DNA of 64,000 nt, from positions 8,611,485-8,675,484 of the forward strand of contig OY986968.1 in NCBI GenBank assembly GCA_963920575.1, written 5' to 3'. The translations under genes and the position numbers were made by a program. Source of the DNA: Narthecium ossifragum (taxonomy: Eukaryota > Streptophyta > Magnoliopsida > Dioscoreales > Nartheciaceae). Below, piece by piece: positions 1-64,000 of the stretch (the stretch's first letter is position 1; the number at the start of each line of letters is the position of its first letter). The notes under the pieces were generated by a model, which did not search any database, was not told where the DNA came from, and worked only from the letters and a program-made list of their open reading frames with translations.

Positions 1-693
1 TTTAATGCCTTGCTCAAGAAATATGGGATTACACACAAAGTAGCCACTCCTTATCACCCTCAAACAAGTGGCCAAGTGGAAGTTTCAAATCGGCAAATTA
101 AGCGAATTTTAGAGAAAATTGTGAGAATTGACCGGAAAGATTGGGCGTTAAAGCTCAATGATGCATTATGGGCATATAGAACCGCCTATAAGACACCAAT
201 TGGGATGTCACCATTCCGATTGGTCTTTGACAAACCATGCCATCTACCGGTGGAAATTCAACATCGGGCCTATTGGGCTATTAAACAACTTAATTATGAA
301 CCAAATGATGCATCAAGCCATAGGAAACTTCAAATAAATGAATTAGAGGAACCTAGGAATGAAGCATATGAAAACTCCATGATTTATAAAGCTCACACCA
401 AAGAGTTACATGATAAATTTATTAAGCGAAAAACATTCACGGTTGGACAAAAAGTTTGGCTCTTTAATGCACGTCTTCGGCTTTTTTCGGGCAAACTGAA
501 ATCGAGATGGACTGGACCATTTGTGATTACTAAAATTTTTCCTCATGGAGCTATAGAAATTCAACATCCAAAATCTGAGCATAGGTTCATGGTAAATGGC
601 CAACGATTGAAGCCTTATATTGATAATGCCGTTATAGATCTTCCCATAGAGGCTACAATGATGTTGGAAGTACCCCAAGAGTGTAAAAATTGA
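1..693 (+). CDS. Ty3/gypsy integrase, C-terminal part
   Basis: The frame is open from the window edge. It carries the end of the integrase catalytic core: [13 protein letters not shown], in which the E is the last residue of the DDE triad, followed by [19 protein letters not shown] and the Athila/Tat-type stretch [16 protein letters not shown]. The C-terminal domain ([15 protein letters not shown], then [14 protein letters not shown]) is the usual end of gypsy pol. The protein would join element cDNA to the chromosome. The start lies outside the window. There is no frameshift or internal stop, so this copy decayed little here. Pol ends at 693; about 1 kb of non-coding sequence separates it from the third ORF. 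Confidence 0.88.
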
Positions 694-1101
694 TTTTTGA
701 GGATTAGTTCGGTTGTAGATTGCATGTATGAATGATTTTTAGTTCTTTAGTATGAATGCTTGATTTGGAGTGTTTTTCTTCTTGAGACTGTATGCATATA
801 TGATCTTTTTAGTGTTTTGTTCAATGCATGATTGTTTTTAGTGTATTTCTGTTATCTGTATTTCTGTTGATTAGTGTGTAGTTTTCATTTTTGATTTTGG
901 GAGTGTTCATGGTTGTTTGAGTGACAAATTGTGTATGTTTGATCTTGAGTCATGGCATTCATGATTGTATTTGTGATTGTGCTACTCTATTTTTCATGAA
1001 TGATTGAAATTGAGGTGAAATAGAAGTTGGAATTCATCTTGAAGTGAAATCTTGTATTTTTATACAATTTTTCTGATGCTTTAAAATTCACGCTCCAGGG
1101 T
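694..1101 (+). other. Non-coding spacer between pol and repeat array
   Basis: AT-rich sequence with many short repeats of the type ATGATTGT/ATGAATGATT. I see no ORF or RNA gene. It belongs to the retrotransposon. Confidence 0.5.
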
Positions 1102-1534
1102 GGATCGATCCATATTAAGTAGGATCGATCCACATTTTTCTTTCAGTAAACATAATACTTGGTGGGACAATTTGGATCGATCCAAATTGTCCTGGATCGA
1201 TCCAGAACCGTGTGTTCGGATCGATACAAACCCTTATTGGGATTGATCCAACATGACCTCCAAAAAGAGCCGTTCTGTCACTGGTTGGATCGATCCACAT
1301 TTAATTTGGATCGATCCAAATTGTCCTGGATCTATGCAGAACCTTGTGTTTGGATCGATACAAACCATTGTTTGGATCGATCAAACATGACCTCCAGAAA
1401 GGGCCGTTCTGTCACCATTTGGATCGATCCTTGTCTAATTGGGATCGATCCAGAACCTTGCCACATCACTCAAGTCACCATCTGCGAGCATGACACGTGT
1501 CTGGGATCGATCCAAGTCCTAATTGGATCGATCC
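1102..1534 (+). repeat. GGATCGATCC palindrome array (134-bp higher-order unit)
   Basis: Ten perfect copies of the 10-bp palindrome GGATCGATCC and several near copies lie in about 430 bp. A companion motif CGTTCTGTCA starts at 1,271 and 1,405, giving a 134-bp unit. Short reading frames rich in WIDP and LDRS are translations of the palindrome and are not genes. The array ends about 175 bp before the start of the third ORF, so it could be an internal control region. That is an inference. Confidence 0.85.
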
Positions 1535-1709
1535 AAACTCTACTACAAACACACTTAAAGGCGTTGGTGCGTTAGTTAGGTTAAGTCTTGCCCATTTCTT
1601 CCTCCGACGATCTCCCGTCTCTCTTCTTCCCTCGCACATCTCCGGCGATTACCGACGTCCCTAGCTACCAGGATTCTCCACCACACATCCACTCGTCATC
1701 CTAGTTGCC

Positions 1710-3032
1710 ATGAGGCCAAAGAAGCAGCTTGCAAACAAGAAGACGCCGGAGAAGAAACGTGGTGCTCCGGGTGCTTCTTCATCGGCAAAACTGTCCGCCT
1801 CCTCTTCACCACCTCCTCAATCACCAAGCAAGCGCATTCGAGTTTCAGAGCCAGATACAACTGGTGATGTTGTTCTTGAACTTTGGAAAAACCGTGACTT
1901 TGAATTTGAATTCCAATTTGACATTCCGTTCTTCCGCAAGCATGCACAATCATTAGCTTCGATTCGTTTTTTGGAGCAACACCGAGCTTTAGGGCTTTGC
2001 TCACCAAGTAGAATCATTTATCCTAGGTTAATCCGGCTTTTCTATCAAAATTTGGAAATTATCCCACCAGAGTCATCTAAGAATACAAATTGCCCAGGGT
2101 TTACATCAAAAATCTTGGGTCATCCTGTAGTTTTCATAGCTAAAACCATCAGTAAAATTTTAGATATTCCTATCGCATCCCCTGCTACCCCTTATGATGC
2201 TACCGTTCGAAAATGGGTTACGTCTGAAATTGTCCCAGTACGAGCTTACACTGGCGAGATTTTCCGACGTGAACTAGATGAACAATTGTGGTTCATCGAT
2301 GATGTTCTACGTCGGAATGTTTTTCAGACAGCCCATCCTCAACGCCGCATAGGTGATTGGTTATGGGTGTTGTGGTGTCTTCTTCATAATTTCTCCATTC
2401 CGTTTCCATCCTTAATTCTCAATGACATGGAGTATTTTCATAAAAATGCTGATAACAAGAACAAGACAAAGCCATTTCCACATCCTTGTCTCATATCTAC
2501 TTTCCTTGCGCGTCAATCTTGGTTTCCTGCTGATGAACCTAGTATGGAGGCCCCATCCTCTTCCTTCTTTGGCCAAAGTACCTGGAGCAAGGTCATTTCT
2601 AAAATGGCTAAAGCTCAACAGGAAATTGCTTCCATTCTAGCTAGTAGGCAGCCTGTTCCACCAGTTGTTCCTCTTCCACCTTCGGCACCTGAACCTAATC
2701 CACAGGTCCCATCATCCCCTTCGGAGGATGATTCAATTTCCGAATTGGAGGATTTTCGCCTCTCTATGAACACACGGTTGGAGGAAGTTGAACATTCTTT
2801 GCACAACCTCAGGGTGGATGTCACGTCATCTCATCAGGAAATTCGCCAGGACTTGCGACAAGTCTTGGCATATTTAGCAAAAATATGTCCTGATGGCCCT
2901 ACGGCAGTTACTGTTTCGACTTCCACGCAGACGGAGGATGTCAGCACTCTACCGGCGGACCAGCCAGTTGTGGACACCTCCATCCCAGCAGCCGGGCAGT
3001 CGGATCAGCCGGAGGAGACCACGAGTGGATAG
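1710..3032 (+). CDS. Third ORF of gypsy element (plant transposon protein-like)
   Basis: A 440-residue ORF starts at ATG 1,710 after a C/T-rich leader. Residues about 1-50 are basic and Ser/Pro-rich (KKQLANKKTPEKKRGAPG) and could act as a nuclear signal. Residues about 60-260 resemble the 'putative plant transposon protein' domain often found downstream of pol in Athila/Tat elements (FRKHAQSLASIRFLEQHRAL, RRIGDWLWVLWCLLHNFSIP). A Pro-rich linker and a predicted coiled coil (RLEEVEHSLHNLRVDVTSSH) follow. I see no signal peptide or clear membrane segment, so it is not an obvious envelope protein. The function is unknown. The frame is uninterrupted. Confidence 0.7.
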   Translation: MRPKKQLANKKTPEKKRGAPGASSSAKLSASSSPPPQSPSKRIRVSEPDTTGDVVLELWKNRDFEFEFQFDIPFFRKHAQSLASIRFLEQHRALGLCSPSRIIYPRLIRLFYQNLEIIPPESSKNTNCPGFTSKILGHPVVFIAKTISKILDIPIASPATPYDATVRKWVTSEIVPVRAYTGEIFRRELDEQLWFIDDVLRRNVFQTAHPQRRIGDWLWVLWCLLHNFSIPFPSLILNDMEYFHKNADNKNKTKPFPHPCLISTFLARQSWFPADEPSMEAPSSSFFGQSTWSKVISKMAKAQQEIASILASRQPVPPVVPLPPSAPEPNPQVPSSPSEDDSISELEDFRLSMNTRLEEVEHSLHNLRVDVTSSHQEIRQDLRQVLAYLAKICPDGPTAVTVSTSTQTEDVSTLPADQPVVDTSIPAAGQSDQPEETTSG

Positions 3033-5121
3033 TTGCTGTGGTTGTAGTTTTATTGATGATAATGACATTCACTGGAATTGTAATTTTTTTTTTTGGGTGT
3101 TGTTAATACTTGGGCATGATGACATTTTTTTTAAGTTCATGATGCCATGGTTGGTTGTAAAGGAGATTTCTTTTTGTGTATATGAAACATAGTCGGATGA
3201 ATGGCTTGATCTTTTCACTTGTTGGTTGTTATCCTAATGGTTGTATTGTGTTGTTATTCTAATGATAATGGGGACCTTGTGATGGTTATAATTTTGATTG
3301 GTGTATTGTGGAGAGTTGGAGGGTTATGGGTTGGTGTTCATTTTTGTATTCAGATGTAATCTGTGTTTTTGGTAAGTGAAATGAATGATCTACTCTTTGT
3401 ATTTTTATGTTAGAGGGTGTCTTTCTTTTATGTAAAGTATTCTCACAGGCTGTACGCATTTATGCTATCATCAATTTACAAAGGAGGTGCTGCCCAAATT
3501 TTTAGTATTATTCATGTCAATTCTGTTTCTTCCATGTTTTCAGGATATTGAACCAAGCCAACGATACTCTACAATCTTATCCTATCTTCAACCCAACACT
3601 CAATTTTTATTCACTTCAGTTCTCTAGTTTTGTTCATTAATCCTATGCTTCACATATGTGCAATTTGCAAGGTTGAACGTCTTATACGGTTCTCAAACAA
3701 CAGTCCAGGTTATCTCCTTCCTTTACCCTTCAATCGTGCTTGAGGACAATCCCGTTTAAGTTGGGGGGTATGCATTACATGCATGATAATCATTTTTGGT
3801 TATTTGATTTTTATTTACACTTGAAATGAGAGATACCTGCATTAATGATTATGTGAAACATTCAACTCAATTACCCTTTATGGATGATTGTGGTATGATA
3901 TATTTGAAACTTCACATAGTTATAAGGATGTGCTAATCATGATTTGGATACTATTGTTCATCTACTTTAACCCGCTTGATACATGTTAAAGTTGGTTGAG
4001 TAATTCATCATCATTGTATATTCGCACACTTATGAGGGGTTGATTAGTCAATTTGAGTTTGGTACCTTGAAGGATTAAGAAGTCGAAGGTAGGAAACATG
4101 TTTTGCTTAATCAAAAATGGCAATGCTCGTGTAGGGAAATCCGAAAGCTTAGTAACCGGGCAATGTGCGTAACAACGTGTATTGTTCGCGTCAAACAGCT
4201 TAGGAATGAAAAAATATATGAGTAGTGACTAGTTATAATTCGTAGCCTTTTGGGTTCGAGCAATTAAGTCTGAGGGGTGCTTTATCACCTAATGCCCTAA
4301 AGCCAACTGGTTTGGGAGTCATTGACCCAAAGCTCATTACAAGGACCTAGAAGAAAGCTTAAGGGATTATGACATTGCATAGTCGCATACTAATTGAAAA
4401 AAAATAAAAGAAAAAGAAAGAGAATATGTGTGATGACTAGTTATAATTCGTAGCCTTTTGGGTTTGAGCAATTAAGTCTGAGGGGTGCTTTATCACCTAA
4501 TGCCCTAAAGCCAACTGGTTTGGGAGTCATTGACCCAAAGCTCGTTACAAGGACCTAGAAGAAAGCTTAAGGGATTATGACATTGCACGGTCGCACACTA
4601 ATTGAGAAAAATATAAAGAGCAACCATGTTATATTTCAGCAAACATGTGGAATACTTGAGATGACTGAATCAGATTGGGCCTTATTTGGTTGATTTTGAA
4701 AACCCCAAATACGTGTGCGGTAACATCTTACACTTGGATTTCTTGACTATACTATAATAGTACTAAGTGCTTTAAAGTCCTTGAAGGGTAATAACCATAG
4801 CTTGATTAGCATATTTCTTATATTTGTGTGATTTGGAGAATATCATTATGCACATGATTCTATTCTTTGACATATGAGTAAATCTAGATCACATATGAAT
4901 TGATGTCTTGTATCTTGACATTTCAATTGTGAATGAGATGTTTGTGGGTATCATCACTGTAAACCCTCACGAGACAACACTCGTCCTCTAGGATAAACCT
5001 AGGGGTTTAACGGCTTGTTGCACATGCTAAGTGCAATCGTGAGTCCTACGAAAGTGGCTAGTTAGATTTTATTTGTTTTTTTGCTTTGCTCGAGGACTAG
5101 CAAAGTTCAAGTTGGGGGGTG
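3033..5121 (+). other. 3' non-coding part of gypsy element with 208-bp duplication
   Basis: There is no convincing ORF. It contains a first polypurine-like block (GTTTAAGTTGGGGGGT, about 3,755) and a second one next to the LTR. A segment of about 170 bp (from about 4,228) is repeated at about 4,435, a 208-bp step, with only a few differences. A motif around AGCTTAGTAACCGGGCA near 4,150 recurs in reverse at about 9,430, which links this element to the minus-strand relative. Confidence 0.6.
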
Positions 5122-5288
5122 TGATAAGTCACAAAATATACATAATTCACCCATTCAACTGAGCTTTGTTAGCTCTCAAGCAATGCATTTTTAATATCTT
5201 TTCATATGGCTTCAGGTACAAGAGCTTTCGAAGAGAGTTGCATGGATTTCGAACCAAAAGACATCAGTAAAACAGATCCAGACAATTT

Positions 5289-5710
5289 GGATTGATCCAA
5301 GGTCATTTTGGATCGATCCAGGTCATTTTAGATCGATCCAAGGTCATTTTGGATCGATCCCGATCCTTTTCCAGAAGGCCATAGTTTTTATTCAAAGTTG
5401 GATCGATCCGGATTCTTAATGGATCGATCCAAATATCTCTTCCTAGAGAGATCGATATAAAATGGATCGATCCAAACCGTCATGGGATCGATCCATATTT
5501 CCTTTACCAAGAGTACATATTCTTGGGTACAAAATGGATCGATCCAAAACGTCATGGGATCGATCCATATTTCTTTTTCCAGGAACACTTATTCTTGGGT
5601 ACAAAATGGATCGATCCAAATTTGACTGGGATCGATCCATATTTCCTTTCACAGAAAGGTATGATCTTTTACTCATATTGGATCGATCCAATATTATTGT
5701 GGATCGATCC
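5289..5710 (+). repeat. GGATCGATCC array in the LTR promoter
   Basis: Twelve perfect copies of GGATCGATCC plus degenerate ones. Part of the array repeats every 66-72 bp with the motif TCTTGGGTACAAAATGGATC (5,521 and 5,593), about half of the 134-bp unit seen elsewhere. It ends 64 bp before the TATA box. Confidence 0.85.
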
Positions 5711-5736
5711 AAGATCGCTGACGGTTATAAATGGAC

Positions 5737-5781
5737 GGCTCAGATCTAATCCGGGGGTCCACGACTTGGGGCCTATAAATA
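5737..5781 (+). promoter_or_regulatory. LTR core promoter: 18-bp block plus TATA box
   Basis: GGCTCAGATCTAATCCGG (5,737-5,754) is followed 19 bases later by TATAAATA (5,774-5,781). The same block, spacing and TATA box occur in the copia LTRs at 57.3 and 59.3 kb. Confidence 0.7.
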
Positions 5782-6839
5782 GGGGTTTTGGCTCTAATTT
5801 GGGGATCTTCTTTTCTCTCTGGTTCCCTCTCTTGACAGCCTTCTTCCCTCCTCTATATTCTTGAGTTTTCTCATCCAATTCCCAAGGATTTAGGGCTCGA
5901 AAGGTGGAGATCAATGAAGAAGATAGATGAAACCTCTCTTCCTATGAATCGTCCAACCAAGATGAGTAACTAAAATCCTCATCCTTGGGAATTCTATGAT
6001 GTCTTAGGTGTTATTTTTAGATTTCTCTTGTAATCTTTGATGTAATAACGTTTGTGAGATGGAATCTTTGTATGAATTCGGATTTAATTCCTTATTTCTT
6101 CAATAAAGTCTACTCTTGAATGGTTTGAGTATCTATATTTGCATTTAATTGCTCGAGTATTAGATGCATGTTAGGTATTTGATGAAATTCCTCAAAGAGT
6201 AGGTCATGTTAGAACCATGGCTAACTCTTGACCTTAGGATAGGATGATGAGGTGCTAGAACCACCTCAAGCTAAAGCTATCCTACTTACCATTCTTGACT
6301 TAGATGGAGGATTGGATTGAGGTATTAAATCCACCTCAATCCAAGACCTTAGTCATACAAAGCCTTGATTCCTTGCCAACAATAGGACCTTAAGACGGCA
6401 TTTGTTGAGCTATGATCGGATTAAAGCCTCGATCATGGATTTTCACCTTATAATTCACACGATGAGATGATCCTAACCCGACGTCTCATTAGCAACGAGC
6501 GATACTAATCCTACGCTCGTTGATCCCTAATTTCGACTATCTCATTTAAATGTTATTCATCTTGATTCATAAAGAAAATATTTAGACCTAATTCGGATTA
6601 GAATTCCCTAGGACTTCTTCCTTGATAAATCTCTTAGCGTTCAAGTGCTTCTAGAATACTTTAGTTTAAACAACTTTAAAATCAATCAAATTGTTTCCAA
6701 CTATTGTAGAGATTATATTGAATCCATTAATTTGACCATCTAATTCTCCGAGGACTCGACCCGTACTCCCACTAACTACATTGTAGTTAGCTATTAGTCC
6801 GGTAAATAGTTTTGTCCGTCTTTGATATACTTAACGACA

Positions 6840-8060
6840 TATTTCAAGGCGAGTCAAGGCCCTTGCTGGGGATGCATGCAGCTCGTCGATGTCGCCTACT
6901 ACTGGAGATGTGAGTTTGGCGCGAACGAGCTCGTTGCGACGGGCGATCACTGGGATCTAGTTTCTTCGAAGATCAGCGACGGCGCATGGCTTTCCTGGAG
7001 TTGAGGTTTCGCCTGCGTCGCGGGGCCGTCAGGGAGTGCCATTCGCCACGATCTGGTGTTGATCACGCGAGTTGCTGGAGACAGGGACGTCGCTGGAAGC
7101 TTGAAGTGGCCGAAGACCCTTGGACTAAACCATAGGATTGTCTGGAAGCAGGGGAGTCGCGGCTGGAACTTGAGGGCGCCTAGATCTGGGCTTCGCGGTG
7201 GTGAGAAGATGGCCGGAGCAGGAAACTTGCCGCTGGAACTTGAGGGCGCCGGCTGGAAACAGAGGAAACAGGGGAAGCTTTGTTTTTGAAGCCGCCGGAG
7301 ATGAGGGAGTGCTTGGATCTGATCTCCGTCGCCGTCGCCGTCGAGGAAGCTGACTGGAGCGCCTCGCTAGAGGTCTGGGCCGAGCGGAGGGATGGAGCTT
7401 GCGTCGTGAGTCCGGCGAAACTTCTTGCAGCGGCAACCCAACGACTAGAGCTTTGGATGGGTTCCGGCTGCGTCGACGGGATCGGCGTCTTCCGGTGGTG
7501 CACGACTTCAAAGCATCGACAGGACCTCGCCGTCTTCAAGCCTCCGAGCTCTTTTCGTCGCCTGCATGGGCATCTTGGCAAGACCTCGCCATCTATCTCC
7601 GGACGTCTCTCACAAACTCCCAGCAGAGCCTTCACGCCATCTTTGCCGCCGGAGCTTCTAAGTTCGTTGGGCGTGGAAGAGTTGTTGCCGTCCAAAGGGA
7701 CCAGATCTCCGTCGCCATGGGAGAACAGCAGCTGGACTTGATGAAGTCGGCTGGAGCTAGAGAAATGTAGACGCCGGCTGGAACAGGGGACATGCGGCGA
7801 GGGGAGAGGTGGAGCTTGAGCGGCGAGATCGACGAACCTCTTACAGCGTCGACCCAGAGACGCGAGCGTCTCGATGGGTTCCTGCTGCGTTGGCTGGATC
7901 TACGTCGTCCGGTGGCGCGCAAGGTTGGAGCGTCACTAGAACCTCTTCTCTTCCTTTCTTCCTCCGGCCTTTGTTTCTTTCTCTGCTTCTTTCTTATCTA
8001 CATTTTGCCCAGCCCCCCTATTCAGCCTTCACACCTTCTTTTATAGCCACGAGAGGTGAT
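6840..8060 (-). other. GC-rich degenerate tandem region, possible LTR leader
   Basis: GC-rich DNA with overlapping open frames on both strands but no recognisable protein. Segments repeat with changes: 7,434-7,518 resembles 7,852-7,936, and CTGGAACTTGAGGGCGCC occurs twice (about 7,160 and 7,230). On the minus strand GGCTATAAAAG near 8,040 followed by a purine-rich leader suggests a promoter reading leftwards, as in an LTR. I treat the frames as chance products of high GC. Confidence 0.35.
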
Positions 8061-9840
8061 CTTAATATGGGATGGAGAATCCTGATTAAGGGATACTAAT
8101 TGATGCTAATCCTTTTATATAAGGATAGCTCATATAATCCCACCATATTTAGAGATGCTGATTTTATTTTTATTTTTTTTATATGGTATGAGAATGCAAT
8201 CCAACCATAATTGAAGATGCTGATTTCTCATATGGTATGATATATATTTGATTTGGTTGATTTTATATGGGTAGACATTTTGTTTTGAAATTCGAATTTG
8301 AAATTCAAATGTTCAGATTTGAATTATCTGAATATTTGTCGAATTATTCAGATATTTGAAATATCTTATTTAACTTTAAATTTCGATATTTCATATAATA
8401 CTTTGGAAAATTTACTGAAATATCCCCGGGCAAGCCGGGTGTAAATTACCAAAATATCCTTTTTATCGGCCATATATTTTGGACCGAAATGTCTCCGGCG
8501 CAGATGAAATATCTCTGTTCCGGATTTTCACACCCCTGAAGGTGTAAAATGACTAAAATACCCCTTGGGGTTAAATGACCAAAATACCCTTTCGGTTTGG
8601 TTATTTAAGCGCGACGCATGGCGACGCGACTTCTGTGCGTGTCGTGGACACGTGCGCGTATATTTTTGTCGGGACTTAGGCGAATTTGAAGTCGGGTATT
8701 TGTTTGGGTTTATTTGAATTTTCGGATTTTTCCCTTGTTTATTTCAGGGAATTTTCTGTAATTTCCCAGATGTGGTGGAAAATTACCAAAACGCCCCTAT
8801 ATTTACACAGCTTATTTAGGATGCCATCAAAGCTATGTAAGGGCTATTTTGGAGTGTAGTGGGAAATTTAGACATGCATTTTAGTCTAAATTCCCAAAAT
8901 ACCTTTGGATGAGTAAAATTACCAAAATACCCTTATTCCTCCGGTTTGTATAGGATGCCGTCAAAACCGGGGATATGTAGGAGATTTGGATGGACTCGAC
9001 TGTGTATAAGCCAATTTGGGTTTGGTGCGTGCGGATTCAGCCCGGGGACTTCTGCAAATGTAGTCGACTTAGCCTTAGCTAAAATCGATGTCAACAGCGT
9101 CATCGGTACTAAAATTGCCGTAACTTCCTCTAGGAAACTCGGAATCACGAACCGTAAAATTCTCCAGAAACTAGACTTCAAGAGCTTGCCAACTATATAT
9201 GGCACATCATCTGGTTCTTCATGAGCAGGTACAGTTTAATTTTTAAAGTTGATCTATATACTCTTTTCAGCTTCTTTTCGAACTTAAGGACTTCAATTGC
9301 ATCATAAATTAAAATATAAGAATAATGAGTGTATTTAGGTATCAAATAAGCACAGGAGACTAAGTATTAAGGGATAAAAATATAACATTATGCATCATCA
9401 TCAACCATGCTGATTAGACACCCTGCCCGGTTACTAAGTTGAAAGCCTTACACTTGCCAACACATTTATTTGTTGCGAACAAAAAATTGCATGTGTTCAT
9501 GTATCTTCTATGACATGACAGAGAACTGTAGATCTATTCTAGTTTCATGCTCAGAATCTAACTTCAACTCCTAAACATGTGAAAGTGCTCAAGTGCAATA
9601 AGATCTGTCAAGTTATCTAAATCATGGTAAAAGTGTTAAAGTATAGAACTCATGTCATGCATAGCTAAATTTACTAAATCTTATATGATATATAAATTTC
9701 TGAATAATTCATAAGACAAATTTTTAAATCAAGCATCTTTATTAATAAGTCTCATAATTTCATTCTTCTGACATAATTTAGGGGATGTATAATAGTTGGT
9801 TATCATAAAATAAATAAATAAACATGAATTCCTAGAATTC
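8061..9840 (-). other. Decayed retrotransposon sequence, no gene
   Basis: It holds repeated phrases such as AAATTACCAAAATA and TAGGATGCCGTCAAA with AT-rich filler. The short frame at 8,946-9,224 has no family I recognise. Near 9,430 a reverse copy of the gypsy 3' motif (TTAGTAACCGGGCA in reverse) ties the right part to a minus-strand gypsy element. Confidence 0.35.
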
Positions 9841-9862
9841 TACCCCCCAACTTAAATGTAAT
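9841..9862 (-). other. Polypurine-type tract of minus-strand gypsy element
   Basis: Read on the minus strand this is CATTTAAGTTGGGGGGTAG, nearly the same as the tract at about 3,755 of the plus-strand element. It marks the 3' part of the minus-strand element whose primer site is near 16,790. Confidence 0.5.
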
Positions 9863-11185
9863 TGTCCCAATTACACTAAGTCATAAAAATAAATCAAAGA
9901 ACCTAGGGTAGAGATAACCTGTAGAGGCTTCGTAAGAAAAAGTAACCTTGGTGATAAAAATAAAAACAGATTTGCGGATCAATGTTAGTGGTGAAAACCA
10001 AGTAATGTCGTGATGTCAGCAGCCTAGTTGTTGATGTGCATTCCATAGCATATATGCCCTGTAAAATAAGAGAAGAAATACCCCATGATTGCATTTATGG
10101 AAAGTGAAGAATAGGCATCAAAATTAGAGAAAAATTGGGCAGTATTTCCTCTATTTATTCAATAAGCACAAGGGTTGTACAAATTTTTCATTTATTACTA
10201 CATTAACATTCACATCCACATATATAGTGCCACATACATATTACTCCACCGCCACATCCACATTCACATATATATAGCCACACACACACCTGGGGTACAC
10301 CCCCAAAACCAACATCCAATGTATATATCCATTATCAAGATGCCAAACGATACGATAATGGAACAATGGAGACACAAAAATTTACCATCCTCCCAGCACA
10401 AACCAAGCAAGTCCCACCGAACCAAAAAATACAAAACTGGCAGCAAGATACAGTCTAGCTCAATAAGAACAAGCCCCTGGTACGACATGTGCCTAGGTAC
10501 AAGAAACCTAACAGATAAACAATCAAACTAAGCAAGCACAAAGGCGACATGCAAACCGACAAGCTACAAGCACTGGTATCATCCCTGGGGTCCTAGCGCC
10601 GTAGAGGTGGGGGGGTTAGTATGGTACAATTGCAGTCACTGGTAGAGGAGGGTGGAGAAGACGCGGCGGTGGCTTTCCCTTTGCCGACGAGGCCCTTGCG
10701 GATGACTTTCTTGGCCCGAACCAGAGGATCGACGGAGAAGACGATCGGGGCCGGAGAAGCTCGTCGGAGAAGATAGAACCAGCGGTGGAAAGGTGTGATG
10801 GGAATGGAGGAAAGGGATGAGGCGGGGTGAGTGGAGAAAAGGGATGGAGGATGGTCTCGGCGTGGGACGGAGATACGCCACCCTAGTCTGGATGGCTAAC
10901 CAACCGACAGCGAACGCCGACGAGCGTCACGCAAGGGAGGACGGCTGGACGGAAAGAAAAACAGAGCACGGCTGGAACGAACAGGAAAAATAGAGTAGCA
11001 ACGGTGAGGGAAGGGAAGAAAGAAGAGAGAAGGACAGGAAGGTGGGCGCCGGCCTTGGCCACTGGCGTCATTGGTCAAGACTCATGGCGAAAGCCATGGG
11101 TGTCACTGGTGGCTAAGAAACAAAGGAAGCACGGATAGGAGAGGAGGAAGGGACAGAAGAGAACTTACCGGACGGGAACGGGAAT
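9863..11185. other. No gene recognised
   Basis: The left part is AT-rich with CACATATATA-type low-complexity DNA (about 10,190-10,290). The right part (10,620-11,185) is purine-rich and GC-rich with frames on both strands but no known domain. It belongs to the decayed minus-strand element into which the solo LTR at 11,186 inserted. Confidence 0.3.
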
Positions 11186-13490
11186 TGTCGCGCCCCGGCC
11201 CAGAAAACCCATCCAGACCGAGACACGAGGGGGGGGGGAACCTACATCTAATACAACAAACAGGCGGAAACAAATATAATAAACTAACATAGGGCAGAAG
11301 CAAAGCTAACATCCACTATACCAAAACTGTATAAATATACAACAGAGTTACAACAATATTTACATACACAACTTATCAAAAAGAAATCACATCTTCTTGA
11401 GTCTCCACAAACGCACAGCAAAAGCCCTCCTGGCCCTCAAACATGATCAGCGGGCGACGCGCTGCCGCAGGACGAACACCGGGGAACCACAGGGGAAGAG
11501 CTGGTACCTGTACCTACAAATACCGCGGTCCAGGTAGGAATGAGCAAAAAGCTCAGTAGGGTTCTACTCTACGACACACACAAGGAAGGCGACTCCAACC
11601 GTACTAACTCTGTGCCAAGTGCTGAGGCTTGCCAAGGACCCCATAAATCCCGTCAATAACCCGAAGGGCACCTGTCCAAAGTACGTCCTCCGATGGCCAC
11701 TGCTCAAGGGTGGTCCACCTCCGACTGTCCCTGACACAGGGTGGACATGACGCTACCCGTAGGACACCCCTCTCCAAGCGGGTCCTTCACACTTGGCGGA
11801 GCAACCGTGGTTACGACAACCATCTCCCAGCACTCAAAGCACAGAGCCAATACAAACCCTAAACTCCAAATCAAAAGCTCGGTCCTACCAGAGAGCCCAC
11901 AAATCCCCTCGATACCCCCAGGGTTCCTGTCCATAGTACGTCCTCCGATAGCCACTGTTCAAGGGTTGGGCTTTCTCCGATAATCTCAGACAAAGGGTGG
12001 ACAATGACGATACCAGTAGGACACCCATGCCGGGGTAACGACAGCCACCACTTAGCTATTGATACTGGAGTACTCAGGACAACCCCAAACCCATGCCCTA
12101 GCCTAACATGCCTCTAATGCGCAGGAAAGCAAGACAATAATAAAATAGAATAAACAGGCAGATAATTAACAATATTAACAAACAGATAATTAACAATATA
12201 AACAGGCAACAATCAAGTGCACACCTTCGGCCCATTTATACTAAACATTCCCAAAAACGCTAATGAACAGTAAAAAAATAATATTATATTCCGGCATATA
12301 ATATTATATTTAAAACACCCAAAGTTCTCTACATGGCAGCTAGTTGATCCAAGAGATCCAACATCCAAACGACGTCGGATTTACGATCCAACTTAGACTC
12401 CAGTAGATCTACATGTATGGATCAACATATCCAAAATCCAGAATCATCCAACGGCTAGATTAACGGGAAAACGCTAATCAAAACTACTAATTAAACTAAC
12501 TTACCAATTAATTGCTGCAACGCAGCCCTCCAGTAATAAATTCATAACAATTTGTAGGAAATTCGGAAAAATCCGAAATAAACTGGAATGGAAAGCTAAC
12601 AACGAGATCTACAACTCTTATGTTCATCAAAACCCAAGATCATGGATGTACAAGTCGGCAAACTCGCCGCAAGCCGACTGTTCTTCAAGAACAGCAGAAA
12701 ACCGGAAAATCCGAGATTAATCATGCATAAATCCTACCAAAATCTCATCCAAAGATCATGAAACCTACATCAGAAATTCTACTAGGCAAAATGCATCTAA
12801 TGGCATGGAGATCAACAAGATCCAACGGTTTGATTAGGAGAATCCCATTAAACTAGTTACGTAGTTAAAACACCTACCGAAACCGCTAATCCTTGGTTGA
12901 TTGCTCGCTAAACAGCCGCTAACCAAGCTCCAACCCACGTCAGGGATCTTCCTCACGTCGCCACGAATCCAACAAGCTTTGGAACACCCAAAATGGTGCC
13001 CGGAGGAGCTACGACGAAGAAGAAGGGGGCTGCCGGAAGAAAACAGAGGAAGCAGAGCACCGCGGGAAGAAGAGAAAGAAGGACGAAGAAGAGAAGGAAA
13101 GAAGAGGAAGGAAAGCCCGGGGGAAAGCCGGGAATGCCGGGGAAAAGGGGGAGGAGGGGAGACTTTCTCTCCTCTCCCTCTGACAGAGGGAGTGGCGGCC
13201 ACGACGGCCGCCCTCGCGAAGGAAAAACACGCAGACTCACGAGTCCGATCGATCTCTCCTAGGAGCGATCGATCGCTCACGGGCCGCCAGCTGCTGAAAA
13301 GCAAGCTTCTGCGCGCCCGAGCTGGGATCTTCCGATCCCGGGTCCACCTAGCCATTCTAATCAAACACATACACCAAAACAAGGCATGTGTGTACACACG
13401 CGGGTGTGAAACTAACCAACATGGTGCAATTTACCAAATTGCCCTTGTGGTCAACAACGAGCCACAGGAATAGAGGGATGGGTCCTCACA
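11186..13490 (-). mobile_element. Solo LTR, minus strand, target duplication GGAAT
   Basis: On the minus strand it starts TGTGAGGACCC and ends GCGCGACA, about 2.3 kb, with GGAAT at both flanks (11,181-11,185 and 13,491-13,495). There is no internal coding region and no second LTR, so it is a solo LTR left by recombination. Its sequence matches the nested LTRs at 46.0-53.5 kb on the other strand, including the stretch translating as WIRGDVRKIP and the GC-rich leader. Palindromes of the GATCGATC type sit at about 13,247-13,277. Confidence 0.85.
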
Positions 13491-13925
13491 GGAATGATGG
13501 CATTGGAGGCCACGCTCGAAGGAGCGTGAAGACGACGCAGGATCTCCACACTAGAAACGGCGATGGGGCGGATAAACACCGGAGATGAAGGGGAACAGGG
13601 GTGACGAAGGACAGGATCGGTGATGTCGGAGGACAAAGGGGAAGCTTACCGGCGTCGGAGGAGGCGTGCTTGGGGTGTGGATGGTTCAGGCAGAACGGAA
13701 ACTCGATGACGGAAGATTTCGTGCTGGTGTTGAGGGCTAGAGGTGCTCGACGACGACACTGGATCTCCACGTCGGAAATGGAGAAGGGAACGACGATGTC
13801 GGAGGACACAAGGAAAGCTTACCGGCGTCGAAGGAGGTGGTTTCGATGGTGGTAGAGGCCGGCGAAGGTTAGGAAGGAGGATGGTGGAGGTGCTGACCAT
13901 GTGAGTTTTAGAAGAACTTGAGCAG
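13491..13925. repeat. Short tandem duplication in GC-rich element DNA
   Basis: GATGTCGGAGGACA followed by AAGCTTACCGGCGTCG occurs twice (about 13,622 and 13,796), about 174 bp apart. There is no recognisable protein. This is the flank of the solo LTR. Confidence 0.4.
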
Positions 13926-14520
13926 GATCGATCGGACTAGACCGGTTGGATCGATCCGTCACCACGTGGACCATCGGGTGCAATCGGATGAAATAGTGAA
14001 TAAACAGGCCCGATCGATCAAACTAATTTAGAAGGATTGATCCGACTTACTCGATTAGACTCATTGAGAAGGATGGATAGACGGATCGATCGGTAGGTGA
14101 CTCATCCAAAACACCACGTTCTGTTACCAATAAATAGCCACCTTGGATCGATCCCACGTTGGAGGAGGGATCGATCCTACTACCTTAGATGTTCTATTAT
14201 TACCGGAGGGATAGACGGATCGATCGGAAGGTGTAGTGCAAAATACACTACGTTCTGTCACGATTAAATGAACAAGTAGGATCGATCGCTCTCCCATGGC
14301 ACAATCGATCCGACTACCTTACGGAGCAGAGTTTAGACGGAGGGATAGAAGGATCGATCATGTGGTGGAGTGAAGAAAATAGAACGTTCTGTCGAAGTTA
14401 AATACGCACCTCGGATCGATCCATGGGGGTAGGTGGGATCGATCCGACTAATTCCCAATGAAAATATGCGTGAAGTGAAGGAGGATCGATCCTACCTTGT
14501 GAGGACGGATCGAGCGCTCT
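13926..14520. repeat. GGATCGATCC array, second copy of the 134-bp unit
   Basis: About twenty GGATCGATCC or GGATCGATCG-type palindromes. The companion motif CGTTCTGT(C/T) starts at 14,117, 14,251 and 14,385, exactly 134 bp apart, the same period and motif as at 1,271-1,405. Relative to its host element the motif is reversed. The two arrays therefore share a unit although the sequence between palindromes has diverged. Confidence 0.8.
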
Positions 14521-14864
14521 GAAAGAAACATGATAAAACACATAATAAACCTGGGAATTAAGCCTCTAAACACCATCTAAAAATACGGACCTCTCCAGGC
14601 CAATTGAAATCAAGTAAGGACATCCCAAGCTAACAATTAACACGACCATCCACTCACAACGATGACAGCATTATCAGCCAATCAAAAACAAATATGCAAA
14701 TAAGTAGAAATGAAGCAAGCATGCGAAGAAAACTAAAAAAAACAAATCAAGGATGGGTTGCCTCCCATCAAGCGCTTGGTTTACTGTCTCTAGCTCGACA
14801 TAATGCTATTTAAAACAAAACCAAATTTGGGTGGCCGATGGTTCCATGTAAAGAAGTACATGGA

Positions 14865-16508
14865 TCAAAGAATGAAGAAGGTATGCAAACATGATTCATT
14901 AAAGAAGAAAGACAGGTCCCAGTTAATGAAATCATTAAAAATTTTAGTCAATGGCCAATCATCATCCTGCAAATCATGTGGTGCAATAACTCTGTCCATC
15001 ATCAGATAGGCTTTTGGTGGCCTATGGTTTAAACTATAGAAATACATGCATTGAAGGATGGAGATGAGGTGCAAACATGCGCTATCAAAGAAGAAATGAG
15101 AATTCATGGCAAATAATTCATTATAAGCTTTAGGCATTGGCGAATTGTCGTCTTGCAGGCCATGGATTTCAATAAATAGAGTCATCATCAACTGGTCTTT
15201 TGGTGGCCGATGATTAAAAGTAAAGAAATACATGGTTTGAATAAAAGTAAAGTCATGCAAACATGCTACATCAAAGAAGAAGGGAATGTTCGTAACAACT
15301 AAAGTACGTGAAAGACAAGAAGTTTTGCATAAATCTTCGATGAAGCTACAATCAAATTCAGCATGATCTAAGAAATTCGGAGAAACAAGGTTTGGTACCA
15401 CATAATGTTCAACAAGTGCGGATGAAGTAAAGGGTAGAGGCTCAAAGTGATGTTTCCTAAAGGAGGTCTCACAAGGATCATCCAAGTCATCACATGCATC
15501 ATCCATCACATCAAAGATCGACATGGAATTTTTACATGAAACTTCATCAATATATGCATCAAGATTAGGGAAGTCCTCATAAAAAGCTTCATGAACCGGC
15601 ACATTAATATCATAATAATCATCCTCCTCAATGTTAGATATATTCTTAGAAAAACGTTCATAGACCGGTGACACAATATCACATGAATCATTATCAAAAT
15701 AAGGTATCTCCTCATGAAAAGCTTCATAAAATGACAAGTTGATATCGAATGATTCATCCTCAATATTAGGTATCTGCTCGTGGAAAGCTTCATAACCCGG
15801 CATAATAACATCATCATGACTCATGGGAGGTATCAAATCATGCATGCATTCATCAATATCATTATCCTCAAGAAACACCAGAGGCACCGATTCATTCACA
15901 TCACAAGGCGTATTATCATCGATAGTATCACGAACCGGTAATACCTCAAAAGGAATCTCATCGTTGCATGCATCATAAGTATTGTCATCAACATTAGGAG
16001 GCACTACCTCATTCACACAACCATCAACCTCATCATCATACGAATCCATCAAAGAAGCTATTTGTCCCATTCGGGCTTGTATATTAGCTATTAATTGTGA
16101 ATGAGAATGTATAAGTTGACTTTGTGCCTCAAAAGTCTCTAAAGCTTTAAGAATCCTTTCCTTTACAGCTGGATCTATTTGTGGTTGTGGTGCAAGGGAA
16201 AGGGATGGCTCATACCAATGTTGGGGTGGTGAGTATTGTGTTTGAGAAAAATAAGACGGTTCAAAACTAAGTGCAAAATATTGGTCCGGTATACTCATAT
16301 CTTGTAGTTGAACATTGGGAGGATAGTAACCTTGGAATTGCCAATCATGGTATGGATGCTCACTCAAATTCGAATCATATGGGTATGAATGAGAATCATA
16401 AGACGGGTTTGAGAAATCATATGTATCGTTAACATAAGCAGGTGCATAACTAGATGATAAAAAATAATTGTTCAATGGGGCACCCGGTGGCATATACTCA
16501 TCGGCCAT
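14865..16508 (-). CDS. Acidic, repeat-rich ORF of non-autonomous gypsy element
   Basis: A 547-residue ORF starting at ATG 16,508. Residues 1-115 are rich in Tyr, Pro and Ser. Residues about 115-155 form a helix-prone segment (KERILKALETFEAQSQLIHS). The middle is very acidic and holds four degenerate units of about 30 residues with the core YEAFHEEIP. The C-terminus holds an exact 62-residue period: FFFDVACLH, FFFDSACLH and FFFNESCLH begin each unit, and NHRPPK recurs. I recognise no enzyme or zinc knuckle. Position just after the primer site suggests a gag-like or accessory protein. The function is unknown. Confidence 0.55.
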   Translation of the reverse strand: MADEYMPPGAPLNNYFLSSSYAPAYVNDTYDFSNPSYDSHSYPYDSNLSEHPYHDWQFQGYYPPNVQLQDMSIPDQYFALSFEPSYFSQTQYSPPQHWYEPSLSLAPQPQIDPAVKERILKALETFEAQSQLIHSHSQLIANIQARMGQIASLMDSYDDEVDGCVNEVVPPNVDDNTYDACNDEIPFEVLPVRDTIDDNTPCDVNESVPLVFLEDNDIDECMHDLIPPMSHDDVIMPGYEAFHEQIPNIEDESFDINLSFYEAFHEEIPYFDNDSCDIVSPVYERFSKNISNIEEDDYYDINVPVHEAFYEDFPNLDAYIDEVSCKNSMSIFDVMDDACDDLDDPCETSFRKHHFEPLPFTSSALVEHYVVPNLVSPNFLDHAEFDCSFIEDLCKTSCLSRTLVVTNIPFFFDVACLHDFTFIQTMYFFTFNHRPPKDQLMMTLFIEIHGLQDDNSPMPKAYNELFAMNSHFFFDSACLHLISILQCMYFYSLNHRPPKAYLMMDRVIAPHDLQDDDWPLTKIFNDFINWDLSFFFNESCLHTFFIL

Positions 16509-16776
16509 GTATAAACTATCAAATAAACAAGGACAAAGTCAAAAAGTTAGAAATACATTACAAGGGGTTGGTCCAAGTACGAGACGTCCGTCGTTGACCG
16601 TAAACCGTTGATTCTCCTCACGTCGGCGTCCCCTAACAACAAGAAGATATAACAATGTAAGTACAAATCTCTTTTTTTTCTTTTTCTTTTTTTTTGTTTT
16701 TTTTAAAGATATGAAAGAAAATTTATAAGGAATATTAGACTAAGCAAAGCAATTCAATCATCTCCTATAGCAATCC

Positions 16777-16798
16777 CCGGCAACGGCGTCAAAATTTT
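16777..16798 (-). other. tRNA-Asp-type primer-binding site
   Basis: Minus-strand TTGACGCCGTTGCCGGGGATTG matches, apart from a change near its 5' end, the complement of the plant tRNA-Asp 3' end that Athila/Tat elements use. It lies just inside the LTR edge TCGTATCA. Confidence 0.65.
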
Positions 16799-17399
16799 GA
16801 TACGACTTGAAAAGTGTCGTTTCTTAACAAGTCTACTCAAAATTACAAATTTATAATCAAACTATTAACTAACTACTTTAGGGGTAGCTAGCAGTGAGTC
16901 CGAGTCGAATGCAAATGGAATGCGTAGGAAAATAATTAAACCACTAAACTCAATCTAAGTATTCCTACCGATAAGTTGATAAAAGATCCAGGATTGAAAT
17001 TAAACTAAGTTTATACTAGATGATTAATAAATACGAGAAAAGGTACCAGGGAATTCTTAATCAATAACCAAGATTCTACCAAGTCTTCCTAAGATCAGGG
17101 CATATAATCACGATGAATGGCTTTCTAATAGTTGATAAGTGAATGGCTAGTTCTCCCTATCACTCAACAAGTTATGTTTAGGATTCCTTGTTGGCAAGAA
17201 CAATTATCTAAATGTCAGTGATCGAATGATTAGTTACGTTCACTGCTAATGAACCCTCTTATTAGGATGAATTCATCGCAAGTAGCATTACGAATATGAA
17301 TTTAGGTGTAAGATCAAGATGGGTTTAGCATCTTAATGGTCAAATCTACAAAAGTAGGATGTATGAAGGATTAGAAATAGAACGTAGTAGGATGTATGA

Positions 17400-17592
17400 A
17401 TGATTAGGACCAGGATAGAAAGTATGACCAAACATCCCGATTCGTGCTCGATATGTCTCGATGGCCTTTGTCACTTGGGGCACAGGCCAGTGACAGTCCT
17501 TTCATGCTTCCATGTGATTCACAATGATTGCCTCGATGGTTGGTGGAAGACAGAGATCTTGCCCGATGTGCCATTTTGAAGATGAAGACTGA
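17400..17592 (+). pseudogene. RING-H2 gene fragment
   Basis: From 17,445 the frame reads CSICLDGLCHLGHRPVTVL, then SCFHVIHNDCLDGWW. After one frameshift near 17,555 it reads RSCPMCHFEDED and stops at 17,590-17,592. All eight zinc-ligand positions of a RING-H2 finger are present but split between two frames. It is clearly a paralogue of the intact gene at 28,052. The 5' part is lost at the edge of the gypsy LTR. Its 3' flank (from 17,636) is repeated at 27,682. Confidence 0.75.
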
Positions 17593-17635
17593 CTGATAAT
17601 ATAGCATTTGTGTTTGTAGAACTGGCTCTAAAGAA

Positions 17636-17752
17636 AAGTGCTATTATTGATGTTTGTTTTGAGATGTAAACTTTGTTGTTTTTAAACCACTATTGAATTA
17701 TAATCTTTGAGTTCTTTTCTTTTAATGTATGAACACTCTATTTAAGTCATCC
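17636..17752 (+). repeat. Host flank duplicated on both sides of the viral block, left copy
   Basis: AAGTGCTATTATTGATGTTT onward is identical for 59 bp to the copy starting at 27,682, then about 85% alike for another 55 bp. It follows the broken RING fragment, so it is probably 3' untranslated DNA of a tandem RING gene family. Confidence 0.75.
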
Positions 17753-17876
17753 AAGAAAATAAAAACACTCTCTTTCTTGATGGCCGACTTAACTCTAATG
17801 CAGTTCCAGTGAGATGCAAATTGTTCCATATATGAATCTGTATTCTCTGATTGAAATTTAGATCTACTTAACATAA

Positions 17877-17945
17877 CCCTGACCAGCAAGGCGAAATCCA
17901 CGGCCACCACGGCGGCCACCACGATTATCCATACCACCACGACTC
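17877..17945 (-). pseudogene. Fragment of viral distal ORF
   Basis: Reverse copy of about 25,817-25,885, the Gly/Arg-rich start of the distal ORF. It ends at the filler before the telomere tract. Confidence 0.8.
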
Positions 17946-17954
17946 AGTATCTTG

Positions 17955-18002
17955 AGGGTTTAGGGTTTAGGGTTTAGGGTTTAGGGTTTAGGGTTTAGGG
18001 TT
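17955..18002 (+). repeat. Interstitial telomere repeat tract (TTTAGGG)n
   Basis: About six and a half perfect AGGGTTT units, on the + strand, lie exactly between two viral fragments. Ten bases of filler (AGTATCTTGA) precede it. The repeat is the usual plant telomere unit. It marks a repair junction, not a chromosome end, because viral and host DNA continue on both sides. Confidence 0.95.
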
Positions 18003-18262
18003 CAGTTGTACATGGATTTACGACCTAATAGTCCCCTCAGGAGATACCTCAATGAGGAATTTCAAAAGTTATATAATAAACAGTTTCGCGACTGGTTTTT
18101 TGCAACTTTCAATGAAGAACAAAGAAATTCTTATAAAGAATTATACTTTAGAGAATTAGAAGTTAATAATCAGCTTCAGTTTTTTGCTGGATGGTTTTAT
18201 AATCATTATACTAATGAAAAAGAGGATGAAATAAATGCTATTATTGATCAAATTGCTGACAT
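18003..18262 (+). pseudogene. Fragment of viral ORF2, inverted
   Basis: Inverted copy of the first 85 or so codons of the ORF at 20,887-21,609 (starts MDLRPNSPLRR). It is joined at about 18,262 to capsid sequence in the other orientation. Confidence 0.85.
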
Positions 18263-18977
18263 TTATTAATGCTCCATAAGTGCAAGACTCGAAGGGGATT
18301 ATACCACCATTCTGTTCCCGCATATAATTTCTCACACGTTCAGCAAATAGATTAGGTAATCCATCAATGAATTTTGACTTCCAATGACTACTATGAGCGT
18401 CATTTAATTGCATAACGCGGGTAATAAAAACGTCTTTATACCAGCGAAAATGGGTAAGAGTAGGGCAACGAAGATTTTGCAACAAAGTGCGTGTTCGCTC
18501 CCCCTGACCAGTGAGATTACCAGTAAAATGGTTCATGGACTTTAAGTCTAAAAAGCCAATTTTATAGATTTCCTTATTTGGAACATCAGGGATAGCCCAG
18601 TTATTTAGAGCTTCTAATTCTGAAGGAAATTCAGCTAATTGAGCATTTTTTAATTTTTTATCTTTTCGTGAATTAATTTTCCGAACAGAGGTTGAAGCCA
18701 TGATTACTCGAGGTGGGTAGGCTTAATTAAAGTAAGATGAGTAAGAAGAAGTATTGGTGCAGGTTTCTTGCTTACTAAGGTTTCGTTATAAATCAATATA
18801 AACTTTTGCTCGTCTGCCAACGAATCATAGGACTTACCCTAACGCTAACTCTAGCAACCGGTGCCAAACGCGGCTTGGATGACGATCCACAAAAGCAGTA
18901 TAAAAACTTAGAGAACGAAATCCTAGTAAACAAGAACATAAACACCAATACTGCTAATAATCACATCTTGCTCTAAT
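18263..18977 (-). pseudogene. Joined fragments: capsid, movement protein start, leader
   Basis: 18,263-18,530 copies capsid DNA at about 20,113-20,384. From about 18,530 it switches to the start of the movement protein and its leader, as at 22,418-22,858. The two leader copies differ at about one base in 270 (GTAGGCTT against GTAGACTT). The open frame across the joint is an accidental chimera. Confidence 0.85.
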
Positions 18978-20865
18978 AAGCTTTAGGAAGCTTAAAATTA
19001 ACTTCTAATTTATTACCACTAGCGCCGCTAAGAGCTTGAGTAGTTTTTTCAAAGAATTTAGAAGGAATAATTCCTTCACGAATACAATTTAAATCAGCAC
19101 CACTATCTATTAAAGCAATTAATTTTGGGATAGTCTCATATTCTGAGAGGACAAGAGTAATTTCAACATACCATTTTTGAGTAGTAACTTGTTGTACAAG
19201 TTGTACCAGAAATTCTTCTTCGGGACTCTTAGAACATTGACCAGTCTCAAAAACCGCTTGGTTACTGGTATTTGGTGGAATTTCTAAATCTTTTGTTTCA
19301 ATGTATGAAAGTATATAGTCATTTTGTTCTTTAAGCATTTTAATTTCGCTTTTAAGGTTATTAACCTCTTTGTTAAGTTCTGCAAGAGATAGAGTCTTAA
19401 CAGTCTTTTCTTGTCTTCGTCTTAAAACTTCAGACAGTCTATATGTATTGTCAATTCGAGGGGCTTCAATCTTTTGATTATGTTTTAAACACATATCAAT
19501 CATCTGAGCTTTAAGATCAGGAGCTATGTCTCCTTCAGTTAAAAGCTTAGCAATAAAATCTTTATTGAAGGATATCATATTAATAGAAAGGTTATTCATT
19601 TCAACAATCTGTTTCCAATAATCAGTTTTATCCTTCTTAGAACATTTAGTACATTTATGTTCATCTTCTGAAGATATTTCTTCAGTACAGTCAGTGGTAG
19701 ATTCAGCATATTCTATTGAATTATCAGTGTCGGAATCAGTAGTAATCATAACCTTATATAAAGATTTCTTTAATCCCTCGTCTTCTATTTCATTAATTTT
19801 TTTCTTAGTATAACATCGATTAGCGTAGTGGCCAATTTTACCACATTTAAAGCATTTTGCTTTACTTTTATCTATTTTAGGTCGTTTTTGAGTATTACCC
19901 TTTTGTGGTATAGATTTCTTAAATTTCTTTTTAAAAAAGGGTTTTCTCCTATTTTCTATTCGTTCAGGAGGTGGTTTCAGCTTTCGAGGTTCATCAAAGG
20001 CAAACTGCTCGCAGAATTCTCCAAGCTGTCTCTTTTCAGTAAGTTTATGCGTTTTTAATTGATGTTTTAATTTAATATCATTACATAAACTTAATCCTTC
20101 ATGAATGCAAGCATTTATTAATGCTCCATAAGTGCAAGACTCGAAGGGGATTATACCACCATTCTGTTCCCGCATATAATTTCTCACACGTTCAGCAAAT
20201 AGATTAGGTAATCCATCAATGAATTTTGACTTCCAATGACTACTATGAGCGTCATTTAATTGCATAACGCGGGTAATAAAAACGTCTTTATACCAGCGAA
20301 AATGGGTAAGAGTAGGGCAACGAAGATTTTGCAACAAAGTGCGTGTTCGCTCCCCCTGACCAGTGAGATTACCAGTAAAATGGTCAAGAATAGTTAAAAC
20401 TAATGTGTAAACCGCATCGGTTTGTTGTTGATTATTTTCAAGTTTAACAGCACTAAGGATTTCAGTGCGTTGATCAGGTTGAAGATAATTATCCCACCAA
20501 CCTTTCAGACTACCAGTAAAACCACAAGTAAGAAAAGAAGCTACCTGTTGATCAGTATTACCATTATTATGGCAAATAGTAGAATACATCATCATTCTAT
20601 GTGCCATATTCAGAACTTGATGATCACTCATACCATCAATGTTCCATTCGTAAATATTACGTCCTGAGTAATCTTGTTGTAGAAATGTATCGTTTTCTTC
20701 AAATAAAAGATCTATAGGAGAAGGTCGTTTATAATAAAAATTTTCAATATTACGAGGTCGATGTTCAATTTTATTAACAGTTTGAAATTGTTGTTCAGTT
20801 TCTAAGGTTATATCCTCAGTATCAGAACTTTCAGATTGTTTGAGGTTTATGGAATCATTAAGCAC
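18973..20865 (-). CDS. Viral capsid and aspartic protease part of the polyprotein (truncated)
   Basis: A 630-residue frame. Residues about 70-260 form the capsid-like region (GWWDNYL, FIDGLPNLFAERVRNYM). A basic stretch precedes the zinc knuckle C338-C341-H346-C351, which binds nucleic acid during assembly. An acidic region and a helical, probably coiled-coil segment (LNKEVNNLKSEIKMLKEQ) follow. The aspartic protease motif is at residues 587-590 (DSGA). The frame ends at a joint with leader DNA at about 18,977, so the protease is cut and the following RT part is not attached; RT is found on the other strand at 24,302. Confidence 0.85.
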   Translation of the reverse strand: MLNDSINLKQSESSDTEDITLETEQQFQTVNKIEHRPRNIENFYYKRPSPIDLLFEENDTFLQQDYSGRNIYEWNIDGMSDHQVLNMAHRMMMYSTICHNNGNTDQQVASFLTCGFTGSLKGWWDNYLQPDQRTEILSAVKLENNQQQTDAVYTLVLTILDHFTGNLTGQGERTRTLLQNLRCPTLTHFRWYKDVFITRVMQLNDAHSSHWKSKFIDGLPNLFAERVRNYMREQNGGIIPFESCTYGALINACIHEGLSLCNDIKLKHQLKTHKLTEKRQLGEFCEQFAFDEPRKLKPPPERIENRRKPFFKKKFKKSIPQKGNTQKRPKIDKSKAKCFKCGKIGHYANRCYTKKKINEIEDEGLKKSLYKVMITTDSDTDNSIEYAESTTDCTEEISSEDEHKCTKCSKKDKTDYWKQIVEMNNLSINMISFNKDFIAKLLTEGDIAPDLKAQMIDMCLKHNQKIEAPRIDNTYRLSEVLRRRQEKTVKTLSLAELNKEVNNLKSEIKMLKEQNDYILSYIETKDLEIPPNTSNQAVFETGQCSKSPEEEFLVQLVQQVTTQKWYVEITLVLSEYETIPKLIALIDSGADLNCIREGIIPSKFFEKTTQALSGASGNKLEVNFKLPKAY

Positions 20866-20886
20866 TTGAACTTTAGCTTGAGCAAA

Positions 20887-21609
20887 TTATTTACTCAGAG
20901 AATCTATAAGTTCTTCGGATAACTCCTTTCCTAATTTAAAATTTGAGATTGAAGCATTTGGTTTAATAGCAGGTTTAGTATGAAGCCTAACTGTTTTATC
21001 TTTTATCAAATTTGCATTAGGAATAATTTCTCCAAGCTTATTGATAAGTTTATCAATAGTTTTTTCTAGACGAGTTAATTGTTGCCCTATTACTTGAGAA
21101 AAAACATTAGAGTAATTATTTTGTTTAAAAATTTTATTCAACTCTTTGATTGTTTCATTTGTTGATTCAACAGGTTTTATAAACGCAGTTGCTTCAAGAT
21201 TAGAAGTGGAAATTCCTTCAAGTTTTAGGGGGTCAGTTGGAGGATATAAGGATCTCTTTTGAACACCTTCAACTGTTTTCCAGCTTTTAAAGTGTTCTTC
21301 AATAACGTTTATTCTGGCAGTAGGATCTAATTCCTCATCAATCTGTCCAGAATTATGCTCGTCAGCAATTTGATCAATAATAGCATTTATTTCATCCTCT
21401 TTTTCATTAGTATAATGATTATAAAACCATCCAGCAAAAAACTGAAGCTGATTATTAACTTCTAATTCTCTAAAGTATAATTCTTTATAAGAATTTCTTT
21501 GTTCTTCATTGAAAGTTGCAAAAAACCAGTCGCGAAACTGTTTATTATATAACTTTTGAAATTCCTCATTGAGGTATCTCCTGAGGGGACTATTAGGTCG
21601 TAAATCCAT
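20887..21609 (-). CDS. Viral ORF2, coiled-coil protein
   Basis: A 240-residue ORF. Its ATG (21,609-21,607) directly follows the TAA of the movement-protein ORF, the tight packing usual in caulimovirids. The N-terminal half is Tyr/Phe/Glu-rich (LNEEFQKLYNKQFRDWFF). Residues about 165-205 look like a coiled coil (LTRLEKTIDKLINKLGEI), and the end is basic. Position, size and coiled coil suggest a virion-associated protein like ORF2 or ORF3 products of related genera. That is an inference from layout, not from sequence match. The frame is intact. Confidence 0.65.
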   Translation of the reverse strand: MDLRPNSPLRRYLNEEFQKLYNKQFRDWFFATFNEEQRNSYKELYFRELEVNNQLQFFAGWFYNHYTNEKEDEINAIIDQIADEHNSGQIDEELDPTARINVIEEHFKSWKTVEGVQKRSLYPPTDPLKLEGISTSNLEATAFIKPVESTNETIKELNKIFKQNNYSNVFSQVIGQQLTRLEKTIDKLINKLGEIIPNANLIKDKTVRLHTKPAIKPNASISNFKLGKELSEELIDSLSK

Positions 21610-22584
21610 TTACAACTGAAAACTTATTTCGGAATCTGATTTAGATTCCTTCTCGTAAATCCCATGAGGGATTTGGGTCTCAGATATTCTAATAGCCTGA
21701 AGAGGGGTACCTTCACTAGAGACCGATTTCCTAGAAGAAGTTGTAACATCAGTATATTTTATAGTCCTATTAGGATCAAAAGTTATAGTAACTTCACCAT
21801 CATCAGTTTGGGATATTTGATCAACTTGTTGATTAATAATAGGTCTATGAGGGACAGCATTTGTTAGTAACCAATTCTCAGGAAAATTAACTTCAGTCCA
21901 TTTTATCTGTCTATTTGTAGCAATATGGGAAGACAGTAGATTAGTTTCTATTAAAACTGTTTTTCCTGGAAGGGTATATTGTTTTGCTCTAGGGGCTAAG
22001 GTACTTAGGACCTTATAATGAATTCTATAAACAATAGCTATGGTCTCGGATTGAGGTAAGAATTCATATCCGTGAGTCTTCATATTAAGACTTACAGCTT
22101 CCAAAATATTAGGATCAGTTAAGGATAAACTCAAATTTGGATAAACATTAAAGTATACGGGTCCATGACTTAAGCTGGTTTCCATTATTCCCATTAAGGA
22201 TTGAGGCCAATTAAGACAACGAGCATCTCTAAGACAAGAGAGAAGAGAAGCATTTAATCCTTGCAAAGTTAGTGGTTTATAAGCCACCTGAATTAAACCT
22301 ATATGGACGTAATTATATTTTTCCATATAAGGTTCTAAATCTTCTTCTGCAAGAAGCTTAATAGTTTGATCTTCCTGATCTACGGTTACTGTTTTTTCAA
22401 CAGTTTTAATTGCTATCATGGACTTTAAGTCTAAAAAGCCAATTTTATAGATTTCCTTATTTGGAACATCAGGGATAGCCCAGTTATTTAGAGCTTCTAA
22501 TTCTGAAGGAAATTCAGCTAATTGAGCATTTTTTAATTTTTTATCTTTTCGTGAATTAATTTTCCGAACAGAGGTTGAAGCCAT
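21610..22584 (-). CDS. Viral movement protein (30K-type)
   Basis: A 324-residue ORF starting at ATG 22,584. Residues about 85-215 carry the caulimovirid movement-protein pattern: YVHIGLIQVAYKPLTLQGLN, then LRDARCLNWPQSLMGIMET and GPVYFNVYPNLSLSL. Such proteins move virus between cells through plasmodesmata. The C-terminal 100 residues are polar and probably disordered. The frame has no break in this copy. A second, partial copy of its start is at 18,530-18,701, and a short piece is at 24,221-24,292. Confidence 0.85.
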   Translation of the reverse strand: MASTSVRKINSRKDKKLKNAQLAEFPSELEALNNWAIPDVPNKEIYKIGFLDLKSMIAIKTVEKTVTVDQEDQTIKLLAEEDLEPYMEKYNYVHIGLIQVAYKPLTLQGLNASLLSCLRDARCLNWPQSLMGIMETSLSHGPVYFNVYPNLSLSLTDPNILEAVSLNMKTHGYEFLPQSETIAIVYRIHYKVLSTLAPRAKQYTLPGKTVLIETNLLSSHIATNRQIKWTEVNFPENWLLTNAVPHRPIINQQVDQISQTDDGEVTITFDPNRTIKYTDVTTSSRKSVSSEGTPLQAIRISETQIPHGIYEKESKSDSEISFQL

Positions 22585-22892
22585 GATTACTCGAGGTGGG
22601 TAGACTTAATTAAAGTAAGATGAGTAAGAAGAAGTATTGGTGCAGGTTTCTTGCTTACTAAGGTTTCGTTATAAATCAATATAAACTTTTGCTCGTCTGC
22701 CAACGAATCATAGGACTTACCCTAACGCTAACTCTAGCAACCGGTGCCAAACGCGGCTTGGATGACGATCCACAAAAGCAGTATAAAAACTTAGAGAACG
22801 AAATCCTAGTAAACAAGAACATAAACACCAATACTGCTAATAATCACATCTTGCTCTAATAAAATCTACACACTACTCGACACTACTCATAC
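22585..22892 (-). other. Viral leader between primer site and movement protein
   Basis: Non-coding leader read on the minus strand. It is repeated almost exactly at 18,702-18,977. No ORF of note. Confidence 0.6.
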
Positions 22893-22906
22893 ATGGCTCT
22901 GATACC
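22893..22906 (-). other. Initiator tRNA-Met primer-binding site, minus copy
   Basis: Minus-strand TGGTATCAGAGCCA, the complement of the plant initiator tRNA-Met 3' end and the usual caulimovirid start of minus-strand DNA. The leader continues ATGTATGAGTAG, which shows the normal sequence next to the site. Confidence 0.9.
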
Positions 22907-23037
22907 AAAGTAAACGAAGGGGTATTTTTCAGATGATCTTATCTCAAAGAGACTGGCGCTCGATGCTGCCGATCCTTTTGAAGGGATCGGAAGGTAGAAC
23001 TGAACTATGAAAGTTCCAGCCTTGGGATAAGCGTTCC
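22907..23037 (-). other. Viral 5' leader fragment, minus; head-to-head joint
   Basis: Reverse copy of 23,486-23,614. At about 23,037 it meets plus-strand viral DNA (end of the distal ORF), the main inversion point of the block. Confidence 0.75.
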
Positions 23038-23614
23038 ATCATTTCCCAAGATCTGCCCGGGAAAAAGAAGGATGGTCCTACCACTAGTGGAGCTTCCACT
23101 AAGGATAAGGAAGGACATGGTGGAACTTCCACTAGCTATGGATAAGCTTCAGCGGCTTATGATGTGATTCTAAAGGTAATTGATCTGCCACTCACTCGAC
23201 TGCAAACCAACTCAGCACACGAAGTGGCGGGCCCTACCTTTTGAGCATTATTGCTCCACTAAGCCGACAGGATTGAAAGAGAAATATTCTCTCAATAATG
23301 TAGCTTTACTTAGCCTTGAAGGCTTGTACCTCTATATAAGAGGAAGAACTCTTCTGAGTTCAGTACGCTGGTTTTCACCCACTCTCCTCTTGTAACCTCT
23401 CTTCCCTTTGTAATCAAGAACCAGTGGAATATAGCTAAGCATTTGTAAGTATCTTCTTCTTAATACTTGCTTTGGGTAATTTTTGGAACGCTTATCCCAA
23501 GGCTGGAACTTTCATAGTTCAGTTCTACCTTCCGATCCCTTCAAAAGGATCGGCAGCATCGAGCGCCAGTCTCTTTGAGATAAGATCATCTGAAAAATAC
23601 CCCTTCGTTTACTT
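23038..23614 (+). promoter_or_regulatory. Viral promoter/leader module, copy 1
   Basis: It runs from the end of the distal ORF through a TATA box TATATAAG (23,333-23,340) and the leader to the primer site. Copies 2 and 3 start at about 23,859 and 27,070. Where they overlap they are almost identical (one difference noted, ACTTGCTTTGGG against ACTTGGTTTGGG). The 71-residue frame starting MICHSLDCK in each copy lies in the promoter and is probably not a gene. Confidence 0.75.
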
Positions 23615-23628
23615 TGGTATCAGAGCCA
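23615..23628 (+). other. Initiator tRNA-Met primer-binding site, plus copy
   Basis: TGGTATCAGAGCCA followed by TGTATG. After that the viral sequence stops and the reverse complement of a tRNA-Glu with CCA begins. Confidence 0.9.
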
Positions 23629-23632
23629 TGTA

Positions 23633-23708
23633 TGGTTCCGTTGCCGGGACATGAACCCGGGTCTCTCGGGTGAGAGCCGAGTATCCTGACCAACTAGACT
23701 ACAACGGA
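23633..23708 (-). tRNA. tRNA-Glu(CTC) copy with encoded CCA, likely reverse-transcribed
   Basis: The minus strand folds as a full tRNA: acceptor stem TCCGTTG/CAACGGA, anticodon stem CTCGG/CCGAG, loop CTCTCAC with anticodon CTC, T stem CCGGG/CCCGG, discriminator A at 23,636. The 3' end continues with CCA (23,635-23,633), which plant nuclear tRNA genes do not encode. The T loop reads TTCATGT, so the invariant A58 is T; this also damages the pol III B box. Both ends are exact tRNA ends, and both flanks are viral. I infer a cDNA of a mature tRNA; a transcribed gene is unlikely. Two of the CCA bases could also come from viral TG at the joint. Confidence 0.85.
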
Positions 23709-23858
23709 GATGGTCCTACCACTAGTGGAGCTTCCACTAAGGATAAGGAAGGACATGGTGGAACTTCCACTAGCTATCCCCTTCGAGTCTTGCACTTATG
23801 GAGCATTAATAAATGCTTGCATTCATGAAGGATTAAGTTTATGTAATGATATTAAACT
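23709..23858 (+). pseudogene. Viral fragments: distal ORF end and inverted capsid piece
   Basis: 23,709-23,776 repeats the end of the distal ORF (as at 27,099-27,166). 23,777-23,858 is an inverted copy of capsid DNA at about 20,063-20,144. The frame through both is a chance chimera. Confidence 0.8.
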
Positions 23859-24220
23859 ACCACTAGTGGAGCTTCCACTAAGGATAAGGAAGGACATGGT
23901 GGAACTTCCACTAGCTATGGATAAGCTTCAGCGGCTTATGATGTGATTCTAAAGGTAATTGATCTGCCACTCACTCGACTGCAAACCAACTCAGCACACG
24001 AAGTGGCGGGCCCTACCTTTTGAGCATTATTGCTCCACTAAGCCGACAGGATTGAAAGAGAAATATTCTCTCAATAATGTAGCTTTACTTAGCCTTGAAG
24101 GCTTGTACCTCTATATAAGAGGAAGAACTCTTCTGAGTTCAGTACGCTGGTTTTCACCCACTCTCCTCTTGTAACCTCTCTTCCCTTTGTAATCAAGAAC
24201 CAGTGGAATATAGCTAAGCA
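23859..24220 (+). promoter_or_regulatory. Viral promoter module, copy 2
   Basis: Same module with TATA box at 24,112-24,119. It stops at TATAGCTAAGCA (24,220), where copies 1 and 3 continue into the leader, so it lacks a primer site. It lies about 190 bp upstream of the RT frame. Confidence 0.75.
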
Positions 24221-24292
24221 TCCATTATTCCCATTAAGGATTGAGGCCAATTAAGACAACGAGCATCTCTAAGACAAGAGAGAAGAGAAGCA
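24221..24292 (-). pseudogene. Short movement-protein fragment
   Basis: Copy of 22,181-22,252 in the same orientation, 72 bp, placed between promoter copy 2 and the RT frame. Confidence 0.8.
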
Positions 24293-24301
24293 ATAAATTT
24301 T

Positions 24302-25795
24302 TTGAAAGAAGAAATTTCTTATGTTCATTTAGAACAACAATTACAGAAGCCCGCTACTAAAGATCTAATAGAACAGATTGATAAACAATTTCAACAATCG
24401 GTTTGCGGCTCTGTTCCTAATGCTTTTTGGGACAGGAAAAAACATATTGTGGAATTACCTTATGAAGATTCTTTTGATGAACGGAATATTCCGACTCGGG
24501 CAAGACCTTGCCAAATGAATCAAGAATATCTTGATTTATGTAAAAAAGAGATTGCTTCTCTAATAGAGAAGAAATTAATTAGAAAATCTTACTCTCCATG
24601 GAGTTGTACAGCATTTTATGTGAACAATAATGCTGAGAAAGAACGAGGTGTTCCTCGTCTAGTTATCAATTACAAACCTCTTAATAAGGTGCTTAAATGG
24701 ATCCGTTACCCTATCCCTAATAAAAGGGATTTACTTAATAGAATTTATAAAGCAAAAGTTTTTTCTAAGTTTGATTTAAAATCAGGATATTGGCAAATTC
24801 AAATTAACGAAAAAGATCGTTATAAAACAGCCTTTACCGTTCCTTTTGGACATTACGAATGGAATGTAATGCCATTTGGTTTGAAAAATGCTCCTTCTGA
24901 ATTTCAGAATATTATGAATGAAATTTTTATTCCTTACACTAACTTTATTTTATCATATATAGATGATATACTCATCTTTTCGGATACCATTGATCAGCAT
25001 GTGAAGCATTTAGAAATATTTAGACATTTAGCCATTCATAACGGATTAGTCATATCAGCTCCAAAAATGAAACTCTTCCAAACTGAAATACGATTTTTGG
25101 GCCATAATATTGGAAAAGGAACAATTGTCCCTATTGATCGTAGTATAGAATTTGCCTCTAAATTTCCTGATGTTATTACTGATACTAATCAACTACAGCG
25201 TTTCCTAGGAGCATTAAATTATGTTTCAGATTACTATAAAGATTGGGCTCAAGATACTGCCATCCTTTATAATCGTTTGAAAAAGAATCCTGTCCCTTGG
25301 ACTAATGACCATACTAATGCTGTTCGACTAATTAAAACTAAGGTCATCAATCTGCCTTGTACACATCTGCTTAAGCCAGAGTGTCAAAAGATTGTAGAAA
25401 CGGACGCCAGTAATATTGGCTATGGAGGGATTCTTAAACAAAAATGTCTGCCTTCTAATAAGGAAGAATTAGTTCGTTATACCTCTGGTAAATGGAACTC
25501 TACTCAACTTAATTATTCCACAATCAAGAAAGAAATGCTTTCTATTATTAAATGCCTTTATAAATTTCAGGAGGACATCTTGAATCAACCTTTCATTCTT
25601 CGTATTGATTGTAGCTCTGCAAAGAGTGTTATTGAAAAAGATATTAAAAATCTAACATCTAAACAAATCTTTGCTCGATGGCAAGCTGAATTAGCTGTGT
25701 TTGATTTCACTATTGAATTTATTCCTGGTAAACATAATGTTTTACCTGATTTTCTTACACGCGAATTTATTCAGGGTGCTCATGCGCCGGACTGA
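24302..25795 (+). CDS. Viral reverse transcriptase and RNase H (polyprotein part)
   Basis: A 497-residue open frame beginning inside the protease-RT linker. RT motifs are in order: PRLVINYKPLN (about 118-128), FSKFDLKSGYWQI with the first catalytic Asp (about 154-166), PFGLKNAPSEFQ (191-202), YIDD at 219-222, and FLGHNIGKG. RNase H covers about residues 355-490 (VETDASNIGYGG, then EMLSIIKCLYKF and LRIDCSSAKS). This copies viral RNA into DNA. The family identity is clear from the VPFGHYEWNVMPFGLKNAP pattern. The N-terminal part of the polyprotein is on the other strand at 18,973. I see no frameshift or stop in this piece. Confidence 0.9.
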   Translation: MKEEISYVHLEQQLQKPATKDLIEQIDKQFQQSVCGSVPNAFWDRKKHIVELPYEDSFDERNIPTRARPCQMNQEYLDLCKKEIASLIEKKLIRKSYSPWSCTAFYVNNNAEKERGVPRLVINYKPLNKVLKWIRYPIPNKRDLLNRIYKAKVFSKFDLKSGYWQIQINEKDRYKTAFTVPFGHYEWNVMPFGLKNAPSEFQNIMNEIFIPYTNFILSYIDDILIFSDTIDQHVKHLEIFRHLAIHNGLVISAPKMKLFQTEIRFLGHNIGKGTIVPIDRSIEFASKFPDVITDTNQLQRFLGALNYVSDYYKDWAQDTAILYNRLKKNPVPWTNDHTNAVRLIKTKVINLPCTHLLKPECQKIVETDASNIGYGGILKQKCLPSNKEELVRYTSGKWNSTQLNYSTIKKEMLSIIKCLYKFQEDILNQPFILRIDCSSAKSVIEKDIKNLTSKQIFARWQAELAVFDFTIEFIPGKHNVLPDFLTREFIQGAHAPD

Positions 25796-27173
25796 GCCCC
25801 CTCTTTGGGGGCGGTGGAGTCGTGGTGGTATGGATAATCGTGGTGGCCGCCGTGGTGGCCGTGGATTTCGCCTTGCTGGTCAGGGTAATACCCTGGAATC
25901 TGGTCAGACTTCTGATCCTTCTAAAACCAATGAATCAGACTTCGGGAATAGCTGGAGAACAATTCGGCGAAGTAATACTTCTAAAGCTAAGGAAATTAAT
26001 CCTCAGAATCGGCCTCTTGAATCCTTTGCTGATGTTACTACCAAAGAAATTGATCTTGGTATGATAACCAAAGCAGCCTACGAAATAATTCTTTACATAG
26101 AACCCGAAGATATGTGCTACTCTGACAATCCAGAGAAATTGCGCCAAAAATATTTGGACAATTCCTATTATCCTACATCTGTTTATCATCCGAGAAAATG
26201 GATGGAAGCTTTATTATCTCAGAGAGAAGTTTATTTTGAACATTTCTTCAAAAATTCTGATGAGAGAAAGCCACCTACTTATAGTAAGTGTACTATCAAG
26301 AATATCTTGACCCCAAAAGAATGGGGATTCAGCACTCAGAAACCCATTGCCTTCAAAATTAACCAAGAAAGTTATACTTTCAATTATTGGGATTATAAGC
26401 ATGCTTTTTACACCTCCCTATTATGCGAAAATGAAAATTTGAAGCATACGTGGTTTATTAAGATTTGCCCTGAAGTCCTTCATAAGGAATTTCCGGCTTG
26501 GATTTATGATTGGTGGCGCAAATATGGCGCTGAATTAGAAATTCTACCAGCACCAATTCTTGCACTCTATGATAAATGGGTATCTACCCATCCTATTCTT
26601 GCTCTAATTAAAGAAGAAGATGTGATCGAGGGTATGTTCCCCCTTTTCTTCTTTGCTGAGACAGAGATTCCTTGGATTTGGAAGTGGTTCGCTTCGGTGG
26701 ATATCGACGAACTTTGCAGTCCTTGTCTTATTCGACAATATCAAATCAAATGGTGGAAAAGTCTAGACACTAATACTAAGGTCTCTGAAATTCAAGAGAT
26801 TATCAAAGTTAATGAGAAATTATTATCAGAAAAGAGAAAAGGTCTTGAAGCTCCAAAAGAGAGATCAATGATCCGGCTTCAAAAATTGTTCGAACGACAA
26901 TTTCCTCAGGCCACTGAGAATGAAATCATGAAGAAATGTTATGAACATTTAAAACATCAGTTCACTAGCCATTTCTCTGGCTCTGATAGAATTTCTATTA
27001 GCTCTGACGAGGCGATGCAAGATGCTCAAGACCCTTACGGTGATCAAGATGATCTGTGGACCCAAATCATTTCCCAAGATCTGCCCGGGAAAAAGAAGGA
27101 TGGTCCTACCACTAGTGGAGCTTCCACTAAGGATAAGGAAGGACATGGTGGAACTTCCACTAGCTATGGATAA
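25782..27173 (+). CDS. Viral distal ORF, unknown function
   Basis: A likely start is ATG 25,782, which overlaps the RT stop by 14 bases; the frame itself is open from 25,701. It starts with an Arg/Gly-rich segment (MDNRGGRRGGRGFRLAGQ) that could bind nucleic acid. The body is rich in Trp and charged residues (FPAWIYDWWRKYGAELEIL, IPWIWKWFASVD, YQIKWWKSLD). The C-terminus is Ser/Asp-rich and disordered. Position after RT is that of a distal caulimovirid ORF, some of which are translation transactivators, but I cannot support that function from the sequence. Confidence 0.7.
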   Translation: MRRTEPPLWGRWSRGGMDNRGGRRGGRGFRLAGQGNTLESGQTSDPSKTNESDFGNSWRTIRRSNTSKAKEINPQNRPLESFADVTTKEIDLGMITKAAYEIILYIEPEDMCYSDNPEKLRQKYLDNSYYPTSVYHPRKWMEALLSQREVYFEHFFKNSDERKPPTYSKCTIKNILTPKEWGFSTQKPIAFKINQESYTFNYWDYKHAFYTSLLCENENLKHTWFIKICPEVLHKEFPAWIYDWWRKYGAELEILPAPILALYDKWVSTHPILALIKEEDVIEGMFPLFFFAETEIPWIWKWFASVDIDELCSPCLIRQYQIKWWKSLDTNTKVSEIQEIIKVNEKLLSEKRKGLEAPKERSMIRLQKLFERQFPQATENEIMKKCYEHLKHQFTSHFSGSDRISISSDEAMQDAQDPYGDQDDLWTQIISQDLPGKKKDGPTTSGASTKDKEGHGGTSTSYG

Positions 27174-27635
27174 GCTTCAGCGGCTTATGATGTGATTCTA
27201 AAGGTAATTGATCTGCCACTCACTCGACTGCAAACCAACTCAGCACACGAAGTGGCGGGCCCTACCTTTTGAGCATTATTGCTCCACTAAGCCGACAGGA
27301 TTGAAAGAGAAATATTCTCTCAATAATGTAGCTTTACTTAGCCTTGAAGGCTTGTACCTCTATATAAGAGGAAGAACTCTTCTGAGTTCAGTACGCTGGT
27401 TTTCACCCACTCTCCTCTTGTAACCTCTCTTCCCTTTGTAATCAAGAACCAGTGGAATATAGCTAAGCATTTGTAAGTATCTTCTTCTTAATACTTGGTT
27501 TGGGTAATTTTTGGAACGCTTATCCCAAGGCTGGAACTTTCATAGTTCAGTTCTACCTTCCGATCCCTTCAAAAGGATCGGCAGCATCGAGCGCCAGTCT
27601 CTTTGAGATAAGATCATCTGAAAAATACCCCTTCG

Positions 27636-27636
<1 letters not shown>
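27174..27636 (+). promoter_or_regulatory. Viral promoter/leader module, copy 3
   Basis: It follows the distal ORF directly, as in a normal viral genome. TATA box at 27,361-27,368. The leader stops at CCCCTTCGTT, shortly before the primer site, where a TA repeat begins. Confidence 0.75.

Positions 27637-27682
<46 letters not shown>
27637..27682. repeat. (TA)n microsatellite at the viral/host joint
   Basis: About 22 TA units run without interruption between viral leader and host DNA. The repeat is the right edge of the viral block. Confidence 0.95.
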
Positions 27683-27684
<2 letters not shown>

Positions 27685-27796
27685 TGCTATTATTGATGTT
27701 TGTTTTGAGATGTAAACTTTGTTGTTTTTAAACCACTATTCAATTATAATCTTTTAGTTCTCTCCTTTTTATTGTATGAACACTCGGTTTAAGTCA
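27682..27796 (+). repeat. Duplicated host flank, right copy
   Basis: Matches 17,636-17,752 (59 bp identical, then some differences). It lies upstream of the intact RING gene. Confidence 0.75.
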
Positions 27797-27994
27797 TCCT
27801 ACTTAAAATAAGAGCTTACTATATATATATATCCAAGATTCCAAATCCTAGTAATTAGAATGACATAAGATAGTGTTATATTTGCAAAAAGATGTGTGGT
27901 TTATGGATCCGATTCCTACTAGGAATTGTGCCTATAAATTAGTTTCCAGTTAGACTGGGATCCAAATCAGAGTAGCAGTCGGAGGATCTTCTGC

Positions 27995-28002
27995 TATAAA
28001 TA
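27995..28002 (+). promoter_or_regulatory. TATA box of RING-H2 gene
   Basis: TATAAATA, 50 bases before the ATG at 28,052. It fits a short 5' leader. Confidence 0.6.
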
Positions 28003-28051
28003 AAGACGTGGAGAATTAGAAACGTTCCAAGCTCGTCTTCCTCCCTCAATC

Positions 28052-28783
28052 ATGGACAACTACTCCTACAGAACCCGAAGCTTCATGGTGTTCCTCGACG
28101 CGAAGCAGAGCCCAGCCAAGGCCGAAGCCCAGCAAGCATCGCCGCCATCGGACTGCACGGTGGCTCTAGAGTTCCAGGTGGATCACCGCCATCGCTTCTG
28201 CTCGCGTCCGCTTGGCGGCAGCAATACAGTGGACCACTCAGTCCATGTAAGCCGCAAGCGCTTTTTTCGTCGGATCCACCCGTCAGTGTTGCTCCAACCG
28301 GAGACAACATCTCTAGTCCTCAGTGATACAATCTCTTCGGGAACAGCCGGGAAGTGGGGTTTCTTGCACCGCTACATGTCGGCGTTCTCGCACCATGCGG
28401 CGGCGGAGGCGATGATGAGAAGGAAGGGAGGCGGCGGCGAGCTGTCTCGACTTATTTTCAGGATTAAGATCGATTCCATGTTCGAGCGAGACATTGATCA
28501 AAGAGTGGTTCCGGGCCTTCTGGCCGATGCTGCCGCCGGCGTTTCAACTCCGAGCGGCTGTTGTTATTGCAGCACCTGCTTGTCAGCTTTGTCAAATGCT
28601 TCGGAGTCGGATTACAGCGACCGGTGCTTGCCGGAATTGTGTCCGATATGTCTCGACGCGCTTTGTCCGTTGGAAGGCAGGCGGGTTACAATACTACCGT
28701 GCTTTCATGTGTTCCACGACGACTGCCTCAGGGTTTGGAGGGAGACCAGAAGTTGTTGCCCGGTCTGTCGCTCAGAAGACTAA
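28052..28783 (+). CDS. RING-H2 finger protein, probable E3 ubiquitin ligase
   Basis: An intronless 243-residue protein. The C-terminal RING-H2 finger has all ligands: C197, C200, C217, H219, H222, C225, C236, C239 (CPICLDALCPLEGRR, CFHVFHDDCLRVW, CCPVC). Such fingers bind an E2 enzyme and pass ubiquitin to a substrate. The N-terminal 190 residues have no domain I recognise; there is no clear membrane segment, so it is probably soluble. It includes a Gly-rich basic patch near 123-130. A broken paralogue lies at 17,400-17,592, so this is a small tandem family, split by the viral block. The substrate is unknown. Confidence 0.85.
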   Translation: MDNYSYRTRSFMVFLDAKQSPAKAEAQQASPPSDCTVALEFQVDHRHRFCSRPLGGSNTVDHSVHVSRKRFFRRIHPSVLLQPETTSLVLSDTISSGTAGKWGFLHRYMSAFSHHAAAEAMMRRKGGGGELSRLIFRIKIDSMFERDIDQRVVPGLLADAAAGVSTPSGCCYCSTCLSALSNASESDYSDRCLPELCPICLDALCPLEGRRVTILPCFHVFHDDCLRVWRETRSCCPVCRSED

Positions 28784-29365
28784 CATGATCGGAATTTAAG
28801 GATTTCTAGCAGCTTCAAAGTGTGTGGACTAAAGAAATGGATTGATGTTTTGAAATACTCTTTTTGTTGATTGGATTTCTTGCATGGAAGATAAATTTTG
28901 AGGATATTCTTTGTTTGACCATTATTATATGTGTACTTGCGTCGCATGCTTATTAATAGTGAGCGCTCAAAGGAATAATGATCATTAAGTTCATTTACTG
29001 GTCAGAAGAATGCCCTGTTTTTTTTATGCCTGGTGTTGTTTTTGTAGACCAACAACTCATGCACACTCTTCATATTCTTCATAAGCTTTTCCTTTCTATT
29101 TCCTTTCTTGTTTAATGACTGCCATGAATGTCCTCACAAGAACATCATGGTTCATGGATGGCCTAATCTAAACTGTTTTTAACATTAGACCTTAAAATTA
29201 GCCAACCCGAACCCGACGTTCGTATAAAACGTGGCTACACATCAAGATAAATTCCAATTGTAGTCGTCTTTTCTCTTAAATCAGAACCTGAATTAAAAGT
29301 TTTCCACTTCAAGCTCGATTCAATTGAAATCTCATTCAAACCCCAGCTCGAATCTTGGGTCAATT

Positions 29366-29400
<35 letters not shown>

Positions 29401-29556
29401 CAAGCTTGCTGGAGTCCAATTTTGCCAATTTAAAGCACCGGGACAGCTCGGCTCTAGGCTTGAGCGGGAAATCAGAGCGGGAAATCAATGGAGTTGAAAC
29501 GAGCGAAAGTAGTGGTCAGTCACATCATTGTCCAGTTCTACAGTGTTCGTGGTCGC
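28784..29556. other. Intergenic: RING 3' region and poly(A) tract
   Basis: No gene. The first 120 bases weakly resemble the duplicated flank at 17,636, supporting tandem gene origin. 29,367-29,398 is a run of 32 A flanked by CAATTC/TTCAAG, possibly a retroposon tail. Confidence 0.5.
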
Positions 29557-29562
29557 TATAAA
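29557..29562 (+). promoter_or_regulatory. Possible TATA box of HARBI1-like gene
   Basis: TATAAA, followed by a pyrimidine-rich leader. A 5' splice site (CCGCAG/GTATAAG) is at 29,640/29,641 and an acceptor (TATACAG) ends at 30,075, so the leader carries a 435-bp intron before the ATG. Confidence 0.5.
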
Positions 29563-30077
29563 CCGAGGAAACCCAAGTTGCTCCTTCCCCCCTCTTCGAT
29601 CTAAGGCGTCTCTTAGCATCGTTCACCGGCCGCACCGCAGGTATAAGATGCTGCTTATGGGTTTTCTTCTTGATTAGGCATGAGATTTTGACTCTGAGTG
29701 AGGATTGGGCTAATCTCGAGTATGCATTGCGTGAATTGGGCATTTATCTCTTGTTTGGAGATTTTATGTTATTCAATGCATAATCTGAGAGGTTTGATTT
29801 GTTCTCCTTGGAGTCTATATTCTAGGACCATGTTTTGTCTAGTCATATGTATGCTGTCGTATTATGTATAACTCAGCGTGTGTATTGTGTGTTTAGTTGA
29901 ACTTCATCGGTTTCATGTAATTGGCTTTATGAATGTGGGTTTCCTTACTATAAGATGTATTTGTGTTATTTACTAGGTTCTTAAACTTTTGGACATATAT
30001 AGGCAGAAACATGTGTGTCGTGTACTTGTGTCTGATTCCAATACATTATTTTCTCCTTTTGTCATATCTATACAGAA

Positions 30078-33000
30078 ATGAATTTTCTGTCGTTTGAGAG
30101 CTCATCGGGATCATCAGAAGAGGATGATATAATTATCTGGGCAGTTCTTCACAGTCTTAAATATTCTTCGAAGAGGGCAGCTCCGGTGTCACGCCGCGCT
30201 AGGCCTTTCACGGGACATCAACTACTCAATGAGATCCTAACAGGCCATGAAATTAGATGTCCGGAAATGTTTAGAATGTCAAAAATAGTGTTTGACAGCT
30301 TGTGTGATGCGTTGGAGGCAAAGGGTTTGATTAAAGACACAAAGCACACTACAAGCCAAGAGCAACTTGCAGCTTTTCTTCATGGGATTGGATCTGAAGT
30401 TTTAGTTGAGAAATTTCGACATTCTGCAGAAATAATAAGTCGTCAATTCAATCATGTATTGAAGGGTGTTGAACAATTGAGATCCGAATACATGCAACCC
30501 CCTAGCGATAATGTCTCCGTCCATCTCATATTTGAGGGGAGTTCACCTTGGAGCACATTCAAGGTATTTAACTATATTCTGCACCGGACTACTTTTTGTC
30601 ATGCACTTTTGCTTCAAGGCCTGAATGCTATAACTTTATGGTGTCGATTTTCTGGACTAATCAAGGTCCAGGATTTACTGGACTTTATAGAGACAATTCA
30701 ATTTTTTTTTTGTCTTTGACTTTTCAGTCACTCTATAACATGACTTGGAGCATAGGACACCAATTGGCATTTCATGCAAAATTGGCACTCTTATCGAGTT
30801 AGTGATACAGCACATATGCTGATACTCAAAGCGAGCTTAACTGAAATTTATTTTGATAATAGCCCTTCTAGCTCTAGGATATGTACAGGCAAATCCAAAC
30901 AATTTTTGATAATTCTTAGAATTTTTCATTCCAAAGTTTCTGCTAATGATATTTAATGATCTTGCTGGTGATTATCAAGAACATCTGGTCCACTCTTGTT
31001 AAATCAAAACACAGCTTTCATTCTTCCAGTGAAAGTTCATGGTATCCACCTTTGTTTATTGATAGTCAAATGCCATGCTGTGACCTTTGTGTCCTTTATG
31101 CTGTTCTGAATAAGGCAACTACCTTGCCCAGCTTGAGTGCTTAGTGCTTCGCTCTAAGGCTCAGGTGGTTCCATGGAGAATCACACATGCGAGAAAATTC
31201 TAGTACAAAAATGATCAAAAATTTCGGTTAATTTGTCTTGAGATTTCACAAAGCATTGATGTTATGTGACTATGTAAGTATTAAAAAATCCATTTCTTAG
31301 AAGCATTTAATGTTTTTTACTTCTTCATTTCCATTTTGAATACTTTATCTATGGTGCTTTCTTTTTGGTATCTTATTTGGCATTTTGGGACCAGATTGGT
31401 ATGTAAAACATTTCACACAATTGTTGTTAACCCATAGTAAGTAATAAGCACAAACCATTCAATTTTGTTTTGGTGTGTCTACTTTGATATTCACTTTTAG
31501 GTTTACACATTACTCATGAATGGAGTACTTGATAGTTTTAGATTTTCATTACTAAAATTCGTAACTGAGAGGCTTTTTTGGGACAATAAAGGCAACAGAC
31601 CTCCATTATATTATACTTCCAGTAATCGAAACATAGGAATCATACTAGGACCATGGTACTCATTTTATGAGATTAATAACCTGCTTTTGAGCTTCATGGT
31701 CTTCTCAACTTTGTGCAAACTTTTAAACTTTTAGCTTTTTGGATTTGATATTTTCATTATTCAGAAATTCAGTTTTTATTTAACATTTCTAAAATCCTAT
31801 CCTCATTAGTGCCTCTGCTGCATATGCGGAGATCATCTCGAGTAGTCTTCTATAACCTTGGTTTCGATTGTCGTCACTCCTGTCTTTAATTAAGCATGCA
31901 ACCTTTATTTGACATTTCATGTAGGATGGGATTTCTTGGTTAGAGAGTCAAGTAAAGTTCAACCTTATGTATCATTCTGGCAACAATTTTTACAGGGGCT
32001 TGAGCAGAGATTTTATGTCTATGCTTTAGAAAATATCAGCAGTAAACCATGACATGATGCATTATTGTTTGGCATGTGATCTATGAGCTTTTTAGTGAGT
32101 TTCGGTTCCATTTTCGTCATGTTAATAACCTAACCTATAGCATTACATATTGGAGCTTCGTGGTTGTAATGACCTTTAGGCATCGACATCGTTCTAGCAC
32201 ACTGTTGTCAGCATTGGCCTTATCTTCTGCAGTCTGTCTCGGGATTTTATGGTTCTGCTATTATACTGTTTGTCTTTATGTTGCATTTGTCATACTTATA
32301 TCACTTTTCCTTGATTTTAAGTCCCGAACCTATTGTCATAGGAGACCTTCAATCCTTCCTTTCTTGACTGTATTGCCATTGTGGTCAGTGGTCACTCGTG
32401 TATAGATCAATCTGGTTGTTGATCATCCCGCACTTACTGTTCATCCATGAATTCTTGCTAGTTGTAATCTTTTTAGCTATTTTTGTCATACTGTTCATCA
32501 TATCTCGAAGTTTACTATATTTTCTCCGCCAATCAATTTTTGGTTTGTAGTTGCATACTCTGCATGGCCACATAGCAGAGGACGGTATGTAAGAGTTATA
32601 GATACAAGGGGTTTTGTTAATATGAATCAGTCATTCTAGTTTTACTTTCCAAGTATTGGTGGCATCATTTTTCCTGTGAAACAGCAGTCCATTATGTTGT
32701 GGGGGAGCTTTAGGGAATCTTTGTCCTTGTTAATTTTTAAGCTCATTAGCTGCTAACTGACTCACAAAATCTGCAAGTGTTCAAGGTTTTTCATGTCAAA
32801 CCCATAGGATGGGAGTAGTTTGCAAAAATTCCTTAGTAACTAGTGTAATACCTAAGCTTAATTGAATTGGCTTGTCATCATTTATAGCATGTTAAAAACA
32901 TCTGATAAGCAAACTTATGTGGGCGAATTCATGTGCATTTATTGCTAATATTCAAGTTAAAATATATGCAATCCTTGGTCAAGTTCTTGCAATATCCGCA

Positions 33001-36000
33001 AACTTTATATGATTTCTCAGGGTAGTTGCACATGTAGGTAAGGAAGTTGAAGACATCTAGGTAACAATGGAGTGAATTTGATTAGCTTTGAGTCCAATTC
33101 GTAAATTCTTATGGCTGATTAGGACAATTTTGCATTTGGTTGGGAGATATTATTAGTCTAAATAAATTCACAAGTATCTAGTTTTGATAGACTATTTGTA
33201 TGACTTTAGTCTCCAACTATGACATTATGTCAAGTTTGTGAGCTAGGCAGCTTTCCTGTTTCTTTAATACATTGGGCCTTCTTCTAAAAACCTATGAATC
33301 TAATCCTTAAGTTAATAAAGTTGATTCCGCAATTAGTAAGAGTTTCGCATTTTCTCCTATCTTGTTCTGTCCTGTGAAAAAAGGACAGTGAAAAAGCATC
33401 TATCGCTGGAGATGTCTCAGGCAATGAATTAGGTGATGGGGAGTATTGCATTTAAGAGGAAATGCAAGTAATGATGATCCTGATCGCAAGGCCCAAAGGA
33501 TGAGGTTGAAAAAGTGGCTGATGGGCATGACATTGATGGGGAATTAATGGGTTTGCAATTATTTGATTGTTTACCAGAATAGTAAAAAGCTCGAGAGGTA
33601 TGCTCCTGCAATCTTGAAAGATAGGGAAGATAAGGGCTCTCGGGTTTTCTATGGTAATGATTCAGTCTATGTATTCTTTAGACCTCATGAGCCCGTCACT
33701 GTGGGAGGGATGAGATGATCTGTGTTCTCCTAAATGATGATCAAGATAAGGAACTAAACAATCATAGCATCACGGCGCTCACAGTGGTTATCTGAGAATC
33801 ATATACATGTACCAAACAGGAAGGGTCGAATTGCAGATGATCTCTGAGCAGAGATGAGAGTCAAGTGAACTTAGAGGATATGATGATGCTGGAGAAGGAA
33901 AAATGGGTGTCTTCTGGAAAAGTGTTGCAGCAGAAAGTATGGCCAATCAAGTTCAAGCACCACAGGTAGAGATTAAGCATAACCTCGAGTTTGAGTTCTT
34001 CCAAAGAAGGGGACTGATGTAGGACAGGATGCGAAAGACACAGGAAAAAAAGGAGTCCAAACCATACTCAAGTTTGATAAGGAGGTTTTGAGTGTGATTA
34101 GCTTTGCCTCTAAATATGAGAAAATAATTGACTAGGAGGTTTGGGTTTGACTATGAGATCTTATGTTATACCTGAAGAGGCTGATGAGTTGTTAGTTTTG
34201 ATCAGGCTTTCTTCAAGATTCATGTCAGCTCTGATATTTAGCCGGATGTTTGAACTAAGCAGCTTTCCTAGTTCCTTATTCAGTCAAGTCTTCTTAGTAG
34301 TAGTGTTATCCTTGTATAAGTGTATAGATTAATTCTGAGCTGAGCACTGTTATCATTGTATAATATTTGAAGCTTTGCTCCTGTATTATCCTCTCTGATG
34401 CTTTCAGGAGTTACATCTATTAGGTCGATGTCTGGCATCTTTTCTCCATTTCCTCATGCCATCTAGCAACTGATAGGCAGCTGGTTGGACATGGCTAAAC
34501 TGCATGTAAATATTGCAATGCAGGAGAGCCTATGCCTGCATATTCTTGCCGTTTAGACTAGTTGACAAAACATTAGAGAAGGCGATCAGTTTGTGGGACA
34601 AGATGGGATGTGAGTTAGTGTCAGAAAGGTTAGATTAATCACTTTCTAGTTTCTAGTTCATGCACATAAATACATAAAGAATTTAAGGTTGTTACATGTC
34701 TGCTATTTCTGCCTCACTCTGTTGTGCATACGTCTTAGAGACCTATTATGATTATGTGTACTACCGATTGACCTAAAGGATAGGTAGATTTGCATGAAAA
34801 GCAATTAGAAGTGCAATCTATTTTTGAAGCTACTCTGAATGATAGGATTCGGAGTACCTATAGGATCTGACCAAGTAATATGTAATGTAAGATAATGAAG
34901 CACAATCCTGAAATAGGAGCATGATAGCATTGTCTCATATTCATGAATTTTTTTCTAATCATTCTGTTGCAGCTAGCAGTTTCTCGCTATCAGGCTCATC
35001 TGTGGAATAAATTATTGGGGATTTAAGTGACAGATCAAGATTTGCTAGAAATAGTCCCAACAGTAACAAACCACTAAGCTTGCTTTGTTAACGTCCCTCA
35101 TGGGTATTACTTTTTGGGTTGTACTGGATGTATTGCTTGAGCAACTTATTTGAACCACGCCAACAGTTATTTGTTGCACGTAGTTCTTAAATTGGACTAG
35201 TAGCAGAAGTCATCAGGACAAGCTCTGTCCAGGTCATGCCTTATTGAAGGTCTCTAAGTTAACATTGCAGTCCCATTTTAGTTTAAGAACTAAGGTGCTA
35301 TGGATGGCTTGATCAACCCAGGTGATGTAAGCTGCATAGTCAATCATATGGAGGGTGATATTTTGCATCATTCCACTCATTTGTGAATTGCATGTCAGCT
35401 ATCTGCATGGTTATGGAGTGTGTTCAGTCAGGAAGGATGCTAGCTGCACATGATTTTCCTCATTCATGCGAATGCAAGATTAAAAGAAGCTAACAACCAG
35501 TTCAGTTTTGTATTGTTCATGTTCTCATTTTTGTGCTTTTTTAATGTGTGGGGACATCCTTTTTGCATCTGGTAGGACTGATAAACATGTTAATCGAAAA
35601 CATATTTGCATCATGATTGCTGGTTTTTCACGATTAATGAAGACACTGCAAAATTTCTGCCAACTGTTCTTAGTTTCCAAGAATACTGGAACTAAGAGAG
35701 CTGATATTTGAAGCTAACTCATTATTTTGATAATGGCTTGGATCACAGATGGAGGATTATAGCAATTGTGACCTGGATGCATTAATTAAGATTGCTTGTG
35801 TGACAGTTCTGGAGGTAGTAATTGTGTACCTCGGGTCAAGAAAATCTTCAAGTAGGAGAGTTAAAAGAAAAACATCATCTGGTCAAGCTGTGAATATGTT
35901 CAACACCACTGGTGAGAGTTCCACTGATGATGAGAGTTCCGCTGATGATGAGAGTTCCGCTGCCGATGTGAGTTCCACTGATGATGAGAGTTCCGCTGAT

Positions 36001-36435
36001 GATGAGAGTTCTGCTGCCGATGAGAGTTCCACTGATGATGAGAGTTCCACTTTCGATGAGAGTTCTTATGGTACACCAAATACTGCTGATCAGAGTTCGT
36101 CACAGGCTTCAACCGCAAGGTCCAGACGCAGACACAGACCTGGTAAAAGGGGCGGGGATGCCCGAGCAGAAAGAGCTAAGATGTTATTATCCAAAACTTC
36201 TAAATTGAAAAAGGTAATATTGGATGGCGCCAAACAGAAATTCGCCAATGAATTGCGTGCGGGGTTGATGAAGTTGAAGAATCATGGTGTGACGATTCGC
36301 ATGAAAGCATACAAGTATCTTATGCAGCATGAGGCTGAAGCCAGGGATTTCATGGCCAAAGGATCTGAGCTTCGTGATGCATGGATGTCTGAGTTTGCCT
36401 TTAATGCGACTGTCGCAGCACCCTCCGTTGACTAG
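30078..36435 (+). CDS. HARBI1-like DUF8040 protein lacking the nuclease domain
   Basis: My model joins 30,078-30,563 and 35,749-36,435. The donor AAG/GTATTT and acceptor ATCACAG/ATG are both in phase 0, giving 390 residues. Residues about 55-145 resemble DUF8040, the N-terminal domain of plant PIF/Harbinger transposase-derived proteins (FRMSKIVFDSLCDALEAKGL, EQLAAFLHGIG). The DDE nuclease part that should follow is absent. Exon 2 adds an acidic Ser/Asp repeat (units like ESSTDD and ESSADD), a basic stretch (RSRRRHRPGKRGG) and a helical C-terminus. It could be a domesticated DNA-binding or partner protein. The intron is 5.2 kb. Exon 2 begins with ATG, so a separate short transcript cannot be excluded. 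Confidence 0.6.
30564..33384 (+). other. Large intron, left part
   Basis: AT-rich intronic sequence. Short open frames occur but none has a recognisable domain or codon pattern. Confidence 0.4.
33385..33690 (+). pseudogene. SIN3-like gene fragment in the intron
   Basis: In shifting frames on the plus strand I read SEKASIAGDVSGNELGDGEY, then DEVEKVADGHDIDGE, then APAILKDREDKGSRVFYGND followed by SVYVFFR. The order and the RVFYGNDSxYVxFR motif match the region before the C-terminal domain of plant SIN3-like co-repressors. There are stops (TAA near 33,451) and at least two frameshifts. It is probably a processed or captured fragment, with no function of its own. The sequence to about 34,140 may continue it but I cannot align it. 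Confidence 0.55.
33691..35748 (+). other. Large intron, right part
   Basis: No gene recognised. It ends at the acceptor before exon 2 at 35,749. Confidence 0.4.
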
Positions 36436-37220
36436 ATACAAAATGGATGACATTTGAATCTTTGCTATGACCCCACTTTTTTAATATGGCAAAGGATTGT
36501 GGTTTATGGGTAGAACCTATGGCATGGCATTTTACTGGTCTTTATGCTTTTAGACATTTGTGTAACCAAGAACCATGCTGGGCATGGGTGGAACCTATGG
36601 CATTTTGTTTGAGCAGGCAGGCAGCTATATTGTGATGGCAAGTTTTTTGGTTACAGTTTCCTTGGTAGTTTTTGAACTTATTTACAATTAAAATTGGGTG
36701 CTTTAAGTGAGTCATGCTCAACAATGGTTGTACTTACAGGATGGTCTGAACATTTATGAACTCAACCGGGGGATGACAATTTGAGTGGCATCTAGATGCA
36801 TGCCATGGGAAAGTGCAATTTTAGTTAATTTTTGCTGCTTTATTGGAACAAATATAGGTCAATGTTACTAAAAATCAAAAGCTTCATGTGCAGAAAATTT
36901 TGCTGTGCATGGAGTCTATTTTCTTAGGACGAATCCCTCATTTCCATGGAAGCCACTGTTAATTTGCTTGAAAATTAGTTTCTAGAAGACATTTTTAATT
37001 CATGTTTGTCCGTATTAATGACTGTCATGCTTCACAAGTAACGAACCCAAAGAAGCACTCATAATAATTTGGGGGAAGGGGCTCCAGCACCATATATAGG
37101 ACTTATCCCGTTAAAAAAACACCCAGCATAAGATCTGGGGGCTTAACACCATCTACCACATCAAAAGACCCCTATACCTCCATTCAAATCCCCCCTAATC
37201 CCCTATACCCAGCATAAGAT
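36436..37220. other. 3' region of HARBI1-like gene and intergenic DNA
   Basis: Nothing beyond probable 3' untranslated sequence. CCCAGCATAAGAT occurs twice (about 37,122 and 37,207). Confidence 0.35.
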
Positions 37221-37620
37221 GCAGCAATGCTACGATGGACTAAAAGATAAAAGAGAAAAGAGAATTCTGGAATGCAATCGTCAAAAAATAGTGGACTAGA
37301 TCACCAAAAAGAGAAAAGAGAAAAGAGAATTCTGGAATTCTGGAATGCAACCGTCAAAAAATAGTGGACTAGATCACCAAAAAGAGAAAAGAGAAAAGAG
37401 AAAAGGGAATGCTGATGCAGCGATGCTACGATGCTACGTTGGACTAAAAGATAAAAAAGAAAAGAAGAAATAGAATTTTGGAATGCAATTGTCAAAAAAT
37501 AGTGGACTAGATCACCAAAAAGAGAAAAGAGAAAAGAGAAAAGAGAATTCTGGAATGCACTTGAATGCAACCATGAGAAAATGGTGGACTAGAACACTAA
37601 AAAGAGAAAAAAGAAAAAAG
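37221..37620. repeat. A/G-rich tandem repeat
   Basis: The phrase GTCAAAAAATAGTGGACTAG recurs at about 37,280, 37,353 and 37,491 (steps 73 and 138 bp), separated by AAAAGAGAAAAGAG-type runs and GAATTCTGGAATGCA. Open frames here (FLFSLFGDLVHYF) come from the repeat. Confidence 0.8.
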
Positions 37621-39060
37621 AATACTCAAAAAATTAATTAAATATTGGAACTATCGCATTTAAAAATTAATTAACTACAAATGCATTTAAAACTTGGCAC
37701 AGATTCAAAGGGAAAAAAAATTAAAAGTATTGGAACTATCACATTTTACTATACAAAATGCATTAATACTTGACTGATTTCATGACCACATTAATAGCAA
37801 GGGTTAGAAAAGTCTTAAAATTAAATATAACCACCTATAACTACCATAACTGATGAAAAATGGTGCTTAACCCTTAAAACTAATGACATGGGTGTACCCA
37901 TCAACAAGTTACACAAAAATAGTGTAACTTTTAATTATCTATAATAATTTCTGGGTGCTTATGCTTACAAGTAACGCACCCAACATTAATATGCAGCTTA
38001 TATGGATAAATAATTGGAATATCTGACGCCATTATGGAGCTGACCATCACTATATTCTATAAACTCCAAACTTTGTGCATCTCAGAGCAACTTTCCATTC
38101 AAAGCTGAATCCATCCTGGTTGATACGTACCATGTAAACAAATTACGCTTCCTAGTTCAGTGTTTCCATGCATGACCTGTTTATTTTCTATATATAAACG
38201 AGTATCCTTGCATAGCTTTTCATCATAAGCTACGTTGATGGTGGAACGTGTCCCTGCTGCTCCAACACATGAGGCCCAGAGTCTGATCCCAGAGGCTGCG
38301 AACAATGGCTCAACGAGGGGGACAGCTGAAGATCAGAAGTGGGAGACGAGACCGAGCCATCGGTCATCTAGGTTAGGTTGGCTTTCTTGTTCACCCATTT
38401 CACAGAGTTGATCATCTAGGTGGGGTTTCTTGTTCACCCACTTCGCAGAGCAGAGACCTTGACCTTACCGATGAATGGCTGCTAGAAATGTACATCGCAC
38501 CTCCGGCGGCTGGATGCTGCCAAATGCGCTAACAAGACATTCCACCGAGCAAGGAGCTGGGATCGATTTTCAGCACGTATTCTCCTTTCTGATCGGAGAA
38601 GAGGACCTCAGATGTAACACTTCATAAAAGCCAAGCTAGGAAGGATATAACATTTCGCCGTGCTTTCTTGTAGCTTGATGCAGTCTGATGTGGACCATGA
38701 GAATAGAGAAGATGTATGCAACTACTTTTGTATTTGATCAACTATCAGTAAAGGCATATATAAAAGAGTGGTTTCAACCCCTTCCATGCAGCAGTGAAAA
38801 ACTGTGATCTCTGTGTGAGTAGAAAGCACCTCTTAGTAAGTACTTCTTTGTTTTAATAGTTTAGTATTGTTCCAGATCGATTCCGTCTTCAGTAGAGCAA
38901 AAGCAATTAGGCTTAGTTACAACCAACCGTGCCTGCATTTAACAATGAGCAGTGAAGGCTGCATTAGAACAAATCTAAAAGAGCCTGAATAATTCTCAAA
39001 CCATTTTAATTGAGTAGTTTAGTTTCTAGCCATAATATCGAGTGACACTTTGATCGATCG
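37621..39060. other. Intergenic; possible LTR remnant near 38.7 kb
   Basis: No gene. Near 38,330-38,450 the phrase TTTCTTGTTCACCCA occurs twice about 48 bp apart. A TATA-like TATATAAAAGAG at about 38,757 followed by a short leader may be a worn LTR, weakly supported. Confidence 0.3.
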
Positions 39061-39061
39061 A

Positions 39062-39262
39062 ACTCTTCTATCAAAAAAATAAGCCTTCTATCCTGGCTTA
39101 GGTTGGATGAATTCGGAAGGCCTGAAGTTGATGAAGCACTGCAAACCCCACGATTCCATAAAAACCTATATAAACACAAATACATTATATAAAAGATTAA
39201 AACCCAAAACCTCATACAAGAGTTTATAAGCCTTAACCACTACACCACCACACTGATGGTGT
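39062..39262 (-). mobile_element. Probable tRNA-derived SINE
   Basis: The minus strand has an A-box-like GGTGTAGTGGTTAAGGC (39,246-39,230) and, 16 bases on, a B-box-like GGTTTTGGGTTTTAATC, then a body ending in a T run (TTATTTTTTTG), as in several plant SINEs. No clear target duplication was found. Confidence 0.45.
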
Positions 39263-42200
39263 CGTGACCGATCAATCTCAACAATAAAGACTCTACCAAC
39301 AGAGCAGTCAGGATTTCTTTCGAGAAAACACCATATGGATATCAAAATCCTGCATTTAGGACTAACTTCCAGTCCAATATCATCACATCAGGGGAGTGAT
39401 ACGCTGAACACATCAGGGGAGTGATACGCTGACAGAACCAAGCGACAGATAACTGTCAGACGCCGCATCCACATGCAGAGCATCGCCCAAACAAGAAACC
39501 AAACAGTACACTCCTATAATTTCAACAAAACAAGACTTCAAGTTTAAACTTGCCGAAGTTATTTAATGGCTACAGAAAAAAGTAGAGGAGCATGAAATAG
39601 TAGGATAACTTGACATTTTACTTTGTTCATCACTCAGTGGTGATTGGAATTCCTCCATACAAATGTACAACACATGTGGGGATCATACACCAGAAGACAG
39701 TGCCCCATATCAATTCAATATCTGACTTAGCAAGCCATACCGTGTAGGTCTAAAACCTTGCCCATAAAATACAGTAAATCTTTCAAATACAAATCTCAAT
39801 CATCTTTGAAGCAACGTGTCCTAAATAGCAACAAACTTTATTTTAGCTAATTTCAGATAAAACTGCGAAATGGTGTGGAAATCTCTTATTTTTCCCTCAT
39901 TAAGAAAAAAGAAAAAATTAAGCTTTAGTCATACCACCCATTAAAAGGTTTTCTATTTGTTTCTTAAACCGATGCCATTTGGCCACCATACAACAATGAT
40001 AAATCGCACAACGCCTTCAAACAACAACAAAAAGAAGGTTGTTTTAACACTACGAAAAACTGAGCGGCAATTGCAGTAAACTTATTCATTGATTGGCGAA
40101 GCTTTAACTCCAAATATTCTTCAATTATCATCAACCTAGTCAAAATCCTTTCTTTATGAAGTCCTAAGAGAAAAGATCATGACAGCTTTGCTCGTGGGAT
40201 AAAGGTTTGACAGTATATTAGGACGGTAAATTGCATATGGTACATTTAAGACCAAGGGTAGGTAGTGGAAGAATAATAGTGAATATAGTACATTTATTTA
40301 TTCATTAGCTCATTGCATAAAGAGGGCATGATACAGAATCGATAAATATGCGATAACATAAACTTGGTACGATGGCATCAAAATTATAGTTATCATCCAT
40401 GATATGTGGCCACCATATGTGTCCTCAAAGTATGTGTCAATTGTAAAAGTAGAAACATAATCAACGCAAGCAAGTAGGGGAACTAGCAAGATAGAGAATT
40501 AATGGAAGAAAAAGAAGAACAGAAGGAATAGAAAGACGCAAATCTGCAGTTGCAGTTGATATGCAAGTAAAACGAGTTGGGTTGTCTAAAGAACAGTTTA
40601 TATTTCAATAGTGTCCTACTTCCGAGATCCCATGAAAAAATTTGTTTGTTATAGAAAGAATTTATGAAGTATGAGATTTCCTACCATCTGGTTAGCCATC
40701 TTCGGAAATAGAGTCGAAGTTCAAGGAAACTTAAAAGGGAAATGTCCTTGAAATAATTGGGGCTAAATAACTAGGAGGTCACGAAGTGCATAGCATTAAC
40801 CTAGAATGGCAGAAACCAAAGTTCTCTTGGTGTTAATAGGCAACTTTGGGATGATACTGCATTTTGCTAGAATAGGTTAACTGTTTAAGAGTTGGATTCT
40901 GTTATTAGGTTTGACACTCTGTAAGCACCAGCGGATGCTAGGGCTTTAAGTTGGCTATTGCAAATACATTTAGCATTAAGTTTAGTAAAATTGCTATTGG
41001 CAGCTTTAATATTTGGTAGTTCTCATGTAAAATTGGCTCCAACAAACTTTTTGGAGTCAGCAGATCAATTTTGCACTAAAAGAGAGGGTGAAGGGGCTTT
41101 TTTGTAAATCTGGTTTCAGATTTATAAAAAAAAACCTAAGCGGTAACAATTTTAATTGCTCCAACTGAGCACATTTGTCAAAAACTTGTTCTACTAAAAT
41201 CAGTTAAGTAAACCTGGTGCAGCCAAAACAGTACCATAAATTCAAACAAATTTTCCAAGAAACTATTGATTTCATGGGCAAAGATAAAGATAATTATTTG
41301 CATGTACATACCAGTTGCATTCTTCTAGGAATACTGAGGCATATAACCAGCAATATACAGGAAAGCTTTTCAAATTGAGAATCACATGGTGACGAGGGCT
41401 TCCCCATATTTTCGTCTAGTTCATCTTTATTCTCCAAAAGATCCTGAATTTCCTTGGTTTCTTGTCCATATATTCGATTCATTTTACTGACTATTGTGTC
41501 CCAAACTCAAACAGTTTAGGATGCAGTAAAGCAAACCTTTTTCATAGCATAATAAATTTTATTGTGCTTCTCTAAAAGAACAATATTATAGTATCTATTC
41601 TAGTAGATCCCTTGCTAATCCTAGCTTAGGAAAGCTGATTCAGTCTAGTTTTTCTTCAAAGCCCAGATTTACACCAATTTAACATCGGTACAAGTTCTGA
41701 CCTGTTTGATCTACATGAAAAAAAAGGATAACAGTAAACCAACTATCAAACATTCACTCAATGCAGATTAAAAGTTGTTGGCATGTTCAAACAGCTTTAG
41801 TTTCAACTGCAAACCTGATGAGTTTGAAGCTAATTATCAAGCTGTGCACACAAAATATCTTAGACAAGGAGAAAATCCCTTTTGTAGCATATTCAGAGCC
41901 AGCATGACGAACAAAAATTCATGTTGTGACAAAAAAAGAGGCTTGTATCATTACAAAGCACGATTCTCCATTCTCCAAGCCTAATCCAAATGATGTATTA
42001 TAGCCAGTTGTTGAGAAGTTTTTTCTCTAAGAAGACATCGTTTTTTTTTTTTTTTATGAGATCAGTCAAATGGCTAAGTACTAATTACAATGGTCATCCA
42101 AAATATCAAGCCCATAGACCATAACAAATTGATCCCGAACTGGCGAAAAAAACGGGCAATACCATCCGCCCTAGCAATAGAGCTTTAAGCCATTGAACAT

Positions 42201-42542
42201 GGAGAATTCGAGTTTTTTGATCATCCACATCAATCAAGCAGCACATTAGCATAAAAGAAATGAGCTTATCAGTCTACATCAACGAGCTCAAGAGAAAAAT
42301 AATGCACCCCAGGAAAGCATTGCACACTACTCCAACCAAAATCAACCAAAAATAATCAAGCATTACTTTGTAAGCATGAATAGGATAGATAACCTGGACC
42401 ATCCAAATTTCCCCAAGGGTACTAATTTTGACTTGTTGCAACATCAGATCCCAATGAAAAGAACAAACACTCATTCTCAACCACATCCTATAGTCTAATG
42501 GGAGATCAAAGCAGCACGGATAAGGGATAAGATCTCACATCG
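39263..42542. other. Intergenic, no gene recognised
   Basis: AT-rich. A 25-bp phrase ACATCAGGGGAGTGATACGCTGA is repeated in tandem at about 39,386-39,432. The part next to 42,542 is probably 3' untranslated DNA of the OSTC-like gene. Confidence 0.4.
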
Positions 42543-43115
42543 CTAGTAGAGGTAAGCGGGGATCTTGATGCGGATGAAGAGCATGGCCATGACATAGGAA
42601 ATGACGACGGCGGAGATGCCGAATGCCGTGAAGGAGACGCGGACGCTGCGGGGGCGGTTCCGGTCGAGGGCGAGGTCCATAAGGATGATCCCAATCCCTC
42701 CAAGCACGAACATGAACCCAGAGGAGAGCCCCTCAATGATGTACTGCCCGTTGACACGGCCGGGCATGAAGACAACCGGCTTCACCGCCCCAGTGACGCT
42801 GTCCTGGGTGCTCCCGATGCCCGGGGGCTCCACGATCACATCGTAGACCAGGCCGGAGACCACGGCGAAGTAGGTCAGCAAGACGAGGGAGAGCACCGTG
42901 GTGGCAGAGGGGAGGGCTATGTTAGAGGGGAGCTTCAGACGGGTGCGAGGGGGACGGAGGAAGCTGTAAGGGAGGAGGCGGAGGGTAAAGAGGAAAGGGT
43001 CGTAGGATGCGGTGGCGTCGGAAGACGGCGCGGCCGTCCCCCCGGCGGCGCCGCTGGCGGTGGGGTTGTCGGAGGGTCTCGAGCGCATTTGGCTTTTCCG
43101 GTCCATCTCCGGCAC
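42543..43115 (-). CDS. Oligosaccharyltransferase subunit OSTC-like
   Basis: An intronless 190-residue protein. Residues about 50-190 match the OSTC/DC2 family throughout: LRPPRTRLKLPSNIALPSA, YDVIVEPPGIGS (91-102), GRVNGQYIIEGLSSGFMF and the end IRIKIPAYLY. Three membrane segments lie at about 72-93, 128-149 and 160-182. OSTC is a small subunit of the ER oligosaccharyltransferase that adds N-glycans to nascent proteins and helps dock the enzyme on the translocon. The N-terminal 45 residues are a Ser/Ala-rich extension beyond the usual length of about 150; a start at M4 is possible. Confidence 0.9.
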   Translation of the reverse strand: MPEMDRKSQMRSRPSDNPTASGAAGGTAAPSSDATASYDPFLFTLRLLPYSFLRPPRTRLKLPSNIALPSATTVLSLVLLTYFAVVSGLVYDVIVEPPGIGSTQDSVTGAVKPVVFMPGRVNGQYIIEGLSSGFMFVLGGIGIILMDLALDRNRPRSVRVSFTAFGISAVVISYVMAMLFIRIKIPAYLY

Positions 43116-43160
43116 TCCCTTCGGATCTGTGTTCCTACGCTGCTTTCGGTGGAAAAGAAT

Positions 43161-43168
43161 AGGGTTTA
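43161..43168 (-). promoter_or_regulatory. Telo-box in OSTC-like upstream region
   Basis: AAACCCTA on the minus strand, 46 bases before the ATG. This motif is common near the start of plant genes for protein synthesis. The role here is inferred. Confidence 0.4.
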
Positions 43169-43572
43169 GGAATTTCTTCTTTTAATGGGCCGACTTGACC
43201 AGATCTTTCAACAAAGCACTGGGCCCATTCGCCGGGCTGGGCTGCCTATCCTATTGACGCGAATGAACTTTTCCAGCTGCTTGAACTAACTCAACTTTCC
43301 AGCCCATTTGTAGACGAGGCCGGAATCCCTCAACCTGAAGATGGATGTATAAACCAGACCAGACGGCCTATTAAAAAAAGACTCATACTAGGACCGTGGA
43401 ACCGATTCCGACCGGGTCTCCACGCTTGGGAAATGAAAGTCGTCTAGTCGCCCCCCCAATGGCATGGCATTTATGGCATCAACACTCAAACATACATCAC
43501 GGTCGGGGTGTGCAACGGATCAGGTCACGGGTTGGGTTGGGTTGGAGTTGATATTTCCTATCGCATCCATTA
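43169..43572. other. Intergenic
   Basis: No gene seen; the OSTC-like promoter lies in the left part. Confidence 0.4.
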
Positions 43573-43723
43573 AGGGTTTGTTTGGCAGCCTTGAATTCGC
43601 TGGGATCCAAGAGATGGGAGGGATGCACAGATCTCGTCCACGAGTTTGAATCAACGTCGGACCCGATCGGATCCCAAAAAATGGGATTCCGAAACCCACG
43701 GACCGTCTTGCCAAACAGGCCCA
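43573..43723. mobile_element. Short inverted-repeat element (MITE), about 150 bp
   Basis: The left end GGGTTTGTTTGGCAG and right end CTTGCCAAACAGGCCC are inverted repeats with few mismatches. The size and the GGGCCTGTTTGGCA-type end fit a hAT-like MITE. No target duplication was confirmed. Confidence 0.5.
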
Positions 43724-44091
43724 AACTGTTATTTTGTATGGATTAGAAGGTTGTATAACTTCGTCCAGAAATTCAAGAGGAAATTTCCAAGAGTTGCTGC
43801 TTTTAAGACTAAGACTAGGCTTCGCTATGGGAATCTTTCTTCCCCATAGCAATTTCGTATATGTTTAAAACTTTGTAGAATAATGATGAGCGGTATAGCA
43901 AAAACCTTCTACACGAAAAATGACTAATATAGAGAAACAATATTGTATTATTAAATCACTCTCGATAAGAGGAGCAGCAAACCAATAATGGGAGGAAACA
44001 AATACAAGGGAGAAATTAATAATAATAATAATAAATAAATAAATAAAAAGCAGGAAAACAAAAGAAAGTCTCATAGCAATCCTATTGAGAC
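43724..44091. other. Intergenic, 3' of lipase-like gene
   Basis: Contains an AATAATAAT/AAATAAAT low-complexity stretch at about 44,020-44,046. On the minus strand this is downstream of the lipase stop. Confidence 0.4.
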
Positions 44092-45410
44092 TTAATTCCC
44101 AGCAGGGGGAGGAGGGCGTGCTGGTGTTTGCATCGTGTACAATGACTGAAGCTGCCTACTTATAAGCTTGCCATGATTCAGAGCAAGCTGGAGCTCCATG
44201 TCCTCCGACCACCATTGCTGCAACCCATGAGCTTCAAGAAACTTTTGCGGACCTTTAGATATAACAAACAGCTTTGCAGCCACTTCTCCATGGTTCTCGT
44301 TCGATTTCCCATTGTCCTTACCATCACCTGGAGCAGCCTCCTTGCCGGCAGGATCAGAGTAGTAACAACAAATGTAATCACTGTTGTTGACATACAAATG
44401 TGGCACCCATTTCTTGATCTTGCATAGCTTTCCGTTACTATCAGTGCTATCCTCCATTAAAGTCTCACCATTAGAAGGGAATGCAGCAGCTCTGAGTCTC
44501 TTCCAGACAAACCCGGCCTTCTCGCCGATGACTCTCAAGCTCATGGCCAGCGAAACAGAGGGTGGATTGTACAAATGGCATTCAACAAACACCCCCTGTT
44601 TGGCCAATGCCTTGCCAACTTGAAGAGCAAATCCAGCTCCCAGTGAATGCCCACCTATGCACACATTGCTGCTGCCAAACCTATCAACAAGAGTCTTCAG
44701 AGCTCCCAGAGCCCCATCAAATCTCACAGACCCCTTCAGGCTCTCCCAGGCCAGGAATCTCAGGTCATCCTCTATGTCTCTTCTGATGGTGGGCCTCTTC
44801 AGCAACGTCCCTCGAAGCGCAAGAACCGCCTTTGGAGCTCCAAAGGGCCTCATGAGCACGAAATCAGATAGAGCAGCGGAGCGGTCCCATTCGAGGATCG
44901 CGCCGTATATGGAGCCATCCCTCTCGTCTTCCAGAGTCTGCAGCAGCTTGTACTTGAATGGCTTCCACCATTTTGCAGCGAGACCGTCTTCTTCACTCTT
45001 CTGATCTTGCCGGTCCAGTTCGAGCAGGTACACTGCTTGAACGAAGCACGCCATCGCCATCCTTTTGTAGTTGGGATCTTTCCTGGAGGAAAAAAAAAAA
45101 AAATCAAAAGCAAGTTTTTTTACAACCCAAAGAAGAAAGAAGGGATTCAAATTAATGAAAGGAAGAGGGAAGCTGGCCAATGGACAAACCAGCTGGAGCA
45201 GATGAGGTCTCTCCAATTAGGTGATACAAGGTTGCGAGGACCTGAAACATGGAAAGCATATGGATGTCCCTCCACCACCTCTGGCACTGCCTCCTCTGCT
45301 CCACTCCTCTTTCCTGCTTCCTTGCCTCCTCCTCCAATCTCCTCATCAGAACATTTCTCCACCATGTCACCACCACCCAACTCTTCTCCTCCTCCTCCTT
45401 TTCTCTTCAT
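44092..45410 (-). CDS. Class 3 lipase-like protein (At4g10955-type), two exons
   Basis: My model joins 45,410-45,190 and 45,082-44,092. The donor AGCTG/GTTTGT and acceptor CCTCCAG/GAAAGAT restore SSWKDPNYKRM in frame, giving 403 residues. Exon 1 contributes FHVSGPRNLVSPNW, the family's N-terminal signature. The nucleophile elbow GGHSLGAG is at about 217-224, with the serine at about 220, within an alpha/beta-hydrolase fold. The family is annotated as GDSL esterase/lipase-like but the motif here is GxSxG of lipase class 3. It would hydrolyse an ester; the substrate is unknown. No signal peptide is evident. The C-terminus is Pro-rich. A second possible start is M16. Confidence 0.85.
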
Positions 45411-45968
45411 CTCAAAAACCTTAGCTTAAGCTTTCCACAGCTCTCAAATGGTTTTATTTCTTGTTTTCACTGATCTTTGCTTGTGTGTGTTGGATTCTGA
45501 TGGCATCTATTGTCTGTGAGTGAATGCATATAAATGATTAATAAATGTTTGAGTTTTTTAACGGTCGGATTAGAGCGCGTTTGACCAGTTGATGGATTTG
45601 CGGCTCTAACGGTCGAATTCGGTTCGGATGGATAGGCGACAGGAGCGTCCTCCGCGTATCCAACGGTTGGGATGGGACAACATTGGACTTTAGAGTAGAC
45701 TCGAGGCCACCTATACAAACAAACCATAACGGAGGAAACATGAATTTTGTAACAGATGTGATTTTTATACCAACTCGAATCAAGCTAATGCAATCAAATT
45801 ATGATTTTATTTAAGAAATAGAATATATTCAACGGTTAATTGATGAAAACCCCAGTTTAAAGAGTTTTTTATATATAAAAACCCCATTTAAGATGTTTTT
45901 AAGGTTATAACCCCATTTTAGATGTTTTTTATACTAATATATTAAAAAAGGTCTAAAATGACCTTTTT
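45411..45968. other. Upstream region of lipase-like gene
   Basis: No gene seen. Near 45,850-45,930 AACCCCA-type phrases repeat about every 30 bp (AACCCCAGTTTAA, AACCCCATTTAAGATG, AACCCCATTTTAGATG). Confidence 0.4.
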
Positions 45969-47715
45969 TGTGAGGGCATGCCCCTCTACCCTTGCGGCTC
46001 GTTGTAGACCGCAAGGGCAATTTGATAAATTGTGCCTTGTTGGTTTGTTTCACACCCCGCGTGTGTACACACTGATCTTATTTGTGTCAGTGTTTGATTA
46101 GAATGGTTAGGTGAACCCGGGATCGGAAGATCCGAGCTTGGGTTTGTGTTTTAGCCCAAGTTTGTGTTTATGGGCAAAGGAGATCGATCTTTCTTGCTAA
46201 GGAGTCAATCTTCCTGTGCTAGTTCTAGTCTTGGCGGTGAATTTTGAGAGGACGGCCGCCGTTGGCAGTCGCTCTCCACTGTCAGAGGGAGAGAGGACTT
46301 TCTCTCCTCTCCTCTCCCTCATCCTTATCCTCTCCCCCTTTCCTGGCTTTTCCTCTTCCCCTTCTTCCTCTTCTCCTTCTCCTTCTTCTTCCTTCTTCCT
46401 GCGGCTCTGCTTCCCCTGTTTTCCGGCAGCTTCTTCTTCCTCTCCGTTCTCCCTCCTCCGGCCACCGTTTTGGGCGTTTGAAGGCTCGTTGGATCCGTGG
46501 CGGCGTGAGGAAGATCCCTGGTGTGGTTTGAAGCTGGGTTGGTGACTGGTTAGCTGAGAATCAACCAAGGATTTGCATTTTCAGTAGATTTCTACCTACG
46601 TGAGGTAGTTTAGGGGCTCTCTCTTGATCTAGCCGTTAGATCTTGTTGTTCTTGGTATTTTTGGATGCCTCTTGCTTAGTGTAATTTATGTTGTAAGTTT
46701 CATAAGCTTTGGTTGAGATTTTAGTAGTATTTTAAGCATGTTTAATCTCGAATTTTCTGATTTTCTGTTGTTCTTGAAGAATAGCCAGTTTACGGCGTGT
46801 TTTCCGATCAGTACGTGCATGGTCTTGGGTTATGATGAACATAAGAGTTGTAGATCTTTGAATCTACTCTCAAACCCAACTAATTTCAGAAATTTCTAAT
46901 GTTCCTACGATTTGTTATGAATTTCGTATGGGTGGGCTACGTTGCAGCAAGTAATGGTAAGTTAGTGAGATTAGCGGTTTTGATTAGTGTTTTCCTGTTA
47001 ATCGAGCCGTTAGATGTTTCCCGCTTTTGGATATGTTGATCCCAACATGTTGATCTATGGTTGTTTAAGTTGGATGGCGAATCCGACGCCGTTTTGACAT
47101 CGGATCGACCGGGTTAATTAGCCTCTAAGTAGAGAATTTTGATGATTTAAATAATATTATATGTTCAGAACATATAATATTATATTTTACTATTCATCAT
47201 AGTTTTCGGGGTTGCTTTCCGTTGCAGGAGTCCGCGGTTGACGGTCGCGGTACCGTCGTAATGTCAGGACCCGCTGCAGATTGGCTGCCAGCGGTTGGTA
47301 GTACCGCTGAAGTGATCCAGTTGGACTTGTATGCTATCTTTATCATACTGTTGCATGCTTACCTCTTACTTGTGTATGTTCATTGTATGCATCTTTATTG
47401 TGTATTAGTTGCATGATTAGGGCGTGGGCGATCTGTGGGTCGGCGTCCCGAGGCTGGAAGCTCGGATTTAGCCCTAGGACCGTGGTTGGGTAGTTTGGAC
47501 CCGGTTCGAATTGTGGTGTCCAGTCAAACTTGATGATAGACTTAGATGACTGGTACACCTGTTCTTGATGCCGGTTTTCTATATAAGCCATGTCCCTGTC
47601 CTTCTCTTTCCTTCTCTTCTCCTGTCGTTTTCTCTCATTCTCTCTCCTTCGGCTGAGCTAGGGCTTGGAGACGCGGCTTTCGGAGCTCGGATCTTTGCGG
47701 CTTGACTGGTTGGAC

Positions 47716-48309
47716 TAGGGGTGGCAATTCGGGTTCACGGGTCGAGTTCGGGTCGGGTCGGGTACTGACCCGTTTAATAAAGGCCAAACCCGAACCCGAC
47801 CCGTTTAATAAACGGATCAGGTTTATCAACCCATACCCGACCCATTTATAAACGGGTCAACCCGACCCGTTTAACCCGTTTATTAAACGGTCGATAAATG
47901 GGTCGGGTCGGGTCGACCCGTTTAACAACAATTTGACCCGTTTAACAACAATCAAGCAACAAATTATCAACTAATTAATAAAATTATTAAGCAATAAAAT
48001 TACAACATGTTTCAATTACATCCAAACCATCCAACCTAAACAATAAACTTACAACTTGTTTTAATTTTTCTTGATGAGATGAGATCACATTCAAATTAGC
48101 TCTAAAAGTCTAAGTGATATTAAAATTAAACGGGTTAGACGGGTCAACCAGCCTAACCCGCGGGTCGACCCGACCCGACCCATTTATTCACGGGTCGTAA
48201 ACGGGTCGACCTGTTTATAACCCGAACCCGTTAACACCAAACCCAAACCCATTTATTTCGGGTCGGGTTGGGTCGGGTTCACGGGTCAGGACCCGAATTG
48301 CAACCTCTA
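47716..48309. mobile_element. hAT-type MITE with perfect 8-bp duplication GGTTGGAC
   Basis: Ends TAGGGGTGGCAATTCGGGT and, in reverse, TAGAGGTTGCAATTCGGGT. The flanks 47,708-47,715 and 48,310-48,317 are both GGTTGGAC. The body is full of GGGTCGGGTCGG, ACCCGTTTAATAAACGGG-type inverted sequence, with an AT-rich centre. No transposase, so it is non-autonomous. Confidence 0.88.
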
Positions 48310-48717
48310 GGTTGGACGCGTGGAGGAGCTATCCTACTTGATCAAGTAGGTGTTTCTACCTCGATCTTAGGATCGGGTTCTCCTAGGATAGGTTTATTGC
48401 CTTTTTGCTGTAGGAATACTTGTTAGAATGCTATGTAGCTCTTTGTGCATGTAGTGTGGAGGATTTGAAGTATTCCTATCTCGCATTTTCCGTATTCCAA
48501 CGGTTGGTTTCCGTATTATCGCCGTTTTGTCGGTTTTCGTCCGTTTTGACCTAGATAGGAGATTTAACCATCAAAAACTGGATTTCTTCATCCCATTAGC
48601 TTCCCCTTTGTTAATTACACTTGCTTGTAAAATTTCATTAACTTCCAACTTGATTTGATCCTTGAAATCTAAAGAATTGGATTTTCGGCACTGTTCTGAT
48701 GAACTGTGCCTAAGGCT

Positions 48718-49075
48718 CGACAGTCGATCGGTGCATCGACCGTCAAGTATTGATTTGCGCTTTCTGGGCCTGACGGTCGACCGGTGGATCGACGTCACAT
48801 CGTCCGTCAGGCTCTGTCGAGATTTTGGACTCCCACGGTCGATGGATCGATCGACCGCGGGTTCTCTCCCTTTTTCATCCCGCCTCACGGTCGACAGTCG
48901 GATCGACCGTCGCATTGTCCGTGAGGCTCTGTCCCGTTTTGGGCTTTCCAGGGTAGATGGGTGGATCGACCGTCGCCCTTGGGGTTTTCCTCGTTTTGGT
49001 CCCACGGTCGACCGCAGGATCGACCGTGACATCGACCGTAGCCTCAACGGTCGACCGTCGGATCGACCGTGGGCC
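48718..49075. repeat. GGTCGACCGT palindrome array in LTR-2
   Basis: Many copies of CGGTCGACCGT, GGATCGACCGT and CGATGGATCGATCGACCG in about 360 bp, in the same place as the array of LTR-3. ORFs on both strands reading VDRSIDR or RSTVR are palindrome translations. Confidence 0.8.
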
Positions 49076-49503
49076 CTTGAGCAATGTTTTCTGGTTTTTC
49101 TTGGATGGCTTTCACTTGTGTTTGATAGCTAAACATGTTGGGAGGTTGTTGGTACGAGGTTTTCATGAAGTTTTCAAGGGATTTCCATTGAGATTAAGGA
49201 TTGAATCGCATGTTGATTTCCTTTGGGTAAATTGATGATGTGGCTTGCTTTTAAATACATGTGTGGTTGGTAGTTATTTGCTTAACTGTTTGCTTAGCCA
49301 TTAGCTAGCTATGAGTGCTAGCTAATGTGGAATTGTGGAACCTTAGCCTCTTGCCGGCGAGTGTCGAGGGCTATTGTATATCTGCTGAACTTATAACTGA
49401 TGCTATGGCATGTAGAGACATCTAGGATAGATGTTTGCCTAGGCTCATGCATTGTGTGCATTAGAGGTATCTGAGGTTAGGCGGGCGATGGTTTGGGTCG
49501 CCG

Positions 49504-52072
49504 TGTGAGGACCCGTACCTCCAACCTGGTCCGACCGCGTTAGGTCGAGGGTCTGGGTTTGTGGTTTGGCTCGGTTGGCCTTGGGATCGCTGTTTTTGAC
49601 CCCAGTGGCATTTTGATAAATATGCTCCCTGGTGGTCAGTTTCACACCCGCGTTGTACAGATGGCCTTTGATTGATGTATGTGTTTGATTAGAACCTTTA
49701 GGGTGCTTCCGATCGGAAGATCGTGGCTCGATCGGGAGAAATCGAATCGGACGGCTGTGATGGATTCCAGCTTTCTATTTAAACCCCTTTCCTTTCTCTC
49801 TCTCTTTCCTTTTCTTCTCCTCCGGCCTTTCTTTCTCTCTTCTCCCTCTCTCCTTCGGCTGAGCTAGGGCTTGGAGGGTTGATCTTCGCGGAGCGAATCT
49901 TGGCGATCGGACGTGGGGGATGCGTGGAGGAGCTGCCCTATCTCTTCAAGTAGGTGTTTCTACCTCGATCTTTGGATCGGGTTCTCCTAGGATAGGTTTA
50001 ATGCCTTTTCGCTGTACGAATACATGTTAGAATGCTGTGTAGCTTGTAGCACTTGTGGTGTGGCTCGTTTTCAGTATTCCTACGTTGCGATTTCGGTATT
50101 TTAACGGTTGGTTTTCCGTATTCTCGCCGTTTATCGGTTTTCGGCCATTTTAACCTAAATTGATGATTTAACCGTTGAAAATATGATTTCTTTGCACCAT
50201 TGGATTCCCCATCGTTAATTACACATGTTTGCAAAGTTTCATCTATTTTCAACTAAATTTGATCCTTGAAATCCAAGAAATTGGATTTCCGGCACTGTTT
50301 TGATGAACTGCGCCTAAGGATCGACGGTCGATCGATGCATCGACCGTCAAGTGTTGTTTTACGCTTTCTGGGCCTAGCGGTCGACCGTCGCATCGACCGT
50401 CGGGCTCTGTCGCGATTTTAGACTCCCACGGTCGATGGATCGATCGACCGCGGGATCTTCTCCTTTTCGCCTTTTACCTGATGGTCGACCGTCGCATCGA
50501 CTGTCAGGCGCTGTTTGGTTTTGGGTTTCCCAGGGTCGATGTGTGGATCGACCGTCGCCCTTTGGTTTTCTTCGTGATGGCTTCACGGTCGACCGTGGCA
50601 TCGACCGTGGCCTCACAGTCGATCGGTGGATCGACCGTCGCATCGACCGTGGGCCCTTGAACATGGTTTTTTTGGTTTTTCTTGGATGGCTTTCAATCGT
50701 GATTGATCTTTAAACATGTTGGGAAGCTTTTAAACGGATTTTGTAGTGTTTTCAAAGGATTTCTATCGAGTTTGAGGATCGATTCGAGTGTTTTCCTTTT
50801 TGGACGAATCTATGGTTTTGATCGCATTTAATAAGTGTTTGATAAGTAGTTAAATGCTATTTTGGATTGCTTAACCATTAGCTAGCTATGAGTGCTAGTT
50901 AATGAGGAATTGTGGAACCTTAGCCTGTTGCCGGCGAGTGCCGAGGGCTATTGTATAACTGTGGCCAGTTACCTGCGGGGTAACTGTGGAACCTTAGTCT
51001 GTCAGGTGCGTGTGAGCACTGAAGACTTTTGTATATCTATGTTTCATGCTTTGCTCAGATGTTTGTTGGTTAGCATAGATTTTCTGTATTTGAGGCCTTT
51101 GCTATGCTTACCCTTTGGCTAGCTGTAAGCTATGCCTAGCCCTGTATAATGGATGACATCTTGTTGCATGCTTATATCTTGTTATCTGTGCCTGAGCATC
51201 GCATGCATCTTGATTGCATTAGAGGCATCTGAGGTTAGGCGGGCGATGGGTTGATCGCCGATCCGAGGCTCTCGGGTAGCTCGGATCTAGCCATTAGGAC
51301 CGCGGCTGGGTAGTCAGGTTTAGGGTGTTTGTTTAATCAGATCTTGTGTTATTGAGGATGCACGCTAGTTGACTCTGATCAGTGTTGAGGTTTAGAGGTC
51401 GTGTTGTCTTCCAAAGCCAAATGCTAAGGATGGATGTTGATGCGTTCCCGACGTGGTTCCCCAAGGCTTGGTATTCCAGCTTGGGAAGGGTGATCTTGCA
51501 TGTTACTGTTCCTTGGCCTCCTGGTAACTTGTTCAGGAGAGAGGTTTCATGACAAGAGCCCTTTGGACATCAACTGGGTTATGGGACCCGTGGCATCCGT
51601 TAGACTTAGGCTGGAAGACAACACTGTTGTTGTTTTCCTCCTTTCAGTGTGCCGTAGAGTAGAGCCCTACTGAGCTTATCGCTCACTCCTACCCGGGCTG
51701 CGTTTGCAGGTGCAGGCGCAAGTTCTTCTTCAGTAGAGCCGGCGAATCAGCTTTTGGTGGCGCGACTACATCCAGAGGTGTTTGAGGTTGCTGGAGGACC
51801 GACTGTTGTACTTTTGGCAGATTTTGTAAATTATGTACATTTGAGGAACTTTGAGATTATTATGTATAATATTCTTTCATTGGAAGATTTGTATCAAATA
51901 TTGAATCAGTACAACATGATGTATTTGTAAATTGAGTTTCTGTTTCACCTCTGGAATACTTTTGTTTAAGTTTTTCTATAATTCCGCTCTGTATCACGCC
52001 AGCTGGAGATGAATAGTGTAGGTTTCCCCTCACGCCTCGGCTCGAATGGGTTTTCTGGGTCGGGGTGTGACA
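49504..52072 (+). mobile_element. Solo LTR inside LTR-2 (LTR-3), target duplication CGCCG
   Basis: Starts TGTGAGGACCC and ends GGGGTGTGACA, 2,569 bp, with CGCCG at 49,499-49,503 and 52,073-52,077. It inserted into a sister LTR: the flank ...GGGTCGCCG|ATCCGAGGCT matches its own internal segment near 51,265. TATA-like TCTATTTAAACCCC lies near 49,775. It contains a CCTTAGCCTCTTGCCGGCGAGTG-type block and its weak repeat (about 50,920 and 50,990). Confidence 0.88.
50318..50660. repeat. GGTCGACCGT palindrome array in LTR-3
   Basis: Palindromes such as GACGGTCGATCGATGCATCG and GGTCGACCGTCGCATCGACC, about 540 bp downstream of the TATA-like site, in contrast with the gypsy and copia arrays that lie upstream of TATA. 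Confidence 0.8.
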
Positions 52073-53587
52073 CGCCGATCCGAGGCTTCGGGTAGCTCGG
52101 ATCTAGTCTTAGGACCGTGGCTGGGTAGTTAGGATTAGGGGTGATTGTTTAATCGAATCTCTTGTTATTGAGGATTTGCGATAGTTGACTCTGATCAATG
52201 TTTGCGGTTTAGAGGTCGTGTTGTCTTCCAAGGCCAAGTGTTAAGGATGAGTGTCGATGCGTTCCCGACGTGGTTCCCCAAGGCATGGTATTCCTGCTTG
52301 GGTAAGGGTGATCCTGCATGTTACTGTTTCGTGGCCTCCTGGTAACATGTTCAGGAGAGAGGTTTCATGGCAGGAGCCCTTGGGACATCGACAGGGTTGT
52401 GGGACCCGTGGCATCCGTTAGACTTGAGCGGGGAGGCAACACTGTTGTTGTTTTCCTCCTTTCAGTGTGCCGTAGAGTAGAATCTTACTGAGCTTATCGC
52501 TCACTTCTATCCGGGCTGCGTTTGCAGGTGCAGGCGGCAGTTCTTCGTCTGTGAAGCCGGCGGGATCGGCCTTTGGCGGCGGGAGTACATCCAGAGGCGC
52601 TTGAGGTTTTGCTGGAGGATAAAACTGTTGTACCTTTTTTTTTGATAATATATATGTTGTAAACATTTCGAGGACTTTTGGGATTATGTATTATATCTAT
52701 CCTTGGAAGACTTTTGTATCAAATATTGAACAGTACAACTGATGTTATATATATTGAATATATGTTTACCTCTGGATTATAATTTGTTTAAATTTATCCG
52801 TCTTTCCGCATTTGTATCGCGCCAATTGAAGATGAATAGAGATAGGAAGCCTCACGCCCCGTCCTGGATGGGTTTTCTGGGTCGGGGTGTGACATGTAGT
52901 GCCTTTCCCTGCTTGTGAGCCAGCAGCGTTGTTCCTGCTTACTGAGTGTGACTTGACATGTGACCAGTTCGGCTGGAAGACCATGATCGTGGGCCTCAGG
53001 GACACGTGGTGGGGTTATGGGGCCCCTGTATACACCCAGGTCTTACTTGAGGGTGACACTGTTGTGTTTCTCTCTTTCTTCTGTGTGTCGTAGTGTAGAA
53101 CCCTACTGAGCTTTATGCTCACTTCTACCCGAGCTGCGTTTTGCATGTGCAGGCGTTAGCTCCTCTTCGATGGCCCCTACCGGGCAGTTGGTCGGTGGTG
53201 CGGTGGCGCCATGCGAAGTTTGAGAGGTAGCGATCTTTTACAGCTTTAAATCTATGTTAGTTAGTCTCCTACGGGAGTGTTTAAATGTTGTATTTGAATC
53301 TTCCCCTCTCCGAGGATATATATATTAAATTCACTTGGGTTTTATAATCTTGTGTTCGATGTTTGCTCTATTATGTCTTTTAAATTGAGGGTGTTTGTGA
53401 GGAATTGTTAGAGAGACCAATAGGTTAGAGGGAACCCTCGCCAGTATTTTTCGTGTTTCGTTAGGTTCCGGTTAGCGTCGCCCGACCCAGTTGGGCTTTC
53501 GCGGGTCGGGGCGTGACATTCTTGCTAATTGAATTTAGCAGCTCCACCCCATCAGACTCCAACGCCATCTCCGACGTCCTCCACGGT

Positions 53588-54060
53588 CGCTTACAACCCT
53601 TCCTCCGACCATCTCCGGGCCCGATCCGACCGAGCTCCTCATCCCTCTCCGATCCGGCATCACCCCATCAAACTCCACCTCCTCGCCGCCCTCCAGCTCC
53701 GCCTAGTCCCGGATCCAACGCCCCCTCGCCTCTACAACCCTTCCTCCGACCATCTCCGTGCCCGATCCGGGTGAGCTCCTCTTCCATCTTAGATCTGGCA
53801 TCGCCCCATCAGACTCCACCTCCCCGCCGCTCTCCAGCTCCGCCCAGCCCTAGATCCAACGCCCCCTTGCCTCTACAACCCTTCCTCCGACCATCTCCGA
53901 GTTAGATCTGACCGAGCTCCTCCTCCTTCTCAGATCTGGCATCGCCCCATCATACTCCACCTCTCCGCCCAACCTCCAATCCAACGCCCCCTCGCCTCTA
54001 CAACCCTTCCTTCGACCATCTCCAGGCCCGATCCAGCCGAGCTCTTCCTCCCTCTCAGAT
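53588..54060. repeat. 141-bp tandem repeat, about four copies
   Basis: ACAACCCTTCCTCCGACCAT begins at 53,593, 53,734 and 53,875, and a variant at 54,000 (steps 141, 141, 125). C-rich. The frame is open through the repeat because 141 is a multiple of three, but I see no protein family. Confidence 0.85.
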
Positions 54061-54419
54061 CCAGCACCGCCCCATTAGAGGAGGGATGCGGCGACAATGG
54101 TTGTGTACCGGGCGAGCAAAGAGTCGGCGACGAGGGCGGAGCTCCTCCTCCATCTGAAGTGGCGAACAGGGACGGTGCCTCGCGATAGAGCCGCTTAAGC
54201 CAATGGCAAGCTGAGACGATGTAGTCCTGTCTTCTTGTCGGCTTGGGAGGCGAGCCAGGTGTGGAGATCGAGGAAGAGGAGAGAGAAAACCCGGGGAAAA
54301 TAGGAGAAATAGGGGAAAAAGGCAGAAAAATAGGAAAAAATATGGAAAAAGATAAAGAAACTACCGAAGAAAAGTGGATGTGACTGCAGAGACTCTTGAT
54401 GGAGAATTTCAACTAATTA
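54061..54419. other. No gene recognised
   Basis: Contains purine-rich GGAAAAAATAGG-type sequence; the minus frame 53,930-54,412 is a low-complexity product of it. Confidence 0.35.
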
Positions 54420-55385
54420 AGTTATAATTTGAAGAGTTAAAAAGATGAAAATGCATTTAAAAAGATGAAAATAGAGTTAAAAAGTTGAAAATGCATTTAA
54501 AAGATTAAAATGCATTTAAAAGATTAAAATGCATTTAAAAGATTAAAATGCATTTAAAAAGATTAAAATGCATTTAAAAAGATTAAAATGCATTTAAAAC
54601 GATGAAATAGAGTTAAAAAAGATAAAAATAAAGTTAAAAAGATGAAAATACATTTAAAATGATGAAAATAGAGTTAAAAAGATGAAAATACACGAAAGAC
54701 GAAAATGCATTTAAACATATGAAAATACATGTAAAAAGATGAAAATGCATTTTAAAAGATGAAAATGCATTTAAAAAGATGAAAATGAATTTAGAAAGAT
54801 GAAAATGAATTTAGAAAGATGAAAATAAATTTAAAAAATGAAAATGTAGGAAAGATGAAAATGAATTTAAAAAGATGAAAATGGAGGAAAGATGAAAATG
54901 AATTTAAAAAGATGAAAATGCATTTAAAAAGATGAAAATGCATTTAAAAAAATGAAAATGAATTTAAAAAGATGAAAATACATTGAAAAAGATGAAAATA
55001 CATTTAAGAAGATGAAAATGCATTTAGAAAGATGAAAATGCATTTAGAAAGTTGAAAATGCATTATTAAGATGAAAATGAATTTAAAAAGATTAAAATGC
55101 TTGTAAAAAGATGAAATTGAATTTAAAAAGATGAAAATACATTTAAAAATATGAAAATGCTTCTAAAAAGATGAAAATGAATTTAAAAAGATGACAATGA
55201 ATTTAGAAAGATGAAAATGAATTTAGAAAGATGAAAATGAATTTCAAAAGATGAAAATGCAAGAAAGATGAAAATGAATTTAAAAAGATGAAAATACGTT
55301 TAAAAAGATAAAAATACATTTAAAAGATGAAAATGAGTTTTAGAAAGATAAAAATGAATTTAAAAAGATAAAAATGCATTTTTGT
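54420..55385. repeat. AT-rich minisatellite, 20-bp unit
   Basis: About 48 degenerate copies of GATGAAAATGCATTTAAAAA (variants AATTTA, CATTTA, GAATTTAGAAA). Very low G+C; it could form a matrix-attachment-like region, which is speculation. Confidence 0.95.
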
Positions 55386-56695
55386 CAATTTTAGATGGTC
55401 AATTTTTCAAATTTTATGTGCAATTTTGTTGCGTAAATTGTATTTTGATTAAAAAAAATCTACATTTCTAGCTCTCGGCTCGGATCTGAGTTCAAGTCTA
55501 GATTGCTGGATCTAGGTATGATCGGATTAAGCTCACAGATCAAGTCAGAACCAATTTGGTGGAGTATATCGAGTCTGATCAGATTTGTTCTGCGCGACTG
55601 CTTGGATCTACTCAAATCTCGATCGCATGGCTGAGAGTCGTTGGGTCCAGATTGAGTGGTTGAAGATGGCAGAAGGTCGGTCGGATGGCTGGGAATGGCT
55701 GGAGCCCGATCGCCGGCAAGGAGAGACGTACGGTCATCGGCATTGGTGGGGATGTTGTCATGATGGCCTAAGGACTTGATCCCCTGAGTTAAATCGCCGG
55801 CGACATAGTCGTAGGCGGTGGAACTAAGGTGGCGGCGCCGGCGGGTCTTGAAGGGAGGAAGGTGGGCGTCGTTGCCGAATCTGAGATGGAGATGGAGATG
55901 AAGGAGAAGAGATCAGGAGGGTTAGGGGTTTCCGAATCTAACTATTGTGGAGTACGACGAGGGCAGAGGTGGTGGTTCTCGGCGGTGGTGGCGCCGGGTT
56001 GCAGCAGGGGAGCTCGAGGAGGTGGAGGCAAGGACAACGGATGCGTTGGCGTTGGAGGGAGGAGCTCGGGGTGGGGTTCGTGGGTGATGAGGGTCGCCGG
56101 GGTTCTGGGCAATGCTGGACGAGATCGAGGTGGCGCCGGAGCTTGCTGACGGCCGCTAGAGAAGAGAGGGGTGAGAGGAGAGAGAAAAGGATGGAAAAAA
56201 GAAAAAAAAAGAAGTAAAAATGGTATTTACTTGGGACTAATAGCAAATATCATGAGCTATGGACAAATGCCACCCCTATTTTGGGAATGTGGCCAAATTC
56301 CTCCTATATTCAACATGTTTTTCACACTAGGTTTTTTGGCTTTAACTTGTAATTTGGTTTCTTTCTGTGCAGGCAATTTGCATCCCTAGATGCTTGGAGG
56401 CAAAATTTGGACCAAAAAGATTACTTTCCCTTCATATTTATATTTTCTCTATACAAAAAAGAGGTAGCAAATACCCTCATGCAACCATATCGTTTTCAAA
56501 CTCAATACCAGACCTGTCTCACACAAGTGGTAGAAAAAATTGAGCCTTCTACCGTCCTACGGTTAGGAAATTAATCCCAAAATCTCACACACAAAAGGTC
56601 ACAAATCTTAATCACTATGCGATTCGAGAAGTAACAAAACCTTGCAAGTAAATCCTTGATGTAGCGATTAGGAGCATGTGATCACCGGTGTGGAG
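55386..56695. other. Intergenic, GC-rich part without recognisable gene
   Basis: 55,600-56,200 is G-rich with frames on both strands (GGGAGLQQGSSRR type) but no domain. 56,460-56,640 on the minus strand resembles the SINE at 39.1 kb (TAGTGATTAAG and GAGATTTTGGGATTAAT boxes), weakly supported. Confidence 0.35.
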
Positions 56696-56917
56696 TAGGG
56701 GTGGCAATCCGGGTCATGACCCGTGAGCCCGACCCGACCTGACTCGAGATAAACGGGTTTGGTTTTGGTGTAATCGGGTCCAAGTTGACCCGTGAATAAA
56801 TGGGTCGGGTCGGGTTGACCCGTATCAGGTCGGGTTGACCCGCGGGTTAGACGGGTCAACCTGTTTACCCGTTTAAGCATCCCCCGTCGCTAATCACATC
56901 TCCCCCTGTGTCGCGAC

Positions 56918-57681
56918 TGTTGACTTTTCCTCTCATGAGGATGACGGCAGCAAGTAAAGGATCGATCCTTCCAGCCTTGTAGGATCGATCTTCCTTTGCA
57001 CTTTATCAGAGGATCGATCTTCCTTTGCACTTTATCAGAGGATCGATCCTTCTCTCCAAGAGGGATCAATCCTACGTTGCAAACAAAGGAGACAGAGAAC
57101 ACCTATTTGTAAAGGTCGATGTATGATCGATCTTAGGATCGATCCTCTTCGGGATGCTGAGATTTTGAGGACGCTCGGTACAAAGGATCGATCTCTCCTA
57201 TATAGTAGGATCGATCCTCCTCGGGAATTCTGGAATCCCTCGATCTCGAGCATACAAGGATCGATCTTTCCCTTTCAGTTGGATCGATCCTTCCCTATTG
57301 GATGGGCAAATCCGATGGCTCAGACCTAATCCGGATTTGTACTCTTTGGAGGCTCTAAATAGAGTGCTTCTAGGGTTTCTTTTGTGTGGTAGAGATGTTA
57401 TTGAGAGGATTGTGAGATGTGTGAGAGTAGGCAACCCTAGAGAGAGATCTCTTTGTCTCTGTTAGGGTTTGGGTTTTGTAATCTCTCTCTCATAGTGAAG
57501 ATTTCCTCTGCTGCCCGTGGTTTTTTCCCTTCCAGTTGTTGCTGGTAGGTTTTTCCACGTAAATCCTTGTCTCCACTTTTTCTTTTTCTCTGTGGTTTGG
57601 TTTGTTTCTCTTCCGCTGCGACATCCCCGTATCTATCTGATGTATCTCCGGCATTGCCGGGACCCCTCAGATTCCCCAACA
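56918..57681 (+). mobile_element. Copia 5' LTR
   Basis: Starts TGTTGACTTTTCC and ends CCCCAACA. It carries five perfect GGATCGATCC palindromes and several GGATCGATCT (56,959-57,291), then GGCTCAGACCTAATCCGG (57,317-57,334) and TCTAAATA (57,354) in place of the TATA box. Confidence 0.8.
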
Positions 57682-57792
57682 AATGGTATCAGAGCCTAGG
57701 TTCCGAGATTAGGGGCATTAAAATCCCTGATCAAGATTCTAAGTCCCTAATCAAGATCTAAAGCATCTGGGTTGGATTCTGGTAGAAGCGAG

Positions 57793-58563
57793 ATGGACGC
57801 CAATGTTATACGGATGATTCTACTGAACGGGAACAACTGGAACCTATAGAAGACAAAGATGGAGGATCTTTTATTCTGTAGGGATCTCTACGAGCCTCTG
57901 CATGGGATAGAAAAGAAGCCTAAAGAGATGGAAGAAGGAGAATGGAACAAGCTTGACAGGAAGGCCTTGGCAACTATCCGACAGTGTTTGGAAGATTGCG
58001 TCTACCACCACGTGTCGACGACGACGACAACCAAAGATCTTTGGGACAAGCTTCACGAGCTTTACGAGAGAAAGTCTATTGGAAACAAAAGTTTCTTGAT
58101 CCGACGGCTTGTGAATCTGAATTACCAGGATGGAGGGTCGATAGTCGAGCACCTGAATGAGTTCCAGAGCATCGTCAATCAACTTGCTACCATGAAGATG
58201 GTTTTGGATGACAACCTGAAGGCATCACTCCTGCTTAGTTCTTTGTCAGATTCTTGGGAGAGCCTGGTAGTATCGCTCAGCAACTCAGCGTCTGACGGAG
58301 CAGTATCTCTGAGCCAAGTTACAGGCTGTTTGCTGAACGAAGAGACCAGACGGAAGGCTGCTGGAGCAAGGCAGATAGATTCAGAGTCTATGGTGGCAGT
58401 GAACCAAGGCAGAAGAAAAAGTGTCACTTGCTATTACTGTGGCAAAGCAGGCCATGTAAAGAAGCAGTGCAAGAAGTATAAGAAGGACATCAGAGATGGC
58501 AAGGTTGATGATGGTGAAGATGAGAGCACCGTGAACGTCACGCTAGACCCAGATGTCTGGTGA
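57793..58563 (+). pseudogene. Copia gag with premature stop
   Basis: The natural start is ATG 57,793, but the frame meets TAG at 57,847-57,849, where related gag proteins usually have Trp before KTKMEDLL; a single G-to-A change would explain it. The rest, 57,859-58,563 (234 residues from an internal Met), is open. It has the UBN2-type gag region (LWDKLHELYERKSIGNKSFL, LVNLNYQDGGSIVEHLNEFQ) and one CCHC knuckle (CYYCGKAGHVKKQC) near residue 195. Gag packages element RNA in virus-like particles. The frame ends TGA in front of non-coding sequence, with no pol. Confidence 0.8.
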
Positions 58564-58959
58564 CGGGGGAGCTTCCGTGCTAGGAGCACGAGGAGGTGTA
58601 TCCAGTCGATCGAAGCGACCGAGGATATCTGAGTTACAAGCCCGGGATGTACTGTGACTTGAAGGCAAGAAAGCAACCGAGAAGATCAATACTTGACGGT
58701 GACATCCAAGTTTTTGGTGAACAGTTCTCGATGATGGTCATCTGAATCCGATGGGAGATCCGGAGTTCAATGGTAGATTTGAGGTTGATGGTGTTATCCA
58801 ACTTCGACGGCAACATAAAAGTGGCTAACTGGCAGCACTGGAGGTGGCATGACGGCGGCGCAATCCAAATTCGATGGCAATCCGAGTTTGATGGAGTTTC
58901 CGAGCTTGATGGAGTATCCAGGTTCGACGGTTTATCCTCATGTGTCGGACGGGGGAGTT

Positions 58960-59600
58960 TGTTGACTTTTCCTCCCATGAGGATGACGGCAGCAAGGAAA
59001 GGATTGATCCTTCCAGCCATGCAGGATCGATCTTCCTTTGCACTTTATCATAGGATCAATCCTTCTCTCCAAGAGGGATCGATCCTACGTTGCAAACAAA
59101 AGAGACAGAGAACATCTATTTGTAAAGGTCGATGTAGGATCGATCTTAGGATGAATCCTCTTCGGAATGCTGAGATTTTGAGGACGCTCGGTACAAAGGA
59201 TCGATCTCTCCTATATAGTAGGATCGATCCTCCTCGGGAATTCTGGAATCCCTCGATCTCGAGCATACAAGGATCGATCTTTCCCTTTCAGTAGAATCGA
59301 TCCTTCCCTATTGAATGGGCAAATCCGATGGCTCAGATCTAATCTGGATTTGTACTCTGTGGAGGCTATAAATAGAGTGCTTCTAGGGTTTCTTTTGTGT
59401 GGTAGAGATGTTATTGAGAGGATTGTGAGAGGTGTGAGAGTAGGCAACCCTAGAGAGCCTTCCAGTTGTTGCTGGTAGGTTTTTCCACGTAAATCCTTGT
59501 CTCCACTTTTTCCTTTTCTTTGTGATTTGGTTTGTTTCTCTTCCGCTGTGACATCCCCGTATCTATCTGGCGTATCTCCGGCATCGCCGGGACCCCTCAG
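58960..59600 (+). mobile_element. Copia 3' LTR, truncated
   Basis: Matches the 5' LTR except for an internal loss and the missing end. It keeps the palindromes, GGCTCAGATCTAATCTGG (59,330-59,347) and an intact TATAAATA at 59,367, 19 bases further on. Confidence 0.8.
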
Positions 59601-59618
59601 ACAAGCCATCCCCATATC

Positions 59619-59654
<36 letters not shown>

Positions 59655-59689
59655 AGCAGTGACACCACCAATGGAGCTCAGCTTTTTTA

Positions 59690-59880
59690 TAAGACGACAG
59701 TGACTCGCGCAAGCCCATCTACATTGCGATCCGTGGGACCATCTACGATGTCTCCACTGGGAAGGGCTTCTACGGACCCGGTGGCGACTACGCGCTGTTC
59801 ACCAGCCACAAGGCCAGCCGTGCTCTCGCCAAGATGAGCAAGAGCTAGGAGGACGTCAAGCCATGCTATGCGAATCGCAT
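59690..59880 (+). pseudogene. Captured fragment of a membrane steroid-binding (MAPR) protein gene
   Basis: From 59,697 the frame reads [20 protein letters not shown], then [20 protein letters not shown] and [10 protein letters not shown], a stop, then EDVKP. This is the cytochrome b5-like heme/steroid-binding core of MAPR/MSBP proteins (YDVS, FYGPGGx[13 protein letters not shown]). It has no start or flanking exons, and a TAG interrupts it. GC content is far above its surroundings, as expected for a piece of coding sequence carried by a transposon. Confidence 0.75.
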
Positions 59881-59983
59881 CTCCCCATGTGTCGTGAGAT
59901 CCCCCTCTCGTTCTCCCCGATCTCCCCTCCCCTTGTGTCACATGATCTCCCTGATCTCCCCCTGTCGCCTGATCTCCCCGATT

Positions 59984-60330
59984 CATGGCTGGACGCTGAG
60001 CTCCTTGGTGGGAGCCTACCTGGACGTGGCCTTGGCCTACCTCTTCCTCTGCGGATCCACCCTCGCCTACCTCGTCGCCAAGTTCCCCGCTCTCTTTGGC
60101 CTTGCCCTCCCTTGCTCCTGCCAGCACGCCCTCTTCTCCCACGTCTCTTGCCTCCAGCGCCTCCTCATCGACCGCCCCCTTGCCAGCTCAGGGAGAGGGC
60201 CACTCCTCGAGGACGACAGTCAACAACAAGGGGGACGACGTCGCGGCTACGGATCTTGCCGAGAAGTGGTCGGGAAGAGGCCGGAAGAATCTCGAGTACC
60301 CGAATCTGGAGTCGGATGAGGTCGGGGAGG
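59984..60330 (+). pseudogene. Second captured coding fragment, identity uncertain
   Basis: One frame reads LVGAYLDVALAYLFLCGSTL followed by AYLVAKFPALFGLALPCSC and CLQRLLIDRP, a hydrophobic helix plus Cys-rich turn that looks like the start of a real membrane protein, perhaps of the plant GTD-binding (DUF593) type; this is a guess. The GC-rich DNA downstream gives overlapping frames and no other match. It is probably a captured exon. Confidence 0.4.
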
Positions 60331-60777
60331 GCGGAGGTGGCGGTGTTGAGTGGTGATGGCGTCGGATCCAAGAGAGAGAAGGAGCTCAGGCGAGTTTCTG
60401 ACAAGGAGAGCGGTCGGGCGAAGAGACTACGGTGGTAGGCGAGACGTGAGGAGGTCCATCGAAGCTAGGGCTTCGCTTGAGTGGTGGTTGTCGGGTTTAG
60501 AGAGAGGAGGGTTTGTGAAGGAGGACGCCTGGAGGATAAGGAAGATGGAGATGAGAAGAGGGGAGAGTAGGAGATAGTGTCGGACCTAGACCCGGATCCG
60601 ACCCGTTTAATAAACGGGTTAAGTGAGTCGGATCAGGTTGACCCGTTTATAAATGGATGAGGTTCAGGTTGATAAACATGACCCATTTATTAAACGGGTC
60701 GGATTTGAGTTTGGCCTTTATTAAACGGATCAGTACCCGACCCGACCTCGACCCGCGAACCCAAATTGCCACCCCTA

Positions 60778-63700
60778 GGGTGGAGGTAGGAATAATTTAC
60801 AATTATTAGTTCAAGCCCAGTAATAGGTGCGACTAATCAAAACTAATAATATAAAAGTCCCTGAAACCAGACAATAATACATGACACTCAGATATGCAAC
60901 AGTCATAGAACAAATATAGCTTCTATTACTCTTATTATTACAGGCCAAATCTGCAATTTCCACCAGCTTCCAGCCTCCCACATGGAATGAACACCATCGG
61001 TGTTTCTCTGAAGAGCGAAATTCTCGGAATGTATTGCTAAATAATGCTGCAGCCAATAAATCACCAACCAAATTCTGAACATATATACATAAATGACGCT
61101 GCAGCCGATGAATCACCAAACATCAGCCCCTTTTGTTGCCCCAACAATGATGGCAATCGCAAGCAAAGAAGCCTGTCCATTTAAAGAATCAAATTATACA
61201 TCAACATATCCATCGCTCAAAAGATAGCACAGGAGCAATTCATAGCAAGAAGTGTGGCTTGCAGACCAGTACCACGATATTTGAAGAAATACCGACATAG
61301 CAATCAACGAGGAAATTCTACAACTCACTTGGAAAACTAAACTGCAATATACTTGATTCGAGGTCCACACCAAATGCTACAATCAATAAGAGTATAAGCA
61401 ATCGCCAAAGTCAGGTGTAATTTATTGATCCAAGCATATCTTTGTGCTATCCAGGACCAAAAGTTCGCCCATTTGATCTACCAGCAAGGTTAATGGACAT
61501 CATCAGCTTGAATAGCACTATATTGGGCATACCCAATAGTGATATACTCAGGTGGGCTTTATCTATCCAAGTTGTTATCCTTTGGGTGAACAGGGCCTTC
61601 CACCGGAGTCCATTCCATTGTGAAGTATGATAGAAAGTAAATTGAGATGCGAGCGACACAACATTACACAATATACTATGTTTCAATGACCATAAAGGAT
61701 CGACCAAACTTAAGGCTGGCTATATTCATCCGATTCTATCACTATACCACCTGCATCCAATACAAGGTCTGATACCCTGGCAGCTCAAATTCAATAGCAC
61801 ATGATTTTCTCATCGAGTTTTCATTAGAGCGAAATAAGCACCAAAACGAGTGGCTTGATGAATAAATCAAGCGTCCATAACTTTGGAGCTCATTTTCTTC
61901 TCTAAATTACGAGGTGAAGTGACTTTTTTTCTTTATGAACAAATTTGAACTAATTGCATCCCTCTCCTCTATCCATTTAAAGATTCAAGGGGCGGTCTGG
62001 AAAGATTGTTCTTGGGTTCTCATAAAAGAAAGGAGTAAAGACTCCAATCCTAATTTTCTCCAATAAGCTTCATTCACCAATTAAGTTTATATAATTCAGC
62101 AATCAAAATAAAGTGGATTGAAGGAACTTTTTGTTCCCTCATTAGATCATATAAGATTCTTGCAATGAAAATTTGATTGATCGAAGAATGACTTTGATTA
62201 AGAAGGGAACCACTCAACTACCAATCACAAGGTTCATGCACCCTTCCATTCTCCTTGCCACCAACTCCAAACGTTCTGTTCACTATTAGTTTCTGGTTAG
62301 TAAATTTTCTTACAAGCTAATTAAGGCAATATGGAAATGATGAACCAAAGTTTTCAATAATATTGTCCTTCAAGCTTACTAAAACCAAATCTTAGAATTG
62401 AATTTCAATTATTTACCAAGTTTTTAATTTTGTGGCTGTATATGGACATTAATTATTGGCTTTGTTTCCTACAAAATGGCAAGTGCAAATGTGCTATACA
62501 TGGAAACTATGAAACCAATACTAAAATACCAATTTCTGTGCAACTATTATTCTTTGCAGCTCATCGATGATCTCCATCAAGTTTAAGACTATTGGCATTG
62601 TATTTTGGAAATCTCAGAGCAAGCCCATAGATTACTGTACCACTCATCACAGCACGACAAGTGTCAGCACAAACCTACCAGTCACAAACACAAAGCAAGC
62701 AAGTGGCACAGCAAACCGTGGCCCAAAAGTCAAATAACGTACATTATAGCAAACTAGCCTCAATGTGTCTAGCCTTAAACAGTTTCTTAGAAAAGAACCT
62801 CTAAATCACCAAAACTTAAATATCTCTGTTCAACCCCCTTCATAGAGATTTTGAGCAATTCTACTCTCTGAATTGGGGACAATGCAGCATCCGGGCCTTT
62901 TATAGTATTAGATTGTATCGAGCCCTGATGCAATAAACCAAACACTCACACTGTTACGAGTGTTTAACTCGTAAGCACGGGTACCAGGTCTTTGACCTGG
63001 TCTATGTAGATTGGGTGCTAGCTCAATTGTGAAATTAGGCTAGAGGAGAGAAATTAGGCTAGACCAAGTAAGAATCGGGCTCAGATGCACCTGGATCGGA
63101 TCTGGTTTGATAGGATTGGTTCGGATCTGACCTGGTTGATTGGCTGAAAATGGTCCTGACTTCATCTGGATTGCTGGATTGGAGCTAGCTGAGTCTAATT
63201 GTGTCTGGCTTGGCTGGGACTTGATTTAGTCAAATCTGGATTGTTGGGCTGGACCTGATTAAATCAGGTTGGCTGAGTCAACCCAGACCTGGCACAGAGT
63301 TGGCTTGGGAGGGGGTTATAGCAGAGCAGAAGGCTGCTGGAGTTGGATCGCCATCAAGGGGGCTCGTCGGACGTCGGCACGCATGTAGGAGAGGTCATGG
63401 GAGGTCTGGGAAGATCGATCCAAGAGGCGGCAGAGATGGCGGATCCGGCAAGGGAGTTCCTGAGGCCTCGAGGAAGTCCTCAAGTGCTTAGATCGGCGGC
63501 CGAGGGTGACGGCGGCAGTGGTTTGGGTGGACGCCAGAGGCGGCGCGGGTCGCTAGGGAGTAGGAGGTTGGGGTCGTGGGAGCAAGACGGGGGGTGTTGG
63601 GAGTGTTGGATGGCGATGGGGATGGCCGGAGAAGGGAGGATGAAGGCTAGGTTCAATGGAGGTAGGGTTTGGGGAGAGAGAGGAGGAAGAAGACGATGAC

Positions 63701-64000
63701 ATGGCAGGATGTGGTGATGTAGCAGCGAGGTGGCGATGACATGGATGAGAGAGAAAACAGCGAGGAGAGAGAAAGTGGGTTTGGCGAGAAGGCATGGGCT
63801 GCGGTAAGGTGGTGATGATACCGCAAGGTGAAGGCGGATGGGTGGAAGAGAAAGAGAGGTGAAGGTGAAGGTGGAAGGCACTCTGAACAACACCGCAGGA
63901 CCCGAAGATCCAACCCAATCTTCAACACACACTGGTGATGAAGCCCAATGATCCCTATTGTTATTGATTGAAGATGATGAAAAGAGTACATGACTAGAAC
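60778..64000. other. Intergenic, no gene recognised
   Basis: 60,780-62,900 is AT-rich; GCTGCAGCC(A/G)AT(A/G)AATCACCAA occurs twice about 50 bp apart (61,048 and 61,098). 63,050-63,300 is rich in CTGGATCGGATCTGG-type phrases. 63,300-63,900 is G-rich with frames on both strands and no domain. Confidence 0.35.

Follow-up and report, generated by a model that had tools for sequence, protein, structure and literature searches.

The 64,000-nt stretch of DNA analyzed here (the window; C6:8611485-8675484 of a 379 Mb Narthecium ossifragum assembly) carries, inside a rearranged endogenous caulimovirid, a complete DNA copy of a mature tRNA-Glu(CTC) with viral sequence on both sides. A reverse-transcribed mature tRNA is strongly supported as its source. 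The most likely event is that, as minus-strand DNA was being started, the viral reverse transcriptase (RT) made a copy of tRNA-Glu, through mis-priming or a template jump, with end joining of the product afterwards.

The tRNA copy and its viral surroundings

The array spans 17876..27637. It is an endogenous caulimovirid lying inside host contig C6, with movement protein (21610-22584, minus strand; Pfam MP, 4.3e-17), coat protein (18973-20865, minus strand; Pfam, 7.7e-10) and RT/RNase H (24302-25795, plus strand; Pfam RVT_1, 1.9e-37) domains. Its primer-binding site is of the tRNA-Met type, with a 14-nt core match to tRNA-Met. A search with the movement protein found 55 relatives, some from named plants and the best at 55% identity; a search with the RT confirmed none in the viral contigs covered. 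Both orientations occur among the pieces of this virus, which are 99.6-100% identical. Comparison of ten duplicate pairs selected within the array shows 3 differences in 2360 sites (0.13% divergence); the array is therefore young. At the eight array joints examined, the tRNA joints included, microhomology is limited to 0-2 nt.

The borders of the array have features of their own. At the left edge, six TTTAGGG telomere-type units (17959-18000) sit between two viral pieces as if they were filler, and on the right the array adjoins (AT)n at 27638. Three viral insertions pass straight into (AT)n or (TA)n in this way (window 27638, L029:8287 and L031:2816). On the two sides of the array, the host flanks at 17636-17752 and 27682-27799 match each other at 93% with the same orientation, and 17449-17565 resembles 28644-28762, within a RING-finger ORF, at 73%; the array may accordingly lie within a tandem duplication. 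A search with a RING-finger ORF gave one weak match, at 28% identity. A second viral lineage (L038, L039, L040, L041 and L042), 90-94% identical to the window, is represented on C1 and C10 by pieces that cover the same extent. In one of its members, L040, the pieces at 2012-5228 (plus) and 5813-9029 (minus) face one another and form a large inverted repeat.

The tRNA copy lies on the minus strand at 23633..23708, with base 1 at 23708, the discriminator at 23636 and T58 in place of A58. Read along that strand, tRNA-Glu (23708..23636) is followed by CCA (23635..23633), TACA (23632..23629) and TGGCTCTGATACCA (23628..23615). The initial annotation had described a complete minus-strand tRNA-Glu with CCA beside the primer site; this is read directly in the sequence, and both ARAGORN and Rfam agree. 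ARAGORN calls tRNA-Glu with anticodon CTC at 23633-23708 (minus) as the sole tRNA in the window, and the Rfam tRNA model is matched end to end by the same interval (63.9 bits, E 1.5e-11). The boundaries of the copy are thus base 1 and base 76 of the mature molecule. An A-rich tail and a target-site duplication, the expected marks of a LINE-mobilized tRNA retropseudogene or a SINE, were not seen by eye around 23633 and 23708, which makes such an origin unlikely.

On the 3' side, the tRNA meets a viral piece at 23038..23634 (plus strand) that contains the purine tract, the promoter region with a TATA-like TATATAA at 23333-23339 (by eye), the leader and the primer site, and stops at the tRNA; 23038-23609 equals 27066-27637 at 99.8%. 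The primer site with the next viral bases occupies 23615..23634 (plus strand). Sequence comparison identifies an undisturbed second copy in the window, with no tRNA, at 22880..22907 (minus strand). From 22907 downward it reads TGGTATCAGAGCCATGTATGAGTAGTG; in the copy at 23615, TGGTATCAGAGCCATGTATG gives way to tRNA. Across the joint position the native viral reading (22907-22880, minus) is ...CATGTATG followed by AGTAG, so that TG at 23633-23634 is both native viral sequence and the complement of the CA end of the tRNA. Because these two letters belong to virus and tRNA alike, the viral part stops 18 to 20 nt past the primer-site start, and just one letter of the CCA is an addition in the strict sense: only 23635 is neither viral nor, for the host gene L009 described below, gene flank. 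The HIV primer site is 18 nt long (PMC13191261). A copy of tRNA-Met at the joint was also considered and rejected, the letters past the core being viral, as they are in 21 of 23 viral primer sites.

The viral sequence on the far side of the tRNA had been missed earlier. A second viral piece (23709..23777, plus strand) is joined to base 1 of the tRNA and is 100% identical to 23071-23139 and 27099-27167. Directly past the first base of the tRNA the sequence reads GATGGTCC, and the native context of this piece is GGGAAAAAGAAG followed by GATGG, with the break inside a purine tract: the piece starts with the last 2 nt of a 14-nt run of purines. This run (GGGAAAAAGAAGGA, native copies at 23059..23072, plus strand, and 27087-27100) is the proposed polypurine tract, or plus-strand primer. 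It is the second longest of six runs of at least 11 in the two viral stretches examined, and it lies within the end of the last listed ORF (25701-27173), upstream of the promoter. According to the ICTV profile (PMC7660458), polypurine stretches prime caulimovirid plus-strand DNA, and discontinuities are left at priming sites of both kinds. The run is a candidate for the functional tract.

The tRNA is confined to a single primer site. A scan of 36 stretches for TGGTATCAGAGC with at most one mismatch gave 26 sites, three of which (L029:8694, L029 minus 53 and L034 minus 18) were dropped as non-viral by their flanks. The stretches came from match lists, one of them with 40 of 79 candidates scored, and the counts are lower bounds. 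Among the 23 viral sites, 21 continue natively, that of L045 is cut within the site, and only that of the window bears a tRNA. Other tRNA-virus fusions, which the initial annotation had suggested looking for, were absent from the other 22 sites, and the idea of a standing tRNA-like element of the virus was rejected on the same count. ARAGORN detected no tRNA in 43 other fetched stretches, some of them overlapping; this shows rarity and does not discriminate capture from other routes. Another TGGTATCAGAGCC site, at window 57684, has unrelated flanks and is perhaps the primer site of an LTR retrotransposon.

Host tRNA genes and the probable RNA source

When the joint was searched against its own genome, the 20 candidates, all of which were scored, comprised the window, eleven tRNA-Glu places and eight viral primer-site places. 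The eleven are eight tRNA-Glu(CTC) and three tRNA-Glu(TTC) genes. The same joint is found nowhere else among these 20 matches. A pattern search for plant tRNA-Glu returned 0 stretches in a collection of genome contigs and 0 in one of viral contigs.

The gene comparison proposed in the initial annotation supports an RNA origin: neither T58 nor CCA is present in any of the eight nuclear tRNA-Glu(CTC) genes found. The statement that A58 is the only invariant position changed also holds, and T58 is the sole difference from gene L009 (C9:142573-142645), which is identical to the copy at 72 of 73 bases. The other seven genes differ from the copy at base 21 as well, and one of these, L011, continues with a single C after base 73. 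Although the search may overlook genes, a gene bearing T58 would outscore L009, which on sequence identity is the likely source gene. A nuclear tRNA gene as such is excluded, since A58, no CCA and non-viral flanks would be expected where T58, CCA and two viral flanks are found.

Why is position 58 the one that differs? At the divergence of the locus, 73 bp should hold about 0.05 changes, and the odds that a random change falls on position 58 are 1 in 73. The initial annotation attributed T58 to misreading of m1A58 by a reverse transcriptase. This fits the gene comparison and the m1A58 signature described as ubiquitous in Arabidopsis nuclear tRNAs in PMC11658184, a general statement rather than one on tRNA-Glu(CTC), for which the modification is putative. 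m1A58 is also the usual stop when the HIV primer is copied in plus-strand synthesis (PMC13191261). Taken together, the ends that coincide with those of the mature tRNA, the CCA and the altered position 58 strongly support the RNA origin.

Viral ends and the route of the tRNA

To judge whether the position of the joint carries meaning, ends of viral pieces were mapped in 13 stretches (the window array, L029-L037 and L043-L045), giving 73 in total. L038-L042 were omitted because at 90-94% identity match ends may follow divergence, L027 because it is overlapped by L037, and L046-L063 lie outside the count. Matches below 90% or shorter than 30 nt were excluded, as were ends within 6 nt of the reference ends, adjacent to N or at the edges of the stretches. 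A 26-nt interval at the primer site holds 8 of the 73 ends, from six stretches and with the joint counted (7 of 72 without it), whereas the maximum in any 26-nt window of 5000 random sets is 5. The members are L029, L032, L033, L034, L045, window 23634 and window 27637. Seven of the eight retain the upstream side of the primer site, as expected if the DNA ended at the minus-strand start. Positions v3344-3354, 15-25 nt before the joint, account for six; one is inside the site (v3361), and the joint itself (v3369) is the farthest.

Two smaller clusters were found. At the purine tract, 4 of 73 ends fall within 20 nt (3 of 72 without the joint), all of them plus-sense starts and from two loci only; 675 of the 5000 random sets reach at least 4 ends in some 26-nt window. 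The third has four ends at v1524-1549 (window about 25817-25842, with L035 and L036) in a GGTGG-rich coding stretch. It matches no known natural viral end and counts against a reading in terms of natural ends. The clustering suggests that natural ends were often joined, at least at the primer site. It works in two directions, supporting a tRNA-bearing viral DNA end yet making plain end joining at this place less surprising.

Three routes yield identical DNA: a wrong primer, a jump of the plus strand to a free tRNA, and capture of a tRNA cDNA. The best explanation, held with moderate confidence, is that tRNA-Glu(CTC) acted as the wrong minus-strand primer and was reverse transcribed whole during viral DNA synthesis. 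Priming accounts most directly for a minus strand beginning at the joint, and the polarity is as expected, the CCA end facing the primer site and hence the minus-strand start region. The strand and order invoked in the initial annotation for a wrong-primer or template-switch event thus agree with the polarity and with a nearby natural viral DNA end; the event is itself unproven, and the 3' end of tRNA-Glu has only 2 bases paired (UG) with the template at the joint. Viral stretches offer tRNA-Glu pairing sites of 4 to 6 bases, with 4 at the primer site itself, and the 2-nt pairing speaks against simple base-paired priming. Such an overlap would better suit end-to-end jumping, in which a plus-strand 3' end at ...CATGTATG would switch template through a 2-nt microhomology (TG/CA) to a mature tRNA-Glu that was free, beginning at its CCA end, and copy it to the 5' end, the tRNA being a template and never a primer. 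The DNA product would be the same as with priming, and a parallel is offered by HIV variants that contain tRNA-Asp or tRNA-Glu sequence of 63-65 nt (PMC12220202). However, the jump requires a plus-strand 3' end 18-20 nt past the primer-site start, and at that place the sequence is the viral one of the native copies, with no copy of tRNA-Met; we consider this route somewhat unlikely. Less probable again is a capture route, in which end joining would have taken up, as filler between two ends of viral DNA, a tRNA-Glu cDNA that an RT of any kind had produced elsewhere. In its favor, the array is stitched together at joints with 0-2 nt of microhomology and has its telomere-type units and (AT)n border, and viral ends at the primer site were often joined anyway. 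Yet capture requires a full-length double-stranded tRNA cDNA whose CCA end met the primer-site end by chance (1 in 2).

Two explanations that dispense with an RNA template are very improbable. The first invokes a DNA-level copy of a nuclear tRNA gene in which chance letters completed the CCA and A58 later mutated to T. Identity with L009 at 72 of 73 bases is compatible with it, as are the one C that follows base 73 in L011 and the two CCA letters that are also viral. It would nonetheless demand that the copy stop exactly at the gene ends, that CCA arise by chance (1 in 64) and that the m1A site mutate in a locus whose duplicate pieces have diverged by 0.13%, while a copy from L011 would take two changes. 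An assembly or chimera artefact has just as slender a chance. The near-identical repeats of the array could allow mis-joins, but a mis-join alone would not yield exact mature ends, CCA and T58 together, and the joint sits within a 28.6 Mb contig.

The preferred account, wrong priming by tRNA-Glu, may be set out as follows. A mature, CCA-tailed host tRNA-Glu(CTC), probably carrying m1A58, would have entered viral DNA synthesis and served as the wrong primer for what was presumably the viral RT, the plus strand then copying the whole tRNA. The resulting tRNA-bearing DNA end would have been joined to the viral piece beginning at the proposed polypurine plus-strand start, and the array would subsequently have been inserted into the chromosome via end joining, this order being itself inferred. 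The mechanism rests on one event in one assembly. If it is true, insertions of plant viruses can record individual errors of reverse transcription to the letter, the trace of an RNA modification among them. It would further suggest that endogenous caulimovirids were assembled from DNA with natural termini (the primer site and perhaps the polypurine tract). CCA-tailed tRNAs at primer-site ends across plant genomes would then report primer fidelity and m1A58 read-through, which are hard to observe in caulimovirids.

Comparison with known systems

The initial annotation knew of no described example. Retroviral cases do exist for MMLV and HIV (PMC12220202), although none was found for caulimovirids; the open PMC literature, a scope that mostly leaves aside subscription journals, yielded no tRNA copy in a pararetrovirus or a plant insertion. 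Since reverse-transcribed tRNAs at MMLV and HIV DNA ends are known, the kind of event is not new. Rearranged multicopy arrays, inverted pieces and a (TA)n bias are shared with other endogenous caulimovirids (PMC10377300), and the word tRNA is absent from the main text of that review.

Among the closest parallels is the MMLV circular DNA with tRNA-Gly between two LTRs reported by Colicelli and Goff in 1986 (described in PMC12220202), likewise a reverse-transcribed non-cognate tRNA at a viral DNA terminus. They put forward the same model, in which the tRNA wrongly primed the minus strand, was copied during plus-strand synthesis and stayed in place when the DNA circularized (PMC12220202). The MMLV tRNA lacks four 5' bases and was found in a cloned episomal circle, whereas the present copy retains base 1, is fused to a caulimovirid, lies in a plant chromosome and is changed at position 58. 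For HIV, the account in PMC12220202 describes a CCA that adjoins the viral DNA end and was read as evidence of an RNA intermediate, as here; it differs in that five 5' bases are missing and the match to the gene is perfect over 67 nt, with 58 unchanged, and its authors favor self-primed copying. A change at 58 is therefore not a general result. The hairpin-induced tRNA-mediated recombination of HIV-1 likewise builds tRNA-Glu or tRNA-Asp into viral DNA, but as partial tRNAs (63 and 65 nt) in nef that replace an engineered hairpin (PMC12220202). A mitochondrial retroplasmid shares recognition of a 3' CCA end by its RT and a tRNA at the element-end junction; it differs in being self-primed, with a tRNA structure terminating the plasmid's own transcript.

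Tentatively, this may be the first pararetroviral case in which a tRNA other than the initiator served as primer, was copied whole and left a visible m1A58 scar; the chromosome would then preserve, as a fossil, a single round of plant-virus reverse transcription that went wrong. Relative to the retroviral examples, what is new is that the tRNA is complete at its 5' end, that position 58 is changed and a likely source gene can be named, and that the product is preserved as a chromosomal fossil.
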